IMG/VR virus record: IMGVR_UViG_3300027710_000034
Location: 1 to 54,412 of that record
Length of the DNA stretch: 54,412 nt
Source of the DNA: a virus
Direction: 5' to 3' (one strand)
Shown: positions 1 through 54,412 of the stretch, in pieces
Layout of the letters: each line of letters begins with the position of its first letter
Numbering within the stretch: position 1 is the first letter of the stretch
The notes under the pieces: generated by a model
Told to the model about the DNA's origin: nothing
What the model saw: only the letters and a program-made list of their open reading frames with translations
Database searches by the model: none
Program-made: the position numbers and the translations under genes

Positions 1-1476
1 TGGTTGTCCATGATTGGAGGAGGAGTTGGAATTGGTTTTGGAATTCGTGCTGCTGACGATAAGTCTACTGGTGTTATGCCACATCTTAAAACTTATGACG
101 CAAGTTCCATGGCGTATCGTCAGGGTCGGACTCGTCGTGGCAGTTATGCCGCTTATCTTGACATTAGTCATCCTGACGTGGGACAATTTCTTGAGATGCG
201 TAAACCTACTGGCGACCCCAACATCCGATGCCTCAATCTACATCACGGAATCAACATTACCGATGACTTTATGGAAATCATCCAACGATGCATGGCAGAC
301 CATGAAGCAGATGACAGTTGGAATCTAACCGACCCTAAGTCTGGTGAAATTCGTGACACAGTTTCAGCGAAGGAACTGTGGCAGAAGATTCTAGAACTGC
401 GTATGATGACTGGCGAACCATATCTGCACTTCATTGATACATCTAATCGCATGATGCCACAGTTCCAGAAGGATCTCGGTCTAAAGATTCACCAATCAAA
501 TCTCTGTTCGGAAATTATTCTGCCGACTGACAAGAAGCGTACTGCTGTTTGTTGTTTGTCGTCAGTCAATCTAGAATATTATGATGCATGGTCACGCGAT
601 CCGCTATTCTTGCGCGACATGGCAGAGATGCTTGACAATGTTCTGCAATATTTTATTGACAATGCCCCGAATACAGTGAAACGTGCTAAGTATGCAGCAA
701 TGCGCGAGCGTTCTATTGGTATTGGTGCACTAGGTTTCCATGCTTATCTACAACGCAAGGGTATTGCGTGGGAGTCGGCAGTTGCCAAGGGCACTAACAT
801 GCGTATGTTCAAGCATATCAAGAAGAAGTTGGATGAAGCAAATCTAGAACTTGGTGCTGAACGTGGTGAAGCACCTGATGCTGCTGGCACTGGTCGTCGA
901 TTCTCGCATACACAGGCAATCGCACCAAATGCATCTTCGTCAATCATCATGGGCAATACCAGTCCATCGATTGAACCATGGCGAGCAAATGCTTATCGTC
1001 AAGATACATTATCGGGTTCATTTCTCAATAAGAATAAATACCTAGACGCGATTATTCTAGAAGAGGCAGCATTCGGTAGACCTGCTGGTTGGTATGACGA
1101 GGTTTGGTCCTCGATTATCGCTAACGATGGTTCGGTACAGCACCTTACATGGATGGATGCAATTACCAAGGAAGTGTTCAAGACTTCAATGGAAATTGAC
1201 CAGCGGTGGGTTATTGAGCATGCGGCAGACAGGCAGAAGTTTATTGATCAGGCACAGTCCCTCAATCTATTCTTCCGTCCTGATGCTAATATCAAGTATC
1301 TTCATGCTGTCCACTTCCTCGCATGGAAGCAGGGGTTGAAGACTTTATATTATTGTCGTTCAGAAAAAATAGGAAAAGCAGACAAGGTTTCTAAGCGCAT
1401 TGAGCGTGAAGCAATTAAAGAGATTGACTTCAAGGCAATGATCGACGGTGATAACTGCGTTGCATGCGAAGGGTAA
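1..1476 (+). CDS. nrdA: Ribonucleoside-diphosphate reductase large (alpha) subunit, class Ia, 5'-truncated by the window
   Basis: Catalytic subunit that reduces ribonucleoside diphosphates to deoxyribonucleotides for phage DNA synthesis. The frame is open from base 1, so the N-terminal part lies outside the window. Visible landmarks are the active-site segment NLCSEI near base 500, the partner cysteine in AVCCLSSVNL near 545, and the radical-transfer tyrosine pair in KTLYYCRS near 1345. The C-terminus ends in CVACEG, the CxxC tail that re-reduces the active site and is itself reduced by a thioredoxin or glutaredoxin. A glutaredoxin gene follows after 3 bp and nrdB after that, so this is a three-gene nrd operon. 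Identification is secure; only the missing 5' end limits it. Confidence 0.97.
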   Translation, partial: WLSMIGGGVGIGFGIRAADDKSTGVMPHLKTYDASSMAYRQGRTRRGSYAAYLDISHPDVGQFLEMRKPTGDPNIRCLNLHHGINITDDFMEIIQRCMADHEADDSWNLTDPKSGEIRDTVSAKELWQKILELRMMTGEPYLHFIDTSNRMMPQFQKDLGLKIHQSNLCSEIILPTDKKRTAVCCLSSVNLEYYDAWSRDPLFLRDMAEMLDNVLQYFIDNAPNTVKRAKYAAMRERSIGIGALGFHAYLQRKGIAWESAVAKGTNMRMFKHIKKKLDEANLELGAERGEAPDAAGTGRRFSHTQAIAPNASSSIIMGNTSPSIEPWRANAYRQDTLSGSFLNKNKYLDAIILEEAAFGRPAGWYDEVWSSIIANDGSVQHLTWMDAITKEVFKTSMEIDQRWVIEHAADRQKFIDQAQSLNLFFRPDANIKYLHAVHFLAWKQGLKTLYYCRSEKIGKADKVSKRIEREAIKEIDFKAMIDGDNCVACEG

Positions 1477-1479
1477 GAA

Positions 1480-1716
1480 ATGACAAGTTATTTTGCACAA
1501 ATAGTATCAAAACCTGACTGTCCATACTGTACTCTTGCAAAAGAGTTTATGGTAGGAATGGATATTCAGTATACAGAGATGGTAGTCGGTAAAGACTGTC
1601 TTTGGGAAGACATTACCGCACAGTTGCCCGATGTGAAGACTGTTCCCCAGATCTGGGTGAATGGTGAACATGTTGGTGGTTATGACGATTTAGTAAAGTG
1701 GGCAGAAACAGTATGA
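1480..1716 (+). CDS. grx: Glutaredoxin
   Basis: A 78-residue thioredoxin-fold protein with the dithiol motif CPYC at residues 14-17, the cis-proline segment TVPQIW and the glutathione-site GGYDD near the C-terminus. Its place between nrdA and nrdB suggests it is the electron donor for the CxxC tail of the large reductase subunit, as with phage-encoded glutaredoxins in other T4-type phages. The length is normal for a phage glutaredoxin. Its stop codon overlaps the nrdB start (ATGA). Confidence 0.95.
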   Translation: MTSYFAQIVSKPDCPYCTLAKEFMVGMDIQYTEMVVGKDCLWEDITAQLPDVKTVPQIWVNGEHVGGYDDLVKWAETV

Positions 1717-2687
1717 CCTTAATGACAGAACGAGCATATTTTAAACCGTTCAATTACCCATGGGCATATGACGCATGGTTGAAACATGAGCAGTCGCACT
1801 GGTTACATACCGAAGTGCCAATGACCGAAGATGTTAATGATTGGAAGAAGCGTCTCAATGATGGCGAAAAGCATTTCCTAACCAACATTTTCCGTTTCTT
1901 CACACAAGGCGACATCGACGTTGCTGGTGGTTATGTGAAGAACTATCTGCCATATTTCCCACAACCTGAAGTCCGTATGATGTTGATGGGATTTGCGGCA
2001 AGGGAGGCACTACATGTTGCAGCGTATTCTCACCTTATTGAAACTCTGGGTATGCCAGAAACAACGTATCAGGAATTCCTCGAATACGACTCAATGCGAG
2101 CAAAGCACGACTACTTTACAGATTTGTCGAATGCAAATGGAACACCTGAATCGGTCGCAACCAACATCGCTGCATTTAGTGCGTTCACTGAAGGTATGCA
2201 ACTGTTCTCATCCTTCATCATGCTCCTCAACTTCCCTCGTCACGGAAAGATGAAGGGTATGGGGCAGATCGTTACTTGGTCGATTGTTGATGAAACTCAA
2301 CATGCCGAAGGTATGATTAAACTGTTCCGTTCATATGTTGAAGAAAATCGTGAATTGTGGAATGACGATCTAAAGTCGCAGATCTATACTATCGCAGAAA
2401 AGATGGTTGAACTCGAAGACAAGTTTATCGAACTGTCATTCTCGATGGGTGAAATGGAAAATCTTACAGAAGAAGATGTTAAGAAGTATATCCGCTATAT
2501 CTGCGACCGTCGACTGATTAGTCTTGGTCTCAAGGGTATCTTCAAGGTTAAGAAAAATCCTCTGCCATGGGTCGAGGAAATGATCAACGCACCAACGCAT
2601 ACGAACTTCTTCGAGAATCGTGCTACCGACTATGCCAAGGGTGCGCTATCAGGTAAATGGGATGATGTTTGGGGTGTCGCTGCGTGA
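1713..2687 (+). CDS. nrdB: Ribonucleoside-diphosphate reductase small (beta) subunit, class Ia
   Basis: Radical-generating subunit of 324 residues. The ATG at 1713 overlaps the glutaredoxin stop; an in-frame GTG at 1698 lies inside the glutaredoxin gene and is less likely. The diiron ligands are all visible: an aspartate in TQGDIDV (about 67), E98 and H101 in REALH, E160 in AFTEG, E194 and H197 in DETQH. Tyr105 sits four residues after H101, the position of the stable tyrosyl radical (E. coli Y122), so this is a tyrosyl-radical enzyme and not a radical-tyrosine-less type. It works with NrdA upstream. The stop overlaps the GTG start of the next gene. Confidence 0.97.
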   Translation: MTLMTERAYFKPFNYPWAYDAWLKHEQSHWLHTEVPMTEDVNDWKKRLNDGEKHFLTNIFRFFTQGDIDVAGGYVKNYLPYFPQPEVRMMLMGFAAREALHVAAYSHLIETLGMPETTYQEFLEYDSMRAKHDYFTDLSNANGTPESVATNIAAFSAFTEGMQLFSSFIMLLNFPRHGKMKGMGQIVTWSIVDETQHAEGMIKLFRSYVEENRELWNDDLKSQIYTIAEKMVELEDKFIELSFSMGEMENLTEEDVKKYIRYICDRRLISLGLKGIFKVKKNPLPWVEEMINAPTHTNFFENRATDYAKGALSGKWDDVWGVAA

Positions 2688-3595
2688 ACTTTAAAGTCAG
2701 TTTCACTGACAATATAGAGTTACATTATTCCTTGATTGATCATCCTCTCGTAGATGATTGGAGCAAATTGATTGCAACTCATGTCATTGATGACTGCTGT
2801 GAGCACAATCACTATTTTGGTTATGCAACAGAAGAAAAAATATATCAAAGAATAGAGCGTTTACATAATCTCGCAGATATTATTAACAATCATGTCTCAG
2901 AGAAAATCGTAAACACAAGATTAACTGTTGAAAATTTTAGGCAAACATTACATTTAATGCACGTGCATTTTCCTGATCTGGAAACAGATCCTGATTATGC
3001 ATATCTCCACCCGTATCTGTCTGAGTATAATGACACCATTCATTGGTTAGAAACTATTTTAGCAGTTGTTTGGGGAAATCCTCCTGGAGTTTCTGAGTCT
3101 GGTTTATTTTCTATCAATTTAGATTTTAATAAGTCAGATGTTGTATTCAAAGAAATACCTGAAGATGCATACGAGTTGTTTGAATTTGGCGCCAACTTCG
3201 GAGATCTGTTACTGCATTATACTCATGTCGGTAAGAATGCACAAGAGTTGTTTTTTACTAATGATTTAGAATGCCCCAAGCATCAATTCGTCGCACAGTC
3301 TACATACTGTGCAAGTGCTAGATTATATTTTACTGACAACTTCTCGGATACTGAGGAAAAAAAGAATCATCTGTATTCACAATGGCAAGATTATTATACT
3401 CGTCGGGGAGGTAAAGACTATTTTGGGTATGATATATCTGACCAGAAGATGAGATTAGGTTTCATAAAATTGGGCAATCTAGAAAAAATATACATAGATG
3501 GTATCAGTATCAAAATTCCTACAACACAAGAAGAATTAAATTCGTTTAGAAAAACATTAGTTAATACAAAGATAACTAAATGGACAGTTGAATAA
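2684..3595 (+). CDS. Hypothetical protein downstream of nrdB
   Basis: A 303-residue soluble acidic protein with no signal peptide or membrane segment. I chose the GTG at 2684, which overlaps the nrdB stop; the in-frame TTG at 2669 lies inside nrdB. The N-terminal half is rich in His and Tyr (for example EHNHYFGYATEE near residue 44), and the middle contains DPDYAYLHPYLSEYND. I recognise no catalytic motif. Tight coupling to nrdB suggests co-expression with the nucleotide-reduction genes, but no function can be assigned. Confidence 0.85.
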   Translation: MNFKVSFTDNIELHYSLIDHPLVDDWSKLIATHVIDDCCEHNHYFGYATEEKIYQRIERLHNLADIINNHVSEKIVNTRLTVENFRQTLHLMHVHFPDLETDPDYAYLHPYLSEYNDTIHWLETILAVVWGNPPGVSESGLFSINLDFNKSDVVFKEIPEDAYELFEFGANFGDLLLHYTHVGKNAQELFFTNDLECPKHQFVAQSTYCASARLYFTDNFSDTEEKKNHLYSQWQDYYTRRGGKDYFGYDISDQKMRLGFIKLGNLEKIYIDGISIKIPTTQEELNSFRKTLVNTKITKWTVE

Positions 3596-3632
3596 ATAAC
3601 AGAGATTACAACTTTAAATTAGAGGAAACACC

Positions 3633-3926
3633 ATGAAACGTGTTACAATTACATATACCAGACAAACTGCCGAAACTCCTTGGTATTGGCAAGTAACTCC
3701 TCCTTCCGTATTATCTCCGATGGATGATTTTATTGATGAAAATAGTAGCAGGATGGAAACATACGCATATACCGCTGGAAATCAATGTGTTGTGATTTTT
3801 ACATTCAATGATGAACAAATTCACCAAGATTTTCAAACATTGATTATTAATGATATTAAGAGCGATTACAAACAGTATTGCGACGACAATAACATCACTA
3901 TTGATGTAGTTACGGAAGATGTCTAA
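3633..3926 (+). CDS. Hypothetical protein
   Basis: A 97-residue acidic protein with a good ribosome-binding site (AGAGGA, 7 bases before the ATG). It is rich in beta-prone and aromatic residues, with TPWYWQV near the N-terminus, and has no recognisable motif. The stop overlaps the ATG of the next gene (TAATG), so the two are translationally coupled. Confidence 0.75.
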   Translation: MKRVTITYTRQTAETPWYWQVTPPSVLSPMDDFIDENSSRMETYAYTAGNQCVVIFTFNDEQIHQDFQTLIINDIKSDYKQYCDDNNITIDVVTEDV

Positions 3927-4084
3927 TGGAAGAGTTAGAATGTTTTTCATGTGATGCAGTCTTCACAGTCGATCATGACTTGGACGACGACTATTATAAA
4001 GTAAAACATTGCCCCTTCTGCGGAACAAAGGTCACTGAAGACGAAGATGATGTGATATGGGACGATGCTGATTGGGAAGAATAA
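3926..4084 (+). CDS. Small zinc-ribbon protein
   Basis: A 52-residue protein with two zinc-knuckle pairs, CFSC (residues 6-9) and CPFC (29-32), followed by a very acidic tail rich in Asp and Glu. The arrangement is a minimal zinc ribbon. The ATG overlaps the previous stop codon. The role is unknown; small zinc ribbons in phages often act as protein or nucleic-acid adaptors, which is only a family-level guess here. Confidence 0.7.
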   Translation: MEELECFSCDAVFTVDHDLDDDYYKVKHCPFCGTKVTEDEDDVIWDDADWEE

Positions 4085-4086
4085 AT

Positions 4087-4107
4087 AATCTACTTACGGA
4101 GTAGATT
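4087..4107 (+). promoter_or_regulatory. Hairpin containing the ribosome-binding site of the next gene
   Basis: AATCTACT at 4087-4094 is exactly complementary to AGTAGATT at 4100-4107, with a 5-base loop TACGG. The Shine-Dalgarno-like CGGAG spans loop and 3' arm, and the ATG at 4108 follows the stem directly. In the folded RNA the start region would be occluded. T4 homing endonuclease genes are known to use similar hairpins for translational control. Confidence 0.6.
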
Positions 4108-4464
4108 ATGACAGTTAAGAAAAAACGTAAGCCGTTGCCGAAAAAGGTGCATAGAGTATATTGCACTTACTTCGACGACGGCAAATTTTATATTGGGTAT
4201 TCATGTAAGACAGAGAAACTGTTCGAATCATATTTCGGAAGTTCCTCCTATGTGACTAACTATGAAGGCGAGATGCGCAAAGAAGTTGTCGCTGAATACG
4301 ACAGCAAATCGCATGCCAAAGCAGTCGAGCATATCCTGCAATGGGAGCATAGACTCAACGACAATTGCATAAATCAAATGTGGAATGTGCGTCTGAGACT
4401 TGATCACTTGAAAGAATTAAAATTACCTGATTGGAGACCTGGATGTTTTTCGCAGCACTCTTGA
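4108..4464 (+). CDS. GIY-YIG-like nuclease-fold protein
   Basis: A 118-residue basic protein. The N-terminal half has the spaced elements VYCTY (17-21) and KFYIGYS (26-32), followed by a phage-type FGSS segment, which resemble the GIY and YIG strands of the GIY-YIG nuclease superfamily. The later catalytic Arg, Glu and Asn are not clear to me, so activity is uncertain; a homing-type or degenerate nuclease is the best reading. A perfect hairpin covers its ribosome-binding site. Its 3' end overlaps the start of the next gene by 22 bp. Confidence 0.55.
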   Translation: MTVKKKRKPLPKKVHRVYCTYFDDGKFYIGYSCKTEKLFESYFGSSSYVTNYEGEMRKEVVAEYDSKSHAKAVEHILQWEHRLNDNCINQMWNVRLRLDHLKELKLPDWRPGCFSQHS

Positions 4465-5411
4465 TGTTAACTGCACTTGCGATTACTGGTGTCGCTGGAT
4501 ATTTTTCAATACTTGGGTTAATGGCAATTTTCCCAGCATCACCAATTGCTGTTGCAGTAATGGGTGGTGTGCTTGAAGTCGCCAAACTCATTACCGCCAG
4601 TTGGGTATATCGCAACTGGAAAAGTGCCAACAAACTGTTGAAGACATACTTCACCATTGCAGTTTGTGTGTTGTCATTTATCACAAGTATGGGTGTGTTC
4701 GGTTATCTCAGTCGATCGCACATTGAACACACTACTGTTGGTGGTTCAGCAGTATTTAAAATAGAACAACTCGAGAATAAGAAGGCATCTGCAGAAAGGA
4801 GACTGAAGAATGCGCAAACATCGTTGGATACTCTGGACAGACTCACTACTGCAGAAGATGTGCTCGATGCTAATTTCATTAGAAACAGACAGAAAAGGGA
4901 ACGTGCGTCCCTTGATGCTGAAATTAAGAGTGCGAGTGCAGACATTGAGACTATTGAGACTGATCTCATACCGCTCAAAACAGAAAATCTCAAACTCGAA
5001 GCAGAAGTAGGTCCGATAAAATATATCGCAGAACTATTCTATGGCAGCGGTGATACCGCTACCGTGGATAAAGCAGTGCGCTTAATGATCATCATGCTTA
5101 TCTTCGTGTTCGACCCACTGGCAATTTTATTGATTATTGCTGCCAACATGACACTTTTAAGCTTGACAAAGAAGGAAGAATCAGGTATAGTAGACTATGT
5201 CGTTGTTGATGAGGTTAAACCCAAGAAAGTTGTTCCTACTGCTAAGAAACCAAAAAAGAAACCTGTTGTTGAAACGCCAGACTTCTTTGCTTTCGAGAAA
5301 CATGAGAATACACCTGCTTCAACACATGACATACCAGCGCCAGATCCCCCTAAGAGATCTTGGAGAGATGGTAAAATTGTAATTGATGAAAACAATATAA
5401 GGAAAATGTGA
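4443..5411 (+). CDS. Multi-spanning membrane protein with central coiled coil
   Basis: A 322-residue protein. I start at ATG 4443; a TTG at 4431 is in frame but lacks a good ribosome-binding site. Hydrophobic segments near residues 3-25, 30-50 and 72-93 are followed by a long charged heptad-like region (about 105-190) and a further membrane segment near 218-243. The C-terminal tail is cytoplasmic-looking, rich in Lys and Pro. The shape, an N-terminal membrane bundle, coiled coil and second membrane region, is seen in proteins of several T4-like phages but the role is unknown to me. Confidence 0.75.
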   Translation: MFFAALLMLTALAITGVAGYFSILGLMAIFPASPIAVAVMGGVLEVAKLITASWVYRNWKSANKLLKTYFTIAVCVLSFITSMGVFGYLSRSHIEHTTVGGSAVFKIEQLENKKASAERRLKNAQTSLDTLDRLTTAEDVLDANFIRNRQKRERASLDAEIKSASADIETIETDLIPLKTENLKLEAEVGPIKYIAELFYGSGDTATVDKAVRLMIIMLIFVFDPLAILLIIAANMTLLSLTKKEESGIVDYVVVDEVKPKKVVPTAKKPKKKPVVETPDFFAFEKHENTPASTHDIPAPDPPKRSWRDGKIVIDENNIRKM

Positions 5412-5668
5412 TGGATATTATGAATCAAGAATGGCGCGACGGTCTAAAGGCGACTCTTGCACAGGGTGAAGCGACTGTCAGTTTTACGAAACTGAATGGG
5501 CAAGAACGTGTGATGCGCTGCACACTACAAGAAGGTGTTATTCCCCCATACAGCGAAAAGGGAACAAAGACAAAACCACCTAGTGGCGAAACCCTCGCAG
5601 TTTGGGATCTGGATAAGAGTGAGTGGCGAGCATTTCGTTACGATCGCATTACCTCTGTTAAATTTTAG
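5411..5668 (+). CDS. WYL_2/DUF2693-like small beta-barrel protein
   Basis: An 85-residue protein whose ATG overlaps the previous stop. The pattern MRCTLQ, then VWDLDKSEWRAFRYDRI near the C-terminus, matches the small phage family with an Sm/SH3-like barrel (DUF2693, also called WYL_2) found widely in T4-type phages. The function of the family is not established. A sigma70-like promoter starts within a few bases of the stop codon. Confidence 0.7.
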   Translation: MDIMNQEWRDGLKATLAQGEATVSFTKLNGQERVMRCTLQEGVIPPYSEKGTKTKPPSGETLAVWDLDKSEWRAFRYDRITSVKF

Positions 5669-5671
5669 GGC

Positions 5672-5700
5672 TTGACTTTTCCAGCAAAATATAGTATATT
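5672..5700 (+). promoter_or_regulatory. Sigma70-like promoter
   Basis: TTGACT at 5672-5677, 17-bp spacer, TATATT at 5695-5700. It drives the gene starting at 5728, whose ribosome-binding site AAAGGTG follows at 5716-5722. Confidence 0.75.
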
Positions 5701-5727
5701 GGATATATTATGAAGAAAGGTGAATCT

Positions 5728-6852
5728 ATGTATAAGTTGAAAGTTCCTGTTGCTGATTCTAAGGCCATGGGTGTAGAACCTATCTGGTCTGAAGGTTATG
5801 AACCTGCAAACTATCAGTCTGAATATGGTAACGCATTGAACTGGTATAACTTCATCGTTGACCAGAAAGATTGTCGTGCGTTTCTCGTCGACTGGTTCAA
5901 GGGTGACGCAACCAAACTCAAAGCATTGTCCCAGTTGTCTGACAAGATGCTTCCTCGGACATATGCTAACAGCGCACGTATCGCTATGCGTGGATTTCCC
6001 CTCACCGATGAGCACAAGGCACGCATCTGGGAAAAGGTTGAAGAACGAATCAGTAAGAAAACTGTTCTAATTGATGATGAAGATTCAACTCCTGAACCTG
6101 TTGTTAGGGTTGCTAAGAAACCACTGATTGCATCTACATTCATCGTATCTGATGTTGATGATGAGATTGAGAAACTAATCAATGGCGAGGATACTCGTAA
6201 CATTGCACAGATTCTAATGCCTTACCGCTTGTCAGATAAGAACTATCTTGACTGCGTGCAAAAAATTGAACCTATGCTTGCAGAATTTGCTGAACTGGTA
6301 GAAGTTCGTCGACTCCCCAAGAGTCAACTGACTGATTCACAGGAACAGTTGCTCGAGTGTTACTCGCATTTGACAACCATGAAGTCTGTCAAGGATATTG
6401 TTAAACTGCTCGAGACATATATCAGCGACCTTAAGAAGTCGTATGTCAGCAAGCAGGTTGCTAAGGTTCGTAAGAAGAAACCAAAGGATAAGTCCAAGTT
6501 GGTTCAGAATCTAAAGTTCCTCAAGGAAGATACCGCACTTGGTGTCACCAGCGTCGAACCTATCAATCTGCTAAATTGCAGTGAAGTGTGGACTTTTGAC
6601 ACCAAGACGCGAAAGATCTCCAAGTATTTCAATCCAGTCAGCGGAAGCATCACTGTTAAGGGTGCAAGTCTTGTAGGATTTGATGAGAACTTCTCTAACT
6701 CGCGACTGCTTCGTAAACCAGAGACCCAAGTAAAAGAATTTTCTGAACTGAAGAAAAATGACTTGACAAAATGGTACTCAGCCGTTAAGAGTAAGAGTGG
6801 ACCTGTGCGTGCACGACTGACTCCAACTACATTAATTTTGAAAGTGTTTTAA
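5728..6852 (+). CDS. Hypothetical protein, 374 residues
   Basis: Start chosen at ATG 5728, preceded by AAAGGTG; an upstream in-frame ATG at 5710 lies only about 3 bases after the expected transcription start and has no ribosome-binding site. The protein is mostly helical and charged, with a Lys-rich linker (VRKKKPKDK) near residue 245 and a C-terminal beta-rich segment containing EVWTFDTKTRKISKYF. No catalytic motif is evident. It heads an operon ending with RNase H and the cytidylyltransferase, so a role in early DNA metabolism is possible but not shown. Confidence 0.85.
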   Translation: MYKLKVPVADSKAMGVEPIWSEGYEPANYQSEYGNALNWYNFIVDQKDCRAFLVDWFKGDATKLKALSQLSDKMLPRTYANSARIAMRGFPLTDEHKARIWEKVEERISKKTVLIDDEDSTPEPVVRVAKKPLIASTFIVSDVDDEIEKLINGEDTRNIAQILMPYRLSDKNYLDCVQKIEPMLAEFAELVEVRRLPKSQLTDSQEQLLECYSHLTTMKSVKDIVKLLETYISDLKKSYVSKQVAKVRKKKPKDKSKLVQNLKFLKEDTALGVTSVEPINLLNCSEVWTFDTKTRKISKYFNPVSGSITVKGASLVGFDENFSNSRLLRKPETQVKEFSELKKNDLTKWYSAVKSKSGPVRARLTPTTLILKVF

Positions 6853-7184
6853 TGAACGATAATGGTGATAATGTTACTTACCTGAAGACGAATACCGTAA
6901 AGGAGATTGATAAAGAATCTCTAAGTTATTTCCTCCAAGGTGCTACAGAATATGCAGCATACCAGGATGCCGAGGCATTCGCGCAGGCCTGTCTGCGTGG
7001 TATTCTTATGGCGACGGAAAAAAAGATTGGTCTACGCGACGAGAACTTTCATTCCGACGCTGCTGTTATCGCCGTTATGATTACTGGTTTATACATGCGT
7101 CAGGCAGGAGTTGAGTGTCCTGAGATTAATATGCTTAATGATGTTCGTGAAGCATTAACTGTTACGAAAGAAGATATAGAATGA
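6852..7184 (+). CDS. Hypothetical helical protein
   Basis: A 110-residue protein whose ATG overlaps the preceding stop. It is predominantly helical with no cysteine pairs, signal peptide or membrane segment, and contains YFLQGATEYAAYQDAEAFA. No family recognised. Translationally coupled on both sides, directly upstream of RNase H. Confidence 0.75.
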   Translation: MNDNGDNVTYLKTNTVKEIDKESLSYFLQGATEYAAYQDAEAFAQACLRGILMATEKKIGLRDENFHSDAAVIAVMITGLYMRQAGVECPEINMLNDVREALTVTKEDIE

Positions 7185-8062
7185 TTGTTGTTGATTTTAA
7201 CCAGACTGCTATCAGCAGTATGATGGCAGAACTAGGTGGTCGTCGTGATGTAGAGGTAAATCTGCCTCTCATTCGGCACATGATCATTAATGCCATTCGT
7301 TCATATAAGAAGAAGTTTGGTGCTGAGTTCGGCAACATTGTGATTGCTTGTGACAACCGTCACTACTGGCGTCGTCAGTATTTTCCTAACTATAAGGCGA
7401 ATCGTAAGAAAGCACGGCAGGAGTCTGGTTTTGACTGGTCTGCTATCTTTGAAGCACTGCACCAAATTCGTAGTGAGTTGCAAGATCACTTCCCGTATCC
7501 TGTAATCGACGTTGATGGCGCAGAGGCAGACGATGTTATCGCAGTTCTCGCCGAGTATAGTCAAACTATGAACACTGATGGTCTTATCCCCAGTGCTGAA
7601 CCTTTCCTTATTCTTTCTGGCGACCATGACTTCCAACAACTGCAGAAGTGGGACAATGTTAAACAGTATGCTCCTGTTCAGAAGAAGTTCTGTAAGTTGA
7701 AGGAATCCCCTCAGGCAGTGCTCATGGAACATATTATCATGGGCGATAAGGGTGACGGTGTTCCAAATATTATGTCTGATGATGATACATTTATCAATGG
7801 TCAACGTCAGCGTCCTATTCGCAAGGAAGCACTTGCAGTGTGGAAGTATCAGAAACCTGAAGACTTCATCACCAATGATGAAATGTGGCGCAATTTCCAG
7901 CGCAACCGTGAACTGGTTGACCTGTCGCGCATTCCTGAGGACATCAAAGTAGCGATTATAGATAGTTATGAGAAACAACTGGGCGGAGATCGCTCAGGTC
8001 TGTTGAATTATTTTATTGCAAACCGTATGAAACAAATGATTGAGTTAGTCGATGAGTTCTGA
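7181..8062 (+). CDS. rnh: T4-type RNase H (FEN1-family 5'-3' exonuclease)
   Basis: Removes RNA primers and adjacent DNA from Okazaki fragments in T4-type replication. The 293 residues carry the acidic metal-binding set of the family: D5 in IVVDF, ACDNRHYWRRQYF from residue 56 with the downstream YKANR, EADDV (115-119), LSGDHDFQQL (145-154) and GDKGDGVPN (188-196), the helix-two-turn-helix entry. Length is close to T4 RNase H. Its ATG overlaps the previous stop and its 3' end overlaps the next gene by 11 bp. Confidence 0.93.
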   Translation: MIVVDFNQTAISSMMAELGGRRDVEVNLPLIRHMIINAIRSYKKKFGAEFGNIVIACDNRHYWRRQYFPNYKANRKKARQESGFDWSAIFEALHQIRSELQDHFPYPVIDVDGAEADDVIAVLAEYSQTMNTDGLIPSAEPFLILSGDHDFQQLQKWDNVKQYAPVQKKFCKLKESPQAVLMEHIIMGDKGDGVPNIMSDDDTFINGQRQRPIRKEALAVWKYQKPEDFITNDEMWRNFQRNRELVDLSRIPEDIKVAIIDSYEKQLGGDRSGLLNYFIANRMKQMIELVDEF

Positions 8063-8480
8063 GAGAGTTGGTATTACCGCAAGTTGTTTTGACCTGTTCC
8101 ATGCAGGTCATGTCCTTATGCTTCAAGAAGCAAAGGAACAGTGCGATCGTCTAGTCGTAGCACTACAAACTGATCCGACAATTGATCGACCAGAGAAGAA
8201 TAAACCTGTTCAGTCCATTTTTGAGCGATGGGTTCAGGTGGAGGGTTGTAAGTATGTTGATCAGATTATTCCATACACAACCGAAGAAGATCTTCTTAAC
8301 ATTCTAAAGTCATATGACTGGGATGTTCGTATCATCGGGCAGGAATACTACGGTAAGGAATTTACTGGGCACGATCTTAATATCGAGACCTACTACAACT
8401 CTCGCCGACACGATTTTAGCACTACAAATCTAAGAAAGAAAATTGAAAATGGCACAAAGACTACAACCAAAAAAGTTTAA
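8052..8480 (+). CDS. Cytidylyltransferase (glycerol-3-phosphate/ethanolamine-phosphate type)
   Basis: A 142-residue nucleotidyltransferase-fold protein with CFDLFHAGHV carrying the HxGH signature at residues 17-20, and SIFERW corresponding to the second nucleotide-binding motif. Such enzymes couple CTP to a phosphorylated alcohol such as glycerol-3-phosphate, giving CDP-alcohols for surface polymers or lipids. The actual substrate is unknown. The size matches TagD-like enzymes, with a short basic tail. It overlaps RNase H upstream and the next gene downstream. Confidence 0.87.
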   Translation: MSSERVGITASCFDLFHAGHVLMLQEAKEQCDRLVVALQTDPTIDRPEKNKPVQSIFERWVQVEGCKYVDQIIPYTTEEDLLNILKSYDWDVRIIGQEYYGKEFTGHDLNIETYYNSRRHDFSTTNLRKKIENGTKTTTKKV

Positions 8481-8955
8481 GCAAATAGACGAGGCGCTCG
8501 ATTGGGCGTGTGAGGCAGAAACAACTGATGAACTGCGCGAACGTGTGAGAGCAGTCTCTCTCGGCAATTCTGTTCTCATGCGTTTTGTTGCATGGGGTGT
8601 TGGGTATGAGCAAGGTCCATACAATCTTCCCGAGGGTCCAACTCCATACAAGGATGAAGGTCTGCCGTCCAATATGGCAGATACAACCATCACACAGGAG
8701 TTCCGTCGACTGTTGACTCTGTTGCCTGAAGGCAGCGCCAAGAAAGTACCGCAGTTCCGTCGCGAGGAAATTTGGATGCAGACATGTCAGGGCGTGCAGA
8801 TTAAAGAAGCGAAGTTGCTTGATCATATTAAAGATCAAACTCTGCTCGAAGCGTATCCTCGCCTCGCAGAAGTTCTTGAAAGTTTCCTGACAGGGTGGAA
8901 AGCGCCAGAGGTTAAGAAGAAGAAGTCGCCAAAAAAATCCTTAGAAACCTTATAA
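8449..8955 (+). CDS. Hypothetical protein
   Basis: A 168-residue protein starting at ATG 8449, inside the 3' end of the cytidylyltransferase gene. It is helical, with ALDWACEAETTDELRERV near the N-terminus, a central FRRLLTLLPEGSAKKVPQF, and a Lys-rich tail (VKKKKSPKK). No cysteine cluster or enzyme motif is seen. Similar helical proteins occur in T4-like marine phages, but I cannot name the family with certainty. Confidence 0.75.
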   Translation: MAQRLQPKKFKQIDEALDWACEAETTDELRERVRAVSLGNSVLMRFVAWGVGYEQGPYNLPEGPTPYKDEGLPSNMADTTITQEFRRLLTLLPEGSAKKVPQFRREEIWMQTCQGVQIKEAKLLDHIKDQTLLEAYPRLAEVLESFLTGWKAPEVKKKKSPKKSLETL

Positions 8956-8958
8956 ATA
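8951..8958 (+). promoter_or_regulatory. T4-late-type promoter motif upstream of speD
   Basis: TATAAATA, the T4 late -10 consensus, at 8951-8958, overlapping the end of the preceding gene, about 30 bases before the speD start. No -35 hexamer accompanies it. Confidence 0.4.
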
Positions 8959-8989
8959 AATTCTTTCCAGAAGAAGTTAAGGAACAGAA

Positions 8990-9400
8990 ATGGGGCAAAT
9001 CCTAGAGCACAAGCATCTCATTGTGCGAGCAGAATTGAATAATCCGCCACAATGCGCAGAGGCAATCCAGGATTGGATGAAGACTCTAGTTGAAAAAATT
9101 GGTATGAAGATACTAATGGGTCCATATGCTGTTTACAGTGACATGGTTGGTAATCGAGGTTTGACTGCAGTAACCATTATCGAAACTTCGCATATTGCTA
9201 TGCATGTTTGGGATGAGGTTTCTCCTGCTCTAATGCAACTGGATGTGTATACCTGCAGCGCTCTTAATACTGCTGATGTATTTGCTGCTCTAGCAGAATT
9301 TGAACCGCATCATGTTGAATTTAAATATATTGACCGCGAACATAATCTAACACTACTAGATAAAGGAACGGTGAATGAGGTTCTTTCTATTTCAACATAA
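8990..9400 (+). CDS. speD: S-adenosylmethionine decarboxylase proenzyme
   Basis: A 136-residue pyruvoyl-dependent enzyme of the short bacterial class that makes decarboxylated SAM for spermidine synthesis. ETSHIAMHVW holds the self-cleavage serine (S67) and the processing histidine (H72), and LDVYTCS holds the catalytic cysteine (C89). The residue before the cleavage serine is Thr, where cellular enzymes usually have Glu. It begins after AAGGAA. Phage speD is known from T4-like cyanophages. Its last 26 bp overlap the next gene. Confidence 0.9.
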   Translation: MGQILEHKHLIVRAELNNPPQCAEAIQDWMKTLVEKIGMKILMGPYAVYSDMVGNRGLTAVTIIETSHIAMHVWDEVSPALMQLDVYTCSALNTADVFAALAEFEPHHVEFKYIDREHNLTLLDKGTVNEVLSIST

Positions 9401-9878
9401 GAAAGAACTATGGATTGTCAACGATCCTAACAAGGTTCCCAAACCAAGAGAACTCTTGCTACAAAACAGCAAGATAGAAATCCTCCGAGATAAAGCAGAA
9501 GTTCTCGGAAAAGGTTTCACGATTGTTGATAAAGTTACTCGAAAAAAATCTGCAGGACATAGTCCTGAAACTCGCAAAAAGATTTCAGAAGCAATGACTG
9601 GTGAAAAGAATCCCTGTTGGGGTGGATTGACTCCGGAACATAAAGCATCGATAAGTCGAACCATGCGAGGAACTAGGCGCAGGGATGGTAATCCGATGTA
9701 TGCTAGAAGGCATACGTGGGAAACTCGCCGACTCATGGCAATCAAGGCAAGTATGAGGCGTCGCAAGTGGTGTGTTGAACCGAACGGTAAATGCCACCTC
9801 GTTGACCCTCTAACTTTCATATTACCAGGAGGTTGGTTGTGGGGTATGAAATATGACCCATATCGTCCACGAGATTAG
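9375..9878 (+). CDS. NUMOD3-containing DNA-binding protein, homing-endonuclease relative
   Basis: A 167-residue very basic protein. It contains SPETRKKISEAMTGEKNP and again HTWETRRLMAIKAS, two NUMOD3-like helical DNA-binding modules typical of the C-terminal part of GIY-YIG and HNH homing endonucleases. No GIY-YIG or HNH catalytic core is visible in the N-terminal 60 residues, so this may be a free-standing binding module or the remnant of a homing gene. The start is inside the 3' end of speD, with AAAGGA 7 bases upstream of the ATG. Confidence 0.65.
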   Translation: MRFFLFQHKKELWIVNDPNKVPKPRELLLQNSKIEILRDKAEVLGKGFTIVDKVTRKKSAGHSPETRKKISEAMTGEKNPCWGGLTPEHKASISRTMRGTRRRDGNPMYARRHTWETRRLMAIKASMRRRKWCVEPNGKCHLVDPLTFILPGGWLWGMKYDPYRPRD

Positions 9879-9897
9879 TTTCAAAAAATGTAGGAGT

Positions 9898-9925
9898 TTG
9901 ACGTTCTTTAGTTTATAAATATAAT
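9898..9925 (+). promoter_or_regulatory. Promoter before the nitroreductase-like gene, combined early/late type
   Basis: TTGACG at 9898-9903, 16-bp spacer, TATAAT at 9920-9925. The -10 region also contains TATAAATA (9914-9921), so both host sigma70 and a late-type factor could use it. Confidence 0.6.
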
Positions 9926-9949
9926 AACTCTCATAAAGGAAATTATACA

Positions 9950-10618
9950 ATGCAACTAGAAATTACCAATGCTGACATAACAAAGACTATTATTAAAAGT
10001 CAGCACTGTCAACGTAACTGGGATCTTTCTCAGGAAATTCCTGCTGAAGATTTGAAGGTTCTAGTTGATTGTGTGACTCAATGCCCTAGTAAACAGAACA
10101 TAGCGTTCTATAAGGCACATTTTATTACCAATAGAGAAACTATTCAAGCGATCTATGATAATACTGACGGGTTCACGATAAATTATAATCCACATCAAAC
10201 AACTAAGAATACGCAATGCCTTGCTAATCTTCTAGTTGTTTTTGAAAAACATGATTATACACAGAACCTTTCTGACGGTGGAATTCCACGTACTGATCAA
10301 ACACTACAAATTATGCAAGACGGTGCTCCAAACCAACTAACTATGATGATCATGGAACGTGATTGTCAACTTGCTGTTGGTGTTGCTGCAGGATATCTTA
10401 ACCTATCTGCCTCGCTGATGGGATATGCTACTGGATGCTGCTCTTGTTTTTACCCAGAAGGTGTTCAAGAAGTCTTGGGCATCGATGGCACTCCACTCCT
10501 CCTAATGGGGATTGGGTTCTCTGACGCTGACACAAATCGTCGCGTCCACCATGAAGATAGAGACTTCATTTTCCCAACGAAGAAAAAACAACCAATCGAA
10601 GTAAAATTTATCAAATAA
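9950..10618 (+). CDS. Nitroreductase-family flavoprotein
   Basis: A 222-residue protein resembling the FMN-dependent nitroreductase fold: LVDCVTQCPSKQN near residues 38-50 corresponds to the N-terminal helix and FMN-phosphate loop, and AVGVAAGYLNLSASLMGYAT (about 142-161) to the conserved core helix. A CC pair (GCCSCF) follows. Substrate and physiological role are unknown; nitroreductase-like genes occur in some T4-like marine phages. It has its own promoter and an AAAGGA ribosome-binding site. Confidence 0.75.
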   Translation: MQLEITNADITKTIIKSQHCQRNWDLSQEIPAEDLKVLVDCVTQCPSKQNIAFYKAHFITNRETIQAIYDNTDGFTINYNPHQTTKNTQCLANLLVVFEKHDYTQNLSDGGIPRTDQTLQIMQDGAPNQLTMMIMERDCQLAVGVAAGYLNLSASLMGYATGCCSCFYPEGVQEVLGIDGTPLLLMGIGFSDADTNRRVHHEDRDFIFPTKKKQPIEVKFIK

Positions 10619-10633
10619 TTTTAAAATAGGGGC

Positions 10634-10662
10634 TTGACATTTTCTAACTTTCGAGGTATAGT
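10634..10662 (+). promoter_or_regulatory. Sigma70-like promoter, cassette type A
   Basis: TTGACA at 10634-10639, 17-bp spacer, TATAGT at 10657-10662. The region from the spacer end through GGTATTATAGTTTGAAAGG is nearly identical to those at 15300, 30561 and 38891. Confidence 0.85.
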
Positions 10663-10689
10663 GGTATTATAGTTTGAAAGGTTTTGATT

Positions 10690-11082
10690 ATGTTGACTCT
10701 TGCTGATATTAATGCCGCCACTGGTTCGAAAGATGCGAGCATCTATTCCGATCTCTACAAGGAAGTTTATGGATGTCGTCCGTATAATCCTAAGTTTGAG
10801 TCGGTCGAAGCATTCGACGCTGACTTCGAGTATCTTTCGTTGAAACTCGACAAGCAGATCGCGTATGAGCAGGATCGTCAGGCAGCAAACTTTCTTAAGT
10901 TTACTGCTCGCGTAGCGGCAACGATGCAACTCGTCGCAGGTTCCACTCGCGAACGTGCTATCGAAATTATCGCTGAAGCAGAAGGCATCACCGCAAAAGA
11001 GTTCGACCACTACGGTCTCGAAATCCTCGAGAACGAACTGAACCTGAAGTATGGTTCAATCGCTAAGTGGTTATCGGAATAA
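10690..11082 (+). CDS. Hypothetical protein
   Basis: A 130-residue helical protein starting at ATG 10690 behind the GAAAGG ribosome-binding site of promoter cassette A; a TTG six bases upstream is in frame. The sequence contains EVYGCRPYNP near residue 25, a pattern seen in small phage proteins of unknown role. No motif for catalysis or metal binding. Monocistronic between two promoters. Confidence 0.75.
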   Translation: MLTLADINAATGSKDASIYSDLYKEVYGCRPYNPKFESVEAFDADFEYLSLKLDKQIAYEQDRQAANFLKFTARVAATMQLVAGSTRERAIEIIAEAEGITAKEFDHYGLEILENELNLKYGSIAKWLSE

Positions 11083-11098
11083 AAATTCTTTTTTAGGC

Positions 11099-11127
11099 TT
11101 GACATTTCTACTAAAATAGGGTAGAGT
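11099..11127 (+). promoter_or_regulatory. Sigma70-like promoter, cassette type B
   Basis: TTGACA at 11099-11104, 17-bp spacer, TAGAGT at 11122-11127, followed by the leader TAAGATGAGAAAAGGAAA, which also occurs after the promoter at 23102. Confidence 0.8.
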
Positions 11128-11155
11128 GGAATATAAGATGAGAAAAGGAAATGAA

Positions 11156-11380
11156 ATGATTACGAATCTTTCGGGTGGTGCGTTCGAACTTCGGACTGGT
11201 CGCAAGTGGACTCATGGGATTTCTCCCTTTCGTGAGCGCGAAACTTTGAACCTTCGTTGGGAAAAAGTTGGCGCGATCGGTGGTCGGCATTTCTTTGAGA
11301 TCGACGGTGTGCAGTACTCTGCCAAGACGATCTCGCCTCGCATCGAAGGGATTCAGATGCATAGTGAAAATAAATTTTAA
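11156..11380 (+). CDS. Hypothetical small protein
   Basis: A 74-residue basic protein; start at ATG 11156 behind AAAAGGAAA. In-frame upstream starts overlap the promoter -10 or leader and are rejected. The sequence is beta-prone, with LRWEKVGAIGGRHFFEIDGV in the middle. No known family. It is the last gene before the RNA island. Confidence 0.7.
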   Translation: MITNLSGGAFELRTGRKWTHGISPFRERETLNLRWEKVGAIGGRHFFEIDGVQYSAKTISPRIEGIQMHSENKF

Positions 11381-11387
11381 AAAACAC

Positions 11388-11416
11388 TTGACTTTCTCTA
11401 AAAAGTATAGTAGAGT
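11388..11416 (+). promoter_or_regulatory. Sigma70-like promoter heading the RNA island
   Basis: TTGACT at 11388-11393, 17-bp spacer, TAGAGT at 11411-11416. A TATAAATA motif (11418-11425) follows at once, so the tRNA cluster may be read both early and late. Confidence 0.75.
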
Positions 11417-11455
11417 GTATAAATAAAGTTTCGGTTCTTTGACATTGTTAGAATA

Positions 11456-11553
11456 AAATAAGTCTTTCGAGACTTATTTAATGAGCACATTATTGTGAGT
11501 CCCGCTTAAGATGCGTGTCAATAGGCATATAGTGTGTTCTTTAAATAAGTTTT
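11456..11553 (+). ncRNA. Structured leader RNA, copy 1 of a closing-stem element
   Basis: ACTTATTTAA (11472-11481) pairs perfectly with TTAAATAAGT (11541-11550), and inside it GAGCACA (11483-11489) pairs with TGTGTTC (11533-11539) including one G-U. A further TATTG/CAATA pair lies within. The 5' arm can alternatively pair with AATAAGTC at 11457-11464 to form a competing 8-bp hairpin. A related element with compensatory changes is found at 13111-13191. The first tRNA gene begins within 4 bases of the stem. Confidence 0.6.
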
Positions 11554-11629
<76 letters not shown>

Positions 11630-11637
11630 TAATTATC

Positions 11638-11911
11638 CAGTATTCTAGAACCTACTGGAGAGACCTATGCCAGACTAACAGACGGGGAACGCTGGCGAAT
11701 ATCGGATTCCTTACCGCAATCTAGAATGGGGTTAACCGATAGGGTGTATAGAATAGAATAAGCAGTACCGTCTGCTGAACCACCGTATATACCTTCGGAT
11801 TATTCGGTGAAAACAAAACGGCAAGTTTATAGTCAAACTACTCGCATACCGTATGGTGTATGGAGTCTGTCGGGAATGTTTGATGTGGGTGTCGAGACGT
11901 GAGACACCCAT
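11638..11911 (+). ncRNA. Unidentified structured RNA, about 270 nt, with pseudoknot
   Basis: No ORF of note. Helices I can place: CCAGTA/TACTGG at its 5' end, GCCAG/CTGGC, TATCGG/CCGATA, GCAG/CTGC, CACCG/CGGTG around a TTCG tetraloop, AGTTT/AAACT, and a final hairpin TGGGTGTC/GACACCCA before TTTT. The loop of the first hairpin contains ATTCTAGA, exactly complementary to TCTAGAAT near 11722, so a loop-loop or pseudoknot pairing is likely. It lies between tRNA-Thr and tRNA-Asn. I cannot match it to RNase P RNA or tmRNA. Confidence 0.55.
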
Positions 11912-11913
11912 TT

Positions 11914-11988
11914 TCCCTAATGGCGCAGCGGTAGCGCAGTTGACTGTTAATCAATTGGTCGGTGGTTCGAATCCATCTTAGGGAGCCA
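11914..11988 (+). tRNA. tRNA-Asn(GUU)
   Basis: Acceptor TCCCTAA/TTAGGGA, anticodon loop with GUU, T-loop TTCGAAT, encoded GCCA end. Confidence 0.93.
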
Positions 11989-11994
11989 GTTTAT

Positions 11995-12073
11995 CGCGGA
12001 GTAGAGGAGTCTGGTCGTCCTCGCTGGTCTCATAAGCCGGAAATCGTTGGTTCAAATCCAACCTCTGCAACCA
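11995..12073 (+). tRNA. Initiator tRNA-fMet(CAU)
   Basis: Anticodon CAU with acceptor CGCGGAG against CTCTGCA, leaving an unpaired C1-A72 end, the hallmark of bacterial initiator tRNA, plus AACCA 3' end and T-loop TTCAAAT as in E. coli tRNA-fMet. The usual three G-C pairs in the anticodon stem are only partly kept (the last pair is U-G). Confidence 0.85.
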
Positions 12074-12221
12074 GTTTGAATGTAATGGAAGTTCCTGTGG
12101 CGACCAAGCGATTGGGGGAAGATAGGAACGTAAAGAGCGAAATTACCGACAGTAGCGTGTCGACACCTCAGTTGCCATTATGTTCATTAAAAAGTTTTTT
12201 GAAATTATTTTCAAAAATGTA
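12074..12221 (+). ncRNA. Structured spacer RNA
   Basis: Holds no credible gene. GTTCCT (about 12090) pairs with AGGAAC (about 12126) enclosing CCAAGCGATTGG, a GNRA-type hairpin. An AT-rich inverted repeat, TTTTTGAAA with TTTTCAAAAA, ends the stretch at about 12216, just before a promoter; it may act as a weak terminator. Confidence 0.35.
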
Positions 12222-12250
12222 TTGACAATTACCTTAATATAGGGTATAGT
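12222..12250 (+). promoter_or_regulatory. Sigma70-like promoter of the giant RNA
   Basis: TTGACA at 12222-12227, 17-bp spacer, TATAGT at 12245-12250. No start codon with a ribosome-binding site or long frame follows; the product appears to be the structured RNA. Confidence 0.8.
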
Positions 12251-12704
12251 TGAAAAATAGAAATGGCGGTATAGCGTCATTAGAATAATCCAGGGAAACT
12301 TGGAAAAAGCAGGGACTCCTACGTAACTGCGCCAGTAATGGTTCATCTATACAAGCCTGAACAAACTCGAAAGAGTCCGTCGGTGGAATGGCGGTAGGCA
12401 GTAAGTAATGGTCGAAGGTCCGAAAGGATAGGTTACAGAGCCGAATCGGTGAGTAACTAAATGGGGTGGTACCCATGCCAAGGCAAACCAACATTGCGAT
12501 TGCTGAATGTTAACAGGTAGTTATTGAGTCTGACCTCGCAAGGAAAGGCAAGATAGCAATACAAACGAAGAAAGTATGGACATACAGTGCTGTGCTGGAC
12601 TCGTGAAGTATGGTTGATTAGTCCGCAAGACGAAAGACATTAGGAGTGTGGTATTCCGTATCTAACAAGATATGGAGCAACTGGAGCAGCACTTCTTGGT
12701 AGGT

Positions 12705-12774
12705 TCGCAAATTGCTTAATGGTAAAGCAACAGTCTCTTAAACTGTCGATCTGGGTTCAACTCCTGGTTTGTAT
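12705..12774 (+). tRNA. tRNA-Lys(CUU)-like domain inside the giant RNA
   Basis: Good D-arm GCTT/AAGC, anticodon arm ACAGT/ACTGT with loop CTCTTAA (CUU) and T-arm with TTCAACT, but the acceptor has only about five pairs and no CCA is encoded. It sits between the two arms of a perfect 10-bp helix of the surrounding RNA. It may be a domain and not a free tRNA. Confidence 0.55.
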
Positions 12775-13110
12775 ATAAAAAGCGAAAGACTGCTCCAGTG
12801 CTACGTGAAAGGTGCTTAATACCTTAGTCGCAAGGCAATAGGGTCTACGGAAGCTCGCAAGGCAGAAGTAGTTATTCGGATTGAAGACGTAGGTTCTTAG
12901 CGGAACCGAACTGCTCGCAAGGCAGACGGAAGAATGATGGATGAATAGCGTAGCATGATAGTGGAAACGCCACCACTTTAAAAAGGCAGCACTGAGTGAT
13001 ACTAGATGACCAGCGATGGCACTAGTGGATAAAGGATTAACACTTCTCGCAAGGAAGTCGGTACGGTCCAAAGGCACTCATCAATTCAGGAGTAATCTCA
13101 TCCTGTCCTA

Positions 13111-13191
13111 AGACTTATTAGATGAGTGCACTGCCCGTCACTAATACGGGAGGTTCTGGAACCCAGTGCATTCTTCTAATAAGTTTTTTTT
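13111..13191 (+). terminator. Three-way-junction element with U-tail, 3' end of the giant RNA
   Basis: ACTTATTAGA (13113-13122) pairs with TCTAATAAGT (13175-13184); inside, GAGTGCACTG pairs with CAGTGCATTC with one G-U; two side hairpins, CCCGT/ACGGG and GGTT/AACC, complete a three-way junction. Eight T residues (13184-13191) follow the closing stem, so it can work as an intrinsic terminator. It is a diverged second copy of the element at 11456. Confidence 0.65.
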
Positions 13192-13194
13192 GTT

Positions 13195-13270
13195 GGGGAA
13201 TTAGCTCAGTTGGTAGAGCGTCTGCCTTGCACGCAGAAGGTCAACGGTTCGAGACCGTTATTCTCCACCA
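13195..13270 (+). tRNA. tRNA-Ala(UGC)
   Basis: Acceptor GGGGAAT/ATTCTCC, anticodon loop with UGC, T-loop TTCGAGA, encoded CCA. Starts 4 bases after the U-tail. Confidence 0.94.
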
Positions 13271-13398
13271 AGTTAGACCACCTCTGCTGAACCCGCGAAA
13301 GGGTAAAGATATAGTTGCAACTGTATTCTTTATCTGGGAAGATCGAAGCGTCCGGACGTAATTCGATCAAGGCACACTGCAGGTGGTCGCTCTTTTTT
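13271..13398 (+). ncRNA. Compact structured RNA with terminator tail
   Basis: GACCACCT (13276-13283) pairs perfectly with AGGTGGTC (13381-13388), followed by CGCTC and six T. Inside are ACCC-GCGAAA-GGGT, TAAAGA/TTCTTTA around the palindrome AGTTGCAACT, and GATCGAA/TTCGATC around GTCCGGAC. No ORF is likely. It looks like an independent small RNA or a structured terminator between tRNA-Ala and tRNA-Leu. Confidence 0.55.
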
Positions 13399-13400
13399 AT

Positions 13401-13477
13401 GCCCGTGTAGTCCAATTGGCAGAGGCGTCTGGTTTAGGTCCAGAATGTTGGGAGTTCGAGTCTCTCCACGGGTACCA
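13401..13477 (+). tRNA. tRNA-Leu(UAG), short variable loop
   Basis: Acceptor GCCCGTG/CACGGGT, anticodon loop TTTAGGT (UAG), T-loop TTCGAGT, CCA encoded. The variable region is only about 5 bases, whereas bacterial tRNA-Leu normally has a long variable arm. Confidence 0.85.
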
Positions 13478-13483
13478 TATTAT

Positions 13484-13559
13484 GCCTCTGTAGCTCAGTT
13501 GGTAGAGCATCGGTCTGAAGAACCGAGTGTCGGGGGTTCGATTCCCTCTGGAGGCACCA
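13484..13559 (+). tRNA. tRNA-Phe(GAA)
   Basis: Acceptor GCCTCTG/TGGAGGC, anticodon stem TCGGT/ACCGA with loop CTGAAGA, T-loop TTCGATT, encoded CCA. Confidence 0.95.
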
Positions 13560-13560
13560 C

Positions 13561-13654
13561 GGTCCCTTAGTTTAGCGGTAAAACACCTGACTTATATTCA
13601 GCATCGTCTCCAGATTAGAGAGCGTCGTAGGTTCGAATCCTACAGGGACTACCA
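13561..13654 (+). tRNA. tRNA with anticodon UAU (Ile?), long variable arm
   Basis: Acceptor GGTCCCT/AGGGACT, loop CTTATAT giving UAU, T-loop TTCGAAT and CCA. The variable region of about 24 bases forms an arm (GTCTC/GAGAGC), a class II feature not expected for tRNA-Ile. The first anticodon-stem pair is C-C. Amino-acid identity is therefore uncertain. Confidence 0.8.
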
Positions 13655-13659
13655 TTTTT

Positions 13660-13745
13660 GGATAGGTGGGTGAGTGGTTAATACCAGCAGACTGTAAATC
13701 TGCCGCAGTAATGCTACGTTGGTTCGAATCCAACCCTGTCCACCA
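13660..13745 (+). tRNA. tRNA-Tyr(GUA)
   Basis: Acceptor GGATAGG/CCTGTCC, anticodon loop CTGTAAA, class II variable arm of normal tyrosine type, T-loop TTCGAAT, CCA. Confidence 0.93.
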
Positions 13746-13750
13746 GTTTA

Positions 13751-13827
13751 GGCTCGTTAGATCAGTTGGTTAGATCGCTAGCCTGTCACGCTAGAGGCCA
13801 CGGGTTCAAGTCCCGTACGAGTCGCCA
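13751..13827 (+). tRNA. tRNA-Asp(GUC)
   Basis: Anticodon loop CTGTCAC flanked by a 5-bp GC-rich stem, T-loop TTCAAGT, GCCA end. Confidence 0.94.
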
Positions 13828-13943
13828 ATATACTGCGGTTTGTTTGCATAGAATAGAGGCAGGGTCGACCCTGTGAAACCCCATTGAGCAAACAGTAATA
13901 CAGAGCAGCGGGGACTGTTCCGTTTAGGTATAAATAAGTTTGT
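13828..13943 (+). ncRNA. Short structured spacer RNA
   Basis: No gene. TGTTTGC pairs with GCAAACA around the perfect palindrome CAGGGTCGACCCTG; further ACTG/CAGT options exist. A TATAAATA motif at 13929-13936 stands just before tRNA-Gly and may be a late promoter. Confidence 0.35.
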
Positions 13944-14017
13944 GCTTCGTTGGCGTAGGGGTAACGTATCAGGCTTCCAACCTGAGGTCGTGAGTTCGAT
14001 TCTCACACGAAGCTCCA
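13944..14017 (+). tRNA. tRNA-Gly(UCC)
   Basis: Acceptor GCTTCGT/ACGAAGC, anticodon loop with UCC, U73 discriminator typical of Gly, TCCA end. Confidence 0.93.
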
Positions 14018-14025
14018 AGTTTAAT

Positions 14026-14107
14026 GCCCAAGTATCCCTCTCCGCTACGAACGGAGCCAAAGGTAACTGGAAGTAAGATGCAGGTTCGAATCCTGTCTTG
14101 GGCTCCA
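14026..14107 (+). tRNA. Aberrant tRNA-Arg(ACG)-like gene with rearranged arms
   Basis: A perfect acceptor GCCCAAG/CTTGGGC, normal T-arm GCAGG/CCTGT with TTCGAAT and encoded CCA enclose an anticodon arm CTCCG-CTACGAA-CGGAG, whose loop is that of Arg(ACG). That arm begins 7 bases after the acceptor, where the D-arm should be. A D-arm-like hairpin, CCA-AAGGTAAC-TGG, instead lies between anticodon arm and T-arm. The discriminator is U. It may be a D-armless class II-like tRNA, a rearranged gene or a tRNA mimic. Confidence 0.55.
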
Positions 14108-14163
14108 GATTTATCACGAATGTTAGATTCGCGATAATTACATATAACAACAAGGAATTAATT

Positions 14164-14373
14164 ATGAATATCAAGACTTTTATGGCAGCAGCAGTTATTG
14201 CACTTACAGCAGCGTGTACTCCTAGTGAGGATACAGCAACAGTAGCAGAGGCCGCTGGTCCAGCAGCAGATGAAGCACTTGCTACAGCAAATGCAACAGA
14301 AGAAGCAGCAGAAGCACCTCTAGATGCTGAAGCAGCAGCACCTGCTCTTGGTGAAAATGAACAACCAAAGTAA
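14164..14373 (+). CDS. Small Ala/Glu-rich lipoprotein
   Basis: A 69-residue protein with a signal peptide and lipobox LTAAC (cysteine 18), followed by a low-complexity Ala/Glu/Asp tail. It would be lipidated and tethered to a host membrane. Start ATG 14164 follows AAGGAA; the longer upstream frame reads through a tRNA and is rejected. It lies between tRNA genes. Small phage lipoproteins sometimes act in superinfection exclusion; nothing here shows that directly. Confidence 0.8.
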   Translation: MNIKTFMAAAVIALTAACTPSEDTATVAEAAGPAADEALATANATEEAAEAPLDAEAAAPALGENEQPK

Positions 14374-14382
14374 TTAAAGTTT

Positions 14383-14459
<77 letters not shown>

Positions 14460-14465
14460 GTTTTT

Positions 14466-14540
14466 GTCGGTGTGTTGTAACGGTAACATGCAGGTCTCCA
14501 AAACCTTGCGATCGGGGTTCGAATCCTCGCACCTTCGCCA
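14466..14540 (+). tRNA. tRNA-Trp(CCA)
   Basis: Anticodon loop CTCCAAA (CCA), G73 discriminator and encoded CCA as expected for Trp. The acceptor has two mismatches (positions 2-71 and 3-70), so the gene is slightly degenerate. Confidence 0.82.
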
Positions 14541-14558
14541 TTTATAAACGGGTGACGT

Positions 14559-14999
14559 ATGTATGATGAAGCAAGAGAAGCAATTCTAAATTCAAGTGAA
14601 ACGTCATCTGTTTATATCGGTGCCGATTCAATAAGATACAAGAAGCGTAGTGGTGAGTGGTATGCCAAGTATTCCACTGTTATTATTCTTCACAGGGATT
14701 CTAAGCATGGTGGTCAATTATTCTCTAGGAACGTAGAGATGCGTGACTTCGGTAACTTACGGCAACGTCTGATCACCGAAGCAGGATTTGCCATTGAAGC
14801 AGCAACTGCAATTGTTGATGTGATTGGTAATCGACATCTAGAAATCCACCTTGATATCAATCCAGACCCTAAACATAAATCTAACATTGCTGTTAAAGAA
14901 GCATTGGGGTATGTTAAGGGAACTACTGGTCTTGATGCTAAAATCAAACCAGATTCTTTCGCAGCAACACATGCTGCTGATCACGTGGTAAGACATTAA
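14559..14999 (+). CDS. YkuK/DUF458-like RNase H-fold protein
   Basis: A 146-residue protein with the features of the YkuK family: YIGADSIR near residue 19, STVIILHRDSKHGG, LRQRLITEAGFAIEAA, then HLDINPDPKHKSN and a C-terminal KPDSFAATHAADH. The conserved acidic and histidine residues imply an RNase H-like fold with metal binding, but the activity is not established. It lies within the tRNA cluster, so RNA processing is an attractive guess only. Confidence 0.82.
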   Translation: MYDEAREAILNSSETSSVYIGADSIRYKKRSGEWYAKYSTVIILHRDSKHGGQLFSRNVEMRDFGNLRQRLITEAGFAIEAATAIVDVIGNRHLEIHLDINPDPKHKSNIAVKEALGYVKGTTGLDAKIKPDSFAATHAADHVVRH

Positions 15000-15002
15000 T
15001 TT

Positions 15003-15077
15003 GCAGGATTAGCTCAGCGGTAGAGCATCTCGTTTACACCGAGGCGGTCGGCGGTTCAATCCCGTCATCCTGTACCA
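15003..15077 (+). tRNA. tRNA-Val(UAC)
   Basis: Acceptor GCAGGAT/ATCCTGT, anticodon loop TTTACAC, T-loop TTCAATC, ACCA end. Confidence 0.94.
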
Positions 15078-15078
15078 G

Positions 15079-15154
15079 TGCCCCATGGTGCAATTGGCAG
15101 CACGTCTGATTTTGATTCAGAAGGTTCCACGTTCGAGTCGTGGTGGGGCATCCA
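15079..15154 (+). tRNA. tRNA-Gln(UUG)
   Basis: Acceptor TGCCCCA/TGGGGCA, anticodon stem TCTGA/TCAGA with loop TTTTGAT, TCCA end. Confidence 0.94.
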
Positions 15155-15159
15155 GATTA

Positions 15160-15249
<90 letters not shown>

Positions 15250-15253
15250 TAAT

Positions 15254-15289
15254 AAAAAGTGCCAAGGAAAAAAACTTGGCACTTTTTTT
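15254..15289 (+). terminator. Strong intrinsic terminator
   Basis: AAAGTGCCAAG (15256-15266) pairs perfectly with CTTGGCACTTT (15275-15285), followed by a run of T to 15289. It ends the first tRNA transcript. Confidence 0.92.
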
Positions 15290-15299
15290 ATTTTAGGGC

Positions 15300-15328
15300 T
15301 TGACAATTTCTACATTTCGAGGTATAGT
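15300..15328 (+). promoter_or_regulatory. Sigma70-like promoter, cassette type A
   Basis: TTGACA at 15300-15305, 17-bp spacer, TATAGT at 15323-15328, and the same leader as at 10634 with one change. It drives three tandem small genes. Confidence 0.87.
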
Positions 15329-15355
15329 GATATTATAGTTTGAAAGGAAATCGTT

Positions 15356-15541
15356 ATGGAAGTTTTTGTTTTGAAGGGTGGCATCGGGGTTCAGTTGGGC
15401 GTCTATGCATCTGAAGATGAAGCACGGGATGCCCACGGTGTATACATTCGTGACGGCGGTCGGTTCCTCGATTCCTACTATATCGTGCGGCAAGTAGTTG
15501 GTGCAACTGCAGATGCCGATGCGGATCGGATCTGGATCTAA
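15356..15541 (+). CDS. Tandem small-protein paralogue 1
   Basis: A 61-residue acidic protein opening with MEVFVLKGG and holding the family core GVYASEDEARDA. It shares this pattern with the next two genes, so the three arose by tandem duplication. A beta-beta-alpha fold is plausible. Function unknown. AAAGGA ribosome-binding site from the promoter cassette. Confidence 0.75.
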   Translation: MEVFVLKGGIGVQLGVYASEDEARDAHGVYIRDGGRFLDSYYIVRQVVGATADADADRIWI

Positions 15542-15557
15542 AGAAAGGAAATTGGTT

Positions 15558-15761
15558 ATGGAAGTTTTTGTTTTGATGGGTGCGATGGATCACGATGCGC
15601 ATTACGTTCTTGGTGTTTATGCTTCTGAACAAGAAGCAGTAGATGCTTTGGGTGTTTACCTTCGTGACCTCGATGAATCGTGGCATGATGAGTATTATGT
15701 CGATCGCCGTGTGCTCGGTGCACATGCGGAATATGATTCCGATCCTCATCGGTACCTCTAA
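15558..15761 (+). CDS. Tandem small-protein paralogue 2
   Basis: A 67-residue protein beginning MEVFVLMGA with core LGVYASEQEAVDALGVYL; the first 7 residues are identical to the preceding gene and the core is very similar. Start ATG 15558 follows AAAGGAA; the longer upstream frame overlaps paralogue 1 and is rejected. Confidence 0.75.
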   Translation: MEVFVLMGAMDHDAHYVLGVYASEQEAVDALGVYLRDLDESWHDEYYVDRRVLGAHAEYDSDPHRYL

Positions 15762-15782
15762 AGTTTTTATGGAAGGTTGATT

Positions 15783-15959
15783 ATGCAAGTTTATGTCGTG
15801 AACAATGAATCTCCTGGTGGAGATCACTCGATTATGGTTGGTATCTACTCGACCGAAGAAAAGGCGAGAGAGATGATCAAATTCTTGGAACGTGAAACTC
15901 CTGAATGGTATCCTACCTACTCAGTTGAAGACGTTGATCCAGAAGATCCGATGTATTAA
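15783..15959 (+). CDS. Tandem small-protein paralogue 3
   Basis: A 58-residue protein, MQVYVVNNE at the start and VGIYSTEEKAREMI in the core: the most diverged of the triplet. Weak ribosome-binding site GGAAGG about 8 bases before the ATG. It ends just before a tRNA gene. Confidence 0.72.
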   Translation: MQVYVVNNESPGGDHSIMVGIYSTEEKAREMIKFLERETPEWYPTYSVEDVDPEDPMY

Positions 15960-15964
15960 AGTTT

Positions 15965-16040
15965 AGACGAGTAGCTCAATGGTTAGAGCCGACCGCTCAT
16001 AACGGTTTGGTTGGGGGTTCGAGTCCCTCCTCGTCTACCA
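15965..16040 (+). tRNA. tRNA with anticodon CAU (elongator Met or Ile2)
   Basis: Acceptor AGACGAG/CTCGTCT, anticodon loop CTCATAA, T-loop TTCGAGT, ACCA end. The D-loop AATGGTTA and variable loop resemble tRNA-Ile2, whose CAU is modified to read AUA, but elongator Met cannot be excluded. Confidence 0.9.
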
Positions 16041-16045
16041 GTTAG

Positions 16046-16094
16046 GGTTGCTACTTAATAGGCACGCGAGGAATCACGGTTAGTTCCTCAACCA
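16046..16094 (+). ncRNA. Minihelix-like tRNA remnant
   Basis: GGTT and GAGGAA pair with the continuous 3' strand TTCCTCAACC, as in an acceptor stacked on a T-stem, with a small hairpin in place of D and anticodon arms and CCA at the end. Too short for a tRNA; probably a deletion remnant between two tRNA genes. Confidence 0.3.
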
Positions 16095-16100
16095 GTTTAC

Positions 16101-16176
16101 GGATCATTAGCTCAGTTGGTAGAGCAGCGGACTCTTAATCCGCTTGTCGTAGGTTCGATCCCTACATGATCCACCA
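16101..16176 (+). tRNA. tRNA-Lys(CUU)
   Basis: Acceptor GGATCAT/ATGATCC, anticodon stem GCGGA/TCCGC with loop CTCTTAA, T-loop TTCGATC, ACCA. Confidence 0.95.
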
Positions 16177-16181
16177 GTTTC

Positions 16182-16257
16182 GGACGCTTAGCTCAGTAGG
16201 TAGAGCAACGGGCTTTTAACCTGTTGGTCCTGGGTTCGAGTCCCAGAGCGTCCACCA
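16182..16257 (+). tRNA. tRNA-Lys(UUU)
   Basis: Acceptor GGACGCT/AGCGTCC, loop CTTTTAA, T-loop TTCGAGT, ACCA. Confidence 0.95.
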
Positions 16258-16274
16258 TTTTAAAGGAGTTTGTT

Positions 16275-16451
16275 ATGAGTAAAATGATACTTGCATTTCT
16301 GTTCATTTTTACCTGTGTGTTCTTCGGTATTCAAATTGTTCGCGATTTGAATAAATCTGAAAAATTAAGCTTGACTAAATTGCTTGCTTATAGTATAGTG
16401 TGTACTGTGATTACGATGGTCGTGATTACTTCAATTGTTTTGATTTTCTAA
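16275..16451 (+). CDS. Small two-helix membrane protein
   Basis: A 58-residue protein with hydrophobic segments at about 4-22 and 38-57 joined by a charged loop. Start ATG 16275 follows AAAGGAG. A promoter lies inside the second half of the gene and serves the SPFH gene downstream. Function unknown. Confidence 0.7.
   Translation: MSKMILAFLFIFTCVFFGIQIVRDLNKSEKLSLTKLLAYSIVCTVITMVVITSIVLIF
16371..16399 (+). promoter_or_regulatory. Sigma70-like promoter inside a small gene
   Basis: TTGACT at 16371-16376, 17-bp spacer, TATAGT at 16394-16399, about 65 bases before the SPFH lipoprotein start. Confidence 0.7.
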
Positions 16452-16465
16452 GGAATAAAGTTATT

Positions 16466-17263
16466 ATGAAAAGTGTTACTAAAGTCGTTCTTCTCGCTGG
16501 TCTGATGGCAACGACTGCTGCCTGTACTCGTATTGAAACAGGTGAAGTTGGTGTTCGGCGTTCGTTCGACAAGACCATTGAAACTACTGAGTTGATGCCA
16601 GGATCAATCAACCAGACAATGTTCGGTGATGTTATGACATTCCCAACCAAGGACGTGCAGGTTGATGTTTCTGACTTGACTCCACTTGCGTCGGACAACT
16701 CGACAGTTGCTGACTTTGACATGGCAGTAATCTATTCGATTAATCCTGGTTCGGTTGCCGAACTGTATATCGAAAAGAATCGTGGTTTCCATGCTGACAC
16801 TGAAGAAGGCGATACACTTTTGATGTATAATTACATTCGTCAGTTGGGTCGTAATGCTGCCTACAAGGTTGCTCGTCGTTACGAGTCATTGAAGATGGCA
16901 GACAATCGTGCTGAGATTGAGCAACTGGTTCGCCAAGAGATTGTCGCGCAACTTGCTTCTGAGAAACTCGATGGTGCTATCTCGATTTCACAGGTTCTTG
17001 TTCGTCAGGTAAAACCTGCTGCGAATATCGTAGCGTCTGCTAACCAACTTGTCCAGGCACAAAACGCTGAGAAGCAGAAGTTGGTAGAGGTTCGTACCGC
17101 AAAGTTGGAAGCAGAACGTATTGCTGCTCTTAATGCCAACGCTGGTGCTACTAAATACATGGAAGCAACTGCTCTCGTGACAATCGCGGAAGCAGTTAAG
17201 GAAGGTAAGGTTTCTACCATTATTGTTCCTTATGACTTCAAGGGTATCGTGAACGTCAAGTAA
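16466..17263 (+). CDS. SPFH/Band 7-domain lipoprotein
   Basis: A 265-residue protein with a lipoprotein signal (lipobox TAAC, cysteine about 20) followed by the prohibitin/stomatin-like opening IETGEVGVRRSFDKTIE, and a coiled-coil region rich in Ala, Glu and Lys near the C-terminus (about 195-235). SPFH proteins form membrane-associated cages or scaffolds. A lipid anchor in place of a transmembrane helix would put it on the periplasmic side of a host membrane. It is flanked by tRNA genes. The role in infection is unknown. Confidence 0.87.
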   Translation: MKSVTKVVLLAGLMATTAACTRIETGEVGVRRSFDKTIETTELMPGSINQTMFGDVMTFPTKDVQVDVSDLTPLASDNSTVADFDMAVIYSINPGSVAELYIEKNRGFHADTEEGDTLLMYNYIRQLGRNAAYKVARRYESLKMADNRAEIEQLVRQEIVAQLASEKLDGAISISQVLVRQVKPAANIVASANQLVQAQNAEKQKLVEVRTAKLEAERIAALNANAGATKYMEATALVTIAEAVKEGKVSTIIVPYDFKGIVNVK

Positions 17264-17271
17264 GTTTGAAT

Positions 17272-17358
17272 GGAAGGTGGGCAGGACGGTAATGCAACGC
17301 ACTGCTAATGCGTCTACCAGAAATGGTAGAGTGGGTTCGACTCCCACACCTTCCGCCA
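17272..17358 (+). tRNA. tRNA-Ser(GCU)
   Basis: Acceptor GGAAGGT/ACCTTCC, loop CTGCTAA, long variable arm CTACC/GGTAG, GCCA end. Confidence 0.95.
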
Positions 17359-17359
17359 T

Positions 17360-17437
17360 GGTGGATGTAGCTCAGTTGGTTAGAGTGTCGGCTTGTGATG
17401 CCGAATGTCGCGGGTTCAAGTCCCGTCATTCACCCCA
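17360..17437 (+). tRNA. tRNA-His(GUG)
   Basis: Anticodon stem TCGGC/GCCGA with GUG. An encoded extra G at position -1 faces C73, the His identity feature. CCA encoded. Confidence 0.95.
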
Positions 17438-17438
17438 T

Positions 17439-17514
17439 GGGGATGTAGTCCAAAGGCAGAGACAGAGGACTTAAAATCCTTCCAGTGTGGGTTCGAGTCC
17501 CACCATCCCTACCA
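17439..17514 (+). tRNA. tRNA-Leu(UAA), short variable loop
   Basis: Acceptor GGGGATG/CATCCCT, anticodon stem GAGGA/TCCTT with loop CTTAAAA, T-loop TTCGAGT. As with the Leu(UAG) gene, the variable loop is about 5 bases and not the expected long arm. Confidence 0.85.
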
Positions 17515-17518
17515 TTTC

Positions 17519-17594
17519 GCGTCTGTAGCTCAGTTGGTAGAGCACTCCCCTGATAAGGGAGAGGTCGCAGGATCGAGGCCTGCCAGACGCACCA
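17519..17594 (+). tRNA. tRNA-Ile(GAU)
   Basis: Anticodon stem TCCCC/GGGGA-type with loop CTGATAA. The T-loop reads ATCGAGG, so the nearly universal T54 is replaced by A. CCA encoded. Confidence 0.92.
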
Positions 17595-17596
17595 AT

Positions 17597-17668
17597 GCCA
17601 GCAGTGCAAGTGCACGACTGACTCTCATAAGGTTGGTTCGGTAGGAGCGTTACCTACTGCTGGTACCA
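17597..17668 (+). tRNA. Degenerate tRNA-like gene with CAU loop
   Basis: Good acceptor GCCAGCA/TGCTGGT with ACCA, but a shortened D-arm, a weak anticodon stem around CTCATAA and a non-canonical T-loop (AGCGTTA between GTAGG/CCTAC). Probably a decaying CAU tRNA or a tRNA mimic. Confidence 0.5.
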
Positions 17669-17669
17669 T

Positions 17670-17747
17670 GTCACGATGGCAGAGTGGTCCAATGCACAGG
17701 TCTGCAAAACCTGAAAACCGTGGGTTCGAATCCCACTCGTGACTCCA
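17670..17747 (+). tRNA. tRNA-Cys(GCA)
   Basis: Acceptor GTCACGA/TCGTGAC, anticodon stem CAGGT/ACCTG with GCA, U73 as expected for Cys, TCCA end. Confidence 0.94.
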
Positions 17748-17764
17748 TTCTAAAGGAATATATA

Positions 17765-18001
17765 ATGACAGATGTTATTGCAATTGATAAGTATCGTTTG
17801 TTGGTTGAGCGTATCGAAACCATTGAACAAGAAATTGATGCCAAGAAACTAGATCGTAAGAATGTTTACGCTGATGTTAAGAGCGAAGGTTACGATGTTA
17901 AGGCAACTCGCCAGATTATTCGCCTCCGCAAAAAGGAAGCGCATGTTCGGCAAGAAGAAGATATGATTCTTGAAACATATCGCACTGCTATTGGTCTATG
18001 A
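17765..18001 (+). CDS. GapR/DUF2312-like nucleoid-associated protein
   Basis: A 78-residue basic helical protein. RLLVERIETIEQEI, VYADVKSEGYDVKATRQIIRL and the final helix match GapR, the alphaproteobacterial protein that clamps overtwisted DNA ahead of polymerases and assists topoisomerases. The length equals the cellular protein without extra domains. It starts at ATG 17765 behind AAAGGAA, inside the tRNA cluster. A phage copy could organise or relax phage DNA, or compete with the host protein. The family also hints at the host class. Confidence 0.85.
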   Translation: MTDVIAIDKYRLLVERIETIEQEIDAKKLDRKNVYADVKSEGYDVKATRQIIRLRKKEAHVRQEEDMILETYRTAIGL

Positions 18002-18006
18002 TTTAT

Positions 18007-18081
18007 GGCCCCGTCGTCTACTGGCTAGGACACGTCACTTTCACTGACGAGAAGGCGGATCGAAACCGCTCGGGGCTACCA
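18007..18081 (+). tRNA. tRNA-Glu(UUC)
   Basis: Acceptor GGCCCCG/CGGGGCT, loop CTTTCAC, T-loop ATCGAAA with A at position 54 as in tRNA-Ile(GAU), ACCA end. Last tRNA of the island. Confidence 0.93.
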
Positions 18082-18093
18082 TAAAGGAATGAC

Positions 18094-18846
18094 ATGGATA
18101 TATTAGTCGCATTACTTACGTCAAGAGACTCTATCAAACTAACCAGATGCATCGAGAGTGTTCTTCCTCAAACCAGTAATGTGGTTGTGGTATGCAACAC
18201 TCTCGATTTTTCATATGTAGAACAGGCAAGAAAAGTTGCCGATGCATATAATCTAGAGTTTTTAGTTACTGAATCTAATGGCACACCAGCGAGAGGAAAG
18301 AACTCTGTTCTAGAGATTTTCCGATCGCGATCGCACGCATATTACATGCAAGTTGATGCGGATGATTATCTTACTCCCGATGCATTGATCAAACTTGACA
18401 AGATTGTAACTGAGAATCCAGATGTTGATGTCATTGGTTTAGTCGATGGAGCGATGACGTATAATGGAAGTGCAACAACCAGTAATGCATTTTTGTCCAA
18501 TGGTAATGTGTTCAAATTTGCTGACGTGCAGGGTACACATAAACTGCGATTAGTAGAACTTGGTAAATTATTATCGAGCAATCTACAGTATAATCGAATG
18601 CTGTTGTATTCAAGCAAGGCAATAAACACCTTTGACTTTGACGAGAAATTTATTGGATCAGAAGATATTGTTGCATCTTATAAATTATACTATGATCCAG
18701 ATATAAATTATGTTCTAACGGATGAGCATCTTTATGTGTATGACTTGGAAGATAGTGGCAATTTCCATACCTTCTTGAGTAATGCGTCTGAAATTAAGAA
18801 AGTACTTAAAGAATTGAAAGTCATTTTGAATGAGTCTGCAGTATAA
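18094..18846 (+). CDS. GT-A family glycosyltransferase
   Basis: A 250-residue cytosolic enzyme of the family 2 type: nucleotide-binding start MDILVALLTSR, the acceptor-proximal TPARGKNS near residue 68, and the DxD metal site in YYMQVDADDYL (about 90-100). It would transfer a sugar from an NDP-sugar to an unknown acceptor. It heads a six-gene cassette whose members overlap or nearly overlap; ribosome-binding site AAAGGAA. It is unlike the second glycosyltransferase at 44772. Confidence 0.83.
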   Translation: MDILVALLTSRDSIKLTRCIESVLPQTSNVVVVCNTLDFSYVEQARKVADAYNLEFLVTESNGTPARGKNSVLEIFRSRSHAYYMQVDADDYLTPDALIKLDKIVTENPDVDVIGLVDGAMTYNGSATTSNAFLSNGNVFKFADVQGTHKLRLVELGKLLSSNLQYNRMLLYSSKAINTFDFDEKFIGSEDIVASYKLYYDPDINYVLTDEHLYVYDLEDSGNFHTFLSNASEIKKVLKELKVILNESAV

Positions 18847-19465
18847 AACAGATCTGAAAACAGCAATAAAGATTGTGGGTAAATTGATTAAAAAACCACA
18901 CAACACAATCTTTTTGTTTCAGTTACTGCATGCTACGAACGCACCTTCTTTGAAGTGGACATATCAAAAACTACTGGAAACAGAGCAGGGTGGTGGGGTC
19001 GCATATTCATCAGAAGAAGTATACGAATACTTTCCTACTCTTGTGAATAGACCAGAAGGTTCTGTCGGTAAACACTGCTACGATATGTTCCCGAACCAAG
19101 AACTCCTGATAAAAATAAGCAAACGAAAATCTAACGATACCTGGATTGAAGCGAAGCATCCATACAATTGGATGGCAAGAAGATACAGAGATACACACGA
19201 CACATGGCACATACTAACAGGGTATGATACAACCATACTGGGGGAGATGTGTCTTGCGATGTTCTCCTTTGCGCAAACTAAATCGCTCGGTTGGTTGCTC
19301 ATTTCATTTGTTGGGTTTGTCCACAGAGGGATGAAACTGTCTGACATTGGTTTGATACGACAAGCATATTTACGAGGAAAGAATGCCAAGTTCTTACTTG
19401 CAGAGAATTATGATAAATTGTTCGATGAGGATTTAATCGCAGCAAGAGCACGGTTGGGTCTATGA
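18830..19465 (+). CDS. Coq4 homologue (ubiquinone biosynthesis)
   Basis: A 211-residue protein with the Coq4 signature HDxxHx11E: HDTWH at 123-127 and E139 in HILTGYDTTILGEM, preceded by YNWMARRYRDT. Coq4 is a zinc protein of the coenzyme Q pathway, recently tied to C1 decarboxylation/hydroxylation of the ring; homologues occur in alphaproteobacteria. The C-terminal half has a hydrophobic stretch (SLGWLLISFVGF) typical of the family. Its ATG overlaps the glycosyltransferase stop and its stop overlaps the next ATG. I know of no established phage Coq4, so a moonlighting role on another lipid or quinone is possible. Confidence 0.85.
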   Translation: MSLQYKTDLKTAIKIVGKLIKKPHNTIFLFQLLHATNAPSLKWTYQKLLETEQGGGVAYSSEEVYEYFPTLVNRPEGSVGKHCYDMFPNQELLIKISKRKSNDTWIEAKHPYNWMARRYRDTHDTWHILTGYDTTILGEMCLAMFSFAQTKSLGWLLISFVGFVHRGMKLSDIGLIRQAYLRGKNAKFLLAENYDKLFDEDLIAARARLGL

Positions 19466-20085
19466 TTCGTATTGACAGTAATTATCCTATAGAAGAAATG
19501 TTGGAATTCTGTAAAGAATCCAAGAATGACACACGTCCTGGTGCCGTTAATATGGATTTCGTTGACTGGGAAAACAAACCACATACTCTACTATATCTTC
19601 TGTATAAAGAGAAGAGATTCGATGGCCCCACAAACGGATATGTAATCTGCAAGAAAGGTGATCGAATTGTTTGTGGTCATGGATTTTATGTCTCAGAAAT
19701 AGATAGAATGGTATGCATGGGATGCCGCACCTATACTGTTCCAGGTATAAATTGTCATGCATTACAGGGCGACATCAAAGACTTCATTTTCGATATTGTT
19801 AGAAAAAATGGGATGGCAGGGTTTTTTATCTCGATGAACGAATATAATAAACGATTCGTCCATGGGTATAATAAAATTAATGATCCCGTCAATTTCAAAA
19901 CTTCTTTTCGTGATGAAACTGGACAGTGGTGGGCGAGGAAAGATAGAAAAATCTCTCCGACAGTACCATGCGACTTCCCGATTAACTTGAAAAATGTAAA
20001 ACAGTGGATTATATATCATTTGTGGGATTCTTCCTATGAAGAAGAATTGAATGTGAAATTGAAAACTTTGGAATGGATTGATTGA
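19462..20085 (+). CDS. Unknown protein of the Coq4/radical-SAM cassette, possibly GNAT-like
   Basis: A 207-residue protein. The central strand-helix order GYVICKKGDRIVCGHGFYVS, then TYTVPGINCHALQ, is compatible with a GNAT acyltransferase fold, but the pantetheine loop is not clear. Several aromatic residues and cysteines are spread through it. It overlaps Coq4 upstream by ATGA and abuts the radical SAM gene, so a shared pathway is likely. Function not assigned. Confidence 0.8.
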   Translation: MIRIDSNYPIEEMLEFCKESKNDTRPGAVNMDFVDWENKPHTLLYLLYKEKRFDGPTNGYVICKKGDRIVCGHGFYVSEIDRMVCMGCRTYTVPGINCHALQGDIKDFIFDIVRKNGMAGFFISMNEYNKRFVHGYNKINDPVNFKTSFRDETGQWWARKDRKISPTVPCDFPINLKNVKQWIIYHLWDSSYEEELNVKLKTLEWID

Positions 20086-21683
20086 TGGCATTAGATGGTA
20101 TCATTTTTGGTGGGATGATCAATTCAGACGAACCAACACGACCACAGGATTTGTCTGGCATCAGTTATAGTTCTGTTCACAGAAGCGCAGGTTCTCATAG
20201 AATTGCCTCGTTCTTACGTCAACATGGACTTGACATTGAAGTCGTAGATTTCGCCCCATCTTGGAAATTTGAAGAATTTCAAGAGTTGATTCGTTCCCGA
20301 ATGACACCAACAATGAAGTTTGTTGGACTCGGTGCGGTGTTCAATATGAACACGCAAACTCTCTTTCGGTGTTTTGCTTGGTTGAAACAGACTTATCCAG
20401 ATGTACTGTTGGTAACAGGATCCACTGATTTTTATAATCTTCACTTCATTCCAGTAGACTACATGGTGGTTGGTTATGGCGAACTCGCTATTTTGGAGAT
20501 CTTAAACGGTACTGCAAAATATACTGACGAGGTTATTGATAAGGAAGGTAACAAGCGTCGAACGGTTCATGCACTTAAACAGTATCCTGCGTATCCAATG
20601 CGTAATCTTTCAATCGATTATGAAAAACGAGATTTCCTACAACCATTTGAGTTGCTTACTATGGAAACAAGTCGTGGGTGTAGATTTAAGTGTGCGTTTT
20701 GCACTTATCCTGTTTTGGGAGTGAAAGATGATCATACCAGATGCTCTGATGACTTTCATGATAATCTTATGCGTAACTATGATAACTATGGTGTCTATCG
20801 ATATTCGATCGCAGACGAAACTTTTAATGATCACAGCGAGAAAATTGTCAAGTACGCAGACGTTGTAGAGAAACTTCCATTTAAACCAAATTTCGGTGGA
20901 TATATCAGAGCAGATTTGCTGCACACAAGACCACAAGATATAGAACAGTTAGCAAGAATGCGATTCAACGGGCAGTTCTATGGTGTCGAATCCTTCCATC
21001 GTCCAAGTGCTGCTGCCATTGGTAAAGGGATGGATCCTGCTAAAATACAGCAAGCAATTCTTGACACCAAGGATTACTTCATGAAACACAATGGATACTA
21101 TCGAGGAACCCTCAGTTTTATTGTAGGATTGCCGCACGAGACAGAAGAAACTATGAACGAAACAATTAAATGGTGTGACGAAAACTGGAAAACCAACAGT
21201 ATGCAATGGACTTCATTGATTATTGCCAGCGATCACGCCAATGTTAAGCAAAACACATTATCTACGACGTATGAAAAGCAAGGTTATACTCTTGTTGATT
21301 CAGAAGAAATTATGCTCGATGAATCTCATCCTGATCTCAAACGAATACTGCAAAGCAATTTTGTAGTCCCGGAATTAAAGACTTACATGCAGACCATTGT
21401 CCGTAATCTAAAACCAACGGTATTGTTACATCACTGGAAAAGCAATACAGGTATGACAGAAAGAGATGCCTTGTTGTGGATTGCCAATAATGTCTGGGGT
21501 GCCGAAAAGTATATGAATTTCGGAGTAGAACATTGGAAAATGGCAGAATGGTATGTTGCAGGTAAAACTGATCAGGATATGATGGGTTCGTATCAGGATC
21601 TAGGTGGTGTTAGACCGTCACTACATACTAAAATTGATTTTATTGAAAAATATAAGCAACAAAAACTTAATGTCACGCAGTAA
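20085..21683 (+). CDS. B12-binding-type radical SAM enzyme
   Basis: A 532-residue enzyme. Residues about 5-140 form a Rossmann-like domain with HRIASFLRQHGLDIEVVDF and a GSTDFYNL/VVGYGE pattern like the cobalamin-binding region of class B radical SAM proteins; the radical SAM core begins with the 4Fe-4S motif CRFKCAFC (C199, C203, C206) followed by a TIM-barrel segment with YGVESFHR and SFIVGLPHETEE. The lower-axial His motif for B12 is not clear. Substrate unknown. ATG 20085 overlaps the previous stop. Confidence 0.87.
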   Translation: MALDGIIFGGMINSDEPTRPQDLSGISYSSVHRSAGSHRIASFLRQHGLDIEVVDFAPSWKFEEFQELIRSRMTPTMKFVGLGAVFNMNTQTLFRCFAWLKQTYPDVLLVTGSTDFYNLHFIPVDYMVVGYGELAILEILNGTAKYTDEVIDKEGNKRRTVHALKQYPAYPMRNLSIDYEKRDFLQPFELLTMETSRGCRFKCAFCTYPVLGVKDDHTRCSDDFHDNLMRNYDNYGVYRYSIADETFNDHSEKIVKYADVVEKLPFKPNFGGYIRADLLHTRPQDIEQLARMRFNGQFYGVESFHRPSAAAIGKGMDPAKIQQAILDTKDYFMKHNGYYRGTLSFIVGLPHETEETMNETIKWCDENWKTNSMQWTSLIIASDHANVKQNTLSTTYEKQGYTLVDSEEIMLDESHPDLKRILQSNFVVPELKTYMQTIVRNLKPTVLLHHWKSNTGMTERDALLWIANNVWGAEKYMNFGVEHWKMAEWYVAGKTDQDMMGSYQDLGGVRPSLHTKIDFIEKYKQQKLNVTQ

Positions 21684-21694
21684 TAAATATTGCC

Positions 21695-22255
21695 ATGACA
21701 GAAAAAATGAAAATCGCAATTACAGGACATACTAGTGGACTTGGGCTTAGCATATACAACCACTTCAATCAAAAACCTGAATGCGCAGTGAGAGGAATAA
21801 GCAGGGCAACAGGATTCGATCTAACAACTGATGCAGATGAAGTTATCCAACTAATCAAATCAAACAACTTTGATTATTTCTTCAATAATGCATATGTTGA
21901 TGGTGTTCAATCTAAACTGTTGCGGGAATTGTCTGAGCATACATGCGTAATATCATCTGGGTCTATGGCAGCAGATGCAGCGCAGGTAAAACGCGAACCA
22001 TATTATGTGAACAAATTTGATTTAGAGTGCACGCATAGATCGATTAAAAGAAATAATAAATTACCTATGTTATTGCTGAAGATGGGATATCTGGAGAACT
22101 ATGTGGATAAAGAACCTGTCTCATATGACACAATCGTAAGTGCTATAGATTTCTGGATGCAGAATCCTAGAGTGAGTATGATTGAATTTGACAACATAAA
22201 CTATTCAAAAAACTTTCCAGAAATTAACAAATACATCGAACAAAAAAATGATTAA
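21695..22255 (+). CDS. SDR-like NAD(P)-binding protein, short
   Basis: A 186-residue Rossmann-fold protein with the dinucleotide loop ITGHTSGLG at residues 9-17, DYFFNNAY as the NNAG-like strand and a VKREPYYVNKFDLE segment that supplies the catalytic Tyr-xxx-Lys (YYVNK). It is shorter than the usual 250 residues and lacks the C-terminal substrate lobe. Likely an oxidoreductase or epimerase partner of the neighbouring enzymes. Confidence 0.8.
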   Translation: MTEKMKIAITGHTSGLGLSIYNHFNQKPECAVRGISRATGFDLTTDADEVIQLIKSNNFDYFFNNAYVDGVQSKLLRELSEHTCVISSGSMAADAAQVKREPYYVNKFDLECTHRSIKRNNKLPMLLLKMGYLENYVDKEPVSYDTIVSAIDFWMQNPRVSMIEFDNINYSKNFPEINKYIEQKND

Positions 22256-22766
22256 GGTTATCGGTAACATAGATATAGATCTGGTCGTTAACCAGTACAA
22301 GGCGATTGAAGACCAAATACAGTGGGTGGAGATGCCTCCACACCACAAACAAGCAGGTTTGCAGTATGCCGAAGAAACAGAAAATCTCTGGGCAGGTGGA
22401 ACAGGAAAACTGACAGGTCTGGTCAATCCAGAGCATCAATATAACAATCTAAATCCATTGTTACGAGGAACTATTTTCGAAGATATTATCAATGAGCACA
22501 AATTGGTAAGAACTCGCTTTATGTGGGTAAATCGTATGAGTTGTTACAGTGTGCATAGAGATCTGAGTCCTAGAGTGCATGTTCCAATAATTACAAATCC
22601 AGAATGCTATTTCGTACTCAAACAAGGTTCAGAAGGATTGATTGAGCACCTACCAGCAGGTAAGGTTTACTGGGCTGACACACGCATACACCACACATTC
22701 ATGAATTGCTCACTGGAACCAAGATTGCACCTGATTGGTGTTCCTGTCAGCGAACAAAATTATTAG
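22248..22766 (+). CDS. Aspartyl/asparaginyl beta-hydroxylase-like 2OG-Fe(II) oxygenase
   Basis: A 172-residue cupin-type protein. The metal triad is visible as H103 and D105 in YSVHRDLS and a distal histidine in DTRIHHTFMN (148/149), with R159 in PRLHLIGV placed to bind 2-oxoglutarate. It would hydroxylate an unknown substrate using oxygen and 2-oxoglutarate. Last gene of the cassette; its ATG overlaps the SDR stop. Confidence 0.8.
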   Translation: MIKVIGNIDIDLVVNQYKAIEDQIQWVEMPPHHKQAGLQYAEETENLWAGGTGKLTGLVNPEHQYNNLNPLLRGTIFEDIINEHKLVRTRFMWVNRMSCYSVHRDLSPRVHVPIITNPECYFVLKQGSEGLIEHLPAGKVYWADTRIHHTFMNCSLEPRLHLIGVPVSEQNY

Positions 22767-22774
22767 GAGTTATT

Positions 22775-23092
22775 ATGCCAGTATATGATTTTATAAACAC
22801 AGAAACAGGTGAAGAGTGGGAAGAAAAGATGTCATACGATGACATGAAAACACTCACGAACGATGGAACAGTTAAGATTCTCTACAAGAAGATTAACTTC
22901 TTGCATGCTCCTGGTTCCGACGGTGGCGGGAAGGTTCCTGATCACTTCAAGGAAGTCATGTCTCGCGTCGCCGATGCCAATCCCAATTCTCCTCTCGCAA
23001 AGGAGTATGGTTCTAAATCTGCCAAGGATGTTAAGACACGTGATGTGGTAGAAAAAATCAGAAAAAAAGCAGGTGGATCTCTAATTGGATGA
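22775..23092 (+). CDS. Hypothetical protein with FmdB-like start
   Basis: A 105-residue protein starting MPVYDFINTETGEEWEE, which resembles the first strand of FmdB-type zinc ribbons (usually MPxYEFxC) but the zinc cysteines are absent. A glycine-rich linker and a Lys-rich helical tail follow. Ribosome-binding site TAGGAG. Probably a degenerate or adapted member of that family seen in T4-like phages. Confidence 0.72.
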   Translation: MPVYDFINTETGEEWEEKMSYDDMKTLTNDGTVKILYKKINFLHAPGSDGGGKVPDHFKEVMSRVADANPNSPLAKEYGSKSAKDVKTRDVVEKIRKKAGGSLIG

Positions 23093-23101
23093 TTTAGGGG
23101 C

Positions 23102-23130
23102 TTGACATTTTCTCATTTTTAGGGTAGAAT
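23102..23130 (+). promoter_or_regulatory. Sigma70-like promoter, cassette type B
   Basis: TTGACA at 23102-23107, 17-bp spacer, TAGAAT at 23125-23130, then TAAGATGAGAAAAGGAAA, the same leader as after 11099. Confidence 0.85.
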
Positions 23131-23161
23131 GAAATATAAGATGAGAAAAGGAAAAGTGAAA

Positions 23162-23476
23162 ATGATTAAAGTTTACCAAATCCAGTTGACCGACGCTGAA
23201 ATCGCTGCCGTAAACAACGGCGAAACTAGCGACCGCATTAAAGCGTACTTCGACCGTTCGTTTGAACGCACCTTCAAGGCGGAGAACTTCCAGCACTACA
23301 CCCATGTTGCTAACGTTGATACCAATGACATGGAAGAAGCATTCGCTGCCATGAATCTTTGGGAAGGTGCTACGGTTGAGAAACTCGGTCCCTGCTCCTC
23401 GATGTCGGTTGGTGACATTCTTGAGGTTGACGGTAAACTGTTCCGTTGCGCTTCTTGTGGGTTTGATGCAATTTAA
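23162..23476 (+). CDS. Hypothetical protein with C-terminal CxxC
   Basis: A 104-residue protein; start ATG 23162 behind the cassette ribosome-binding site. The N-terminal half is helical and acidic, the C-terminal part has LGPCSSMSVGDILEVDGK and ends with CASCGF, a possible zinc knuckle. A SMSVGDI-type segment recurs in small T4-like phage proteins of unknown role. Confidence 0.78.
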   Translation: MIKVYQIQLTDAEIAAVNNGETSDRIKAYFDRSFERTFKAENFQHYTHVANVDTNDMEEAFAAMNLWEGATVEKLGPCSSMSVGDILEVDGKLFRCASCGFDAI

Positions 23477-23487
23477 GGATATTTGAT

Positions 23488-23721
23488 ATGACTGAAGTTG
23501 TGCAAAAGAACATGTTCCTCGAAACTATGAAGTGGGCAGGCACTGCATGTGTCGTCGTCGCCGCGACCTGTCGTGCATTTGATTATCACACGGCAGATCT
23601 GTTGATCTCTATCGCTGGTGCTGGTCTCTGGGGTTATGCTGGGTTCGCTATGAAGGATAAGGCACTGATTGCAGTAAATGCGTTTGTGGTTGGTATTTTG
23701 ATTGTAGGAGTTATCGTATGA
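23488..23721 (+). CDS. Small membrane protein
   Basis: A 77-residue protein with three hydrophobic segments (about 16-27, 36-52, 57-77) and short loops, so nearly all of it is in the membrane. No motif. The stop overlaps the next ATG. Confidence 0.68.
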   Translation: MTEVVQKNMFLETMKWAGTACVVVAATCRAFDYHTADLLISIAGAGLWGYAGFAMKDKALIAVNAFVVGILIVGVIV

Positions 23722-23930
23722 GTTATTGGCTTTTAGTATTCCTGTTCACGCCAGAAGGTGAGTTCTTGGCTAAGGACGTTTATGAGACTGCGGGCAAGGA
23801 GCAATGCGTTGCCTTTGCTGGTGATGTAGCAAAGACCTTGGTGAATAGCAAAATTCAGGCCCAGTTTCATTGCGTAAGCGATGACCATTATATGGGTCGT
23901 GAACAGGATGAGGGTGTAGACTATGACTAA
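23718..23930 (+). CDS. Hypothetical small protein
   Basis: A 70-residue protein with a hydrophobic N-terminal stretch (YWLLVFLFTP) then soluble acidic sequence with two cysteines (KEQCVAF and FHCVS) that could form a disulfide. It overlaps both neighbours. Confidence 0.65.
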   Translation: MSYWLLVFLFTPEGEFLAKDVYETAGKEQCVAFAGDVAKTLVNSKIQAQFHCVSDDHYMGREQDEGVDYD

Positions 23931-24111
23931 ATCGGATTTCTGGACTATTATGGTTCTACAGTGGGCATTGTTTACTGCCATTCTGTTTATTGGTTGGATT
24001 ATCATGTCTACAAATAATCTTGAAACAGAACTAGAATACATGAAGAATTACAATAGTGTTATTACCACGGAAAATCTACAAGATATTATGTGCAATGGGA
24101 ATCCAGTATGA
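23923..24111 (+). CDS. Small single-pass membrane protein
   Basis: A 62-residue protein with one membrane helix at about residues 7-28 and a polar C-terminal tail. It begins inside the previous gene and ends in the ATG of the dCMP deaminase gene. Confidence 0.65.
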   Translation: MTKSDFWTIMVLQWALFTAILFIGWIIMSTNNLETELEYMKNYNSVITTENLQDIMCNGNPV

Positions 24112-24542
24112 TGACTAAATGGACTGAGCGATTTCTAGATCTTGCCGAACATATCGGCACGTGGTCATATGACCCTCGTACCAAGCTGGGTGCAGTGATT
24201 GTTGATGACCGCAATCGTATCATTTCCATTGGTTACAACGGATTCCCTCGTGGTGTATTAGATAAGGCGGAACGATATGAAGACCGTCCCACTAAGCATC
24301 TGTTTGTAGCACACGCTGAACGTAATGCGCTGGACAATTCACCCATGAGTGTTGAGGGATGTACGCTGTATGTCCCACTGCTCCCATGCAACGAATGCGC
24401 CAAGAGCATCATCCAACGTGGTATCTCGAAGGTGGTCAGTTACCATCCCGATCGCGAGGACACATTCAACTGGGATATTACCAAGCAGATGTTCCACGAA
24501 GCAGCTGTTGCATTGCAATTGGTGCATAAAAATGAAGTTTGA
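24108..24542 (+). CDS. dCMP deaminase
   Basis: A zinc-dependent enzyme that converts dCMP to dUMP and feeds dTTP synthesis. The zinc site is complete: HAE (H68, E70, counted from the second of two adjacent start codons at 24111) and PCNEC (C93, C96). YDPRTKLGAVIV and GYNGFPRG are typical of the family. Length 143-144 residues, shorter than T4 Cd (about 190). The last bases overlap the next gene. Confidence 0.93.
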   Translation: MMTKWTERFLDLAEHIGTWSYDPRTKLGAVIVDDRNRIISIGYNGFPRGVLDKAERYEDRPTKHLFVAHAERNALDNSPMSVEGCTLYVPLLPCNECAKSIIQRGISKVVSYHPDREDTFNWDITKQMFHEAAVALQLVHKNEV

Positions 24543-25092
24543 TGTTCTACAAAACGCAGTCGTCTTCAGGAACGTGTTTGAAGATCTTTCGGCGTTTATC
24601 GAAAACCAGAAAGAAAAAACACTCATCGAAAGCGGAATTGTTCGATCAAATAATGCTGGTTATGACAAAGACTTTCGGTATTCATCACAAGCAAATGTTA
24701 GTTCTTCAAATCCTGTAGTAGAGAAGATTCGTGAGTTGTCCAGGTATGCGAATGAAAATCACTTTAGGATAAACATCTCGAAATATTCGCATGAGAATCA
24801 TTTTGTGCAGTATGATGTGAATGGTAAGTTTGATGCACATAGTGATATTATCTGGAGGGCAGATGTCGACAATCTAGACATGTATCCTGTTCGTAAAATC
24901 ACTTGTGTTACACTACTGAATGATGATTTCGCAGGTGGTAAGTTGGCACTCTGGTATACAGGGCAGAGATACAGTTTTCCCTTCAATAAGGGCGACGTGA
25001 TTCTGTTTCCCTCATATGTTCAACATAAAGTTGATCCAGTCGAGTCAGGTGTCAGATACAGTTTAGTTTCATGGTCTTATGGTGAATTTTAA
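24532..25092 (+). CDS. 2OG-Fe(II) oxygenase, prolyl-4-hydroxylase-like
   Basis: A 186-residue jelly-roll enzyme. H103 and D105 in FDAHSDII, H165 in YVQHKV and R175 in GVRYSLVSW form the iron and 2-oxoglutarate site, with LLNDDFAGGKLALW between them as in P4H-type proteins. Start ATG 24532 overlaps the deaminase end. Such oxygenases are frequent in T4-like marine phages; the substrate is unknown. Confidence 0.87.
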   Translation: MKFDVLQNAVVFRNVFEDLSAFIENQKEKTLIESGIVRSNNAGYDKDFRYSSQANVSSSNPVVEKIRELSRYANENHFRINISKYSHENHFVQYDVNGKFDAHSDIIWRADVDNLDMYPVRKITCVTLLNDDFAGGKLALWYTGQRYSFPFNKGDVILFPSYVQHKVDPVESGVRYSLVSWSYGEF

Positions 25093-25103
25093 TCAAAATT
25101 CTA

Positions 25104-25132
25104 TTGACAAATACCGTGAAACAGCGTATAAT
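25104..25132 (+). promoter_or_regulatory. Consensus sigma70 promoter
   Basis: TTGACA at 25104-25109, 17-bp spacer, TATAAT at 25127-25132: a perfect consensus. Confidence 0.9.
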
Positions 25133-25164
25133 GCTAATAATGATTGAGTCGAGGAGTAAATAAT

Positions 25165-25335
25165 ATGGATATTCAATTGACAATGGAACGTATTCAGAAT
25201 GCTCGGCGAGCGATGGTTCGTGCTCAAAATCCTGCGTTCCGAAAGTTGTGGGATGATATTGCGAACAAGTTGTTTGCTGAACTCGAAGATTATGGGCAAC
25301 CATGGTTGCGAACTTATGATGGAAAGTTGAATTAA
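25165..25335 (+). CDS. Hypothetical small helical protein
   Basis: A 56-residue helical protein; ATG 25165 behind GAGGAG. Basic N-terminal helix (RIQNARRAMVRAQNPA), then FRKLWDDIANKLFAELEDYG. No family recognised. Its stop overlaps the next ATG. Confidence 0.7.
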   Translation: MDIQLTMERIQNARRAMVRAQNPAFRKLWDDIANKLFAELEDYGQPWLRTYDGKLN

Positions 25336-25610
25336 TGCCAAAATATCTTGTAGAAACTGTTAGTGTATTCCGCATGCGGTATGTAGTCGAGGCGAAGACT
25401 GCATCTGATGCTAGGGATGAGGTCACCATGAGTGTTGGTGATGATTTTAAAGAGTTCTCGCAACTCCATCTCGACGAGATGATTTCATCCACTCGCGAGA
25501 TTGATCAGGCAGAGTATCTTCGCATTTTTGATGAGGATAATGTTTATCTGAAAGACTGGACTGAAGAGCAGAAACTTCAATTCGTGAATGTGATTAATTA
25601 TGACGAGTGA
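25335..25610 (+). CDS. Hypothetical acidic protein
   Basis: A 91-residue acidic protein: MPKYLVETVSVFRMRYVVEAKTASDA is a beta-strand pair then helix start, a small ferredoxin-like start seen in several phage hypotheticals. No active-site residues recognised. It overlaps the next gene by 11 bp. Confidence 0.72.
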   Translation: MPKYLVETVSVFRMRYVVEAKTASDARDEVTMSVGDDFKEFSQLHLDEMISSTREIDQAEYLRIFDEDNVYLKDWTEEQKLQFVNVINYDE

Positions 25611-25731
25611 TAATATTCTATTCATTATCATAATTCTATTGCTTTCTGTGACAGTTTATAGTATATTCACCTCTAAAGTCACTGCTGAAGAGCGCGACGA
25701 AATGTTAAATGATAAGGAAATGTTCCCGTGA
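25600..25731 (+). CDS. Very small membrane protein
   Basis: A 43-residue protein with one strong membrane helix (LFIIIILLLSVTVYSIF) and a charged tail ending EMFP. It is coupled at both ends by overlapping codons, which supports it as a gene despite its size. Confidence 0.6.
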   Translation: MTSDNILFIIIILLLSVTVYSIFTSKVTAEERDEMLNDKEMFP

Positions 25732-26129
25732 TTATTCAGAATGCCGTAACATGTCTCGGTTGCGGGGACTTCATTGTCTCCAAGCATCGCCATGACTTTG
25801 TGACATGCACTTGTGGTGCCATCTCTGTAGATGGTGGGCAATCCTACCTTCGTCGTGTTGGTGATTTTGGCAATTCGATCGATCTCTCTTGGAGTCTGCC
25901 CGATGCTGTTTACGAAGATTGCGCAGAGGCAGTACAGAATGCCATGGATAGTGGTCGCAATAAGTTTGGCATCGCTAATGCTGTGATGCGCACTCTGCGT
26001 GAGTATGAACGCATCGTCGCAGAAGGCGAGCAACGTGTGTTGGCAAAGAGCATAGGTCTCGACGAGATTATGGTCGAGGAAGCAGACGGAAGTTATAACC
26101 GTTATAAGAAGGTGAATGAAGATGACTAA
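25728..26129 (+). CDS. Zinc-binding phage protein, DUF7695-like
   Basis: A 133-residue protein with GTG start overlapping the previous stop. The N-terminus has CLGCG (10-13), SKHRHDFVTCTCG and SVDGGQSYLRR, the pattern of a widespread small phage family with a zinc-binding CxxC/CxC core. The C-terminal two thirds are helical. Function of the family unknown. Confidence 0.75.
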   Translation: MIIQNAVTCLGCGDFIVSKHRHDFVTCTCGAISVDGGQSYLRRVGDFGNSIDLSWSLPDAVYEDCAEAVQNAMDSGRNKFGIANAVMRTLREYERIVAEGEQRVLAKSIGLDEIMVEEADGSYNRYKKVNEDD

Positions 26130-26361
26130 GATTTCAGTAGAACTTGATGTTGAGCAGTTTGATAAACTAGTTGTAGAAGAATTGATCAGAACTCGCGAGG
26201 CATTTCTCAATGATCTCGGCGCAAACAATCATGTGTTTGTGTATGGTGATCAGGAAGCAGATGACATCGAGATTCAGAAGCATATTGATTCCCTTGATGA
26301 TTTGATCAAGTGGTTTGGCACACCAGAGCAAGTAAAAAAGGTGTTTGGTGATGAAGACTGA
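26122..26361 (+). CDS. Hypothetical acidic protein
   Basis: A 79-residue acidic protein. Two in-frame ATGs (26116, 26122) are possible; I prefer 26122, 9 bases after AAGAAGG. The segment ELIRTREAFLNDLGANN and the ending WFGTPEQVKKVFGDED are helical. No function assigned. Confidence 0.72.
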   Translation: MTKISVELDVEQFDKLVVEELIRTREAFLNDLGANNHVFVYGDQEADDIEIQKHIDSLDDLIKWFGTPEQVKKVFGDED

Positions 26362-26536
26362 TGAAATTAAAGGCAAGATGATTGAAGCAATCCCGTATGT
26401 TGCAGTGTTTGGCATCGCCGCACTTGCTGTATATGGGGTAACAAAACTCGTTGAGGCAACAAAAGAACTTGACTTTCCACTTGATTTCGGGTATGATGAA
26501 TATCTAGATAAAATTATTGATGAACAAGGAAAATAA
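26351..26536 (+). CDS. Small single-pass membrane protein
   Basis: A 61-residue protein with one membrane helix (about 15-33) and an acidic tail with Phe and Tyr. It lies just upstream of the AAA+ gene and overlaps the preceding gene, so it might anchor a partner, which is a guess. Confidence 0.65.
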   Translation: MKTDEIKGKMIEAIPYVAVFGIAALAVYGVTKLVEATKELDFPLDFGYDEYLDKIIDEQGK

Positions 26537-27643
26537 GTGACATATTATATTCGTAATGCAAATACCTATCGCGTAACAGATAAGAACTCTGTCGACATCG
26601 CGACATCTCTACCTGCTGGCAACTATGTTGTCAAGGCAGACCAGTTTGGTGCTCTTTTCCTCGAAACCGTTGAACCGTTCGAACCGCTGAAGAAGTATTA
26701 TGGTGATACACTTCGCAATGCTGATCGCATCATGCGCACGTTCAATGACCGAACATCATCAACTGGTGTGCTGCTGACTGGCGAGAAGGGTTCGGGTAAG
26801 ACTCTGCTGGCAAAGCACCTGTCTATCATGGGTTATGCTGCAGGTATGCCGACAATCACTATCAACTCTGCGTGGGTTGGTGACTCATTCAACAAACTTA
26901 TTCAGGATATTGAGCAACCATCCATCGTTCTGTTCGATGAATTCGAAAAGGTGTATAATCGCGAGGAGCAAGCAAAGATGCTGACTCTACTCGACGGTGT
27001 GTATGCAAGCAAGACGCTGTTCATTCTTACCTGTAATGACAAATGGCGCATCGATAATCACATGCGTAACCGTCCTGGTCGTATCTTCTACTCGATTGAC
27101 TTCAATGGTCTGTCGGAAGAGTTTATTCGCCAGTATTGCGAAGACGTTCTTGATGACAAGAGTCACATCGACCAGATTACTAAGATTGCTACGCTCTTTG
27201 GTGAGTTTAACTTTGACATGCTCAAGGCAATGGTTGAAGACATGAATCGTTATAAGGAAACTCCACAAGAAACAATGCGTCTCTTGAATGCGAAACCTGA
27301 GTATGATCAAACCGAACCCAAGTATGACATTGAGTTGATCATCGATGGTGAAGCAATTGCAAAGGAAGATCTCGACGATTACGAGGTTGATTTCAATCCT
27401 CTGACGCGAGATGAATTCACGATTTATTATGACTTGGTCGAACCAGATGAAGACGATGATGAAGACGATGTGTTGACAACAAAAGTTCGGAGTCGTACTA
27501 CTGGGGTGCATTTTGTCCCATCTGACTTGAAGCATGTTAATGCTAAGGCAGGTACGTTCATCTTCACAAACGCTGATGGCGCCACCGTTCAATTCACCAA
27601 GAAGTCACCTGACAAGAAGAGTTTCTACTGGGGTGCGCTGTAA
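26537..27643 (+). CDS. AAA+ ATPase
   Basis: A 368-residue protein with GTG start after AAGGAAAA. Walker A GEKGSGKT (82-89), Walker B SIVLFDEFEK (129-138), sensor-1 FILTCND and an arginine-finger region HMRNRPGRIFY (about 175-185) form a complete AAA+ core like FtsH/Bcs1-type modules. An N-terminal 60-residue beta domain and an acidic C-terminal extension with a run of Asp/Glu near 310 are extra. Likely a remodelling ATPase for a protein or nucleic-acid complex; the target is unknown. Confidence 0.9.
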   Translation: MTYYIRNANTYRVTDKNSVDIATSLPAGNYVVKADQFGALFLETVEPFEPLKKYYGDTLRNADRIMRTFNDRTSSTGVLLTGEKGSGKTLLAKHLSIMGYAAGMPTITINSAWVGDSFNKLIQDIEQPSIVLFDEFEKVYNREEQAKMLTLLDGVYASKTLFILTCNDKWRIDNHMRNRPGRIFYSIDFNGLSEEFIRQYCEDVLDDKSHIDQITKIATLFGEFNFDMLKAMVEDMNRYKETPQETMRLLNAKPEYDQTEPKYDIELIIDGEAIAKEDLDDYEVDFNPLTRDEFTIYYDLVEPDEDDDEDDVLTTKVRSRTTGVHFVPSDLKHVNAKAGTFIFTNADGATVQFTKKSPDKKSFYWGAL

Positions 27644-28194
27644 TGAAAGTCAATATAGGTCCATATCCTCGCTGGTTCGGTCCATACCAGATCGCAGAAA
27701 AGATTCTGTTCTGGAAGGACAAGGACGATGATGCAGTTTTTGCATTAGGGGAATGGTTGGACAAATACACACCAATTGCCAGAATAGCACAATGGTTTTT
27801 CCATAAGAGGAAGGTCAAGATTCGTATCGACCCATATGATACATGGAGCATGGACCACACTCTTGGTTTGATCATTGTGCCTATGCTAAAGCAACTCAAG
27901 GCGACAAAGCATGGTTCTCCTTGCGTTGATGATGAAGATGTACCTGAAGAACTTCGTTCCACCTCTGCTCCAGCAAAGGAGAATGAATGGGATGTTGATG
28001 ACAACCACCATAAGCGTTGGGATTGGGTTATGGATGAGATGATCTGGGCATTCGAACAGAACATTGATGATTCTTTCCCCGATCGCTTCTGGACAGACTA
28101 TGTGTATGACAGAGATGGTCACAAAAAACACGAAGAACGTATCGATAATGGCATATTGTTATTTGGGAAATATTATAGAGGACTATGGGACTGA
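27643..28194 (+). CDS. Conserved phage protein of unknown function
   Basis: A 183-residue protein beginning MKVNIGPYPRWFGPYQIA, a start I associate with a protein family found across many T4-like phages and some siphoviruses. It has a conserved WSMDHTL and KRWDWVMDEMIWAFEQ segment and is rich in Trp, His and Asp. It overlaps the AAA+ stop. No activity is known to me. Confidence 0.8.
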   Translation: MKVNIGPYPRWFGPYQIAEKILFWKDKDDDAVFALGEWLDKYTPIARIAQWFFHKRKVKIRIDPYDTWSMDHTLGLIIVPMLKQLKATKHGSPCVDDEDVPEELRSTSAPAKENEWDVDDNHHKRWDWVMDEMIWAFEQNIDDSFPDRFWTDYVYDRDGHKKHEERIDNGILLFGKYYRGLWD

Positions 28195-28373
28195 TGGTTA
28201 AAGAATCAAAGGGTGGTGTCTTTGCACCGACAGATTATCCTGTAATTAAACGTGCGTTGCACTCGTATCTTATTGAGTGCATGCGAACAGAAGGTGTCAG
28301 CGAACGAGACCCACATCCAGATACAGCAATCATTTCTAATTTACTACACAGATTGGGTCGCATTCAATCATGA
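28194..28373 (+). CDS. Hypothetical small protein
   Basis: A 59-residue protein; ATG 28194 overlaps the previous stop (an ATG at 28185 is also in frame). YPVIKRALHSYLIECMRTEG forms a helix; no motif. Stop overlaps the next start. Confidence 0.62.
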   Translation: MVKESKGGVFAPTDYPVIKRALHSYLIECMRTEGVSERDPHPDTAIISNLLHRLGRIQS

Positions 28374-28678
28374 TAAATAAGTCTATGATTGAACCTACTA
28401 AAGACCCCAAGTTGAGACTTAACTTTCAAGAGAGGCAGCAGAAACGCATGGCTCTCATGAGTGATGTCAGTGACTACATAAAAGAAACAATTCTATATTG
28501 TGATGATGAAGAAGAAATGATTGCCCTCGGATCTGTGTTGCAGATTCTGTCTAAAGATATTCTTACGACAGTGATGGCACGAAATGATTGGAAAAATGCA
28601 ATCACAGAATTCGCCTCTGATGTGGAAAAAGAAACAGATTACGCCAGCATTCGGAAACAATATAGAGATTACTTGTAA
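28370..28678 (+). CDS. Hypothetical helical protein
   Basis: A 102-residue helical protein with FQERQQKRMALMSDVSDYI and CDDEEEMIALGSVLQILSKD, which looks like an amphipathic helical bundle. It overlaps neighbours on both sides. Function unknown. Confidence 0.7.
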   Translation: MINKSMIEPTKDPKLRLNFQERQQKRMALMSDVSDYIKETILYCDDEEEMIALGSVLQILSKDILTTVMARNDWKNAITEFASDVEKETDYASIRKQYRDYL

Positions 28679-29295
28679 TGGCATTTCAAGTTCCCAATAT
28701 CGCACACGACCCAGAGTTCGAGTTCCCTAACTGGAACCACAAATGGGGTGGTGGTCTATACAAAGGTATCTTTACCCAACAAAATAAGAACTTTTATTCT
28801 GCATTTGAAAAACTCATTGCACAGGAGAATATTGTTCGTGTGCTAGAGATAGGTACCGCAAATGGTGGTTTTATTCGTGCAGTGAGGGATTTAACAGATG
28901 CCGAGATTATTACCTATGATGTAATAGAAACTAAGCATAAAGCGACCCTCGAAGAGAATAATATTTCGGTAAACGTCAAAAGCGTATTCGATGATTTCGA
29001 TGCTGTAGAAGAATATATCTCTGGAAAAGGGCAGGTTCTTGTCCTATGCGACGGGGGAGATAAGAGATACGAATTTCATGTGTTCTCTAAAATGCTGAAG
29101 TCTGGGGATATTATCATGGCGCATGACTATTCCTATGATGAGGCAATGTATCGCGCATACATACGTGAGAATGTATGGCGTTGGTGCGAACTCCAGTATA
29201 AAGACATTGCCTTCGCCGTAGAAACTCAAAATCTAGAACCGCTTATGACTGAAGATTTTCAAGAAGCAGTATGGACCTGTTGGAAAAAGGCTTGA
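28678..29295 (+). CDS. Class I SAM-dependent methyltransferase
   Basis: A 205-residue methyltransferase-fold protein. VLEIGTANGGF (about 56-66) is the SAM-binding motif I, and QVLVLCDGG and GDIIMAHDYSYD mark later core strands, in the manner of the CmcI/rhamnosyl O-methyltransferase group (methyltransf_24-like). Substrate unknown, perhaps a sugar. A promoter for the next gene overlaps its last bases. Confidence 0.82.
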   Translation: MAFQVPNIAHDPEFEFPNWNHKWGGGLYKGIFTQQNKNFYSAFEKLIAQENIVRVLEIGTANGGFIRAVRDLTDAEIITYDVIETKHKATLEENNISVNVKSVFDDFDAVEEYISGKGQVLVLCDGGDKRYEFHVFSKMLKSGDIIMAHDYSYDEAMYRAYIRENVWRWCELQYKDIAFAVETQNLEPLMTEDFQEAVWTCWKKA

Positions 29296-29320
29296 CATTT
29301 ATCCCATAATATAGTATTAT
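29292..29320 (+). promoter_or_regulatory. Sigma70-like promoter giving a leaderless transcript
   Basis: TTGACA at 29292-29297, 17-bp spacer, TATTAT at 29315-29320. The expected start point coincides with the ATG at 29327. Confidence 0.75.
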
Positions 29321-29326
29321 GGGAAC

Positions 29327-29596
29327 ATGACTGATAGAAGAAACCCAAAAGTTCGCCGTTCCAAGTGGGACAAAGTCCTGAAGATTCCAGGATACAATTA
29401 CAAAAAATCATTTTACACAGGTTTTGTGTGGACATACACCAACTGTATGGGCAAGGATTATCACAGTGAACTCACCGATCGTGGGTGGAAATGTGACTGT
29501 CCTGGATTCTCATTTCACGGTAAGTGCAAACATGTTCATAAATTCCACAAACAATTGACAGGTGACATTTATGAACCAAAGTATGCAATATGTTAA
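29327..29596 (+). CDS. SWIM zinc-finger protein
   Basis: An 89-residue basic protein with the SWIM pattern CxCx(n)CxH: WKCDCPGFSFHGKCKHVHKF at residues 55-74. SWIM domains bind DNA or proteins. The N-terminal part is Arg/Lys-rich. The ATG lies at the predicted transcription start, so it may be translated from a leaderless mRNA. Confidence 0.8.
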   Translation: MTDRRNPKVRRSKWDKVLKIPGYNYKKSFYTGFVWTYTNCMGKDYHSELTDRGWKCDCPGFSFHGKCKHVHKFHKQLTGDIYEPKYAIC

Positions 29597-29805
29597 TCGC
29601 TAGATTTCTAGTAGAGAATGCAATCCGAGGATTCCTATTCGCGTTGCTGTATGCTGCTGCCAAGTTTTTCATTACAGGCGAGCACATCGGTGAGATGTTG
29701 TTTCTTATCTGGTTTGTCGCTGGCACCATGTTGTCGTTATTACTCAAGTTAATTGAAGCAATCGAAATTTATCATAAACTAAAGGAAATGAATAATGATC
29801 ATTAA
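29590..29805 (+). CDS. Small membrane protein
   Basis: A 71-residue protein with two membrane helices (about 9-27 and 36-54) and a charged C-terminal tail. It overlaps both neighbours. Function unknown. Confidence 0.65.
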   Translation: MLIARFLVENAIRGFLFALLYAAAKFFITGEHIGEMLFLIWFVAGTMLSLLLKLIEAIEIYHKLKEMNNDH

Positions 29806-29998
29806 TACACAACTTTTGACCAATGAAATGCTCAACGACATGCAAGAAGAAGCAGGTGAGATGGGACTGACTGGTAACATCTATGTCGATGCTCGTGGTG
29901 CTTCACCCAAGGAACGTGATGAAGTCCGCCGCATTCTTGCTGAACATTATGATGCATTACGCACTGCATTGAAAAATGTAGGATCTCACTGGGGTTAA
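29795..29998 (+). CDS. Hypothetical small helical protein
   Basis: A 67-residue acidic helical protein, NEMLNDMQEEAGEMGLTGN followed by KERDEVRRILAEHYDALRTA. Start behind AAAGGAA, inside the upstream gene. No family recognised. Confidence 0.68.
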   Translation: MIINTQLLTNEMLNDMQEEAGEMGLTGNIYVDARGASPKERDEVRRILAEHYDALRTALKNVGSHWG

Positions 29999-30003
29999 AC
30001 TAA

Positions 30004-30564
30004 ATGTTTGATGATGATGAACGTATTAACATTATGTTGATCAGGGATGTGGTAAAGAGTAAGTTTCGCGAACTCTTATCCGATCTGCCTGTCGACACAT
30101 ATCCATATTTCAAGGATTCCATTCTAACTGGTGGGTGTTTTGCATCTTTGTTCAACGGTGAAATTACAAACGACTGGGATGTGTATCTCAGGGATGTTGA
30201 TACTGCTGATCGGTTCGAATCATTTGTCATGAGTGATACTCCGACTCTGAATGTAGTCAAAGATGCGACTCCTGGGTACATGGCAGAAGTAAAGGTGCAG
30301 GGCAAGTTAGTTACTGCCAATGCAATAACGTTTAAGAATAAACTGCAGGTTATCACTCGCACATGCAAGGCACATCGTGAGACGTTCGACTTCATTCATT
30401 GCATGCCATACTTTGACATGGCAACACAGCAGTTGTTTATCTCTCGTGCGCAGTATGACAGCATTAAGCAGAAGAAACTCGTGAAGAATCCTGCGCATGT
30501 GCAACGGTTGTCAGCGCATAGAAGAGATAAATTTTTAGAGCGTGGATGGACGTTTGGGGCTTGA
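30004..30564 (+). CDS. Nucleotidyltransferase-fold protein
   Basis: A 186-residue protein with the pol-beta-type signature: a Gly-Gly start (ILTGGCFASLF, about 40-50) and NDWDVYLRD (about 56-64) supplying two carboxylates. Further strands follow, including a Cys/His-rich KAHRETFDFIHC. It could transfer a nucleotide to a protein, RNA or small molecule. Similar genes occur as hypotheticals in cyanophages. Not linked to an obvious antitoxin partner. Confidence 0.72.
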   Translation: MFDDDERINIMLIRDVVKSKFRELLSDLPVDTYPYFKDSILTGGCFASLFNGEITNDWDVYLRDVDTADRFESFVMSDTPTLNVVKDATPGYMAEVKVQGKLVTANAITFKNKLQVITRTCKAHRETFDFIHCMPYFDMATQQLFISRAQYDSIKQKKLVKNPAHVQRLSAHRRDKFLERGWTFGA

Positions 30565-30589
30565 CTTTTATCACATTTCGAGGTATAGT
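30561..30589 (+). promoter_or_regulatory. Sigma70-like promoter, cassette type A
   Basis: TTGACT at 30561-30566, 17-bp spacer, TATAGT at 30584-30589, overlapping the stop of the previous gene; the leader matches that of 10634. Confidence 0.87.
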
Positions 30590-30615
30590 GGTATTATAGT
30601 TTGAAAGGAATTGTT

Positions 30616-30768
30616 ATGCCATATTTTTTGATTTTCGCTGGTTTGCTGACGATGTGTGTTCCTGAAGATGCAGGATTTCTTCAATTCGCTTTACAGGGTG
30701 CTGCTGGTCTTGCTCTGTTTCTGATTGGCACTGTCAACCTGATCAATACGCCTACTACTGTTCGTTAA
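30616..30768 (+). CDS. Very small membrane protein
   Basis: A 50-residue protein with two hydrophobic stretches (4-14, 23-42) behind the cassette A ribosome-binding site. No known family. Confidence 0.65.
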   Translation: MPYFLIFAGLLTMCVPEDAGFLQFALQGAAGLALFLIGTVNLINTPTTVR

Positions 30769-30783
30769 TAAGGGAATTATACT

Positions 30784-31344
30784 ATGGCAAATCATGTTAC
30801 ATCGCGTGTCGAAATAGATTGTAATGAAGCAGCACAAGTCCTTGTTGAGCAGTGGGCATCTGCTATTGATGCAATGGAAGTTGATCCGCCCAATGGTAAT
30901 GGTTGTAAATATGTCTGGAACATAATGGAAAATGTTCCTGCTGATGTGACACATCAGTGGACTGCTGACAACATCGGCACCAAGTGGTGTTACTTTGACG
31001 ACATGTATGACAATACATTTGTCATGACATCTGCGTGGGACTGGCCGATTAAATTCATAGATTGGATGACGGCACAAATTCTAGCAATCGATGAAGATGC
31101 ATGTATCACAGTCACCTTTGAAGACGAAGGTGCAAACTTTGCTGGGTATCATATCTACACGAAACTCGGTGAACGTGGTGATACCATTGATTGGGATGAC
31201 CTCGTGCAGATGGTATCTGAGGCATTACCAGAGATAACTGAACTCGAAGAAGGCAGTGATGCATATTTTGACATGTTGTATGATAACATCTGGGATGCTA
31301 TTTACAAATGGCAAGAAGAACAAATCGACCAAAAAGGAAACTGA
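30784..31344 (+). CDS. Api92/DUF1281-like ferredoxin-fold protein
   Basis: A 186-residue acidic protein. MANHVTSRVEID at the start, NIGTKWCYFD in the middle, a SAWDWPIKFIDWM segment and FEDEGANFAGYH match the Api92-like family found on mobile elements and phages. The function of the family is unsettled. Ribosome-binding site AAGGGAA. Confidence 0.8.
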   Translation: MANHVTSRVEIDCNEAAQVLVEQWASAIDAMEVDPPNGNGCKYVWNIMENVPADVTHQWTADNIGTKWCYFDDMYDNTFVMTSAWDWPIKFIDWMTAQILAIDEDACITVTFEDEGANFAGYHIYTKLGERGDTIDWDDLVQMVSEALPEITELEEGSDAYFDMLYDNIWDAIYKWQEEQIDQKGN

Positions 31345-31346
31345 GT

Positions 31347-31550
31347 ATGATTCATAGTGTATTTGATATTGTTCCACGCAATGTAGCAATTTCTCTTGTT
31401 TGTGGTGATGCTGACATTTTTAATGTTGGGTATTATGATAAATTGTATGCATATTATGCATCTGACATGCCATATGGTGTTGCCAAGGCACGGACAGGTG
31501 ATCCAGATGAGTGGATTCTTAATCGACTAGAAGAAGATCTCGGTGTATGA
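31347..31550 (+). CDS. Hypothetical small protein
   Basis: A 67-residue protein rich in Tyr and Asp (GYYDKLYAYYASDMPYG) starting at 31347 after AAAGGAAA. Upstream in-frame starts lie in the previous gene. Stop overlaps the next ATG. Confidence 0.65.
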   Translation: MIHSVFDIVPRNVAISLVCGDADIFNVGYYDKLYAYYASDMPYGVAKARTGDPDEWILNRLEEDLGV

Positions 31551-31723
31551 GGTACGAACTCCGCCGTTGGACTGATCAGTCTAGATCTTCGTTTGTAGTC
31601 AGACAAAAGTCTGATGATTACGGTGCAATCAACCAGCAGTTTAATCGTGCGTTTTTTGCATCCAGCGAACCAAATTTGTTACACATTGTAGATACGGAGG
31701 AAGAACATGCGATGCAGAATTAA
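31547..31723 (+). CDS. Hypothetical small protein
   Basis: A 58-residue protein opening MRYELRRWTDQSRSSFVV; the end is acidic. It overlaps the previous stop by ATGA and the next gene by 17 bp, the packing typical of this region, which is the main support for it. Confidence 0.55.
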   Translation: MRYELRRWTDQSRSSFVVRQKSDDYGAINQQFNRAFFASSEPNLLHIVDTEEEHAMQN

Positions 31724-31880
31724 CAGTGACGATTGGGAAGATTTAGGTAAAGTATATTTCGTGCACGCACTGAACAATCGGGCAAACTCTACCGCAGTGG
31801 CACTTGTTCTAGAGGATGATGGCGGTAACATCCACAAGCGAGTCGTGGCATCGCATCAGATTGAATGGGTTGAAGAATAA
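31707..31880 (+). CDS. Hypothetical small protein
   Basis: A 57-residue beta-rich protein (VYFVHALNNR, AVALVLEDDGG) with GGAGGAAG ahead of ATG 31707. The stop overlaps the next ATG. Function unknown. Confidence 0.6.
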   Translation: MRCRINSDDWEDLGKVYFVHALNNRANSTAVALVLEDDGGNIHKRVVASHQIEWVEE

Positions 31881-32269
31881 TGGCAATTTATAATGGACCT
31901 CCTACTGGAAATCCAGGAGCAACACCGTTCAAACCGATGGACTGGGATAGTATCAGTATCCCATATGATCAATCGCATAGCATTACAGCGGTCAACACTC
32001 TCGGAACGACCATCAGTCTTCCAGGTGAACTGCTTGATTTCCAGATGAAGCATGATCTTGATTACATTAGAGCATCTGGTCTTCCCGAGGAAGACTTGAA
32101 TAATCTTCTGAAAAAAGAAATGGCAACGAAATTGGCACAGAAGATGATGGACGATGGTCATATCCTGTTCACCAAGCAGACAGATTTGGCAGATAATTCT
32201 ATTCGCTATCGTGCATACACATGGGTGGGCAACAAAGATTTCATTGAACAGCAGAGAAAAAGAAAATAG
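31880..32269 (+). CDS. Hypothetical protein
   Basis: A 129-residue protein. The Gly/Pro-rich start (YNGPPTGNPGATPF) is followed by a helical middle and a basic tail. LPEEDLNNLLKKEMATKLAQ is a clear amphipathic helix. No family recognised. Confidence 0.72.
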   Translation: MAIYNGPPTGNPGATPFKPMDWDSISIPYDQSHSITAVNTLGTTISLPGELLDFQMKHDLDYIRASGLPEEDLNNLLKKEMATKLAQKMMDDGHILFTKQTDLADNSIRYRAYTWVGNKDFIEQQRKRK

Positions 32270-32273
32270 GGGC

Positions 32274-32302
32274 TTGACTTTTTCGAGAAAATCGAGTATA
32301 GT
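32274..32302 (+). promoter_or_regulatory. Sigma70-like promoter
   Basis: TTGACT at 32274-32279, 17-bp spacer, TATAGT at 32297-32302. Confidence 0.85.
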
Positions 32303-32336
32303 GGTTATATTGATTGAGTGAAAAGGAAAATTGATT

Positions 32337-32687
32337 ATGACGATTTCGAAGTTTGACCGCACCTCGCTGAACACCCTCCGCTCTGACCTGCAGGCAGTGC
32401 TTGATGCATATGCCGCCAACCATGGTCTTGAGTTTGACATTGGCGGCATTCGCTTCAGCGAAGCAGAAGCAACCATCAAGGTTGTGTCAAAGATCAAGGG
32501 TGCTGTGACTCGCACCGACCTGAACCTTCAGCGCATGATGCAGGCATATGGTCTGGTTGCAGAAAAGAACGGTCGCAAGTTGGTTCGCTACGATGTCCGT
32601 AAACCAAAGTATCCGTTCATCTATGAAGAAAACGGCAAGCAGTTTAAGACGACTGCCGACCGTGCTAAGTATCTTTTTGCAGCGTAA
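32337..32687 (+). CDS. Hypothetical protein
   Basis: A 116-residue basic protein behind AAAAGGAAA. The order of a helix (LNTLRSDLQAVLDAYAANHG), strands (FDIGGIRFSEAEATIKVV) and a C-terminal VRYDVRKPKYPFIYEENG with an aromatic ending suggests a small nucleic-acid-binding fold. I cannot name the family. Confidence 0.75.
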   Translation: MTISKFDRTSLNTLRSDLQAVLDAYAANHGLEFDIGGIRFSEAEATIKVVSKIKGAVTRTDLNLQRMMQAYGLVAEKNGRKLVRYDVRKPKYPFIYEENGKQFKTTADRAKYLFAA

Positions 32688-32699
32688 GGAAGTTTGATT

Positions 32700-32933
32700 A
32701 TGTTTGGATTGTATGTAATTGTTGCCATTGTTCTTGGTTTGTTTTGTGCGTATCGTATGGGACAGGTAGATGACTACACTCGCCGAGAGATTGGTCCGCT
32801 ATTGTCCTTTTGTGTTTTGTTCTGGCCGCTAGTGCTTATCTTTGGTATCATAGCAGGTCCATTCGTTGGTGTCTATTACCTCGGACATAGGAAGCGTGAA
32901 GCAGCACGTGCTGCAGCAAAGGACAAGCAATGA
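32700..32933 (+). CDS. Small two-helix membrane protein
   Basis: A 77-residue protein with membrane segments at about 2-19 and 34-60 and a basic, Ala-rich tail. ATG 32700 after AAGGAAG. The stop overlaps the next ATG. Confidence 0.68.
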   Translation: MFGLYVIVAIVLGLFCAYRMGQVDDYTRREIGPLLSFCVLFWPLVLIFGIIAGPFVGVYYLGHRKREAARAAAKDKQ

Positions 32934-33187
32934 GCAACACTGGCATGACATTGTGTCCTCCTAGTTTTGTTCATGCCCCACCACCGCCACCAGCATGGAC
33001 CATGTTTCTACCTGAGAAGATGGAACTGCGTGTTGTAGAGTATACCAAGACAGATAACAGTGGTATCGAACGCATTGTCAAGGTAGAACTGCAATATTGC
33101 ATGCACAATTTCGACCAATATGGTAACAGAACACACTCAACTCCATGGGAATCAGTCGAGCGTGTGAAGATTAACATGGATGCTTGA
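32930..33187 (+). CDS. Hypothetical protein with proline stretch
   Basis: An 85-residue protein. A Pro-rich stretch (APPPPPAW) in the N-terminal part is followed by beta-prone sequence. No enzymatic motif. Overlaps both neighbours. Confidence 0.65.
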   Translation: MSNTGMTLCPPSFVHAPPPPPAWTMFLPEKMELRVVEYTKTDNSGIERIVKVELQYCMHNFDQYGNRTHSTPWESVERVKINMDA

Positions 33188-33458
33188 TCTGCGCGAACCA
33201 CATGAGATAATTCGCCAGCGTCGACACCAGATGCTGGTGCACTCATATCTGTATTATGTCAAGGATTCTCCCGTAATCACTGATGACAAGTGGCAGCAGT
33301 GGGCAAATGAACTGACAGATCTACAAACACGACATCCAGAAGCAGCAAAACTGGACTTCTATGATGAAGTGTTTGTTGATTGGGATGGTTCAACTGGCAT
33401 GCACTTACCATTTGATCCTTGGTTAGAGAAAAGAGTAAAGGAACTATATAATGTCTGA
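33180..33458 (+). CDS. Free-standing LigA N-terminal (Ia) domain-like protein
   Basis: A 92-residue protein in which residues 12-55 resemble subdomain Ia of NAD-dependent DNA ligases, which binds NMN: a helical start, YLYYVKDSPVITDDKWQQWA, then LTDLQTRHPE. No adenylation or later domain is present, so this is not a ligase by itself. It may bind NAD/NMN or be a domesticated fragment. The ATG overlaps the previous gene. Confidence 0.65.
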   Translation: MLDLREPHEIIRQRRHQMLVHSYLYYVKDSPVITDDKWQQWANELTDLQTRHPEAAKLDFYDEVFVDWDGSTGMHLPFDPWLEKRVKELYNV

Positions 33459-33615
33459 GAAATTGAACTTGCTTCGTGAAGAAACACGACGCTACTATCA
33501 TCGCCAAGATGGCGGTATCATCTTGAAGATTGAAGAAAAGACTTTCATCGGAATGAGAGATGGCGAAGAAATTTGGGAAACTAAAGTAAAAACAATCCCG
33601 TTAATTGAGGAGTAA
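33451..33615 (+). CDS. Hypothetical small protein
   Basis: A 54-residue charged protein, helical at the start (REETRRYYHRQDGG) then beta-rich. Starts inside the previous gene after AAAGGAA. Function unknown. Confidence 0.6.
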   Translation: MSEKLNLLREETRRYYHRQDGGIILKIEEKTFIGMRDGEEIWETKVKTIPLIEE

Positions 33616-33619
33616 TAAC

Positions 33620-34165
33620 ATGGAAAATTGGAAAGTACACCCTGACATTGTTCCCAATGTCGTATTTAAGACTCGCGTTCGCGATGACTCCATCGAGGGT
33701 CCAAATCCCTATCGTTGGCAGGAACGGACTAGTTTCGATTACTTTGCAAATAAGCGAGTAGTTCTGTTCTCCCTTCCAGGTGCATTCACACCCACCTGTT
33801 CTACTTACCAACTGCCTGATTTTGAGAAACTGCATCTGGAGTTTCATGATCATGGTATTGATGAGATCTACTGCATGTCAGTGAACGATGCATTCGTAAT
33901 GAACTGCTGGGCGAAGGATCAGAATCTAGAGAATGTCAAGGTAATTCCTGATGGTTCTGGTGTCTTTACTCGTGATATGGGCATGCTGGTAAGCAAGGAC
34001 AATCTTGGATTCGGTATTCGTTCATGGCGGTATGCAGTCATTGTTGACAATGGTCGCATTGAACAGTGGTTCATCGAACCAGGAAAGACTCATGAAGCAG
34101 AGGATGATCCATATGGTGAAACTTCGCCGCAGAACATTCTAGAATGGTTAAAGAAAAATCATTGA
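33620..34165 (+). CDS. Peroxiredoxin, Prx5/AhpC-TSA type
   Basis: A 181-residue thiol peroxidase. VVLFSLPGAFTPTCS places the peroxidatic cysteine at residue 60 in the PxxxT/SxxC context of the Prx5 class; a downstream arginine in IRSWRYAVIVDNG matches the conserved active-site arginine region. It would reduce hydrogen or organic peroxides in the host cytoplasm during infection, with reductant from host or phage thiols. ATG 33620 follows GAGGAG. A phage-encoded peroxiredoxin is uncommon. Confidence 0.9.
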   Translation: MENWKVHPDIVPNVVFKTRVRDDSIEGPNPYRWQERTSFDYFANKRVVLFSLPGAFTPTCSTYQLPDFEKLHLEFHDHGIDEIYCMSVNDAFVMNCWAKDQNLENVKVIPDGSGVFTRDMGMLVSKDNLGFGIRSWRYAVIVDNGRIEQWFIEPGKTHEAEDDPYGETSPQNILEWLKKNH

Positions 34166-34190
34166 CTTTTGCCTAGTTTTAGGGTAGAAT
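34162..34190 (+). promoter_or_regulatory. Sigma70-like promoter
   Basis: TTGACT at 34162-34167, 17-bp spacer, TAGAAT at 34185-34190, overlapping the end of the peroxiredoxin gene. Confidence 0.8.
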
Positions 34191-34217
34191 GGTAATACTA
34201 AGAAAAGGAACTAGATT

Positions 34218-34505
34218 ATGATTGATATTTTGACCAATACTAAAGATGCCAGTGTTTTTGACAAGTTTGACCAACTGCGTATCTCTGAATCTCGACTAGA
34301 TTCCACCATTCGTTACTTCCCTGAGAGCAGTGAGATTGCTCGGCAGAAGTTTATCATTGCAGATCTACAGTCCAACATGACCAGTGCTGAACTGGTTGAG
34401 TATGATACAATCAAGAATGCAGTTGCCACTGCTGAAGAACTCAAGAAGCAACGTGCTGCTGACATCAAGCGCATGAACGAAAACCGTGATAGTCAGAGCA
34501 TCTAA
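34218..34505 (+). CDS. Hypothetical helical protein
   Basis: A 95-residue protein, largely helical with ATAEELKKQRAADIKRMNE at the end as a likely coiled coil. AAAAGGAA ribosome-binding site. Stop overlaps the next ATG. Confidence 0.72.
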   Translation: MIDILTNTKDASVFDKFDQLRISESRLDSTIRYFPESSEIARQKFIIADLQSNMTSAELVEYDTIKNAVATAEELKKQRAADIKRMNENRDSQSI

Positions 34506-34702
34506 TGGGACACTATGATGATGAACCACGTCGTCCATGGGGGCAAACTTGGCGTGATCAGTGGCCGCACAACATCCGAGGTAAGTCGGCAGATGTTGTC
34601 ATTCTGGATGAATACACTGAAAATCTAGGTGATGCACTGAATACGCACATGGCAGACTCATACAAGCAGACTGCATTAGATAAACTGTTCGGAGTAAAAT
34701 AA
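34505..34702 (+). CDS. Hypothetical small protein
   Basis: A 65-residue protein with a Trp/Arg-rich start (RRPWGQTWRDQWPHN) and an acidic helical end. No motif. Coupled to both neighbours. Confidence 0.62.
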   Translation: MGHYDDEPRRPWGQTWRDQWPHNIRGKSADVVILDEYTENLGDALNTHMADSYKQTALDKLFGVK

Positions 34703-34836
34703 TGACTGAGCAAGAATGGAAGAAACTACCACTACCAACTGAATCACCACTGATTCCGTATAAGCGATATCGTGGTAGCAAGGTAACATGGTCGAGTGGC
34801 AAGACTGCCTACTACTGGGTGGAGTATCACTTTTGA
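34702..34836 (+). CDS. Very small hypothetical protein
   Basis: A 44-residue basic protein, PLIPYKRYRGSKVTWSSG then a beta-like end (TAYYWVEYHF). ATG overlaps the previous stop. The next gene begins inside it. Confidence 0.5.
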   Translation: MTEQEWKKLPLPTESPLIPYKRYRGSKVTWSSGKTAYYWVEYHF

Positions 34837-35066
34837 TTGTAACTTACCTACCATGGTTGATGTCTGCCATGACTATCTGGATGACGTTGCTGGCAGGTAA
34901 CAATCATCCACGTGCATGGGCAGTTGGACTGATCAATCAGGTGTTCTGGGTAACATGGATTATTGCCAGTCAGACGTGGGGACTGATTCCCATGAGCATT
35001 GCACTGGGCATTGTCTATGCTCGTAATCATTTTAAATGGAATACAAAGGAGAAATCTAATGCTTGA
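34788..35066 (+). CDS. Small polytopic membrane protein
   Basis: A 92-residue protein with three membrane segments (about 7-33, 44-63, 65-80) joined by short loops. It starts inside the preceding small gene. A start at a TTG near 34833 would remove the first helix; the longer form is preferred for its complete first segment. Confidence 0.62.
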   Translation: MVEWQDCLLLGGVSLLIVTYLPWLMSAMTIWMTLLAGNNHPRAWAVGLINQVFWVTWIIASQTWGLIPMSIALGIVYARNHFKWNTKEKSNA

Positions 35067-35475
35067 ATGTTTAATTATGGGTGACAGTATCGCAGTTGGC
35101 ACCAAGATGTTTGCACCCACTGAGTGCGTATCCTACTCCAAGGGTGGATACAACACGTGGCAGTGGAACAAACGCTGGGGTAGCACACCACTGGAAGCAA
35201 AGACTGTAGTAATCAGTCTGGGTACCAATGATCACAACGGTGTGAATACCTTCAAAGAACTGTCGAAGGTTCGATATCGTATTCGCTCCGTGAAGGTCGT
35301 ATGGATTATGCCTCCGTGTAACAGTGGATTCTGCAAACCCAAGGTAAATGCCGTCGTAAAGCAGATTGCTGCACAATACAATGATGTCACTATCTCTACA
35401 TCCTATGTCCAACCTGACAAAATCCATCCATCATGGCGTGGATACAAGGATCTGGTAAAGAAGTCTGGTATCTGA
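35059..35475 (+). CDS. SGNH/GDSL-type hydrolase
   Basis: A 138-residue compact esterase-fold protein. Block I is MGDSIAVG with the nucleophile S10, block III is ISLGTND (N57), and DKIHPSWRGY supplies the Asp/His pair (D120, H123). It has no signal peptide, so it would act in the cytoplasm or on virions; typical reactions are removal of acetyl or acyl groups from sugars or lipids. Start ATG 35059 after AAAGGAG. Confidence 0.83.
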   Translation: MLECLIMGDSIAVGTKMFAPTECVSYSKGGYNTWQWNKRWGSTPLEAKTVVISLGTNDHNGVNTFKELSKVRYRIRSVKVVWIMPPCNSGFCKPKVNAVVKQIAAQYNDVTISTSYVQPDKIHPSWRGYKDLVKKSGI

Positions 35476-35476
35476 C

Positions 35477-35611
35477 ATGAATCAGAAGGAAAAACTCCTT
35501 CAACGATATAAAGAGGCACTCGAGCGTATCGAAAGGTTCGGACACTCACATGGACACGGACATGGATACACCTGTGCAAATATAGCAGAGAAGGCACTGA
35601 AGAATGAGTGA
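35477..35611 (+). CDS. Very small His-rich protein
   Basis: A 44-residue protein with GHSHGHGHG in the middle, a possible metal-binding tract, flanked by helices. ATG lies one base after the previous stop. It overlaps the next gene by 8 bp. Confidence 0.5.
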   Translation: MNQKEKLLQRYKEALERIERFGHSHGHGHGYTCANIAEKALKNE

Positions 35612-35807
35612 TGCACCATATCTCGGTCGAACACTTGAGGATGCACTGAATCGTGCTGATCTAGACAAGAAAATCCTACCACAATTTGCACAGGTATTTC
35701 CAGCAGACTATGATTGTATTATCCTTGCTGAGTATATACGTATACTCGAGGCAGTCTGCGGTCCACATCTAAAACTTGGCAATGCTGGGTATCCTGTGGA
35801 TGACTAG
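35604..35807 (+). CDS. Hypothetical small protein
   Basis: A 67-residue acidic helical protein (TLEDALNRADLDKKILPQF, CIILAEYIRILEAVCG). Overlaps neighbours on both sides. Function unknown. Confidence 0.62.
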   Translation: MSDAPYLGRTLEDALNRADLDKKILPQFAQVFPADYDCIILAEYIRILEAVCGPHLKLGNAGYPVDD

Positions 35808-36348
35808 AGAGGAAAAGATCCAAGCAGCAATAGAAGCAGCAATGGAACGTGCTCGCAATGATCCTGTGAATCGCGAAGCATTTGTATATCTCTGGTATGA
35901 TGGTAACACACATAAATTCTATCTCGGTTGGCATCTTGGAACTCCTAATGATGGATATACCCATTCCTCAACTGTAATGCCAAAATTTACTGCTGACAAC
36001 ATTCCTCCTGGATTTCGCAGACGCATTCTTGCGTATGGAACACGTGATGAGATGATTGCACTAGAAGAACGATTATTGACTGATCGATACTTCCATGGTA
36101 AAAAGATGAAAGATCTGAATGAGGCAGAAACAAACCGAATCTTAGAGAAACACTATGGTATAAAATCCAAGGAAGATAAACATAAACCTACTTCTCGCTG
36201 GCACAAGTATTACAACGAAGGAATCGAGTGGAAATTTAAAAAGAAGCACCAGTATGATAGTGACAAGGATCGCGAAGTAAGAGCATTTAAAAAGTGGCGT
36301 CGTGTAGGTGGCATGAGTGCTAGTAAAGCAATGAAGAATGTGTGGTAA
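35800..36348 (+). CDS. GIY-YIG-like homing-type protein
   Basis: A 182-residue basic protein starting at ATG 35800. FVYLWYDGNTHKFYLGWHLG (28-47) has the two-strand spacing of GIY-YIG nucleases with the second motif reading FYLG; an Arg-rich helix (FRRRILAYG) and a glutamate (EERLL) follow, with a Lys/Arg-rich C-terminal DNA-binding-like region ending MSASKAMKNVW. It is related in pattern to the 4108 gene. Probably a homing endonuclease relative; activity uncertain. Confidence 0.6.
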   Translation: MTREEKIQAAIEAAMERARNDPVNREAFVYLWYDGNTHKFYLGWHLGTPNDGYTHSSTVMPKFTADNIPPGFRRRILAYGTRDEMIALEERLLTDRYFHGKKMKDLNEAETNRILEKHYGIKSKEDKHKPTSRWHKYYNEGIEWKFKKKHQYDSDKDREVRAFKKWRRVGGMSASKAMKNVW

Positions 36349-36354
36349 AAACAA

Positions 36355-36383
36355 TTGACTTTTGTGTAGATTTTTAGTATAAT
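36355..36383 (+). promoter_or_regulatory. Sigma70-like promoter
   Basis: TTGACT at 36355-36360, 17-bp spacer, TATAAT at 36378-36383. Confidence 0.85.
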
Positions 36384-36421
36384 GTATGAATAATGGTGAA
36401 ACAATAAGGAGTGATTATATT

Positions 36422-36697
36422 ATGAAACGTAGCAAAACACACGGTGTTGTATATCGCAAAACAGTCAGTGAACGGCATCTAACATTACCATTCGAGGGTG
36501 TCCCAAAACTCGTAGTAACAACTAAGTACTGCCCATGCTGTGATAGTCATCTACCACTGGCACACTTTTATCTGAAGTCTGAATTTCCTGGTGATGAACG
36601 ACTGCGCAATCAATGCGTAGAGTGCTGGGATGAACATAATGGACGCAATCGCGAAAAATCTCCTGATGCATCTGCCTCTCTGGTAGCGCTGTTCTAA
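36422..36697 (+). CDS. Zinc-hook protein, endonuclease VII N-terminus-like
   Basis: A 91-residue basic protein; ATG 36422 follows AAGGAG. YCPCC (37-41) and QCVECWDEHNGR (64-75) form a four-cysteine zinc site separated by HFYLKSEFPGDERLR, the arrangement seen at the start of T4 endonuclease VII-like and HNH proteins. The catalytic part is missing, so it is a binding module or a fragment. Confidence 0.68.
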   Translation: MKRSKTHGVVYRKTVSERHLTLPFEGVPKLVVTTKYCPCCDSHLPLAHFYLKSEFPGDERLRNQCVECWDEHNGRNREKSPDASASLVALF

Positions 36698-36829
36698 ATG
36701 ACTGATGAACAACTAATCGCCCATGCGCTGTATGTATACTGGCAACAGGCACAGTATACCCCAGAACATAAACTCGCTACTCGTGCGTATGAATTATATG
36801 AAAAATATAGCAACAATCCCACTCGATAA
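36698..36829 (+). CDS. Very small helical protein
   Basis: A 43-residue helical protein rich in Tyr (HALYVYWQQAQY, AYELYEKYSNN). It begins right after the previous stop and overlaps the next ORF. No function known. Confidence 0.5.
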   Translation: MTDEQLIAHALYVYWQQAQYTPEHKLATRAYELYEKYSNNPTR

Positions 36830-36923
36830 GAACAATCGTATGCTGCGTATCGGATTCGGTAAGCACAATGGCAGATGGTTTGCACGTATAGATCTATGGT
36901 ATATTGGAGTAAGAATCTCATGA
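36798..36923 (+). CDS. Very small basic protein
   Basis: A 41-residue basic beta-prone protein (RMLRIGFGKHNGRWFARID). Its ATG is inside the previous gene; its stop overlaps the next ATG, which supports it. Confidence 0.45.
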   Translation: MKNIATIPLDKNNRMLRIGFGKHNGRWFARIDLWYIGVRIS

Positions 36924-37015
36924 TAAAATACATAGTTGAAAACATCAGTGAATATGGTCCACTGGAATGGAGCATGGTAGTATCAATCCTAGTAGCACTG
37001 ATACTCCTGGCATGA
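36920..37015 (+). CDS. 31-residue membrane peptide
   Basis: A single-helix peptide (WSMVVSILVALILLA at the end). It overlaps both neighbours by 4 bp, typical of real genes in this region, but length alone leaves it uncertain. Confidence 0.4.
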   Translation: MIKYIVENISEYGPLEWSMVVSILVALILLA

Positions 37016-37395
37016 TATTTCACGCTGATAGAACAACACCCAAGGACGGTCGCATCTTTGTATTCGGATCGAATCGAGGCGGCAAGCATGGTGCAGGTGC
37101 TGCACTGGAAGCAAGACTACGATTCGGTGCATTGCTAGGTCATGGTGAAGGTTTGGTGGGTAATTCATATGCAATCCCCACCAAGACTGCGAACTTCGAA
37201 TGCCTGTCACTGGAAGAAATCGAGCAATATGTGGAAACATTTGTTCTATTCACGCTGGAGAATCCAGACATGCAGTTCTTCGTAACACGTGTCGGATGCG
37301 GTCTGGCAGGCAATAAAGACGAGGACGTTGCACCCATGTTCCGTGGTGCAATCAACTGTTCATTCCCAGAGAACTGGAGGAGTTATCTGACATGA
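37012..37395 (+). CDS. Macro-domain-like phage protein (A1S_2505 type)
   Basis: A 127-residue protein. RIFVFGSNRGGKHGAGAA near the start, GNSYAIPTK in the middle and FFVTRVGCGLAGNKDEDVAP near the end match a phage/bacterial family with a macro-like ADP-ribose-binding core. It may bind or hydrolyse ADP-ribose derivatives, for example NAD-derived signals of host defence; this is inference from fold. ATG 37012 overlaps the previous stop. Confidence 0.75.
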   Translation: MIFHADRTTPKDGRIFVFGSNRGGKHGAGAALEARLRFGALLGHGEGLVGNSYAIPTKTANFECLSLEEIEQYVETFVLFTLENPDMQFFVTRVGCGLAGNKDEDVAPMFRGAINCSFPENWRSYLT

Positions 37396-37715
37396 CTGAT
37401 GATGGTTACCCAACTGATGAAGAACTGCGGTTAATCTCTAACTGGTCTGTGAAGGATATTCCTGGATGGTTTGCATTTGTTCAATCTCTCTGGGCATTGA
37501 CTGACTGGAAGATCGAAGATGCAGTAGATGATATATCCGAACGTCCTGTAACTCGCTACACAATAAGCACTGGTGGATGGTCTGGTAATGAGGAACTGAT
37601 TGGTGCAATGCAACGTAACTGGTTGCTGTGGAGTCTTACATGGGTGCAGTCTCGCCGTGGTGGACAGTATATTTTTGAAGAATACCCATTGTTTCCTGCG
37701 AGTAAACAAAAATGA
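37392..37715 (+). CDS. Hypothetical protein
   Basis: A 107-residue protein rich in Trp (SNWSVKDIPGWFAFVQSLW), with RYTISTGGWSGNEELIGAM in the middle. This GWSGNE-type pattern recurs in phage hypotheticals of unknown role. Overlaps neighbours by 4 bp. Confidence 0.72.
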   Translation: MTDDGYPTDEELRLISNWSVKDIPGWFAFVQSLWALTDWKIEDAVDDISERPVTRYTISTGGWSGNEELIGAMQRNWLLWSLTWVQSRRGGQYIFEEYPLFPASKQK

Positions 37716-37885
37716 ATAATTTTCTCATCGAAAAAGACCTAGGATATACGAACTACACCAATGGTAAGTATGTCACTGAGGATAATGCTACACACATTGC
37801 AGTGCATGAACATGGTGCATTAGTAATAAAGGAATATGAGAGAGCATCATTGGAGTCAGTGATACTGGAGGTGATGAATGGGTGA
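37712..37885 (+). CDS. Hypothetical small protein
   Basis: A 57-residue acidic protein (LGYTNYTNGKYVTEDNATH). Coupled to the previous gene by a 4-bp overlap and to the next by 8 bp. Confidence 0.58.
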   Translation: MNNFLIEKDLGYTNYTNGKYVTEDNATHIAVHEHGALVIKEYERASLESVILEVMNG

Positions 37886-38042
37886 TGATTATAAAGATGC
37901 ACTGATAGAGAAAATCCACACATGGACGTATGATACACTGAATGATGATGCTAAACTTGCTGCGTGGAAGGCATATGGTAACTTCCGTATTCCATCTGAG
38001 AAAGAAATCGCATTAGATGAACTGTTCGAGGGAGTAAAGTAA
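37878..38042 (+). CDS. Hypothetical small protein
   Basis: A 54-residue acidic helical protein with GGAGG 5 bases before the ATG. KLAAWKAYGNFRIPSEKEIA in the middle. No family recognised. Confidence 0.62.
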   Translation: MGDDYKDALIEKIHTWTYDTLNDDAKLAAWKAYGNFRIPSEKEIALDELFEGVK

Positions 38043-38189
38043 ATGATAATGATTGGTGTAGCATTATTGTTATTGAATGTAATGTTTGTAGTGATTGATG
38101 TAAAGAATGAGCGTATACGTAAGGGAACACTAATGAATGCAGCAGCAGTTGGTTGTATATTGACTACTCTATTGCATTTGGTATTATAA
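38043..38189 (+). CDS. Very small membrane protein
   Basis: A 48-residue protein with two hydrophobic segments (2-19, 32-48). The start codon directly follows the previous stop. Last gene before a hairpin and a non-coding gap. Confidence 0.55.
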   Translation: MIMIGVALLLLNVMFVVIDVKNERIRKGTLMNAAAVGCILTTLLHLVL

Positions 38190-38213
38190 AGTTAGTACTT
38201 TTCGCTAACTTTT
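38189..38213 (+). terminator. Weak intrinsic terminator
   Basis: AAGTTAG pairs with CTAACTT around a 9-base loop, followed by a short T tract. Confidence 0.45.
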
Positions 38214-38367
38214 AGTGTTTTGCACGTCTTGAACTGGTCTTGAATTAGGTGGATGTGTGGATGCCTGTAGTGACCTGTGGAGACTGGTATAAAAGGACAC
38301 CCAAAGAAATCCCACACATCGCGCCACACTGATTTAAAAAATTAATCACACAGTCACCACATTTCCC
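38214..38367 (+). other. Non-coding gap with long inverted repeat
   Basis: About 150 bases with no ORF. GATGTGTGG (38252-38260) is complementary to CCACACATC (38312-38320), and GTG/CAC-rich segments repeat nearby, so an RNA structure is possible. Confidence 0.35.
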
Positions 38368-38396
38368 TTGACATTTCTCCATAAATACGGTATAAT
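38368..38396 (+). promoter_or_regulatory. Consensus sigma70 promoter
   Basis: TTGACA at 38368-38373, 17-bp spacer, TATAAT at 38391-38396: perfect consensus. Confidence 0.9.
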
Positions 38397-38419
38397 GGTT
38401 ACTTAATAGGAGAACTGCT

Positions 38420-38590
38420 ATGCGTGACTACACAATTACTAAGATCCGTCCTGGTACCTACGAACTGGACCTATATGTCAATGGTTCATGGGTGGACACC
38501 AAGCGTGGCACCAAGGGTGAGGTGGAGCAATTCGCCTCGAACTACATCAACAAGCGCATGCCTCGTGCGTTTCGCGCAATCATGTCCTAG
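38420..38590 (+). CDS. Hypothetical small basic protein
   Basis: A 56-residue basic protein behind AGGAGA: strands (YELDLYVNGSWVDTK) then a helix (VEQFASNYINKRMP). The overlapping frame from 38424 has no ribosome-binding site and is rejected. Isolated between a promoter and a strong terminator, so it is a one-gene unit. Confidence 0.7.
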   Translation: MRDYTITKIRPGTYELDLYVNGSWVDTKRGTKGEVEQFASNYINKRMPRAFRAIMS

Positions 38591-38619
38591 ACTTTATCCT
38601 TTTCACTAGGGCAAAGAAG

Positions 38620-38652
38620 CACCCTGCCAGCGATGGTGGGGTGTTTTTTTTT
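38620..38652 (+). terminator. Strong intrinsic terminator
   Basis: CACCCTGCC (38620-38628) pairs with GGTGGGGTG (38635-38643), followed by nine T. Confidence 0.9.
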
Positions 38653-38662
38653 AATTTTAGGC

Positions 38663-38691
38663 TTGACAACTGTCCTGTTTCGAGGTATAAT
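38663..38691 (+). promoter_or_regulatory. Sigma70-like promoter
   Basis: TTGACA at 38663-38668, 17-bp spacer, TATAAT at 38686-38691; spacer end TTTCGAGG as in cassette A. Confidence 0.9.
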
Positions 38692-38726
38692 GACTATGTC
38701 GTATTGATGAAAAGGAAATAAAGCTT

Positions 38727-38873
38727 ATGACTAATAATTACGTTTACACCCTTCAAGACCTTTATAAGATATTTCAACAGGCAGAGGATAAGGTAGCGCA
38801 ACTCAAAGAGTTTCAATCACTCAACCTAGAGTACCGCATCAACTGGGATAAATTAATTTCACTTTATTCATAA
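38727..38873 (+). CDS. Hypothetical small helical protein
   Basis: A 48-residue helical protein (QDLYKIFQQAEDKVAQLKEF) behind AAAAGGAAA. Single gene between promoters. Function unknown. Confidence 0.62.
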   Translation: MTNNYVYTLQDLYKIFQQAEDKVAQLKEFQSLNLEYRINWDKLISLYS

Positions 38874-38890
38874 AAAAGCGATTTAGGGGC

Positions 38891-38918
38891 TTGCTATTTC
38901 TGCAGTTTCAGGTATAGT
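38891..38918 (+). promoter_or_regulatory. Sigma70-like promoter, cassette type A (variant)
   Basis: TTGCTA at 38891-38896, 16-bp spacer, TATAGT at 38913-38918, with the cassette A leader. The -35 differs from the other copies and may be weaker. Confidence 0.7.
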
Positions 38919-38945
38919 GGAATTATAGTTTGAAAGGAATTGATT

Positions 38946-39185
38946 ATGACCAAGTTTGAAGTTCGCAAAACCCTCGCTCCCTACGGTTTCCAGGTGATTG
39001 ATAACACCACTGGCACCGTTCTTGACACGTTCAAGCGTAAGTACCAAGCGAATGCCCATGCGTTCTACCTTGGTCAGACCACCATGAAGACGGTTACCAA
39101 CCTGATGACTGGTAAGGAAATCGAGATCGCTGAGAACACTCCTTGGCATTGCAATCCTGCCTCTGAATCATACTGGAGCATGTAA
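38946..39185 (+). CDS. Hypothetical small protein
   Basis: A 79-residue basic protein behind the cassette A ribosome-binding site. Beta-strand-rich start (KTLAPYGFQVIDNTTGTVLD) and a C-terminal ENTPWHCNPASESYW. Stop overlaps the next ATG. Confidence 0.7.
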   Translation: MTKFEVRKTLAPYGFQVIDNTTGTVLDTFKRKYQANAHAFYLGQTTMKTVTNLMTGKEIEIAENTPWHCNPASESYWSM

Positions 39186-39451
39186 TGAATATTCTTTACG
39201 ACGCAGAAGATATAGCAGAATTCCACCGTCTTGAAAAGATCAAGTCTGAAAAGGAAGTAGAAAATATGACTGATGCTGATCTGACTCAGTTCCTCGTGAA
39301 TGATGCAATTCCTCAGGACATTGGTAATGCTCGTATGGCATATGCCGCTGGATACTTCGAGTCCACCATTCTCTCACTGATGGCACGTTTCCCAGAGGTG
39401 CGTAAAGAGATCGAAGACCGTGTAAACTTTCGTAAAGGAGAAGCAGTATGA
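39185..39451 (+). CDS. Hypothetical helical protein
   Basis: An 88-residue acidic helical protein, with MAYAAGYFESTILSLMARF in the middle. Coupled to both neighbours by overlapping codons. Function unknown. Confidence 0.68.
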   Translation: MNILYDAEDIAEFHRLEKIKSEKEVENMTDADLTQFLVNDAIPQDIGNARMAYAAGYFESTILSLMARFPEVRKEIEDRVNFRKGEAV

Positions 39452-39681
39452 TGGACATGATAGGTTTTGACAATGAATTCATGAGTGATCCATGCACTCA
39501 CTCGAAGATTCTCCTCCCGATCCCTGAGAATGCACGAGAAATTCCGTGTGATGGATGTGCACGTGAGAATGAATGTGCGATGCGTATGACCGAATGTGTC
39601 GCGTTTCGCGTGTGGAGTGCCACTGGAGATTTCCTCGATAAGGATGTGACTCGTTTGATGCGTGTCCCTCGTGGTGTCTGA
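39448..39681 (+). CDS. Small cysteine-cluster protein
   Basis: A 77-residue protein with a cluster CDGCARENECAMRMTEC at about residues 35-51, likely to bind zinc or an Fe-S cluster; one more cysteine lies near residue 16. Two adjacent ATGs are possible (39448, 39451). Function unknown. Confidence 0.65.
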   Translation: MMDMIGFDNEFMSDPCTHSKILLPIPENAREIPCDGCARENECAMRMTECVAFRVWSATGDFLDKDVTRLMRVPRGV

Positions 39682-39724
39682 TTGCTGAATGATGAGTAGT
39701 TGAGACCCATGTGAGATTTGAGCT

Positions 39725-39823
39725 ATGGTTTTGAAATTCGGGTCCCCTCTCCATAAAATGGGTTTAGCGTCGACTTGTTTTAACATCGACCAACAGTTCA
39801 CGACACATACCCTGCACATATAA
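39725..39823 (+). CDS. Possible 32-residue peptide
   Basis: A short open frame in an otherwise empty 150-base gap. No good ribosome-binding site precedes it, so it is doubtful; listed because nothing else explains the gap. Confidence 0.2.
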   Translation: MVLKFGSPLHKMGLASTCFNIDQQFTTHTLHI

Positions 39824-39834
39824 AAGGATTCAAA

Positions 39835-40071
39835 ATGCCAAGAAAAAAAATTGCTGCGGCCAACACAGAGTCTCCAGAGGTCGCACAGGAAACTGTGGTG
39901 GAAACTGCACCTACATACTACGAATACATAACACCTGATGGTATCTCTGTGCTGCTCGACCGCTATGAATGGTCAAGGGGTCTTGGTCTATCAGATAAGA
40001 ACGTAAAGAAAGCGCAAGCAGCACGGCATCGTGAGGTTGCCAAGGGGTTTGCCAGAACTGAGGAAGCATAA
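39835..40071 (+). CDS. Hypothetical small basic protein
   Basis: A 78-residue protein with a Lys-rich start, an Ala/Glu/Thr linker and a basic helical C-terminus (KNVKKAQAARHREVAKG). AAAAGGA ribosome-binding site. Stop overlaps the methyltransferase ATG. Confidence 0.68.
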   Translation: MPRKKIAAANTESPEVAQETVVETAPTYYEYITPDGISVLLDRYEWSRGLGLSDKNVKKAQAARHREVAKGFARTEEA

Positions 40072-40679
40072 TGGAATACCAACAATATATCGACTCTAAT
40101 GGAAACATCATAAGAATGCTAAGTCATGATGCCACATACACTGCATCAACTACAGATTATCTAATGGATAATGGTTATGGTCACGTAACTGGACAGATAT
40201 CTGATCATGACACATTGGCATTTAGAGCGATTATTGAAAAAATGCCACAGCATTTTCGTATGGTAGAACTGGGTTCAATGTATGGTGCATCAGCAGTTAC
40301 ATTTGCACTACTTGCTTATGAGATGCGTAAGACCTGCGAAATTCTTTGTATTGATTGCTTTGGATTGCCAAACCAACTGGAAACATTCAAACAAAACACT
40401 ATGGACTTCAGTAATATCAGTTATCGAGCAGAATACTTTAATGATGCTTTTGAGTACGATGGTGGGCCGATTGACTTATACTTTGACGATGCGAGTCATA
40501 TCGAAAGACCTACATATAAGCAGTTGGTGTATTGGAGTCAGTATGCCAAGAACATTGCGGTTCATGACTACACTGCAGAGTGGGAAGGTAACATTGCCGC
40601 AGTGGATAAATTTGCTTCCGAGCGAGCAGCGACTGTGCAGCGATTTGATGAATCGAGTGTCGTGTTACTGGAGTTGTAA
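40071..40679 (+). CDS. Class I SAM-dependent methyltransferase
   Basis: A 202-residue enzyme with motif I MVELGSMYGASAV (about 64-76), an acidic end of strand 2 (ILCIDCFG) and PIDLYFDDASHIE as the strand-4 region, in the methyltransf_24 style. It is a distant relative of the 28678 enzyme in layout. Followed by a sulfotransferase-like gene, so both may decorate the same sugar or peptide. Confidence 0.8.
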   Translation: MEYQQYIDSNGNIIRMLSHDATYTASTTDYLMDNGYGHVTGQISDHDTLAFRAIIEKMPQHFRMVELGSMYGASAVTFALLAYEMRKTCEILCIDCFGLPNQLETFKQNTMDFSNISYRAEYFNDAFEYDGGPIDLYFDDASHIERPTYKQLVYWSQYAKNIAVHDYTAEWEGNIAAVDKFASERAATVQRFDESSVVLLEL

Positions 40680-40723
40680 ATGGAGTTGGGCCCTGCCCTT
40701 CGGTATCTTAGGAAAGACAAGTA

Positions 40724-41242
40724 ATGTTTATCCACAATAATGGTAATTGTGCTGTTATGGCAAACCTACGTTGTGGATCAACGAACATGTTTAATTACTT
40801 TGAAACGGAAGTAAATAATTTTGGACTGCGGGGTTGGTTGAACCACCGCAATCCCATTGTAGTTCTTCGTAACCCGATAGACCGTGTTGTTTCTTCGATG
40901 GCATTCTTCTGGAGTGATAAAGGAACACCAGAGTTTCGACTCGCTGAGTTTGCTCGACATTCAGCCCCATATCTACACAATCTAACAATAAGTAACTTTC
41001 GCATCATAGATTTCAACATTCTCGAGCAGTATATTCCAAGGAAGGATACTGTGCGACTGCAGTCTGTTCGTACTGACACACGCTGCCATCCTTTCACAGC
41101 GGCAGAAGATGCTTATGTGCCGAATCCTCTATACACACTGGAAGACTTGCAAAAATGCGTCGAGGACTATAAAGATTTTATCGCGAATAAAGAACGAGTT
41201 ACGGTTGATGAGTGGAAAGAACTTACAATCGAAAGGGCTTGA
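40724..41242 (+). CDS. Sulfotransferase-like protein
   Basis: A 172-residue protein with the two PAPS-binding signatures: a P-loop-like LRCGSTNMF (15-23) for the 5'-phosphosulfate and VLRNPIDRVVSSM (47-59) for the 3'-phosphate. Short compared with host sulfotransferases but with both motifs. It would transfer sulfate to a sugar or tyrosine acceptor. A promoter overlaps its end. Confidence 0.78.
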   Translation: MFIHNNGNCAVMANLRCGSTNMFNYFETEVNNFGLRGWLNHRNPIVVLRNPIDRVVSSMAFFWSDKGTPEFRLAEFARHSAPYLHNLTISNFRIIDFNILEQYIPRKDTVRLQSVRTDTRCHPFTAAEDAYVPNPLYTLEDLQKCVEDYKDFIANKERVTVDEWKELTIERA

Positions 41243-41267
41243 CTTTCACTGTGTTTTTTAGTATAAT
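41239..41267 (+). promoter_or_regulatory. Sigma70-like promoter
   Basis: TTGACT at 41239-41244, 17-bp spacer, TATAAT at 41262-41267, overlapping the sulfotransferase stop. The ATG at 41277 follows within 10 bases. Confidence 0.82.
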
Positions 41268-41276
41268 GGATTTATT

Positions 41277-41447
41277 ATGAATATTGGTTTGTTTTTACTC
41301 TTCGCAGTCCTAGCATGGATAATCTTTGCAGTGGTTATTTTTCCGCTGCTCGTAATGTTTATTTTTGCCATACCTATTATCCTCCCATATGTTCTGGGTG
41401 CAGCAGCGCTGTATCTTTTATGGAAGTTTGTGAAAAAGAGGGCTTGA
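41277..41447 (+). CDS. Very hydrophobic small membrane protein
   Basis: A 56-residue protein with two long hydrophobic segments (2-32 with a break, 33-50) and a short basic tail (WKFVKKRA). There is almost no leader before its ATG and no clear ribosome-binding site. The stop codon overlaps the next promoter's -35. Holin-like in shape, but nothing more supports that. Confidence 0.6.
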   Translation: MNIGLFLLFAVLAWIIFAVVIFPLLVMFIFAIPIILPYVLGAAALYLLWKFVKKRA

Positions 41448-41472
41448 CATTTGCATCATTTTAGGGTATAGT
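41444..41472 (+). promoter_or_regulatory. Sigma70-like promoter
   Basis: TTGACA at 41444-41449 (overlapping a stop codon), 17-bp spacer, TATAGT at 41467-41472. Confidence 0.85.
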
Positions 41473-41499
41473 GGAACTATGATGATGAAGGATGTGAAT

Positions 41500-41970
41500 A
41501 TGAATATCACGGTTACAGGTTTGATTGGTCGTCGTGCTGACAAGAAGAAGTTGATTGAGGCAGCAGAGTTCTTTGCTGCGCAACTAATGGACCCTCGCAT
41601 GGTTCGCAATCTGACGTTGGATATCGAAGTCTGGAAAGACTTTGACCTTGAGGGTGAGTGCGTCGATGAGGATGGCACGAAGAACCCTCGGTGGTTCACG
41701 ATCGGTCTTAAGAACCAAGACGTGAATGAAATGATCAAGGTGCTTGGTCACGAAATGGTTCATGTCAAGCAACATGCCAAGAACGAACTCCAGACTGGTC
41801 ATGCGGTTGCTGCTCGTGGTGGTCTTAAGATCTTCAGCAAGTGGATGGGTCAAATCTGGAAACCCAAGGGCAAGGAAGATGCCTATTTCGATGCTCCTTG
41901 GGAGATCGAAGCATATGGTCGCGAAGTCGGTCTTTATCACAAGTGGTGTGCAACACAGGAGGCAGCATGA
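41500..41970 (+). CDS. SprT-like zinc metallopeptidase
   Basis: A 156-residue protein. LGHEMVHVKQHAKNEL holds the HExxH zinc site (near residue 85) and PWEIEAYGRE downstream gives the third ligand glutamate. I prefer ATG 41500 behind AAGGAT, though ATGs at 41479-41485 lie at the predicted transcription start. SprT-like proteases act on DNA-bound proteins; phage versions are known but the target is not. Confidence 0.8.
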   Translation: MNITVTGLIGRRADKKKLIEAAEFFAAQLMDPRMVRNLTLDIEVWKDFDLEGECVDEDGTKNPRWFTIGLKNQDVNEMIKVLGHEMVHVKQHAKNELQTGHAVAARGGLKIFSKWMGQIWKPKGKEDAYFDAPWEIEAYGREVGLYHKWCATQEAA

Positions 41971-42134
41971 TGGTAACTGAGTATTGGGTAGTTCGCATCA
42001 ATTATAATCAAATTGACCGTGATCATGTTCTTGTAGATGCTGCAACAGCAAAAGAAGCAGAGCAACGTCTCCGTGATAATGGATGTAATGCTCCTTATAT
42101 TAAGGCGATGTATAAAGCAAAGGTTTCGAAGTAA
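41967..42134 (+). CDS. Hypothetical small protein
   Basis: A 55-residue protein behind a strong AGGAGG. A ferredoxin-like start (EYWVVRINYNQIDRDHVLVD) and a helix (KEAEQRLRDNG). Upstream in-frame starts lie in the peptidase gene. Function unknown. Confidence 0.65.
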   Translation: MMVTEYWVVRINYNQIDRDHVLVDAATAKEAEQRLRDNGCNAPYIKAMYKAKVSK

Positions 42135-42280
42135 TGAATTTAAGTCGTAAAGAACGTATCACTGCATACATCGCCAAGTGGATTGTTTTGAACATCGCTT
42201 GTCGTATCAATGCAACTGCCGTATTGTCGCTCAGTATGGAAGCGACCCGAATATACATTGGAAAGCAAAATGCCAGCTAG
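42134..42280 (+). CDS. Hypothetical small protein
   Basis: A 48-residue basic protein with a hydrophobic middle (YIAKWIVLNIACRI). Starts in the previous stop and overlaps the next gene by 11 bp. Confidence 0.5.
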   Translation: MNLSRKERITAYIAKWIVLNIACRINATAVLSLSMEATRIYIGKQNAS

Positions 42281-42791
42281 ATTTCTAATCAGTGATACCC
42301 ATTTTGGTCATGCCAGCACATGGGAAAAGTTTACTCTAGAGGATGGTAGTCCTCTCCGTCCGTTCACCTCCACTGAGGAGATGGACGAGACAATGGTAGA
42401 CAACTGGAACAAGACAGTTCGTCCGCAAGATACAGTGTATCATCTTGGGGATGTAGTAATCGCCCGACGCCATCTGGAAACAGTGAAGCGTCTGAATGGG
42501 CGGAAAATCCTTATCCGTGGAAACCATGACATTTACAAGGATAAGGACTATTATGGGGCAGGATTCGAGCAGATTCATGGCGTTCGCGTGTTTGTGGATC
42601 AGTTCATCCTGTCTCATATTCCCCTTCACCCAGACTGTGTAGGTGAGCGGTTCAAACGTAACGTCCACGGTCACCTGCACGGTAATCGGATTATGCTTTA
42701 TAATCAAGTCGATCCTCGGTACCTGTGTGTATGCGTGGAGCAGATTAACTACACACCGATTTCTTTTGACGATGTGTTGAAAATGACTTGA
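42270..42791 (+). CDS. Calcineurin-like metallophosphoesterase
   Basis: A 173-residue enzyme with all five family motifs: ISDTHFGH (7-14), YHLGDVV, IRGNHD, an LSHIPLH segment and NVHGHLHG. It would cleave phosphomonoesters or diesters with two metal ions; the short length and cytoplasmic location fit YfcE-like or phage homologues. Start overlaps the previous gene. Confidence 0.9.
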   Translation: MPARFLISDTHFGHASTWEKFTLEDGSPLRPFTSTEEMDETMVDNWNKTVRPQDTVYHLGDVVIARRHLETVKRLNGRKILIRGNHDIYKDKDYYGAGFEQIHGVRVFVDQFILSHIPLHPDCVGERFKRNVHGHLHGNRIMLYNQVDPRYLCVCVEQINYTPISFDDVLKMT

Positions 42792-42816
42792 CAAACCATA
42801 CAACTTATAGTATAAT
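42788..42816 (+). promoter_or_regulatory. Consensus sigma70 promoter
   Basis: TTGACA at 42788-42793, 17-bp spacer, TATAAT at 42811-42816, overlapping the previous stop. Confidence 0.9.
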
Positions 42817-42842
42817 GGTTCTTTATTATGAAAGGTGAAATT

Positions 42843-43394
42843 ATGATTGATACGAGCAAGATTATCCATGTTTCTGAATGGCGTAAGGTTTCGGAACTTC
42901 CGTCGACTCCTGCGCGACAGACTGCTCTAGATGAGAAGTATAGCAAGTATGGTGTGTATCAGGTTGCCGAGGAAGCAGATATTGACTTGATTGGTGATGA
43001 CTTAGTAAGTCCCCACATCGGTTATACTGGTAAGTCAGGAAATATCCACGATCGAACTTATCATATCCGAATGACGGCAAATTCTAAGACTGCTACTTCG
43101 CATGGCGCAGGAGTGTTCATTCGTAAAAATCTTGATATTGATAACTGTTATGTTCGCTGTTTGTATACCGACGAAAATTCATTTGCGTTGTTGGAGCAAG
43201 ATATTCAACAAGAAACTATGAAGCAATTCGGATACACGTTTAAGTGGCGTGAAGCATCAGGTGGAACAGATGGCAATTACACTAATGCTACTGTTCTCGC
43301 TGAGAAACTTTCAAACGAAGAACGTAAGAATCTTATCTTTTATCTCAACGAACTGATCAAAGAAGATTTACTTGCTGAATTTATGTCTCGTTGA
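42843..43394 (+). CDS. GIY-YIG nuclease-like protein
   Basis: A 183-residue protein. YGVYQV (36-41) and HIGYTGKSGNIHDRTYHIR (58-76) match the GIY strand, the YIG-like strand and the downstream arginine helix, a better match than the other two GIY-YIG-like genes of the window. Late residues include ALLEQDIQQETM, a possible catalytic glutamate. ATG 42843 follows AAAGGTGA. It sits next to the DNA-modification genes, so homing near a conserved gene or a DNA-processing role are both possible. Confidence 0.68.
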   Translation: MIDTSKIIHVSEWRKVSELPSTPARQTALDEKYSKYGVYQVAEEADIDLIGDDLVSPHIGYTGKSGNIHDRTYHIRMTANSKTATSHGAGVFIRKNLDIDNCYVRCLYTDENSFALLEQDIQQETMKQFGYTFKWREASGGTDGNYTNATVLAEKLSNEERKNLIFYLNELIKEDLLAEFMSR

Positions 43395-43434
43395 CCCTGT
43401 CTATATACTAGGTAGGTTTTAATAAGGAGTTTAT

Positions 43435-44772
43435 ATGGTTAAAGTTATTGTCGCCGATTCTAAACTAGATTGCGAGCATCTGCTCGGTCAATATCTAGAT
43501 GAGAGTCATTTCGACATTGTGGTCAATGAAGATACAGACTGTTATAAAGAGTCTGATTCTCTGCTCGATACAGAGTTGACTGAAAACAGGATTGCATTTA
43601 AGTTTCGTAAGAACTTCTTCTCGCCAGAAGAACAGGAGCAGGCATACATTGGTCTGCGCGAAGCAGCAACCGAATCACAGAATCGTGGTCTGGCAGCAGG
43701 TCCACGTGGTGAGTTGCTAGGCGTAGAAGGTCGCGGTGGTCGCGACTGGGTAACTGATTACGAACTCGAGATTCTTGATTTTCTGATGACAGATAAGGGT
43801 CGACTGATCGACGAACTTAGTATCGAGAGCATTCGTGCTAAGCATGCAGGTGCACCACGATCTAATGCAGATGAAACTCGAGGCGCAGTCTGGTTGCGCA
43901 GTCAAGTATGTAAAGTATATCCAGAATATTTTGGTTGGTTCGACGTATGGGTCGACAGTCTAGAAACAAAGAGTAAAGAAGATGTTGCAAAGGAAGCGCG
44001 AAATATCGCAGAGAACTGGATTTCAACAACCAACTATGCTAAGTCGGTTTTCTCAGGCGTTGCTGGATGGTATGACCGATATCCTAGAATTCCTTTCGGT
44101 CGTGCTACTACTTACACTCGTGACAATTTTGATAAGTTTAAGTTGGCCTTTCCTTTTCTACAATCTCTTAATCGCGGGTTTAAAGAACTCCTCCCTCGGC
44201 GTTGGTCTAACCAAAAGAGTGCCGTGGATACAATCGATAGTCGATTCGTGGTCCCAGAAACAGTATTCACCACGATCACCGTCAACAAGTCTTTCCGAAC
44301 GGCAGCGCATCGTGACGCAGGCGATTTTGCTGATGGTCTCAGTAATCTTCTGGTCGTTGGTAGTGGTGACTATACTGGCGGTTATCTAATCTTTCCTGAG
44401 TATCGCATCGCAGTGAATGTTCGTCCAGGTGACTTGTTGCTAGTCAGCAATCATGAGATCATTCACGGTAACACCGAGATTAAACTGACAAGTCCAGATG
44501 CTGAGCGTATTTCGTTGGTTTGCTATTTGCGCGAGAACATGCTAGAACTTGGTTCATATGAATATGAAACAACTCGCGAGCAATATGTCATTGACCGCAG
44601 AACTAATAGAGAACACCACCACTATCGTCCACTCTGGAATGGCGTATCTCCAGGAATGTGGGACGAACAAGAATGGTATGACTACCTCGAAACTAAACTT
44701 GGTCGAGATACAGTTGCCAAGTATCATCCTAAAGCATACCAAACAACATCAACACTTGGAGATCTATTTTAA
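43435..44772 (+). CDS. TET/JBP-family 2OG-Fe(II) dioxygenase (5-methylcytosine hydroxylase)
   Basis: A 445-residue protein. The C-terminal double-stranded beta-helix has the TET/JBP signature: HRD (H292, D294) in FRTAAHRDAGDFADG, GDYTGGYLIFPEY, DLLLVSNHEIIHGN (H344) and R358 in ERISLVCYLRE; upstream FGRATTYTRDNFDKF is also typical. Phage TET enzymes hydroxylate 5-methylcytosine in phage DNA as the first step of hypermodification. The next gene is a glycosyltransferase, as in known phage TET loci. No cytosine methyltransferase is in the window; it may be elsewhere. The C-terminus ends TSTLGDLF, resembling a sliding-clamp-binding peptide. Confidence 0.88.
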   Translation: MVKVIVADSKLDCEHLLGQYLDESHFDIVVNEDTDCYKESDSLLDTELTENRIAFKFRKNFFSPEEQEQAYIGLREAATESQNRGLAAGPRGELLGVEGRGGRDWVTDYELEILDFLMTDKGRLIDELSIESIRAKHAGAPRSNADETRGAVWLRSQVCKVYPEYFGWFDVWVDSLETKSKEDVAKEARNIAENWISTTNYAKSVFSGVAGWYDRYPRIPFGRATTYTRDNFDKFKLAFPFLQSLNRGFKELLPRRWSNQKSAVDTIDSRFVVPETVFTTITVNKSFRTAAHRDAGDFADGLSNLLVVGSGDYTGGYLIFPEYRIAVNVRPGDLLLVSNHEIIHGNTEIKLTSPDAERISLVCYLRENMLELGSYEYETTREQYVIDRRTNREHHHYRPLWNGVSPGMWDEQEWYDYLETKLGRDTVAKYHPKAYQTTSTLGDLF

Positions 44773-45581
44773 TGGAATATAGTATTGCTATTCCGTCTTA
44801 TCATCGTGAACATACTATTCAGAATAAGACGTTGAAAGTTCTTGAATCATATAACATCGATCCTGCTAAAATCACGATCTTTGTTAATGATCAGGATGAA
44901 GGCGAATATGATCGATATGCTAATGCGTTGAAGGAAAACCCTTACGCAAAGGATATCCAGATTGTTCGTGGTGTTCCAACTATCGGAAAACAACGTAACT
45001 TTATTGAACGTTGGTATCCGGAAGGCACACGACTGATGATGTTCGATGATGATATTGAAGAAGTTCAAGTCAAAGTCAGTGAACAGAAGTTGGGTCGTGT
45101 CGAAGATCTCGAGCGAGAAATCTTTATTCGTGGATTTGAGGAATGCGAGAAGGTAGGTGCTAAGACCTTTGGTATCTACGCAGCATCGAATGCATTCTTT
45201 ATGAAAGATCGAGTATACAATGACATTTGCTATATCATTGCCTCGATGTTTGGTGTGATTGTTGAACATGATGATTTTCTCGCTCGAGTAACCAACCATG
45301 GTGAAGACTACGAATATTCTATTCGCCAGTATATTAAGAATGGTGTTCTTGCTCGCCTTGACAACTACACAGTCAAGTCTCGGTACTACAAGGAAGAAGG
45401 TGGACTTCAAGATGTTCGCACTAAGGAATATGTGTATGACAGTGTGAAGATTATTGCGGACGAGTTCCCCGACCTTTGCACGATGTATATCCGCGAAACT
45501 ACTGGACATGCTGAATTGAAACTGCATGACCGCAACAAGAAGTATCGTAAAGTAGAATCTTCACTAGAGGATCTATTTTAG
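44772..45581 (+). CDS. TET-associated glycosyltransferase
   Basis: A 269-residue GT-A enzyme. MEYSIAIPSYHRE is the nucleotide-binding start, IGKQRNFIERW the following helix, and MMFDDDIEEV the DxD metal site (near residue 90). NHGEDYEYS matches the acidic acceptor-side motif. Its ATG overlaps the stop of the TET gene, and phage TET genes are known to be paired with glycosyltransferases that modify 5-hydroxymethylcytosine. It ends ESSLEDLF, the same kind of tail as its partner. Confidence 0.87.
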   Translation: MEYSIAIPSYHREHTIQNKTLKVLESYNIDPAKITIFVNDQDEGEYDRYANALKENPYAKDIQIVRGVPTIGKQRNFIERWYPEGTRLMMFDDDIEEVQVKVSEQKLGRVEDLEREIFIRGFEECEKVGAKTFGIYAASNAFFMKDRVYNDICYIIASMFGVIVEHDDFLARVTNHGEDYEYSIRQYIKNGVLARLDNYTVKSRYYKEEGGLQDVRTKEYVYDSVKIIADEFPDLCTMYIRETTGHAELKLHDRNKKYRKVESSLEDLF

Positions 45582-45583
45582 TA

Positions 45584-45612
45584 TTGACTTATCCCTGTAA
45601 ATGTAGTATAGT
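45584..45612 (+). promoter_or_regulatory. Sigma70-like promoter giving a leaderless transcript
   Basis: TTGACT at 45584-45589, 17-bp spacer, TATAGT at 45607-45612; the predicted start point coincides with the ATG at 45619. Last sigma70-type promoter of the window. Confidence 0.75.
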
Positions 45613-45618
45613 CAGTTA

Positions 45619-46737
45619 ATGATACTAGAAAAAACAGATGCAGAATACATTGGTCGTCGATTTATTGATTATATGTCAAACTATAATCGTATCGACGACC
45701 ACATGCGTATGAAAAAACTTGAGCGATTAAAAACTCTTCCTTCCACACTTCCAGGATATGAACCAGAGAATATGTTGTTCTCTGATTTTAGTATGCACCC
45801 AGAAGATATGGAATTTGAGATCTTTGAACCAACTGCCAGCGAGTTCTCGACTATGGTTGAGATTACTTCTTCTTTCTGCAACGAGAACTCATTCGGCAAA
45901 GAAATTAAATTTATTGTTCGCGAGAAGAACAGTGGTAAGTATGTTGGTTTCTGTCGAGTCGCAAGCCCATTCATCAATTCTAGACCGAGGAATGAATGGT
46001 TCGGGCAAGTCCCCGATCTAAAGTCATTCAACAAGCATGCAGTAATGGGATTCATTATTGTTCCAACACAACCGTTCGGTTTTAATTATCTCGGCGGTAA
46101 ACTGCTTGCACTTCTTTGCGCATCTCATGAATTTCGTGAAATGTTCAATAAGAAGTATGATATGGAAACTTGTCTCTTTGAAACGACATCATTATACGGA
46201 AATATCAAGCAAGCATCGCAGTATGATGGTCTTAAACCATTTTTACGGTACACTGGCGACACTGTTAGCAATTTTCTCCTCTCATTCTCCGATGATTTTT
46301 GGTTTGAGACCTTAAATTGGTTTGCAAGCAAAAATAATGGCGAACCTTTGTTCGGCAGAGAGGGAATTGCGTCGTATAAGATGAAAATGCAAAATAAAAT
46401 GATGTCAATTATCAAAAATTCGCTAAAATATCATAATTCTAGCGAACTTTTGGCGTTTACAGACGCAATTCAGGCGAACAAAGACGTTACGACGCAAAAA
46501 AGATTTTATATTTCAACTTATGGGTACGAAAATTCGAAAAATTACATCCTCGGAACCGATAAAACGCTGATCAAGAGCAAAGAAAACTTCGACAAGCACT
46601 ATTCAGATAATATTATTCGCTGGTGGAAGAAAAAAGCGTCTTCAAGATACGAAAATCTGAAGTCAGACGGAAGATTGCGTAACAATCTTGAAATTTGGAA
46701 CAATGACACCATTGATACAATTGATATCATCCGTTGA
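45619..46737 (+). CDS. GNAT/DUF4338-like protein next to the TET pathway
   Basis: A 372-residue protein. The segment IKFIVREKNSGKYVGFCRV, HAVMGFIIVPTQPFGFNYLG and CLFETTSLYGNIKQASQYDG resembles the GNAT-like core shared by DUF4338 proteins and Mom-type DNA-modifying acyltransferases. The C-terminal third is Lys-rich and helical. Beside TET and glycosyltransferase genes it may add a further group to the modified base; this is inference from context. Translated probably without a leader. The 3' third is richer in A/T and AAA codons than the 5' part. Confidence 0.6.
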   Translation: MILEKTDAEYIGRRFIDYMSNYNRIDDHMRMKKLERLKTLPSTLPGYEPENMLFSDFSMHPEDMEFEIFEPTASEFSTMVEITSSFCNENSFGKEIKFIVREKNSGKYVGFCRVASPFINSRPRNEWFGQVPDLKSFNKHAVMGFIIVPTQPFGFNYLGGKLLALLCASHEFREMFNKKYDMETCLFETTSLYGNIKQASQYDGLKPFLRYTGDTVSNFLLSFSDDFWFETLNWFASKNNGEPLFGREGIASYKMKMQNKMMSIIKNSLKYHNSSELLAFTDAIQANKDVTTQKRFYISTYGYENSKNYILGTDKTLIKSKENFDKHYSDNIIRWWKKKASSRYENLKSDGRLRNNLEIWNNDTIDTIDIIR

Positions 46738-46745
46738 TATAAATA
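46738..46745 (+). promoter_or_regulatory. T4-late-type promoter motif
   Basis: TATAAATA at 46738-46745, just after the previous stop and 25 bases before the next start; no -35 hexamer. Confidence 0.5.
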
Positions 46746-46770
46746 CTACATAACATATGTGAGTATAACA

Positions 46771-48036
46771 ATGGCAACAATAGAGCAACTCAATAATATT
46801 AAACAAATCATCGAGGGTGTAGATGGGTTCTCTATAAGAACCTCTACACCCTCAAAGATTGTAGTCGATTGCGACAAAGACAGACAAGAAGCAAAAACTC
46901 TTCTTGAGTCTACATTCAAAGACAACGACATTAAATTTAAAGAACAGATTGTTTCTGGTTCTTCTTTTCCTGCAACAGTGATTGATGGGCAAAGTCTCAA
47001 TATCATTTACAAGAACAAACGTGGTGGAGGGATGCAAGAAACAACACTAAATTCTTCGATCACCGAACTGTTTCCTTGTATTGCATTCTTGACAAAGATT
47101 GAAAATCAAGATTTAAGCACGATTGATAAGTTTTACGCTGCAATATTAAAAAATAACAGCACAGATCTAAGTTGTTACATTAGAAATGACAATATTGCTG
47201 GAAAAGAATTCGTAGATAAAGCAGAAACCTCTTCGAAGTTCAAACAGAAAACAACTGGCGCACTTGCTGTCCTAAAATTCATCCGAGAACAAGATAAAGG
47301 TAAACCAATAACTGATGTTTATTGGGGATATAGAAACAAACCAACTGGTGTTCTTCCAAACCACAAAGGTGACATATTTTTAAAGTTCAATGATAACTCT
47401 ATGGTTGGTGTCTCGATAAAATCAGGCGGTGCCAAAACACAAGAACCTAAATTGAACACATATGTAAATCCTATTATGGAGTGGTTTGGTAAAAAAGCAG
47501 AATTCGATAAAATGAAAGTAGAAGCATTTAATCTGTTCTATACTGATATTCCAGGAATGCCGAAAGATCCCAAGAAAGTTGGATCTAGAGAGTTCTACGA
47601 TTCACTGGGTAAATACGAACTTTCCAACAAACAAGATTATGATAAGAAGTATGATGCTGTGTTGGAGTATATGCGTTCTAAACTGGTAGAACTATTATCA
47701 GCGAATGATGCTAAAACAAAGAAATGGTTGACGGAAGTCGTTGCTGGTGAACAAGAGGGTGTTCCTCTGGTCGTGGTAAAGGCAATCGAAACAACAGGCG
47801 ACTTTGAGTTGCAGACAGATGAAGATGTTATTAAATCATGCGTAGTCAGATCTAAAAAGACGGGTGGATTGAAGATAGAGAAATCCACTACATCAAAACA
47901 GAATTTTGACATATCATTGACTTGCAATCTCAGAGTTACTAAACTTAATTTCAGTATAAGATCGAACAAGGTGGGTGTTCAACATAAGTTGGGGCAATTC
48001 CTAAATTTGGCAGTTAAATTTAACGGTGCCAAGTAA
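46771..48036 (+). CDS. Hypothetical protein, possible PD-(D/E)XK nuclease fold
   Basis: A 421-residue protein starting at ATG 46771 (a GTG at 46759 is in frame). The N-terminal 80 residues look like a small alpha-beta module; the middle has KGDIFLKFNDNSMVGVSIKSG, whose Asp and spaced Ser-x-Lys fit the core of PD-(D/E)XK nucleases. A C-terminal helical and beta part follows. Similar large hypotheticals occur in T4-like marine phages. Nuclease activity is a hypothesis. Confidence 0.75.
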   Translation: MATIEQLNNIKQIIEGVDGFSIRTSTPSKIVVDCDKDRQEAKTLLESTFKDNDIKFKEQIVSGSSFPATVIDGQSLNIIYKNKRGGGMQETTLNSSITELFPCIAFLTKIENQDLSTIDKFYAAILKNNSTDLSCYIRNDNIAGKEFVDKAETSSKFKQKTTGALAVLKFIREQDKGKPITDVYWGYRNKPTGVLPNHKGDIFLKFNDNSMVGVSIKSGGAKTQEPKLNTYVNPIMEWFGKKAEFDKMKVEAFNLFYTDIPGMPKDPKKVGSREFYDSLGKYELSNKQDYDKKYDAVLEYMRSKLVELLSANDAKTKKWLTEVVAGEQEGVPLVVVKAIETTGDFELQTDEDVIKSCVVRSKKTGGLKIEKSTTSKQNFDISLTCNLRVTKLNFSIRSNKVGVQHKLGQFLNLAVKFNGAK

Positions 48037-48041
48037 AATCT

Positions 48042-48049
48042 TATAAATA
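48042..48049 (+). promoter_or_regulatory. T4-late-type promoter of the curli region
   Basis: TATAAATA at 48042-48049, 7 bases before the ATG at 48057. It is the only promoter-like signal I see ahead of the curli module. Confidence 0.5.
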
Positions 48050-48056
48050 GTCGTAT

Positions 48057-48344
48057 ATGACATACGATGCAATATTTAAATTAATTGGAGACGTGGGTTT
48101 CCCAATCGCAGGCGCTTTACTTGCGGGTGTCTTTGTGTATTTTGTAATCAACTACATTCTGGAGAGCGTTGTTAAGGCGCTCAAGGGAATGCAGGGTATT
48201 ATTATGGGACTCGACAATCGAGTCAAGACAATGAACCATGATATTATTCGCGTTGATGCAGTTGTTAGTTCCGCTTTAGGTCTTAAACCAGATCTAGATA
48301 GAATAGCACGAGCAGACGGGAAAAACGATGCTCGGAAAGATTAA
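48057..48344 (+). CDS. Single-pass membrane protein, paralogue 1 (holin-like shape)
   Basis: A 95-residue protein with one membrane helix (about 14-34, FPIAGALLAGVFVYFVINYI) and a C-terminal coiled-coil stretch (MGLDNRVKTMNHDIIRVDAV). The next gene has the same plan, so these are paralogues. The layout recalls BhlA/UviB-type holin-like proteins, with no direct proof. Probably read from the late-type motif just upstream. Confidence 0.7.
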   Translation: MTYDAIFKLIGDVGFPIAGALLAGVFVYFVINYILESVVKALKGMQGIIMGLDNRVKTMNHDIIRVDAVVSSALGLKPDLDRIARADGKNDARKD

Positions 48345-48610
48345 TGGACCCATTAATTATAACAGAACTAGTTAAACAATATGGATTCCCGATCGTCGCC
48401 TCTGTCGGCATGGGTTACTTTGTTTGGTTCATTTATAAGTTCGTAACTGATAAATTAATGCCGTTGATTAGTGAAACCAATGTGATTTTGATTGCGTTGA
48501 TTGACCGTGTTCGCATGCTTGACAACGATTTAATTAGATTAAACCAGAAGGTGAGCGTAGTTTTACAAATAAAAGAGGATCATAGCAATGACAATCAACC
48601 TAAAGATTGA
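48344..48610 (+). CDS. Single-pass membrane protein, paralogue 2 (holin-like shape)
   Basis: An 88-residue protein with helix YGFPIVASVGMGYFVWFIYK (14-33) and coiled coil LIDRVRMLDNDLIRLNQKVS, matching the preceding protein segment by segment. The ATG overlaps the previous stop. It lies directly before the curli genes. Confidence 0.7.
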   Translation: MDPLIITELVKQYGFPIVASVGMGYFVWFIYKFVTDKLMPLISETNVILIALIDRVRMLDNDLIRLNQKVSVVLQIKEDHSNDNQPKD

Positions 48611-48725
48611 ATTACTAAAGGTCTTCACAATTGATTTTAATTTTTCTTCTGACAACAAAAACAAAAAGGAAGAGAAAAATGCTAAAACGAGCGATGATGC
48701 TCCTGACGCTACTAAGTCTAAGTAG
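48588..48725 (+). CDS. Small charged protein overlapping csgF
   Basis: A 45-residue protein, hydrophobic/amphipathic start (INLKIELLKVFTID) and a Lys/Asp-rich tail. It has a good ribosome-binding site (AAAGAGGA) but overlaps the csgF start by 47 bp in another frame. It might be real and couple translation to csgF. Confidence 0.45.
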   Translation: MTINLKIELLKVFTIDFNFSSDNKNKKEEKNAKTSDDAPDATKSK

Positions 48726-49128
48726 TCCAGCATACGCAGATCCTATAGTCCAACAGTTTAAATCACCTTCCTTTACAGGTTACGGGTGGTCTTCACACGT
48801 GCAGTCAATCGACGCACAAGAGCGTTCGCGAGAGCAGGCAATTAAAGATGCTGAGGCAGCAAAGGCAGCATTAGCAAGAGCAGAGGCATCTAATACGCCA
48901 CTCGCCAAATTCATGGCGCTGTTTACCTCTCAGGTATATGCCCAACTTGCTACACAACTTTCGAACAATTTGTTCGCAGAAGGTGGGAATGCCAGTGCTG
49001 GAACATTTAACCTCGACGGTAACTCTGTGAGTTATGTAAAGACTGGGACAGAAGTTAGACTAACAGTTGTCGATAAGAATGGCAATACTACAGTTGTTGT
49101 CGTTCCTATTGCTACATTCGCGTTTTAA
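48679..49128 (+). CDS. csgF: Curli assembly protein CsgF
   Basis: A 149-residue secreted protein. Signal peptide to about residue 21 (SSPAYA), then PIVQQFKSPSFTGYGW, matching the conserved CsgF N-terminus (QFxxPxFGG) that plugs into the CsgG pore, and a C-terminal beta domain (VRLTVVDKNGNTTVVVVP). Between them is an Ala-rich helix. In E. coli CsgF sits at the cell surface and couples CsgG to curlin nucleation. csgG follows 9 bp later. Start ATG 48679 after AAGGAAGAG. Confidence 0.87.
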   Translation: MLKRAMMLLTLLSLSSPAYADPIVQQFKSPSFTGYGWSSHVQSIDAQERSREQAIKDAEAAKAALARAEASNTPLAKFMALFTSQVYAQLATQLSNNLFAEGGNASAGTFNLDGNSVSYVKTGTEVRLTVVDKNGNTTVVVVPIATFAF

Positions 49129-49137
49129 GGCAGAGTT

Positions 49138-49962
49138 ATGAAAAAAATAATTCTCCTTCCAATTCTACTAGCAACTTCTGGTTGTGTTGGTGCGCTTCAT
49201 CCTACTGCCAACCAATCATATCTGTTCAGAGATGATGCAGAAGTCAAACGTTTTGCGAATCCAAAATTGTTCAAGAATCTTCCTGAATTAGATGGCCAAC
49301 CAATTCCTATCGCGCTGTATTCATTTACTGATAGAACTGGTCAACGTAAACCATCTTCAACTCTTGCAAGTTTCTCGACTGCAGTAACTCAAGGTGCAGA
49401 TGCTTATCTGATCAAAACACTGCAAGATACAGGAGACGGTAAGTGGTTTACACCAGTCGAGCGTGTTGGTATTGATTCGCTGATCAAAGAACGTCAACTT
49501 GTTCGTCAAATGCGCGAACAACTTTCTGGCGAGAGTGCTGAACCTCTTCCACCACTCAAGGTTGCTGGTATCATCTTAGAAGGTGGTATTATTGACTATA
49601 ACTCGAATATTAAAACAGGTGGTACTGGTGCTAGATTCCTTGGCATCGGTCCATATCAACAATACACCCAAGATCAGGTAACAATTAGTCTTCGTCTGGT
49701 TTCTGTCCAAACTGGCGAAGTTCTAAATTCAGTTACAGTGGAAAAGACAGTTCTCTCGACTTCCGAGGGGGTGACTGCGTTCACATTCTTCGACATGGCG
49801 ACTAGAGCATTTGAATTTGATGGACAACAAACAAGTAATGAAGCAGGTAGTTATGCGATCCGTTCTGCCATAGAAACGGCCGTTGTTGAGTTGATCAAGG
49901 ATGGTGAAAGAAAGAATCTATGGAGATTCAAACAAAAGGAAACGACAAATGAAACTAAGTAA
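49138..49962 (+). CDS. csgG: Curli secretion pore lipoprotein CsgG
   Basis: A 274-residue outer-membrane lipoprotein (lipobox TSGC, cysteine 16). ALYSFTDRTGQRK, FSTAVTQGADAYLIKTL, WFTPVERVGIDSLIKERQ, YNSNIKTGGTGARFLGIG and the C-terminal SAIETAVVELI align by eye with E. coli CsgG along its length. Nine copies form a secretion channel for curlin subunits. In the constriction loop the Phe of FSTAV is kept but the E. coli Tyr51 and Asn55 positions appear to be Ser and the loop one residue longer. It overlaps the curlin-like gene by 14 bp. Confidence 0.93.
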   Translation: MKKIILLPILLATSGCVGALHPTANQSYLFRDDAEVKRFANPKLFKNLPELDGQPIPIALYSFTDRTGQRKPSSTLASFSTAVTQGADAYLIKTLQDTGDGKWFTPVERVGIDSLIKERQLVRQMREQLSGESAEPLPPLKVAGIILEGGIIDYNSNIKTGGTGARFLGIGPYQQYTQDQVTISLRLVSVQTGEVLNSVTVEKTVLSTSEGVTAFTFFDMATRAFEFDGQQTSNEAGSYAIRSAIETAVVELIKDGERKNLWRFKQKETTNETK

Positions 49963-50722
49963 GTTTTTATTAGTTGGTGCTGCTCTTTGTTATGGAACAT
50001 CTGTGATTGCACAAACTGTACTGCCAACAGCACCAACTCCTCCAGCAATTGTAACAACTTCGCCAAATGAAACAGAGGCAAATACTGTTGCAACTACAAA
50101 TAAGGTATATATCGATCAAGAAGGGGGCAACGTAGATGTTAACATCGTTCAAACTGGCACTGCTAACGTTATCGGTTCTTCTATTGATCCTATTTACCTA
50201 CGTGGTGATAACCAAAGCGTTATCGCAATACAAACAGGCAATGGAAACCAACTTTATATGGGTGTCGTATCCGACACAGGAGCACAAGGAATCGCCGATG
50301 TAACAATTCGTCAAATTGGCGATTTAAACACTGCTACTATTCGTTGTGGGACAGAAGTAACTGACTCCTCATGTAATCAACTCGACATGAATGCCAAGTT
50401 CACTGGTAATAACAACTCGTTTGTTTTCCGTGGTTCGGGTGCTAATATCCGTAACTCTATGGATTTCAACGGTAACAATAACACAATCAACATGGATGCA
50501 CTATCACCAAATGCGTCACAAACTATTCTGGTGACAGGAAACTACAATGACTTTGATGTTACACAAACTGGTACTGGTGGAACATTCGGTCACTCGCTTT
50601 ATGTTAATCTAACAGGTTCATTAAACACTATAACAACACAACAGTATGGTGTTTCTGAGACTGTGATCAATATTAATAGTGTGGGATCAAATGGCACGTT
50701 TAATATCAAAACTGGTCACTAA
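49949..50722 (+). CDS. Curlin-repeat secreted protein 1
   Basis: A 257-residue protein with signal peptide (cleavage near SVIAQ) then repeated strand-turn units carrying the curlin ladder Qx4N: VNIVQTGTANVIG, IAIQTGNGNQLYM, VTIRQIGDLNTAT, further GNNNS/GNNNT and TQTGTGG units. Curlin subunits (CsgA/CsgB) use this pattern to form amyloid. It is longer than CsgA (about 150) and more irregular. It follows csgG directly and would be its cargo. Confidence 0.8.
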   Translation: MKLSKFLLVGAALCYGTSVIAQTVLPTAPTPPAIVTTSPNETEANTVATTNKVYIDQEGGNVDVNIVQTGTANVIGSSIDPIYLRGDNQSVIAIQTGNGNQLYMGVVSDTGAQGIADVTIRQIGDLNTATIRCGTEVTDSSCNQLDMNAKFTGNNNSFVFRGSGANIRNSMDFNGNNNTINMDALSPNASQTILVTGNYNDFDVTQTGTGGTFGHSLYVNLTGSLNTITTQQYGVSETVININSVGSNGTFNIKTGH

Positions 50723-51836
50723 TCTTCTACTGATATTTCTGTTATCGACTCCTGCCTTTGCGGATATTGGGTCGATAACAGATTTCAGAGGAGGTGGTGC
50801 CATTAAGCGTGGCGCCAAGACTACAGTTGCATCTAAGGGTGCAAGAGTTCAAAAGATGGACACTGTTTCAACAAACAGTCAAGGCAGATTTAGGATAACA
50901 TTTAATGACTCGACTACCGTCAATATTACAGAAAACTCTCGCCTTCTTGTGGATGACTTTGTGTATGATGGGGGAGGGAACACGAAGGGCAAACTTGGAC
51001 TTCGGGTCGCGCTTGGCACCGTCAGATACGCATCAGGTAAAGTCGCAAAAACAAATCCACGAGGCGTAAACATTCGCACACCGACTGCCACTATCGCAGT
51101 CCGTGGCACAGACTTCGTTATGTCGGTTGATGAAGCAGGTCGTTCTACGGTCGTGCTGGTTCCCGAATGTTATAACGAACTAGACATTACAAAACAAACT
51201 GCGGAATGTCCGAATGGAATGATAGATGTCATTACAGCATCTGGCGTAGTTACATTAACACAACCATTCCAAGCAACAGTTGTGGAAAACAACTTTGCGC
51301 CACCTGCTCCGCCAGTAGTTATCAATCCATTAGTTAAGACATTAGATAACAATGTTCAAATTGTTCCGTTGGAAACAGATGATGGTCAGAGTTTGCTCCA
51401 ACTTGCCAGAGATAGTCTAAAGAAATTTACGAATCCCGCAAAAGCAGCATCGGATGATAACAAAGACCCAGATGCAGGCACAAACGATAACGTGGAACAA
51501 GTTACAGTTGCTATGCTTCGCCAAGCAACACCGCAAGAACTTCTGGATGTTTATGCCGAGTTCAACGAAGGAACCAAACCAGCAGAAACAATCTATACTA
51601 ATGTATCGCCAACATTCAAGAAGAACGTTCAGGTTGGTTGGGTGTATACTCGATTATCGGACGACAAACAACAAGCAATTACTGTTTGGTTAGAAAAAGG
51701 AACAGAAGCGCAAGTCGTATCTGTTCAAAATGGATTAGTAGATGTTTACAACTTTATGGACGACAAGTGGACAACATCGGGAACTGGTAGACCACAGGGC
51801 AATATCACAGTGATGCAAGAAACAGGTGCAAGATGA
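50691..51836 (+). CDS. Secreted FecR-domain protein
   Basis: A 381-residue protein with signal peptide (STPAFA) and a FecR domain at about residues 27-165: VQKMDTVSTNSQGRFRITF, a TTVNITENSRL strand, and VNIRTPTATIAVRGTDFVM, the typical RTPxAxxxVRGT motif. The C-terminal half is acidic with Ala/Asp linkers and a beta-rich end. Unlike iron-sensing FecR it has no obvious membrane anchor beyond the signal. It overlaps the curlin-like gene by 32 bp, so it belongs to the same operon. Role perhaps binding or regulating the surface fibre. Confidence 0.85.
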   Translation: MARLISKLVTNLLLIFLLSTPAFADIGSITDFRGGGAIKRGAKTTVASKGARVQKMDTVSTNSQGRFRITFNDSTTVNITENSRLLVDDFVYDGGGNTKGKLGLRVALGTVRYASGKVAKTNPRGVNIRTPTATIAVRGTDFVMSVDEAGRSTVVLVPECYNELDITKQTAECPNGMIDVITASGVVTLTQPFQATVVENNFAPPAPPVVINPLVKTLDNNVQIVPLETDDGQSLLQLARDSLKKFTNPAKAASDDNKDPDAGTNDNVEQVTVAMLRQATPQELLDVYAEFNEGTKPAETIYTNVSPTFKKNVQVGWVYTRLSDDKQQAITVWLEKGTEAQVVSVQNGLVDVYNFMDDKWTTSGTGRPQGNITVMQETGAR

Positions 51837-53287
51837 AAAAACTAATCGCTCTATTCCTACTATTCTTTGCAATTCCAGCATTCGCACAAGTTACAAACTA
51901 TGGATTTGAGAATGGCGACTATGCTGGGTGGACAGCAAGTAATGGTAGCACAACACTAAGAACATCTTGGAGCGATTCAGGTAATGGCGTCCAAGTAACT
52001 ACTGGTGTGCAAAATTATTGTCCAGGTGGTGGTAAGTGTTGGACAATTACACCATACGGTTCATACATGGTTTCTCTGCAAGCAGGCGGTAGTTCTCCAC
52101 AATTTAATGCTGCAATGACAACACTTGGTCTGCAAAGTTCTACCATCACAACAATTAGAAATACCATTTACTCCAATGGTAACATGTATCCAACTAATGC
52201 TACTTCGATTAGTAGAACAGTCTTTCTTCAGGCAGGTGTTACATACACCTATGCTTGGCAATATCTTTCAACTGATTATGTTCCATACAATGATGGATCG
52301 ATGATCACTGTTACTGGTGGACCTGGAACTGCGACTATTAATGGTCAGACACAAGACTATGCTCTACTCGGATTTACGAACCAAGGTACTGGTAATTATT
52401 CGGTAGGATCTTATGGTGCTACTGGTTGGCAGGTCGCAGTGTTTACTGTTCCTACTGATGGTAACTATCTTCTAGGATTTGCTTCGTTCAATCTAGGTGA
52501 TACTGCATTGTCACCAATTCTATTCATCGACCAGATGCAAGGAACAACTTCACTGAATGGCACAACATTTACACCTGTTGCACCAAACGCTGGTTCTACT
52601 GCGCCACCGCCTCCTGCACCTGAACCACCTGCTCCAACATATCCTCTCGCTTCTATCAGCGCAAACCAATCATTGAAGATTAATCAAACAAATGCGATTA
52701 CACAAAACTCTATCTATATCAATGTAACGGGCTCTAGCAATTCTGTTTACATCGAACAGTTCTCTAAGCAGAACCAAATCCGTGGTGTGAATGGCGCACA
52801 AGCAATGACGATTAATGGCAACAGCAACAGCGTAACTATTAATCAGGGAACAGCGACAACACCAATTGGTAAGAACTTAGCAGAAGTTTCCGTTACTGGT
52901 AATAACAACATAGTCTCATTGACGCAACAACAAGGTAGCAAATACGCCGAGATTATCACTAATGGTCTCGGTAATCAAATCTCAGCGCAACAAAAAGATG
53001 CTGGAGGAAAATCGTTGTTTATCAATGCTTTAGGAAACTCTAATAATATCAGTACCTTACAACAGGGAACTGCTAACCATTTTCTAGATATCAGCGCACC
53101 ATTTGGTGGAGTTACTGCATCCGTCACTCAATTAGGTTCTTCGATGAAGCAATTTCAACTTTTACTAAATAGTCCTGGAATTGGTGTAACTGTCACGCAA
53201 AATAACTTGACCGCTGCCGACTCTGCGAAAATGGAAATAACATGCACGACTGGACCATGTAATGGATACTCTTATACAAAAAACTAA
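51833..53287 (+). CDS. Large secreted adhesin with C-terminal curlin repeats
   Basis: A 484-residue protein. Signal peptide (IPAFAQ), an N-terminal beta-sandwich-like domain beginning NYGFENGDYAGWT (as in carbohydrate-binding or PEP-CTERM-type surface proteins; about 20-250), a Pro-rich hinge (APPPPAPEPPAP), then curlin-like units from about 280 to 460: INQTNAITQNSIYI, VYIEQFSKQNQIRG, VTINQGTATTP, VSLTQQQGSKY, STLQQGTANHFL. It would join a receptor-binding head to an amyloid anchor that could co-polymerise with protein 1. ATG overlaps the FecR stop. Confidence 0.83.
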   Translation: MKKLIALFLLFFAIPAFAQVTNYGFENGDYAGWTASNGSTTLRTSWSDSGNGVQVTTGVQNYCPGGGKCWTITPYGSYMVSLQAGGSSPQFNAAMTTLGLQSSTITTIRNTIYSNGNMYPTNATSISRTVFLQAGVTYTYAWQYLSTDYVPYNDGSMITVTGGPGTATINGQTQDYALLGFTNQGTGNYSVGSYGATGWQVAVFTVPTDGNYLLGFASFNLGDTALSPILFIDQMQGTTSLNGTTFTPVAPNAGSTAPPPPAPEPPAPTYPLASISANQSLKINQTNAITQNSIYINVTGSSNSVYIEQFSKQNQIRGVNGAQAMTINGNSNSVTINQGTATTPIGKNLAEVSVTGNNNIVSLTQQQGSKYAEIITNGLGNQISAQQKDAGGKSLFINALGNSNNISTLQQGTANHFLDISAPFGGVTASVTQLGSSMKQFQLLLNSPGIGVTVTQNNLTAADSAKMEITCTTGPCNGYSYTKN

Positions 53288-54412
53288 AAAAGTTCTACTC
53301 TCGCCTTGGTTGGCACTAATTACTTTTGCGGTATTGTTAACAGTAAAACTAGCAAACCCATACTTGGTTGAATCCACAAGATTGAAGTTTTATGATTATT
53401 TGATGCTCGGTTCACCGACGCAATCCGAACAAATTGTAACTGTTAATATTGGGGAGAAAGCAATTGAAAAATATGGACAGTGGCCTTTCCCTCGCGAAGT
53501 CCACGCTAAAATTATTAGCGATATTTATGGCAGAGGGGCTGCTCTTGTTGGTAGCACTATACTTATGCCTGAGCCTGATCGTCTCGGCACTGACGGAGCT
53601 CTTGCTGATGCTCTGAGCAAGTATCCAGTAGTCCTGAGTCAGACAGTAACCGATTCATGTAAGGCAGGGAACCAGAATATCGCTCGGACTGGCGTTGCCG
53701 TCGTCGGCGACGGAGAAGCAACTGAATTTCTTCCTCAATACCCGTGCGTTCTAAGTAATATTCCACCTCTGCAAGAAGCAGCCGTCGGTGTAGGGATAAC
53801 GTCGACTCTACCCGAGACTGATGGGGTTGTGAGGCGAGTTCCTCTTCTATCTCAATCAAAAGGCGAATACTATCCTGCATTTGCGATAGAGATGCTGCGT
53901 GTAGCTGCAGGAGACTCTTCGTATCAAGCGAAGATAAATCAGACTGGGGTCGAAGCATTACGAATTCCTTCTTTTGAAACTATTAACACAGATGAATATG
54001 GAAGAACGTTCATTAATCCTAACTACCAATTTCCGTCATACGAAATTGGAGAGGATCCTTTACCTGTCCTGAGTGGTAAAATCGTGATTGTTGGCGTAAC
54101 TGCTGCTGGTATTTCGAATCCTGTAGCGACTCCTTCAGGTGCGCAACATCCCCATCAACTCCAGGCGAGTATTCTTGAAACTCTGATAAATGGGGATTCT
54201 GTTTCGGTTCCGAACTGGTCAGCAATTGCGGATCTTGCTGCATTTCTTGGTCTTGCTCTGGCATTGATCATTCTTTCTCGTTTTAGATTCTCTATAATTT
54301 ATATTGCTATTTTACTCGGTGGATATTTCTATCTACCTGTTTATCTGTTCGCGAGCAAAGGTATTCTGTTCGATGTAACATTTAACATATTTGCTATTGC
54401 TCTCATCTATAT
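53262..54412 (+). CDS. CHASE2-domain membrane protein, truncated by the window end
   Basis: Open to the last base. At least 383 residues: a first membrane helix (PWLALITFAVLLTV), then the extracytoplasmic CHASE2 domain with STRLKFYDYLMLG, QWPFPREVHAKIISDIY, LPETDGVVRRVPLL and KIVIVGVTAAGIS, followed by closely spaced membrane helices at the end. CHASE2 proteins normally continue into a cyclase, kinase or GGDEF output domain, which would lie outside. It starts 26 bp inside the adhesin gene. CHASE2 with FecR genes is a known bacterial pairing; here it would be a phage-encoded sensor. Confidence 0.85.
   Translation, partial: MDTLIQKTKKVLLSPWLALITFAVLLTVKLANPYLVESTRLKFYDYLMLGSPTQSEQIVTVNIGEKAIEKYGQWPFPREVHAKIISDIYGRGAALVGSTILMPEPDRLGTDGALADALSKYPVVLSQTVTDSCKAGNQNIARTGVAVVGDGEATEFLPQYPCVLSNIPPLQEAAVGVGITSTLPETDGVVRRVPLLSQSKGEYYPAFAIEMLRVAAGDSSYQAKINQTGVEALRIPSFETINTDEYGRTFINPNYQFPSYEIGEDPLPVLSGKIVIVGVTAAGISNPVATPSGAQHPHQLQASILETLINGDSVSVPNWSAIADLAAFLGLALALIILSRFRFSIIYIAILLGGYFYLPVYLFASKGILFDVTFNIFAIALIY

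Follow-up and report, generated by a model that had tools for sequence, protein, structure and literature searches.

What is the long non-coding interval that lies within a phage tRNA array, and does the tRNA-like fold inside it act as a tRNA? The window analysed here is the whole 54,412-base stretch of a virus record, and all coordinates refer to it. Its tRNA array spans 11.5 to 18.1 kb and yields 25 ARAGORN calls, one of which is the tRNA-like insert considered below and 24 of which are others. The interval itself is flanked by a tRNA-Met (ending at 12073) and a tRNA-Ala (starting at 13195). Here the first-pass annotation had placed a heavily structured non-coding RNA of about 0.93 kb with a consensus-type promoter of its own, a repeated hairpin motif and a U-tailed three-way junction at its 3′ end, and each of these elements was recovered. 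The 936 nt from 12256 to 13191 fold with an energy z-score of −4.4 (0/20 shuffles as low), the three-way junction is followed by the expected U-run, and the hairpin motif CTCGCAAGG occurs four times and belongs to the GOLLD consensus.

The interval had also been described as free of ORFs, and comparison across 25 homologues agrees: no sense ORF is conserved, the sole one of at least 30 amino acids (31 amino acids) being intact in 1/25, which rules out a conserved protein on the sense strand. On the antisense strand an ORF of 106 amino acids (12757–13077) is intact in 12/25 homologues. The antisense ORFs overlie RNA helices that are themselves conserved, and 13/25 homologues have the longest of them interrupted.

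In the Rfam scan, the match to GOLLD spans the full covariance model (E = 2.6e-48) and exceeds the curated cut-off, and the ROOL model gives no match, even at E ≤ 1. ROOL RNAs are giant ornate phage RNAs that lie near tRNAs and form an RNA cage; the element studied here resembles them in being a giant ornate RNA near tRNAs and differs in lacking any match to their model. The initial proposal, a member or a new class of the group formed by GOLLD and ROOL, was thus right as to membership and wrong as to novelty, because the GOLLD model is matched from end to end above its cut-off, and the affiliation with ROOL falls away. At its start, the 5′ domain matches classical tRNA-less GOLLDs over ~30 nt (L004, L008, L022 and others; E 0.002–0.04 each), and since this start motif is shared with them, homology to GOLLD extends to both ends of the RNA. 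Beyond these ~30 nt, little sequence similarity to classical members is left in the 5′ domain, and BLAST against named phages returns partial DNA similarity only. Both observations would suit a giant-RNA class apart from GOLLD and ROOL, a reading to which the full-length model match and the common 5′ start motif leave practically no probability. The element combines a 5′ domain, a linker and a 3′ domain over more than 800 nt, with ends predicted from sequence, and it is non-coding and lies in a virus record with a tRNA array nearby; it is almost certainly a phage GOLLD RNA.

Relatives were collected with a GOLLD-core pattern, which found 57 viral stretches (20 loci were put to Rfam, of which 16 scored above the GOLLD cut-off), and with a linker-based pattern, which found 49 stretches, 15 of them new; these patterns bias the frequencies of insert types reported below. 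A stricter GOLLD pattern gave no matches. Matches from a scan of bacterial genomes were unrelated sequence without GOLLD context and were discarded, as were ten further pattern matches that lacked this context. Homologues span all 977 nt queried, promoter included, with 71–83% identity in the closest cases. One record (G003, 26065–26180) carries a partial GOLLD copy (model positions 122–298, 49 bits), a tandem remnant immediately upstream of a complete GOLLD.

The features of the RNA are collected in the table below. Taken alone, the match to the promoter consensus is weak, because the region itself is rich in promoter-like sites (22 versus 14.2 ± 3.9 in shuffles). The −35 and −10 elements with 17-nt spacing also stand upstream of seven close homologues, and at the position of the branched terminator two homologues (L011 and L044) have a simple GC-rich hairpin with a U-run. 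These comparisons provide the best evidence for both predicted ends of the RNA. Between promoter and 3′ terminator element lies ~850 nt of structured sequence, and the anatomy is that of a GOLLD RNA of ~0.93 kb that would be transcribed from its own promoter to its own branched terminator.

Table 1. Positions of the elements of the GOLLD RNA in the window
Feature	Coordinates	Strand	Remarks
Sigma-70-type promoter, TTGACA-N17-TATAGT	12222..12250	+	11/12 consensus match
GOLLD RNA 5′ domain, less conserved, ~385 nt; predicted start ~12256	12256..12641	+	Homology, covarying helices
5′ pseudoknot, GUAUAG 12269-12274 / CUAUAC 12347-12352	12269..12352	+	Non-nested, covariation
Conserved GOLLD 3′ domain (Rfam RF02032)	12641..13104	+	177.6 bits, cut-off 150, model 1-416 of 416
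Pseudoknot stem 1, AGGAGUG 12642-12648 / CACUUCU 12690-12696	12642..12696	+	Internal hairpin 12649-12680
Pseudoknot stem 2, ACUGGAGCAG 12680-12689 / CUGCUCCAGU 12790-12799	12680..12799	+	Encloses GOLLD linker
tRNA-like domain, Lys-CUU-like, in GOLLD linker	12704..12776	+	4-5-bp acceptor, no CCA
Closing helix, UUCGC 12704-12708 / GCGAA 12782-12786	12704..12786	+	In place of upper acceptor stem
Anticodon loop, CUCUUAA	12735..12741	+	Site varies among close relatives
Long-range helix, GGUGCU 12811-12816 / AGCACU 12988-12993	12811..12993	+	Non-nested, covarying
Branched intrinsic terminator, helix closing three-way junction, then U8	13110..13191	+	-36.9 kcal/mol, z = -7.5

Two features of the flanking regions may be mentioned here. 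The promoter spacer (12228–12250) contains an imperfect inverted repeat whose sequence varies and whose symmetry is kept in five relatives (forms among them are ACACCA..TGGTGT and CCCT..AGGG), and it may be an operator. The inter-tRNA spacers at 13271–13396 and 12074–12192 fold as multibranched hairpins with long closing helices (z = −2.6 and −2.3), similar to the branched GOLLD terminator; both are kept in relatives, and a T run follows 13271–13396.

Covariation in homologues, proposed at the outset as a check, supports the RNA structure overwhelmingly. The RNAalifold consensus of 26 full-length homologues contains 211 pairs, 140 of them with two-sided changes; with the non-nested helices added there are 229 pairs, standard in 98.5% of cells, and two-sided changes occur at 150 of them (105.7 in shuffles). 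The covariation score is 0.546, compared with 0.202 for shuffled alignments and 0.06–0.08 when the structure is slid. None of 500 shuffles came near the observed value, and sliding the structure by 1–3 columns lowered pairing to 34–39%.

A search for covarying non-nested helices returned 12642–12649/12689–12696 together with the 5′ pseudoknot and the long-range helix of the table. In the 5′ pseudoknot, 99.3% of cells are paired and 4/6 pairs show two-sided changes; in the long-range helix, the five counted pairs are paired throughout (100%), four of them with two-sided changes. Stem 1 of the pseudoknot next to the linker is paired in 100% of cells, with two-sided changes at 3/7 pairs. Its partner, stem 2, is the 10-bp helix that had been said to enclose the tRNA-like fold exactly. 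The helix is indeed perfect, and its nine inner pairs are conserved in 31/31 sequences with two-sided changes at four; "exactly" has to be given up, as on either side several nucleotides lie between helix and fold, and the helix is one half of a covarying pseudoknot.

Within the linker, both ARAGORN and the Rfam tRNA model (12705–12775, 50.7 bits) recognise a tRNA-Lys(CUU)-like fold, so the reported cloverleaf stands, although its acceptor stem is incomplete. Across 31 homologues, pairing reaches 98–100% in the D, anticodon and T stems, where 11/14 pairs show two-sided changes; of the acceptor, a 4-bp core is left, with 87% pairing. The short helix that stands in for the upper acceptor stem is kept in 29/31 sequences; it is compensated in Sinorhizobium phage Phosso (UUUGCG/CGCAAA), and in two relatives (L009 and L054) both of its sides are lost together. 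On a tree of 43 sequences U8, the T-loop TTC, A58 and G53-C61 undergo no change, and neither does U33, which is present in 36/36 distinct parsed domains; 18 different anticodon loops occur in these 36. As U8, the T-loop core and U33 are kept and CCA and the full acceptor are absent, the tRNA elbow and the U-turn loop are retained and the amino-acid end is not. Together, these comparisons show the linker, at the level of predicted secondary structure, as a tRNA-shaped domain anchored by the pseudoknot and the short closing helix. In classical GOLLDs the corresponding linker is AU-rich and contains no tRNA.

Four relatives (L018, L027, L040 and L078) lack the T arm and retain a D-like arm, one nucleotide and an anticodon-like arm of 5 bp with a 7-nt loop and U at loop position 2. 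Their minimum-energy folds contain the D-like arm and the closing helix, and the anticodon-like arm is predicted in L040 only; for this reason, retention of the anticodon-like arm in the T-armless forms is suggestive.

Could the insert nevertheless be a functional tRNA-Lys(CUU), processed from a GOLLD precursor and used in phage translation? Its cloverleaf is recognised by ARAGORN and by Rfam, the embedded Lys(CUU) and Arg(UCU) loops are canonical, and another 24 tRNAs share its array. In its core and in its D, anticodon and T stems it resembles a functional tRNA; a 7-bp acceptor and CCA are missing. Among 33 distinct embedded copies, the acceptor has five pairs in 22, as at 12704–12776, six in 11 and seven in none, and CCA is encoded in 0/33. 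These properties are near-universal in the neighbours: of 337 distinct free tRNAs from the same contigs, 301 have seven acceptor pairs and 330 have CCA, and CCA is encoded in 24/24 of the other ARAGORN tRNAs of the window. Furthermore, the upper 5′ acceptor strand pairs elsewhere, and a normal tRNA-Lys(CUU) is already present in the window (16101–16176). Variable arms are 4–5 nt long in 36/36 distinct parsed domains, including those with UGA (Ser) anticodons, which is unlike tRNA-Ser, and some anticodon loops have 8 nt. A translating tRNA is on these grounds very improbable. Having kept the tRNA core and an anticodon loop with U33 but no acceptor end, the insert is in all likelihood a tRNA mimic that does not take part in translation, and we hold with similar confidence that the two readings, GOLLD identity and a non-translating mimic, are true jointly.

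Automatic annotation lists GOLLD inserts as ordinary phage tRNA genes, which can inflate tRNA counts and anticodon statistics. In Phaeobacter phage MD18 (3087–3160 of L074), for example, an insert that lies inside the GOLLD match is annotated as an ordinary tRNA-Arg. A permuted tmRNA is found downstream in the MD18 record and in L009.

Linker tRNAs in GOLLD RNAs have been published before (PMC12286853; PMC6582537), and this feature is therefore not new; what is added here is the nature of the insert, an apparently acceptor-less, non-translating tRNA mimic. In the cryo-EM structure of GOLLD env-38, the RNA forms a 14-subunit nanocage with the linker inside the lumen (PMC12286853). A further trait looked for in GOLLD RNAs is expression that increases in the course of lytic growth. 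The element studied here shares with RF02032 and env-38 a full 3′ domain, a variable 5′ domain, a linker between them, a phage tRNA array and a length above 800 nt. It differs from env-38, whose linker is disordered, in its tRNA-like fold and branched terminator, and from classical GOLLDs in the diverged sequence of its 5′ domain. The mycobacterial GOLLD contains a pseudo-tRNA for which no separate expression was detected (PMC6582537). As described for the 'Maub' type strain (PMC6582537), it likewise holds a degenerate tRNA inside the GOLLD gene in a tRNA cluster, a likeness that we draw from the description; that copy is chromosomal and probably phage-derived, whereas the one in the window is phage-borne.

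How the insert changes was followed on a tree of the GOLLD scaffold without its linker (47 rows). CUCUUAA, the most frequent loop, is hardly tied to the scaffold, because its 10 changes match those of random labels (mean 10.8; 167/500 shuffles as low). For all 18 loop labels together, 27 changes are needed against 31.5 when shuffled; the clustering is weak, and near-copies account for part of it. What is exchanged can be seen in close pairs. The scaffolds of L002 and L012 are 1.4% apart, and the two differ at 5/7 positions in the loop and at ~1/92 in the rest of the linker, and L049 and L058 have exchanged the loop in the same manner; between L041 and L057 the anticodon arm alone is exchanged, and between L021 and L023 the whole module. 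Many tRNA-like positions take 7–16 steps on the tree (scaffold mean 4.0, 95th percentile 11). A restriction of change to the anticodon loop was dropped, as the per-column count shows most variable tRNA positions to be fast, and on the same ground we claim that the whole tRNA-like module appears to turn over, with some loop-only and arm-only swaps.

As to where the loops come from, 16 of the 18 intact-domain loops are without a match among the free-tRNA loops in these contigs. Embedded loops that recur in free tRNAs are only Lys(CUU), Arg(UCU) and, in T-armless form, Pro(UGG). Gene conversion from the anticodon arms of neighbouring tRNAs was considered and rejected: 0/50 parsed embedded arms match a free arm of the same contigs, and no recent conversion is therefore seen.

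What, then, might an acceptor-less tRNA shape do in a GOLLD RNA? A tRNA fold that is kept without its acceptor end, on which the anticodon arm changes, is what would be expected of a bait. By analogy with env-38, the RNA would assemble as a 14-subunit hollow cage with the linker in its lumen and, if assembly is env-38-like, up to 14 tRNA shapes without acceptors would be housed in it. Up to 14 replaceable anticodon arms per cage could thus be shown to a host protein that recognises tRNAs, such as an anticodon nuclease, which would be captured or occupied by them. Evasion of anticodon nucleases has been proposed for phage tRNAs whose anticodon loops are altered (PMC10264068), and free tRNAs of phages reportedly counteract some defences (PMC11555353). 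Like the insert these are tRNA-shaped, some with odd anticodon loops, but they are free tRNAs, and the insert, without an acceptor end, cannot replace a tRNA. Bait is the active mechanism to which we commit ourselves, tentatively and as one possibility. Several points speak against it. A closed cage of the env-38 type would hide the linker from a nuclease unless it opened or assembled around its target; since the whole module turns over fast and not the loop alone, the pattern may come from recombination without an arms race; the intact-domain loops are mostly unlike the free-tRNA loops of their contigs, as counted above; and classical GOLLDs exist without any tRNA-like insert. In addition, the GOLLD of a Lactobacillus prophage is reported, as cited in PMC7567579, to be dispensable for phage production, which we likewise count against bait.

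On present evidence a passive role is at least as likely as bait. The insert could derive from an adjacent tRNA gene and serve only to fill the linker compactly or to insulate its folding, being kept because it leaves the cage undisturbed, a reading that we regard as a serious candidate, if short of an even chance. Classical GOLLDs carry their AU-rich, tRNA-less linkers at the same place, and some changes swap the whole module, as in L021/L023. Free tRNAs lie within 1.5 kb of 33/39 GOLLDs with an insert and of 0/9 without one, in keeping with capture from a tRNA array. A filler, however, does not require U8, U33 and the T-loop core to stay unchanged while most other positions vary, and the T-armless forms retain the anticodon-like arm. 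The kept tRNA core and U33 would also suit recruitment of ribosomes or other translation machinery to the GOLLD particle, and ribosome binding has been reported, as cited in PMC12286853, for GOLLD and not specifically for insert-bearing GOLLD. Since the acceptor end, the binder of the peptidyl-transferase centre, is missing, and the anticodon changes faster than a single fixed role in decoding would allow, recruitment appears unlikely. Returning to bait, its general form, in which a large subgroup of phage GOLLDs would carry an acceptor-less tRNA-shaped cartridge with a fast-swapped anticodon arm and the cage would serve as an anti-defence bait display, is more doubtful still than bait function as such; if true, it would be the first function for GOLLD RNAs. 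Should the insert prove to be a mimic that takes no part in translation, is maintained and has an exchangeable anticodon arm, the function of the GOLLD cage would become testable.

Other observations were made in the window. At 14026–14110 lies a tRNA-like gene that ARAGORN missed, with a 7-bp acceptor, a T arm, an encoded CCA and no recognisable D arm. Its anticodon loop is CTACGAA (Arg ACG), and the ARAGORN list for the window includes no tRNA-Arg; the gene is kept in L028, L003 (98%) and L023 (76%). A second unlisted tRNA-like element (17597–17668) has a 7-bp acceptor, an ACCA end and a non-canonical T loop, AGCGTTA, and is found at 87–88% in L039 and L012. A terminator at 15254–15287 precedes a second TTGACA-N17-TATAGT promoter (15300–15328). 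A second giant RNA downstream of that promoter was considered and rejected, as 15356–15959 consists of tandem small ORFs and no RNA; within 15290–15960 the promoter stands in front of three such ORFs, which begin alike (MEVFVL, MEVFVL and MQVYVV). Finally, the product of 43435–44772 matches the TET/JBP-family oxygenases (Pfam Tet_JBP, E = 1.1e-23), which suggests that the DNA of this phage may carry modified bases.

Follow-up and report, generated by a model that had tools for sequence, protein, structure and literature searches.

What does a Coq4-family protein do in a phage, and do the genes packed around it work with it? These questions are raised by a virus record from IMG/VR, a fragment 54,412 bases long, the whole of which we refer to as the window. 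An earlier note had described a cassette of six genes around a Coq4 homologue in it, and had proposed a small biosynthetic pathway that could alter a quinone, a lipid, or a surface glycan. We find a real viral Coq4 family, carried by uncultured T4-like phages, with a small conserved core of neighbors, which was not found described in the literature that we searched, and we favor lipid or glycolipid tailoring over ubiquinone synthesis as the chemistry of the cassette.

A six-gene cassette beside a tRNA array

The six genes at 18094-22766 are present as described, all on the plus strand and tightly packed (Table 1). The junctions between them are -17, -4, -1, +11, and -8 nt, giving overlaps at 4 of the 5 junctions. 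For the radical SAM gene we use the ATG at 20085, where the program-made ORF list has a TTG at 20082. The cassette directly follows an array of 25 tRNA genes, and its GC content is 38.6% compared with 42.2% for the window. A gene for a 105-aa protein forms a shifting border: it is found downstream of the cassette in the window and in contig L019, and upstream of the glycosyltransferase (GT) gene in L001, L002, L004, and L008 (43-90% identity). The same order of the core genes in other contigs, together with dN/dS values of 0.08-0.13 for the tested pairs that include a window gene, indicates that the cassette is not a product of chance.

Table 1. Genes of the cassette and of its borders in the window.
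Feature	Coordinates	Strand	Basis
tRNA-Glu, last of 25 tRNA genes, directly 5′ of the cassette	18007..18081	+	ARAGORN
GT2, GT-A type glycosyltransferase family 2 (250 aa), DADD motif	18094..18846	+	PF00535
Coq4-family protein (211 aa), HDTWH-x11-E metal site	18830..19465	+	PF05019
P3, predicted GNAT acyltransferase fold (207 aa), without sequence family	19462..20085	+	model
Radical SAM enzyme (532 aa), CRFKCAFC cluster motif, B12-type architecture likely	20085..21683	+	PF04055
SDR-like Rossmann protein (186 aa), TGHTSGLG + YxxxK	21695..22255	+	weak profile matches
Aspartyl/asparaginyl beta-hydroxylase-like 2OG oxygenase (172 aa)	22248..22766	+	PF05118, 21.7 bits vs cut-off 22.6
Small protein (105 aa), shifting border gene of the variable locus	22775..23092	+	position in relatives

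The phage protein is a genuine Coq4 homologue

The window protein matches the Pfam family PF05019 with 51.8 bits (cut-off 22.9; E 8.3e-14) and has the complete HDxxHx11E metal motif that had been read from it before. This motif is kept in all 33 distinct viral Coq4 sequences, and a motif of the same type, with a spacing of 10-12, is present in 129 of the 129 cellular Coq4 sequences scanned. Positions that are invariant across 49 viral and cellular sequences include R118, H123, D124, H127, G138, and E139. The AlphaFold2 model of the window protein (pLDDT 91) has the all-helical Coq4 fold and matches two cyanobacterial Coq4-family structures, Alr8543 from Nostoc (PDB 6E12; Z 20.6 over 193 residues, rmsd 2.7) and Npun02000094, also from Nostoc (3MSQ; Z 18.8), while all other structures have Z ≤3.6. 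Identity to these two proteins is ~21-23% over the structural alignment. Both are also PDB hits of the window protein. The structure of Alr8543 was determined with oleic acid and magnesium. The likeness to Coq4 claimed earlier is therefore borne out by profile, motif, and predicted fold, and the phage protein is a genuine Coq4 homologue.

Zinc is the metal bound by the HDxxHx11E motif of animal COQ4, where the motif supports decarboxylation at C1 in vitro, and the motif mutants H142A-H146A and D143A-E158A have been assayed (PMC7615680). A review describes COQ4 in human cells as an oxidative decarboxylase that works in a single step (PMC11495197). The phage protein has PF05019 and the metal site in common with the eukaryotic COQ4 proteins; however, it belongs to a separate viral clade on a long stem branch and lies beside a GT2 and a protein of predicted GNAT fold.

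A viral clade of Coq4 proteins

The earlier note knew of no established phage Coq4, and the collections we searched agree with it. Among 50,697 INPHARED phage records there was no match to Coq4, queried with the window protein and with a protein of the gp17-linked lineage described below. A fold search of BFVD returned no viral match resembling Coq4, and our literature search found no publication naming a phage Coq4 or naming Coq4 as an auxiliary metabolic gene. Searching IMG/VR with an alignment of viral Coq4 proteins yielded 55 loci, so that the viral clade comprises at least 55 contigs. In 14 of these contigs the gene lies in the order GT-Coq4-P3, and in 40 it lies directly 3′ of gp17 (terminase), followed by gp18 (tail sheath) where the contig reaches that far; contig L036 has Coq4 without GT and P3. 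A scan based on P3 added further GT-Coq4-P3 loci, including L242, L247, and the 360-kb contig L246. Each of the 11 records checked has one Coq4.

Phylogenetically, the viral proteins form a single clade (support 100/100) on a long stem, adjoining a proteobacterial subfamily from Caulobacteraceae, Sphingomonadaceae, Cupriavidus, and Comamonadaceae. Since the viral set was collected by viral motifs, the unity of this clade may partly reflect sampling. A genome scan with the viral Coq4 alignment alone found no cellular relative; the relatives were reached via a Cupriavidus match in a plasmid collection. The nearest of them are 31-42% identical to the window protein and have an intact motif. Unlike the cassette-borne phage gene, members of this subfamily mostly stand alone on the chromosome in the loci that we viewed. 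Scanning viruses with a cellular Coq4 query gave no matches, so no second viral acquisition is seen at that sensitivity.

GT2, Coq4, and P3 form the stable unit

GT is present in all GT-Coq4-P3 loci, and the order of the three genes recurs from 90% down to ~41% Coq4 identity, including the 360-kb contig with its different setting. The earlier call of a glycosyltransferase holds, with 29.4 bits against PF00535 (cut-off 23.3) and residues D88, D90, and D91 of the DxD-type motif invariant in 9 homologues. The dN/dS values (Nei-Gojobori) of window cassette genes compared with L001 or L009 are 0.08-0.13 (GT 0.13 against L001, Coq4 0.10, P3 0.08, SDR-like 0.13, hydroxylase-like 0.09), and those of other Coq4 pairs are 0.08-0.17. 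The tested genes are under purifying selection and are maintained as working proteins. The stable unit of the cassette is GT2-Coq4-P3, with P3 resembling GNAT proteins.

P3 had been left unnamed in the earlier note. It has no Pfam family, and no Pfam GNAT family is matched at E ≤1 by any of nine members. Its structure model (pLDDT 88.6) matches GNAT structures with a Foldseek probability of 1.00 and with VIA-align Z-scores of up to 9.9 over ~140 residues, at low Foldseek TM-scores of 0.33-0.49 against the query; from the model, P3 is predicted to have a GNAT acyltransferase fold. P3 has no match among the 50,697 INPHARED records. Its homologues in other T4-like phages are 30-47% identical and often lie between genes reading as nrdA and nrdB (names from reading the sequence alone). 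P3 homologues are also found beside Pfam-positive fatty-acid desaturases in 4 distinct loci, and a related membrane protein is located in the L008 cassette.

The other partners are exchangeable

The radical SAM enzyme matches PF04055 with 44.5 bits (cut-off 29.5), and its CxxxCxxC cysteines (C199, C203, C206) are invariant in 7 homologues. Against the B12-binding family PF02310 it scores 17.7 bits, below the cut-off of 32.1, and a B12-type architecture is likely. The best NCBIfam resemblance is TIGR04072; assignment to this or to HpnJ, which are lipid/hopanoid equivalogs, was rejected at 64 and 50 bits vs cut-offs of 360 and 578. The SDR-like protein has weak profile matches throughout (12.9 bits against PF01370, cut-off 20.9), with the Rossmann glycine motif and YxxxK readable in the sequence, and the hydroxylase-like protein falls just below the PF05118 cut-off (E 2e-4).

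The SDR-like and hydroxylase-like genes are common to the window and L009 only among the loci compared, the L009 copies being 81% and 91% identical, respectively. The radical SAM gene adjoins the triple in many contigs, lies 19 kb away in G003, and occurs without a nearby Coq4 in L018, L279, and L286. Of these contigs, G003 and L279 represent one kind of phage. Further genes in sister cassettes are those for PP-loop (QueC-like, weak), SPASM radical SAM, sulfotransferase-like, and GDSL-like (weak) proteins, and the L242 cassette has an additional AMP-binding ligase and methyltransferase. Because the partners vary between contigs, the six-gene set is one of several forms that this variable locus takes. 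Neighborhoods in viral metagenomes uphold part of the proposed pathway: GT2-Coq4-P3 recurs in IMG/VR and the set consists of small biosynthetic enzymes, but a fixed unit of six genes is too rigid a description.

A second lineage with Coq4 between gp17 and gp18

In the wider tree, the gp17-linked Coq4 copies are one group (98/98) nested within the cassette-linked copies, and cassette linkage is also seen in the deepest viral branch (L246, L247). In the simplest reading of this topology GT-Coq4-P3 came first, and Coq4 was later relocated to the gap between gp17 and gp18. Coq4 looks inserted there, since two cultured relatives lack it: gp18 directly follows gp17 in syn9, and one short opposite-strand gene lies in between in Melnitz. 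In the loci viewed, Coq4 begins a few nt from the gp17 stop, and a TATAAATA-like sequence (a motif match only) stands either at the end of this gene or past it, before gp18. Together these features suggest that Coq4 is expressed with gp17. The gp17 proteins of both lineages share ~50-57% identity with their counterparts in Synechococcus and Methylophilales phages. The matches of other genes are to Caulobacter Cr30, Stenotrophomonas DLP6, cyanophages, or Microbacterium Pumpernickel, and an attempt to assign a host from all these matches did not settle on one.

In G002, a 128.8-kb contig of the gp17-linked lineage, P3, the radical SAM gene, and the cassette-type GT are lacking. A cluster ~8 kb upstream of its Coq4 encodes a 2OG oxygenase, a GlcNAc-type glycosyltransferase, a fatty-acid desaturase, a sulfotransferase-like protein, a weak GT2, and a DUF6445/2OG-like protein, and most other gp17-linked members with enough flank have parts of this cluster equally far from Coq4. 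It is no more than suggestive that glycosyltransferase genes, and in many cases acyl-chain genes, stand not far from Coq4 in the one lineage as in the other. Aquatic T4-like phages may commonly carry desaturases, 2OG oxygenases, glycosyltransferases, and sulfotransferases, and the association of these with Coq4 may reflect a shared location rather than a shared pathway; in the gp17-linked lineage Coq4 stands in the gp17 unit, separate from the GT/desaturase cluster. As in phage auxiliary metabolic gene loci with such enzymes, the cassette occupies a variable locus with single-copy biosynthetic genes in T4-like phages; what sets it apart from those loci is Coq4 and the GT2-Coq4-P3 triple, given that neither Coq4 nor P3 has a match in INPHARED.

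Lipid tailoring as the favored reading, and its alternatives

We tentatively favor, at somewhat less than even confidence, the reading that T4-like phages carry the cassette as an exchangeable module for tailoring lipids or glycolipids. The recurrent neighbors (desaturase, AMP-ligase, GNAT, GT, and sulfotransferase-like) are suggestive of acyl-lipid and glycan chemistry, and the fold match to Alr8543, with its oleic acid and magnesium, speaks for this reading as well. The Coq4-like protein would hold a hydrophobic substrate, isoprenoid or fatty-acyl, inside its helical fold, and the divalent metal of HDxxHx11E would act on the polar head group, by analogy with the C1 or oxidative decarboxylation by COQ4. 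P3 may transfer an acyl group and the glycosyltransferase add a sugar, with the radical SAM, SDR, and hydroxylase proteins varying the product. In the infected cell, the likely target would be a lipid of the envelope or a glycan attached to a lipid, and the modification could serve membrane function during infection or a change of the surface, for example against superinfection. A more specific version is conceivable but less likely than not: that the virus-specific Coq4 branch catalyzes a novel step on such a lipid or glycan within a phage-directed pathway of a GT2-Coq4-GNAT core and exchangeable tailoring enzymes, and that the copy in the gp17 unit of one lineage, next to the structural genes, acts late in infection. 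The reaction of Coq4 was assigned only recently and its bacterial members are largely uncharacterised. A small, strongly conserved viral branch in a neighborhood of two or three genes offers a tractable route to roles of the Coq4 fold beyond ubiquinone. If the lipid reading is true, phages would have a new route for altering the membrane or surface of their hosts.

The phage Coq4 could instead be an auxiliary metabolic gene for ubiquinone, carrying out the C1 (oxidative) decarboxylation of ubiquinone precursors and sustaining respiration, with the other genes as unrelated cargo. The chemistry of the family described above, the full metal motif retained in the phage protein, and the proteobacterial Coq4 nearest to the viral clade are all in line with such a role. 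Across 150 genomes from the order to which Phenylobacterium haematophilum belongs, however, the Coq4 subfamily nearest the viral clade is present in 33 genomes, 31 of which also have UbiD, whereas Coq4 of other classes occurs in 35 of the 59 genomes that lack UbiD. The association of the nearest subfamily with UbiD (Fisher p 4e-6, without phylogenetic correction) is overstated by this p value, since the genomes are related and hence not independent. With UbiD so often alongside, the nearest cellular subfamily is probably not a stand-in for UbiD as the ubiquinone decarboxylase. No ubiquinone-synthesis family was seen among the neighbors tested by Pfam, and the pairing of Coq4 with GT2 and P3 is stable over deep divergence. 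Co-occurrence with UbiD and the identity of the neighbors lower the ubiquinone reading, which we consider unlikely; among the products suggested earlier, the quinone loses ground and the lipid or glycan gains it.

Less probable again is that the genes are hypervariable cargo, each acting singly on host metabolism, and that their order reflects a recombination hotspot beside the tRNA array. Such a hotspot would account for contents that differ between near relatives, for the adjoining tRNA genes and deviating GC content, for a radical SAM gene that is distant or has no Coq4 nearby, and for Coq4 occurring without GT, P3, and radical SAM. Against it, GT2-Coq4-P3 is unbroken at ~41% Coq4 identity and in the differently set 360-kb contig, which also speaks for lipid tailoring.

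Least probable, and in our judgment improbable, is a pathway for small molecules or nucleic-acid modification, in which a modified nucleoside, a peptide, or a signal would be the product of the PP-loop, radical SAM, and GNAT-like enzymes. The PP-loop and extra SPASM/radical SAM genes of sister cassettes, the nrdA- and nrdB-like genes that flank P3 in other phages, and best Foldseek E-values of P3 to acyl-homoserine-lactone synthases speak for it, but P3 was rejected as such a synthase (no Pfam autoinducer-synthase signature in nine members; hhalign probability 0.2% against synthases whose genomes come from the order to which G013 belongs), and a hydrophobic ligand has been seen in the Coq4 fold.

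Coq4 and P3 genes beyond the cassette

In a second lineage of T4-like phages, Coq4 is an insertion in the gap separating gp17 (terminase) from gp18 (tail sheath). We observe this arrangement in L014, L065 and 38 more contigs; Coq4 follows immediately after the gp17 stop, and a match to a TATAAATA-like motif precedes gp18. The decoration-like cluster of G002, a 128.8-kb contig of this lineage, contains a GlcNAc-type glycosyltransferase (GT), a desaturase, a sulfotransferase-like gene, 2OG oxygenases and a 182-aa protein.

The conserved GT-Coq4-P3 core also occurs in a jumbo-sized contig (L246 / L284; 360,683 bases), with a radical SAM gene ~3 kb upstream of the GT. Homologues of P3, a protein with a predicted GNAT fold, are present in four other T4-like phage contigs, adjoining fatty-acid desaturase genes, and several appear to be flanked by nrdA- and nrdB-like genes. 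Cultured phage records yielded no P3 match.

Coordinates of features
Feature	Location	Remark
P3 homologue, other T4-like phage	L255:8001-8666	
P3 homologue, other T4-like phage	L262:2060-2695	
P3 homologue, other T4-like phage	L266:7962-8651	
P3 homologue, other T4-like phage	L268:7989-8603	
Decoration-like cluster	L218:11355-18757 (G002 106354-113756)	8 kb upstream of Coq4
Coq4, gp17-gp18 type	L014:6289-7002	
Coq4, gp17-gp18 type	L065:8001-8669	
25 tRNA genes	window 11554-18081	
Band 7/SPFH lipoprotein-like gene	window 16460-17263	inside tRNA array
Adjacent genes, two resemblances	window 43435-45581	

Cellular relatives and other window features

In the order of Phenylobacterium haematophilum, a genome can hold as many as four Coq4 paralogues, which fall into several classes. 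Genomes lacking UbiD tend to have classes other than the one nearest the phage proteins, and these classes may mark the true ubiquinone enzyme. In Cupriavidus (L080:2355-5699), reading of the ORF sequences suggests a TetR-like regulator upstream of flavin monooxygenase-like and alpha/beta hydrolase-like genes followed by a Coq4 relative, a possible operon that would hint at a cellular role for this relative.

The tRNA array of the window is broken up by small ORFs and an RNase H-like protein (PF04308). The adjacent genes at 43435-45581 resemble a Caulobacter phage Cr30 protein annotated as SNF2 DNA repair protein and a beta-glucosyl-HMC alpha-glucosyltransferase family.

Follow-up and report, generated by a model that had tools for sequence, protein, structure and literature searches.

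Which base a phage TET/JBP dioxygenase modifies, and which of the genes behind it take part in the modification, is the question raised by three adjacent genes (Table 1) of a 54 kb virus record, here called the window. The original prediction had read them as a pathway of cytosine hypermodification in three steps, carried out by a TET dioxygenase, a glycosyltransferase and a GNAT-like protein. The window is a fragment with RNR genes, 25 tRNAs and a curli block, and we assign it to a T4-like phage, kin of freshwater and marine Kyanoviridae; neither a clamp nor a polymerase gene was identified within these 54 kb. The three plus-strand ORFs are real in the sense that they are conserved genes: the TET (E=4e-157, phrog_24024), the TET-associated glycosyltransferase (TAGT; E=6e-43) and the DruA-like protein (E=5e-136) all have full-length PHROG matches, and their homologues were found in at least 195, at least 139 and at least 24 related viral contigs, respectively.

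Table 1. Features of the TET locus and its right-hand flank, in window coordinates.
Feature	Position	Strand	Basis or remark
TET/JBP dioxygenase, 445 aa	43435..44772	+	C-terminus ..TSSTLGDLF
Putative sliding-clamp-binding tail of TET, STLGDLF	44749..44769	+	C-terminal motif statistics
TET-associated glycosyltransferase (TAGT, GT-A), 269 aa	44772..45581	+	C-terminus ..ESSLEDLF
Putative sliding-clamp-binding tail of TAGT, SSLEDLF	45558..45578	+	strict motif in 39/50 TAGTs
DUF4338/DruA-like GNAT-fold protein, 372 aa	45619..46737	+	Pfam DruA, AlphaFold2 model
phrog_2496 protein, no assigned function	46759..48036	+	PHROG match, synteny
Curli-type gene block	48057..53287	+	Pfam CsgG E=2e-53, synteny
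CsgG	49138-49962	+	Pfam E=2e-53
Curlin-repeat-like ORFs	49901-50722 and 51833-53287	+	part of curli block

The TET Dioxygenase and Its Glycosyltransferase

The first protein contains a Tet_JBP domain (Pfam E=1e-23), and both its iron site (H292-x-D294 and H344) and the 2-oxoglutarate-binding R358 are invariant in 15 aligned phage TETs, so that the complete TET/JBP signature claimed for it is indeed present. The top matches in the Foldseek structure comparison were CcTet, NgTet1, TET2 and CMD1. A PHROG label of "queuine tRNA-ribosyltransferase" reflects a weak match over the TET core and was taken as a mislabel.

The second protein matches PF20691 across the whole profile (Pfam E=1e-12), with a D92-D93-D94 motif that is invariant in 17 aligned proteins. 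As predicted, the TET stop codon and the TAGT start share one base. The pairing of the two genes extends far beyond the window: TET is also present at 75 of 77 TAGT loci, nearly always directly adjacent, and in the remaining two the TAGT lies at the contig edge. TET and TAGT may thus be regarded as one unit. The characterised TAGT, that of T2/T6, extends glucosylated hydroxymethylcytosine (PMC13216743); as this enzyme acts on modified cytosine, the presence of TAGT alone is no argument for uracil.

The DruA-Like Gene Is a Neighbour Rather than a Partner

The third protein was correctly described as DUF4338/GNAT-like. It matches DruA (PF14236, equivalent to DUF4338; Pfam E=7e-12) as well as the PADLOC DruA model, and its AlphaFold2 model (pLDDT 87) displays a GNAT-like fold. 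The best structural match is Mom of phage Mu (Z=10.3 over 178 residues), which has the GNAT fold in common with it at an identity of about 9%, other GNATs scoring within 1. The DUF4338/DruA domain has been called GNAT elsewhere (PMC10853773).

The predicted fold, together with the co-directional, adjacent arrangement of the three genes in the window and in the relatives L095 and L096 (in L096 TAGT and the DruA-like gene overlap by 4 bases), is what speaks for a three-step pathway ending in acylation of the glycosylated base by the GNAT-like protein. The wider synteny makes such a pathway very improbable. In the nearest relatives (L095-L110) the DruA-like gene lies directly before or near the curli block, its conserved right-hand neighbour, with the phrog_2496 gene variably present in between, and it keeps this place in L097, L101-L103 and L105, where TAGT is missing. 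Among the matches listed in a profile search, 78 of 79 further DruA-like loci of marine phages have no TET, TAGT or curli genes in their flanks, and the remaining one belongs to a near relative of the window. In Synechococcus and Pelagibacter phages, the gene is found among clamp loader, RegA and polymerase genes. Conversely, a DruA-like gene is missing from the surroundings of most TET loci, the TET-bearing phages DLP6, Cr30, C48C1 and S-CBWM1 have no gene of the DruA family, and DruA-like proteins lack the strict form of the C-terminal clamp motif discussed below. Since the synteny persists when TAGT is replaced, we judge the DruA-like gene to be a separate GNAT-fold gene outside the TET pathway, and the third step of the original prediction falls away. 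As a lead only, its product may be an independent Mom-like enzyme. A role as a Druantia defence component was considered and rejected: the DruA domain matches are common to both, but the PF09369 (DruE helicase, MZB) gene is absent from the window, four relatives and three cyanophage or pelagiphage records.

A Modular Slot behind the TET Gene

The position occupied by TAGT in the window is a modular slot. Behind orthologous TETs it may hold a GT-B glycosyltransferase, a set with a UDP-hexose epimerase and a UDP-galactopyranose mutase, or a class-II amidotransferase, an amidoligase-like protein, an amino acid:DNA transferase (ADDT, PF18724) and a P-loop kinase (PF18751). The last set stands between TET and the DruA-like gene in L101, L102, L103 and L105, members of the window's own clade whose DruA-like gene and TET are 80% and 74% identical to those of the window. 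L002 and L097, whose TETs are 88% identical, have an epimerase, an uncharacterised protein and a UDP-galactopyranose mutase in the slot.

A survey of 160 TET loci gave 93 distinct complete TETs, with TAGT behind 48, ADDT behind 29, GT-B behind 5 and both a TAGT-like gene and ADDT in one (Cr30); contingency p-values overstate the significance of these counts, which were drawn from related sequences. ADDT was detected in 15 TET records, most of them with an adjoining kinase, and in the survey 27 of 28 kinases accompany an ADDT. Genome-wide searches found TAGT and ADDT to be nearly exclusive, the sole overlap being Cr30, with an ADDT match at E=1e-52 and a TAGT match that falls short of the family threshold. 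Two cultured relatives, DLP6 and S-CBWM1, have TET together with TAGT. Supported branches of the TET tree require at least nine (TAGT) or at least ten (ADDT) cassette changes, and differing cassettes are found behind TETs of up to 88% identity (e.g., L149/L037). TAGT and ADDT/kinase cassettes are thus exchanged behind TET. It follows that one TET product should be acceptable to both kinds of tailoring, and the simplest reading is that this product is constant while each cassette decorates it differently.

Thymine or Cytosine

The combination of ADDT and kinase is a mark of thymidine hypermodification, the biochemistry of ADDT reportedly being the work of Lee et al. Thymidine hypermodification starts from 5-hydroxymethyldeoxyuridine (5hmdU) in DNA, to which a 5hmdU DNA kinase adds phosphate before transferases modify it further (PMC6449724). 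ADDT itself is absent within the window and was found in sister cassettes of orthologous TETs, the shared TET being the window's only tie to thymidine-type cassettes. An ADDT adapted to 5hmC could also account for this association.

The search for a C5-cytosine methyltransferase proposed with the original prediction was negative on the phage side. PF00145 is absent from 61 of 62 TET-bearing records, which include complete genomes of isolates (DLP6, Cr30 and C48C1) as well as contigs 134-162 kb long; no record with a window-type TET carries it, and none was found in the window, which is a fragment. In Melnitz, the sole positive record and our positive control, an HhaI-like methylase gene immediately precedes that of a divergent TET (24% identity). 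A SAM methyltransferase of the window (40071-40679; Methyltransf_24, with a weak DNA-methyltransferase PHROG match) was considered as the missing methylase and discarded, being outside the C5-methylase family and with no PCQ motif seen in its sequence.

The family of thymidylate synthase and hydroxymethylases (PF00303) was likewise absent from 40 of 41 TET records. Of 16 records tested, 10 have ThyX, whose product is ordinary thymidylate. Cr30 has a TS-family gene along with both cassette types. With the thymidylate synthase homologues missing, TET would supply the hydroxymethyl group.

Comparison of the base-contact residues with TET2, NgTet1 and Melnitz gives mixed evidence. D297 of the TET aligns with D234 of NgTet1, which contacts the amino group of cytosine. 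TET2 and NgTet1 have a His where the TETs here have an invariant R366, and Melnitz also differs at this position.

The absence of a C5-methyltransferase and the interchangeability with ADDT/kinase cassettes favour thymine, and we hold with moderate confidence that the base is thymine rather than cytosine. What stood of the predicted cytosine hypermodification is the TET/TAGT unit; the base became doubtful. A possible, clearly less probable alternative is that TET oxidises 5-methylcytosine, provided by a host or an unrecognised methyltransferase, to 5hmC, which TAGT then glycosylates with no third step. Known phage TETs, as reported by Burke et al. 2021, act on 5mC (cited in PMC11404850), and modified cytosine is the substrate of the T2/T6 TAGT (PMC13216743). 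The NgTet1-like Asp at D297 fits this substrate as well, Melnitz is an existing pair of TET and C5-methyltransferase in related phages, and a PF00145 gene is present in the Caulobacter control genome. However, besides the 61 records without the methyltransferase and the affinity of the exchangeable ADDT and kinase to thymidine chemistry, a widespread phage gene would have to rely on scattered host methylation, and the SAR11 hosts of related phages are almost devoid of restriction-modification (PMC7029224).

Putative Clamp-Binding Tails and Probable Coupling to Replication

Both TET and TAGT of the window end in a hydrophobic/acidic motif of the type seen in phage polymerases. A strict version of this motif ([ST]L-x-x-hydrophobic-F, at most 2 residues from the C-terminal end) is found in 85 of 104 TETs, most TAGTs (Table 1) and 5 of 5 GT-B proteins, as well as in 27 of 29 DNA polymerases of the relatives and other marine T4-like phages. 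Its background is 14 of 1461 other ORFs (about 1%), nine of them polymerases and two apparently cut-off TAGTs, and the random rate is 0.04%. The kinase, amidotransferase, amidoligase and clamp proteins do not have the strict motif, nor do TETs of non-T4-like phages (0/6). When relaxed, the motif is present in 100 of 104 TETs, 47 of 50 TAGTs and 20 of 30 ADDTs, with 36 of 1461 in the background. A 103-aa ORF at 36386, whose C-terminus resembles a clamp tail, was tried as gp33 and set aside, as it encodes an endonuclease VII-like protein; its tail is possibly due to chance.

The C-termini of T4 gp43, gp33 and gp55 are highly similar, bind the gp45 clamp and are interchangeable, and for RB69 there is a crystal structure of the polymerase peptide on the clamp (PMC2988020). 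T4 alpha-GT also binds gp45, and the level of glucosylation is not mainly set by this binding (PMC13216743). Clamp and clamp-loader genes stand beside the TET cassettes in many relatives, and the clamp encoded there matches gp45 of RB69/T4. From their tails we infer that TET and TAGT bind the clamp. Because TET and the tailoring enzymes carry the polymerase-type tail, the modification is probably coupled to replication; if so, clamp tethering would be a concrete mechanism for coupling DNA modification to replication. We know of no earlier description of a clamp tail on a phage TET or TAGT within a literature that we cover incompletely. TET-family enzymes are able to act on RNA, which lends some plausibility to the idea that TET and TAGT have a target different from the DNA of the phage itself, e.g., RNA or competitor DNA. 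The similarity of their tails to the clamp-binding tail of the phage polymerase and the location of the clamp and clamp-loader genes argue against it, making it the least probable of the readings considered.

In the pathway that we propose, TET would first dock on the sliding clamp of the phage by means of its C-terminal [ST]LxxhF tail. The docked enzyme would then act on nascent DNA and hydroxylate the methyl group at position 5 of a pyrimidine; this is most likely thymine, which would become 5-hydroxymethyluracil. TAGT, brought in by the same tail, would add a sugar to the hydroxymethyl group. Hypermodified phage DNA generally serves as protection against host nucleases, and the decoration proposed here would likely do the same. 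That TET converts thymine in DNA to 5-hydroxymethyluracil and TAGT caps it, as a phage analogue of base J, we consider reasonably likely. To the broader scheme we would give about even chances: in it, clamp-tethered TETs of T4-like phages act on thymine in nascent DNA, and the resulting 5hmU is tailored by interchangeable cassettes with a sugar in the window and with galactofuranose-type sugars or amino-acid adducts in close relatives. It would provide a route to hypermodified thymidine that leaves the phage nucleotide pool unaltered, and its enzymes might be of use for attaching sugars or amino acids to thymine in DNA.

Comparison with Known Modification Systems

Kinetoplastid base J is made by the thymine hydroxylases JBP1/JBP2 and the glycosyltransferase JGT. 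The putative phage pathway has the TET/JBP oxygenase and a glycosyltransferase in common with it, and with thymine as the substrate a methyltransferase is unneeded. In contrast to base J, it belongs to a phage, would probably act on replicating DNA via the clamp tail and is predicted from gene content. If this assignment is true, the TET/JBP family gains a phage branch with the same substrate, thymine, as the JBP enzymes of trypanosomes. Glucosylated 5hmdU in phage genomes was unreported as of 2019 (PMC6449724).

The phage TET systems of Burke et al. 2021 (PNAS 118:e2026742118) reportedly also employ a TET/JBP oxygenase followed by a glycosyltransferase for DNA hypermodification. They are reported to have a C5-methyltransferase, whereas none was found here, and the loci studied here differ further in their interchangeable, thymidine-type cassettes and putative clamp-binding tails. 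Phages ViI, M6, phiW-14 and SP10, with a 5hmdU kinase and amino acid or alkylamine transferases, share ADDT and P-loop kinase with the sister cassettes. Their 5hmdU is made before replication by a thymidylate synthase homologue, a family nearly absent from the TET records, in which TET would make 5hmU in DNA instead.

Hydroxymethylcytosine glucosylation in T4 (dCMP hydroxymethylase, alpha-GT and beta-GT, with TAGT in T2/T6) resembles the present case in the T4-like phage background, the (here proposed) post-replicative addition of sugar and the TAGT family; the binding of alpha-GT to gp45 has its likeness in the putative clamp tails of TET and TAGT. In T4, the hydroxymethyl group is placed on dCMP, whereas here it is proposed to be made in DNA by TET, and TAGT, the second glycosyltransferase in T2/T6, is the first here. 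A freshwater pelagimyophage group had already been described as encoding a nucleic acid modification protein of the 2OGFeDO superfamily (PMC7029224), and the TET family of the window is also present in the cultured phages DLP6, Cr30 and C48C1.

Probable tailoring genes behind TET in related loci

The genes that follow the TET/JBP dioxygenase (TET) differ among the related viral loci (Table). The set carried by locus L097 points to a possible galactofuranose-type decoration of DNA. Caulobacter phage Cr30 is the only record in which an amino acid:DNA transferase (ADDT, PF18724) and an enzyme resembling the TET-associated glycosyltransferase (TAGT, PF20691) lie adjacent behind TET, and this pair is followed by an inositol-1-phosphate synthase gene. 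The actinobacteriophages L088, L200 and L201 combine a TET-like gene with TAGT, a glucosaminyl deacetylase and a ParB-like gene, and no C5-cytosine methyltransferase (PF00145) was found in these three either. Within this group, the TET-like gene of Indlovu is annotated as a queuine tRNA-ribosyltransferase.

Genes around the cassette

A sulfotransferase gene occurs near TET in DLP6, and the window has a weak sulfotransferase-like ORF upstream of the cassette. The DruA-like protein ends in Ile-Ile-Arg, which is invariant in the alignment of 30/30 homologues (the window and relatives L095-L280) and may serve as a docking peptide of its own. The phrog_2496 gene is shared by the window and L095 and is missing from L096, a closely similar locus. 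Curli genes are already known from pelagimyophages (PMC7029224, PMC9599517); in the window, the curli block co-occurs with TET.

Table. Features of the window and of two related loci
Feature	Position	Remark
tRNA genes (n=25)	11554-18081	nearly all amino acids covered
SAM methyltransferase (Methyltransf_24), weak sulfotransferase-like ORF	40071-41242	upstream of TET-TAGT cassette
DruA-like protein	45619-46737 (+)	
phrog_2496 protein	46759-48036	
Curli-type block	48057-53287	CsgG, curlin-repeat-like ORFs
UDP-hexose epimerase, uncharacterised protein, UDP-galactopyranose mutase	L097:1656-4621	immediately after TET
ADDT (E=1e-52) adjoining TAGT-like enzyme	L083:15027-17161	Cr30, behind TET

Follow-up and report, generated by a model that had tools for sequence, protein, structure and literature searches.

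The window, by which we mean the whole stretch of DNA analysed here (54,412 nucleotides; IMG/VR virus record IMGVR_UViG_3300027710_000034), encodes a TET dioxygenase and a glycosyltransferase from adjacent genes, and the two proteins end in similar short peptides. We asked whether these tails could tether the enzymes to a sliding clamp and, if so, to which clamp. The features concerned are as follows:

43435..44772, + strand: TET/JBP-family 2OG-Fe(II) DNA dioxygenase (TET), 445 aa (PF12851 Tet_JBP, E 1e-23; AlphaFold2 pLDDT 85.7)
44746..44769, + strand: TET C-terminal tail TSTLGDLF, predicted gp45 clamp-binding motif (from sequence and conservation)
44772..45581, + strand: TET-associated glycosyltransferase (TAGT), GT-A-like, 269 aa (PF20691, E 1e-12; pLDDT 88.7)
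45555..45578, + strand: TAGT C-terminal tail ESSLEDLF, predicted gp45 clamp-binding motif (from sequence; linker followed by a short helix in the model)

TET and TAGT of the window end in similar tails

The C-terminus of TET reads ...KAYQTTSTLGDLF before a stop codon at 44770-44772, and that of TAGT reads ...RKVESSLEDLF before a stop codon at 45579-45581; the TET stop and the TAGT start codon ATG overlap as TAATG. Membership of the TET/JBP family was supported by both domain (PF12851) and fold, the best PDB matches of the AlphaFold2 model being CcTet, NgTET1 and TET2, and the assignment of TAGT was supported by the PF20691 domain, a GT-A-like fold (GT-A matches in the PDB) and adjacency to TET. 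Confidence falls below pLDDT 50 at the end of the TET model, where residues 441-444 form a four-residue helix; in the TAGT model, linker residues 258-262 have pLDDT <50 and are followed by a short helix at 265-268. The claim of the preliminary description that the two proteins share this kind of tail in spite of unrelated folds accordingly held, with the exact C-termini confirmed and the predicted folds being TET-like and GT-A-like, respectively. Its further claim that no other protein of the window has the tail nearly held, but not strictly. Among the 92 window genes (a heuristic gene set), the strict tail was found in TET, TAGT and a few others, and the only other plausible gene product was the following:

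36386..36697, + strand: 103-aa HNH/zinc-ribbon-like protein ending SASLVALF, possible third clamp-tail protein (weak phrog matches; a weak case)

The collection scan gave no homologues of this protein; only weak matches, with variable tails, were obtained in the fetched related loci, several ending in [TN][LI]xxF-like sequences (RTLDDFICEEV, SNTIEKFLTDEV and NDLTEFI) and others not. A 54-aa ORF at 37878-38042 ending in EIALDELFEGVK was rejected, as it has no relatives in the fetched loci.

The tail is conserved in a few protein families

Relatives were drawn from IMG/VR and GenBank phages. A scan of 6178 ORFs from related loci showed that the tail recurs in very few families, namely TET (101/116), the gp43 polymerase (59/59), TAGT (52/63), a GT-B transferase (5/5) and the amino-acid:DNA transferase ADDT (10/24). 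Under a stricter C-terminal pattern, [STNDG][LI]xx[FLM][FLW], and with redundancy removed, it was found in 48 of 59 TETs, 18 of 20 gp43 proteins and 18 of 27 TAGTs, compared with 24 of the 4796 other ORFs of the same contigs. On inspection, seven of those 24 were additional TAGT-like, GNAT or methyltransferase proteins or unassigned products of the operons, which brings the background to 17/4789. The enrichment over this background was large for TET (Fisher test, P about 1e-89) and TAGT (P about 7e-35), these values being indicative only because the relatives are not independent.

If the tails are clamp-binding motifs of the kind known from T4, they should lie at the extreme C-terminus, follow a flexible and variable linker and resemble the hydrophobic and acidic end of the same phage's gp43. 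All three expectations were met. The motif lies 0-2 residues from the C-terminus in TET, TAGT and gp43, and nearly all full-length TETs of the window's branch end in [STN]Lxx[FL]F with 0 or 1 residue beyond. The 15-25 residues preceding the TET tail vary in length and sequence between relatives, with a column identity of 35% as against 72% in the tail, and the model confidence is low at TAGT 258-262 and at the TET end. Within the TET tail, the Leu and the final Phe are each 97% conserved (38 relatives). The third expectation was met by comparison within the same contigs or clades, as described in the next section. The tails thus occur far beyond chance and are better conserved than the linker that precedes them. 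Absence of the tail from close homologues, which would have refuted the proposal, did not occur. There are exceptions, such as the TET of Cr30, in which the tail is eroded (TGATLF), and that of contig L076, which ends YTLDI.

The cognate polymerase ends in the same tail

The B-family polymerases (gp43) of related phages end in the same tail, as counted above; 13 contigs yielded a polymerase, and all 12 polymerases that were not cut off end with it. For example, in the T4-like phage DLP6, with DNA reported to resist restriction (PMC8228603), gp43 ends ATLDSFFA, TET ends ATLGDFFV and TAGT ends DLSSFFN. For this phage we read all ORFs as well as the annotated genes, since the greedy gene caller had missed true genes. 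The corresponding ends are DLSSLFD (gp43) and DLSKLF (TAGT-like) in Cr30, and DLSAFLV (gp43), SLAGFL (TET) and SLADFLV (TAGT) in the clade of contig G025. The gp43 proteins of the window's own clade end ATLEDLFG or ATLEDLFT, with Leu-Phe as in the TET and TAGT of the window, and two contigs (G036 and G037) carry gp43 and TET together, both with L-F ends.

The tail variants (L-F, F-F and F-L) match between gp43 and the modification enzymes within genomes. The variant class of gp43 agreed with that of TET in 13 of 15 lineages (permutation test, P = 0.002) and with that of TAGT in all nine lineages compared (9/9, P = 0.004), the window clade being counted once; the independent changes behind this match are few (two L-F lineages and one F-L lineage). 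The preliminary description had likened the tails to the peptides by which polymerases dock on clamps, and this claim is supported, since the cognate phage polymerase carries the same tail.

In relatives, the clarity of the gp55 tail varies, some ends being clear (SDLTEFLVN) and others weak. We take as unrelated, and set aside, a baseplate-hub protein whose end is similar (DLP6, RGMENFFV; T4 gp26, RGLKEFFELL).

Association with gp45

The C-terminus of T4 gp43 is a sliding-clamp-binding motif (SCBM) for gp45, and the similar hydrophobic-acidic C-terminal motifs of T4 gp43, gp33 and gp55 bind gp45 interchangeably (PMC2988020). The structures of T4/RB69 gp45 include complexes with such peptides, and polymerase, ligase, gp33 and gp55 are listed as ligands of one hydrophobic patch of gp45 (PMC7892883). 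The gp45 of DLP6 is a sequence homologue of these solved clamps. No match to gp43 or gp45 was detected in the 54-kb window fragment, and the cognate clamp is therefore inferred from relatives.

Of the 31 contigs with the tail, 24 gave a gp45 homologue, among them one close to the window (G002), whereas the seven contigs without the tail gave none (0/7). Likewise, gp45 was not detected in three complete genomes that encode TAGT with or without TET but have no L-x-x-F-F tail, those of Mycobacterium phage Indlovu, Arthrobacter phage Altadena and Synechococcus phage S-CBWM1; the TAGT of S-CBWM1 ends ELEDLLP, although gp45 is undetectable there. The association of the tail with gp45 is thus shown, but it partly reflects phylogeny, since the tail-negative contigs are short and come from other phage types.

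The bacterial beta-clamp motif favours Gln at its first position (Q-L-[SD]-L-F type). The residue before the Leu was Gln in 0 of 80 distinct TET tails, and because of this we infer that the clamp in question is gp45 of the phage and not the beta clamp of the host. Seven gp45 columns tracked the L-F and F-F classes, but only three L-F clamps were available, and this result was set aside.

Tails on other modification enzymes

Where a locus lacks TAGT, the genes after TET encode other modification enzymes, and TET has the tail there too. A GT-B-like transferase (weak Pfam support) ends SSLDSFFS or STLDAMFG, and ADDT (PF18724) ends GLEMFFA, SLTKFLI or GLE[MI]F[TA], the ADDT ends being close to the gp55 ends of similar phages (e.g. 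VGVEKFSE). Among the GNAT acetyltransferases, some have the tail (SSLENFLC, SSLESFLS or LEGLSKFF) and others are without it. In C48C1, a D12-class adenine DNA methyltransferase (L196:3480-4364) adjoining gp43 ends GESTLDAFFG; this tail is probably an isolated gain, because the L-x-x-F-F tail was missing from all seven cyanophage Dam methylase homologues read. Three other enzymes encoded in these operons, a P-loop kinase, a glutamine amidotransferase and an amidoligase, have no tail, which speaks against the proposed rule. The rule hence reaches GT-B, ADDT, some GNATs and one adenine methyltransferase, although action on DNA is not established for each of them.

As for gene order, L027:10001-15012 and similar loci have the order TET, class II glutamine amidotransferase, amidoligase-like protein, GNAT, ADDT and P-loop kinase3, an arrangement that raises the possibility of an amino-acid-type hypermodification downstream of TET. 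Elsewhere, TET is followed by unassigned proteins of 259-261 aa ending STLDNFF (L017:11320-12099) and RSLDEFF (L066:1548-2333), and a protein in the same position in L054 (2008-2781), with a weak RrnaAD-like match, ends NNLDKFI.

Proposed mechanism and alternative explanations

We consider it likely that the base-modifying enzymes are tethered to the gp45 sliding clamp. The presence of the tails, their conservation, their identity with the tail of the cognate polymerase and the variant match within genomes are shown, as is the gp45 association; binding, action at the fork and ordered hand-over are inferred, and there are no binding data. In this model, the catalytic domain of each enzyme would hang on its flexible linker while the last residues dock on a gp45 protomer at its hydrophobic patch; gp45 being a trimer, several partners could be bound to the same ring. 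TET and the enzyme capping its product (here TAGT; in relatives a GT-B transferase, ADDT, GNAT or others) would both be held on newly copied DNA. The resulting higher local concentration may allow glycosylation to follow quickly after oxidation, ahead of host nucleases. Of what the preliminary description had proposed, docking on a sliding clamp is supported by sequence evidence, whereas the data do not reach as far as siting base modification at the replication fork; tracking by gp45 is not confined to the fork (PMC2988020).

A bolder reading, which we favour only by a narrow margin, is that T4-like phages possess a clamp-organised hypermodification line. It would consist of TET and a set of downstream enzymes that are unrelated in fold but can replace one another (GT-A, GT-B, amino-acid:DNA transferase, GNAT acetyltransferase and occasionally adenine methyltransferase), each having acquired the gp45 tail of the polymerase, so that oxidation and successive capping would proceed on a single clamp behind the fork.

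We considered three alternatives, each of which appears very unlikely. The first is that the tails bind the host clamp (DnaN/beta) and not the phage clamp. L-x-x-L-F loosely resembles bacterial beta-binding motifs, and host clamps would also put the enzymes on DNA. Against this, the TET tails lack the Gln noted above, the tail tracks the variant of the phage's own polymerase, and the complete TET/TAGT phages without detectable gp45 have no L-x-x-F-F tail though their hosts have DnaN. The second is that some other partner, common to gp43, gp55 and the modification enzymes, is what the tails bind, or that TET and TAGT contact each other through them. Any conserved C-terminal peptide could serve such a purpose, and the TET and TAGT genes are adjacent, their products probably acting in sequence (as inferred from gene order). 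However, the same peptide is present on gp43, whose T4 version is a gp45 ligand interchangeable with those of gp33 and gp55 (PMC2988020), and the tail is shared by no fewer than five modification families that are unrelated, and is present on TET without TAGT. The third and already disfavoured alternative, that the ends are inherited or recombined 3' ends or products of low-complexity convergence without function, draws on the identity of the last 11 bases of the window TET and TAGT genes (GATCTATTTTA), but codons for the shared residues agree no better within loci (45%) than between them (43%; 47 loci, P = 0.31), the tail is retained as the linker changes, and background ORFs are without the tail. 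The codon comparison indicates that the peptide match is not due to gene conversion; the likeness lies in the peptide, as expected from selection for a common ligand site.

Comparison with known systems

The tails proposed here to be gp45 ligands agree with the SCBMs of T4/RB69 gp43, gp33 and gp55 in being C-terminal, hydrophobic-acidic and preceded by a variable linker (in T4, gp43 ends KASLDFLFG, gp33 NTLDFLL and gp55 PSLDFLYEAND), but in T4/RB69 they are borne by the polymerase and transcription factors and in the window's branch by DNA-modifying enzymes. Clamp docking of DNA-modifying enzymes is itself already known. The T4 alpha-glucosyltransferase is likewise a phage DNA glycosyltransferase that binds gp45 (Sommer 2004; PMC13216743). 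This precedent lends support to the proposal but also cautions against it, the contact being reportedly not the main determinant of the glucosylation ratio (PMC13216743). The alpha-glucosyltransferase differs from TAGT in Pfam family and in that no TET is involved, and neither the T4 alpha- nor the beta-glucosyltransferase has such a C-terminal tail. In eukaryotes, PIP-box proteins such as DNMT1, which binds PCNA, also tether a DNA modification enzyme to a clamp through a short peptide; clamp, motif and position differ, and the two cases are merely analogous. Phage TET-TAGT hypermodification systems (PF12851 and PF20691) have the same gene pair, order and domains, but the clamp tail was found only in the gp45-bearing T4-like branch, with none in the actinophage versions examined. 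We found no report of such tails in the open-access literature searched, a scope that excludes subscription papers on phage TETs.

The tail provides a sequence rule for spotting enzymes, including unannotated ones, that may work on phage DNA in the wake of the polymerase. It also narrows the long-standing problem of how T4-like phages get every new base modified ahead of host nuclease attack to a test of a few residues, and it suggests that DNA-modifying enzymes have repeatedly acquired clamp docking through addition of a peptide.

TET substrate and neighbouring genes

A search of 29 related contigs or genomes and of the window gave no C5-cytosine methyltransferase (PF00145), and the base oxidised by TET is therefore left open; thymine (as for JBP) and host-made 5mC are both possible. 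In the Melnitz phage, a short TET has an HhaI-like methylase adjoining it. Directly downstream of the TAGT gene, the window encodes a DruA-like protein (PF14236, Druantia) at 45619-46737, and CsgG-like and FecR-domain proteins are encoded at 49138-49962 and 50679-51836, within this T4-like phage fragment.
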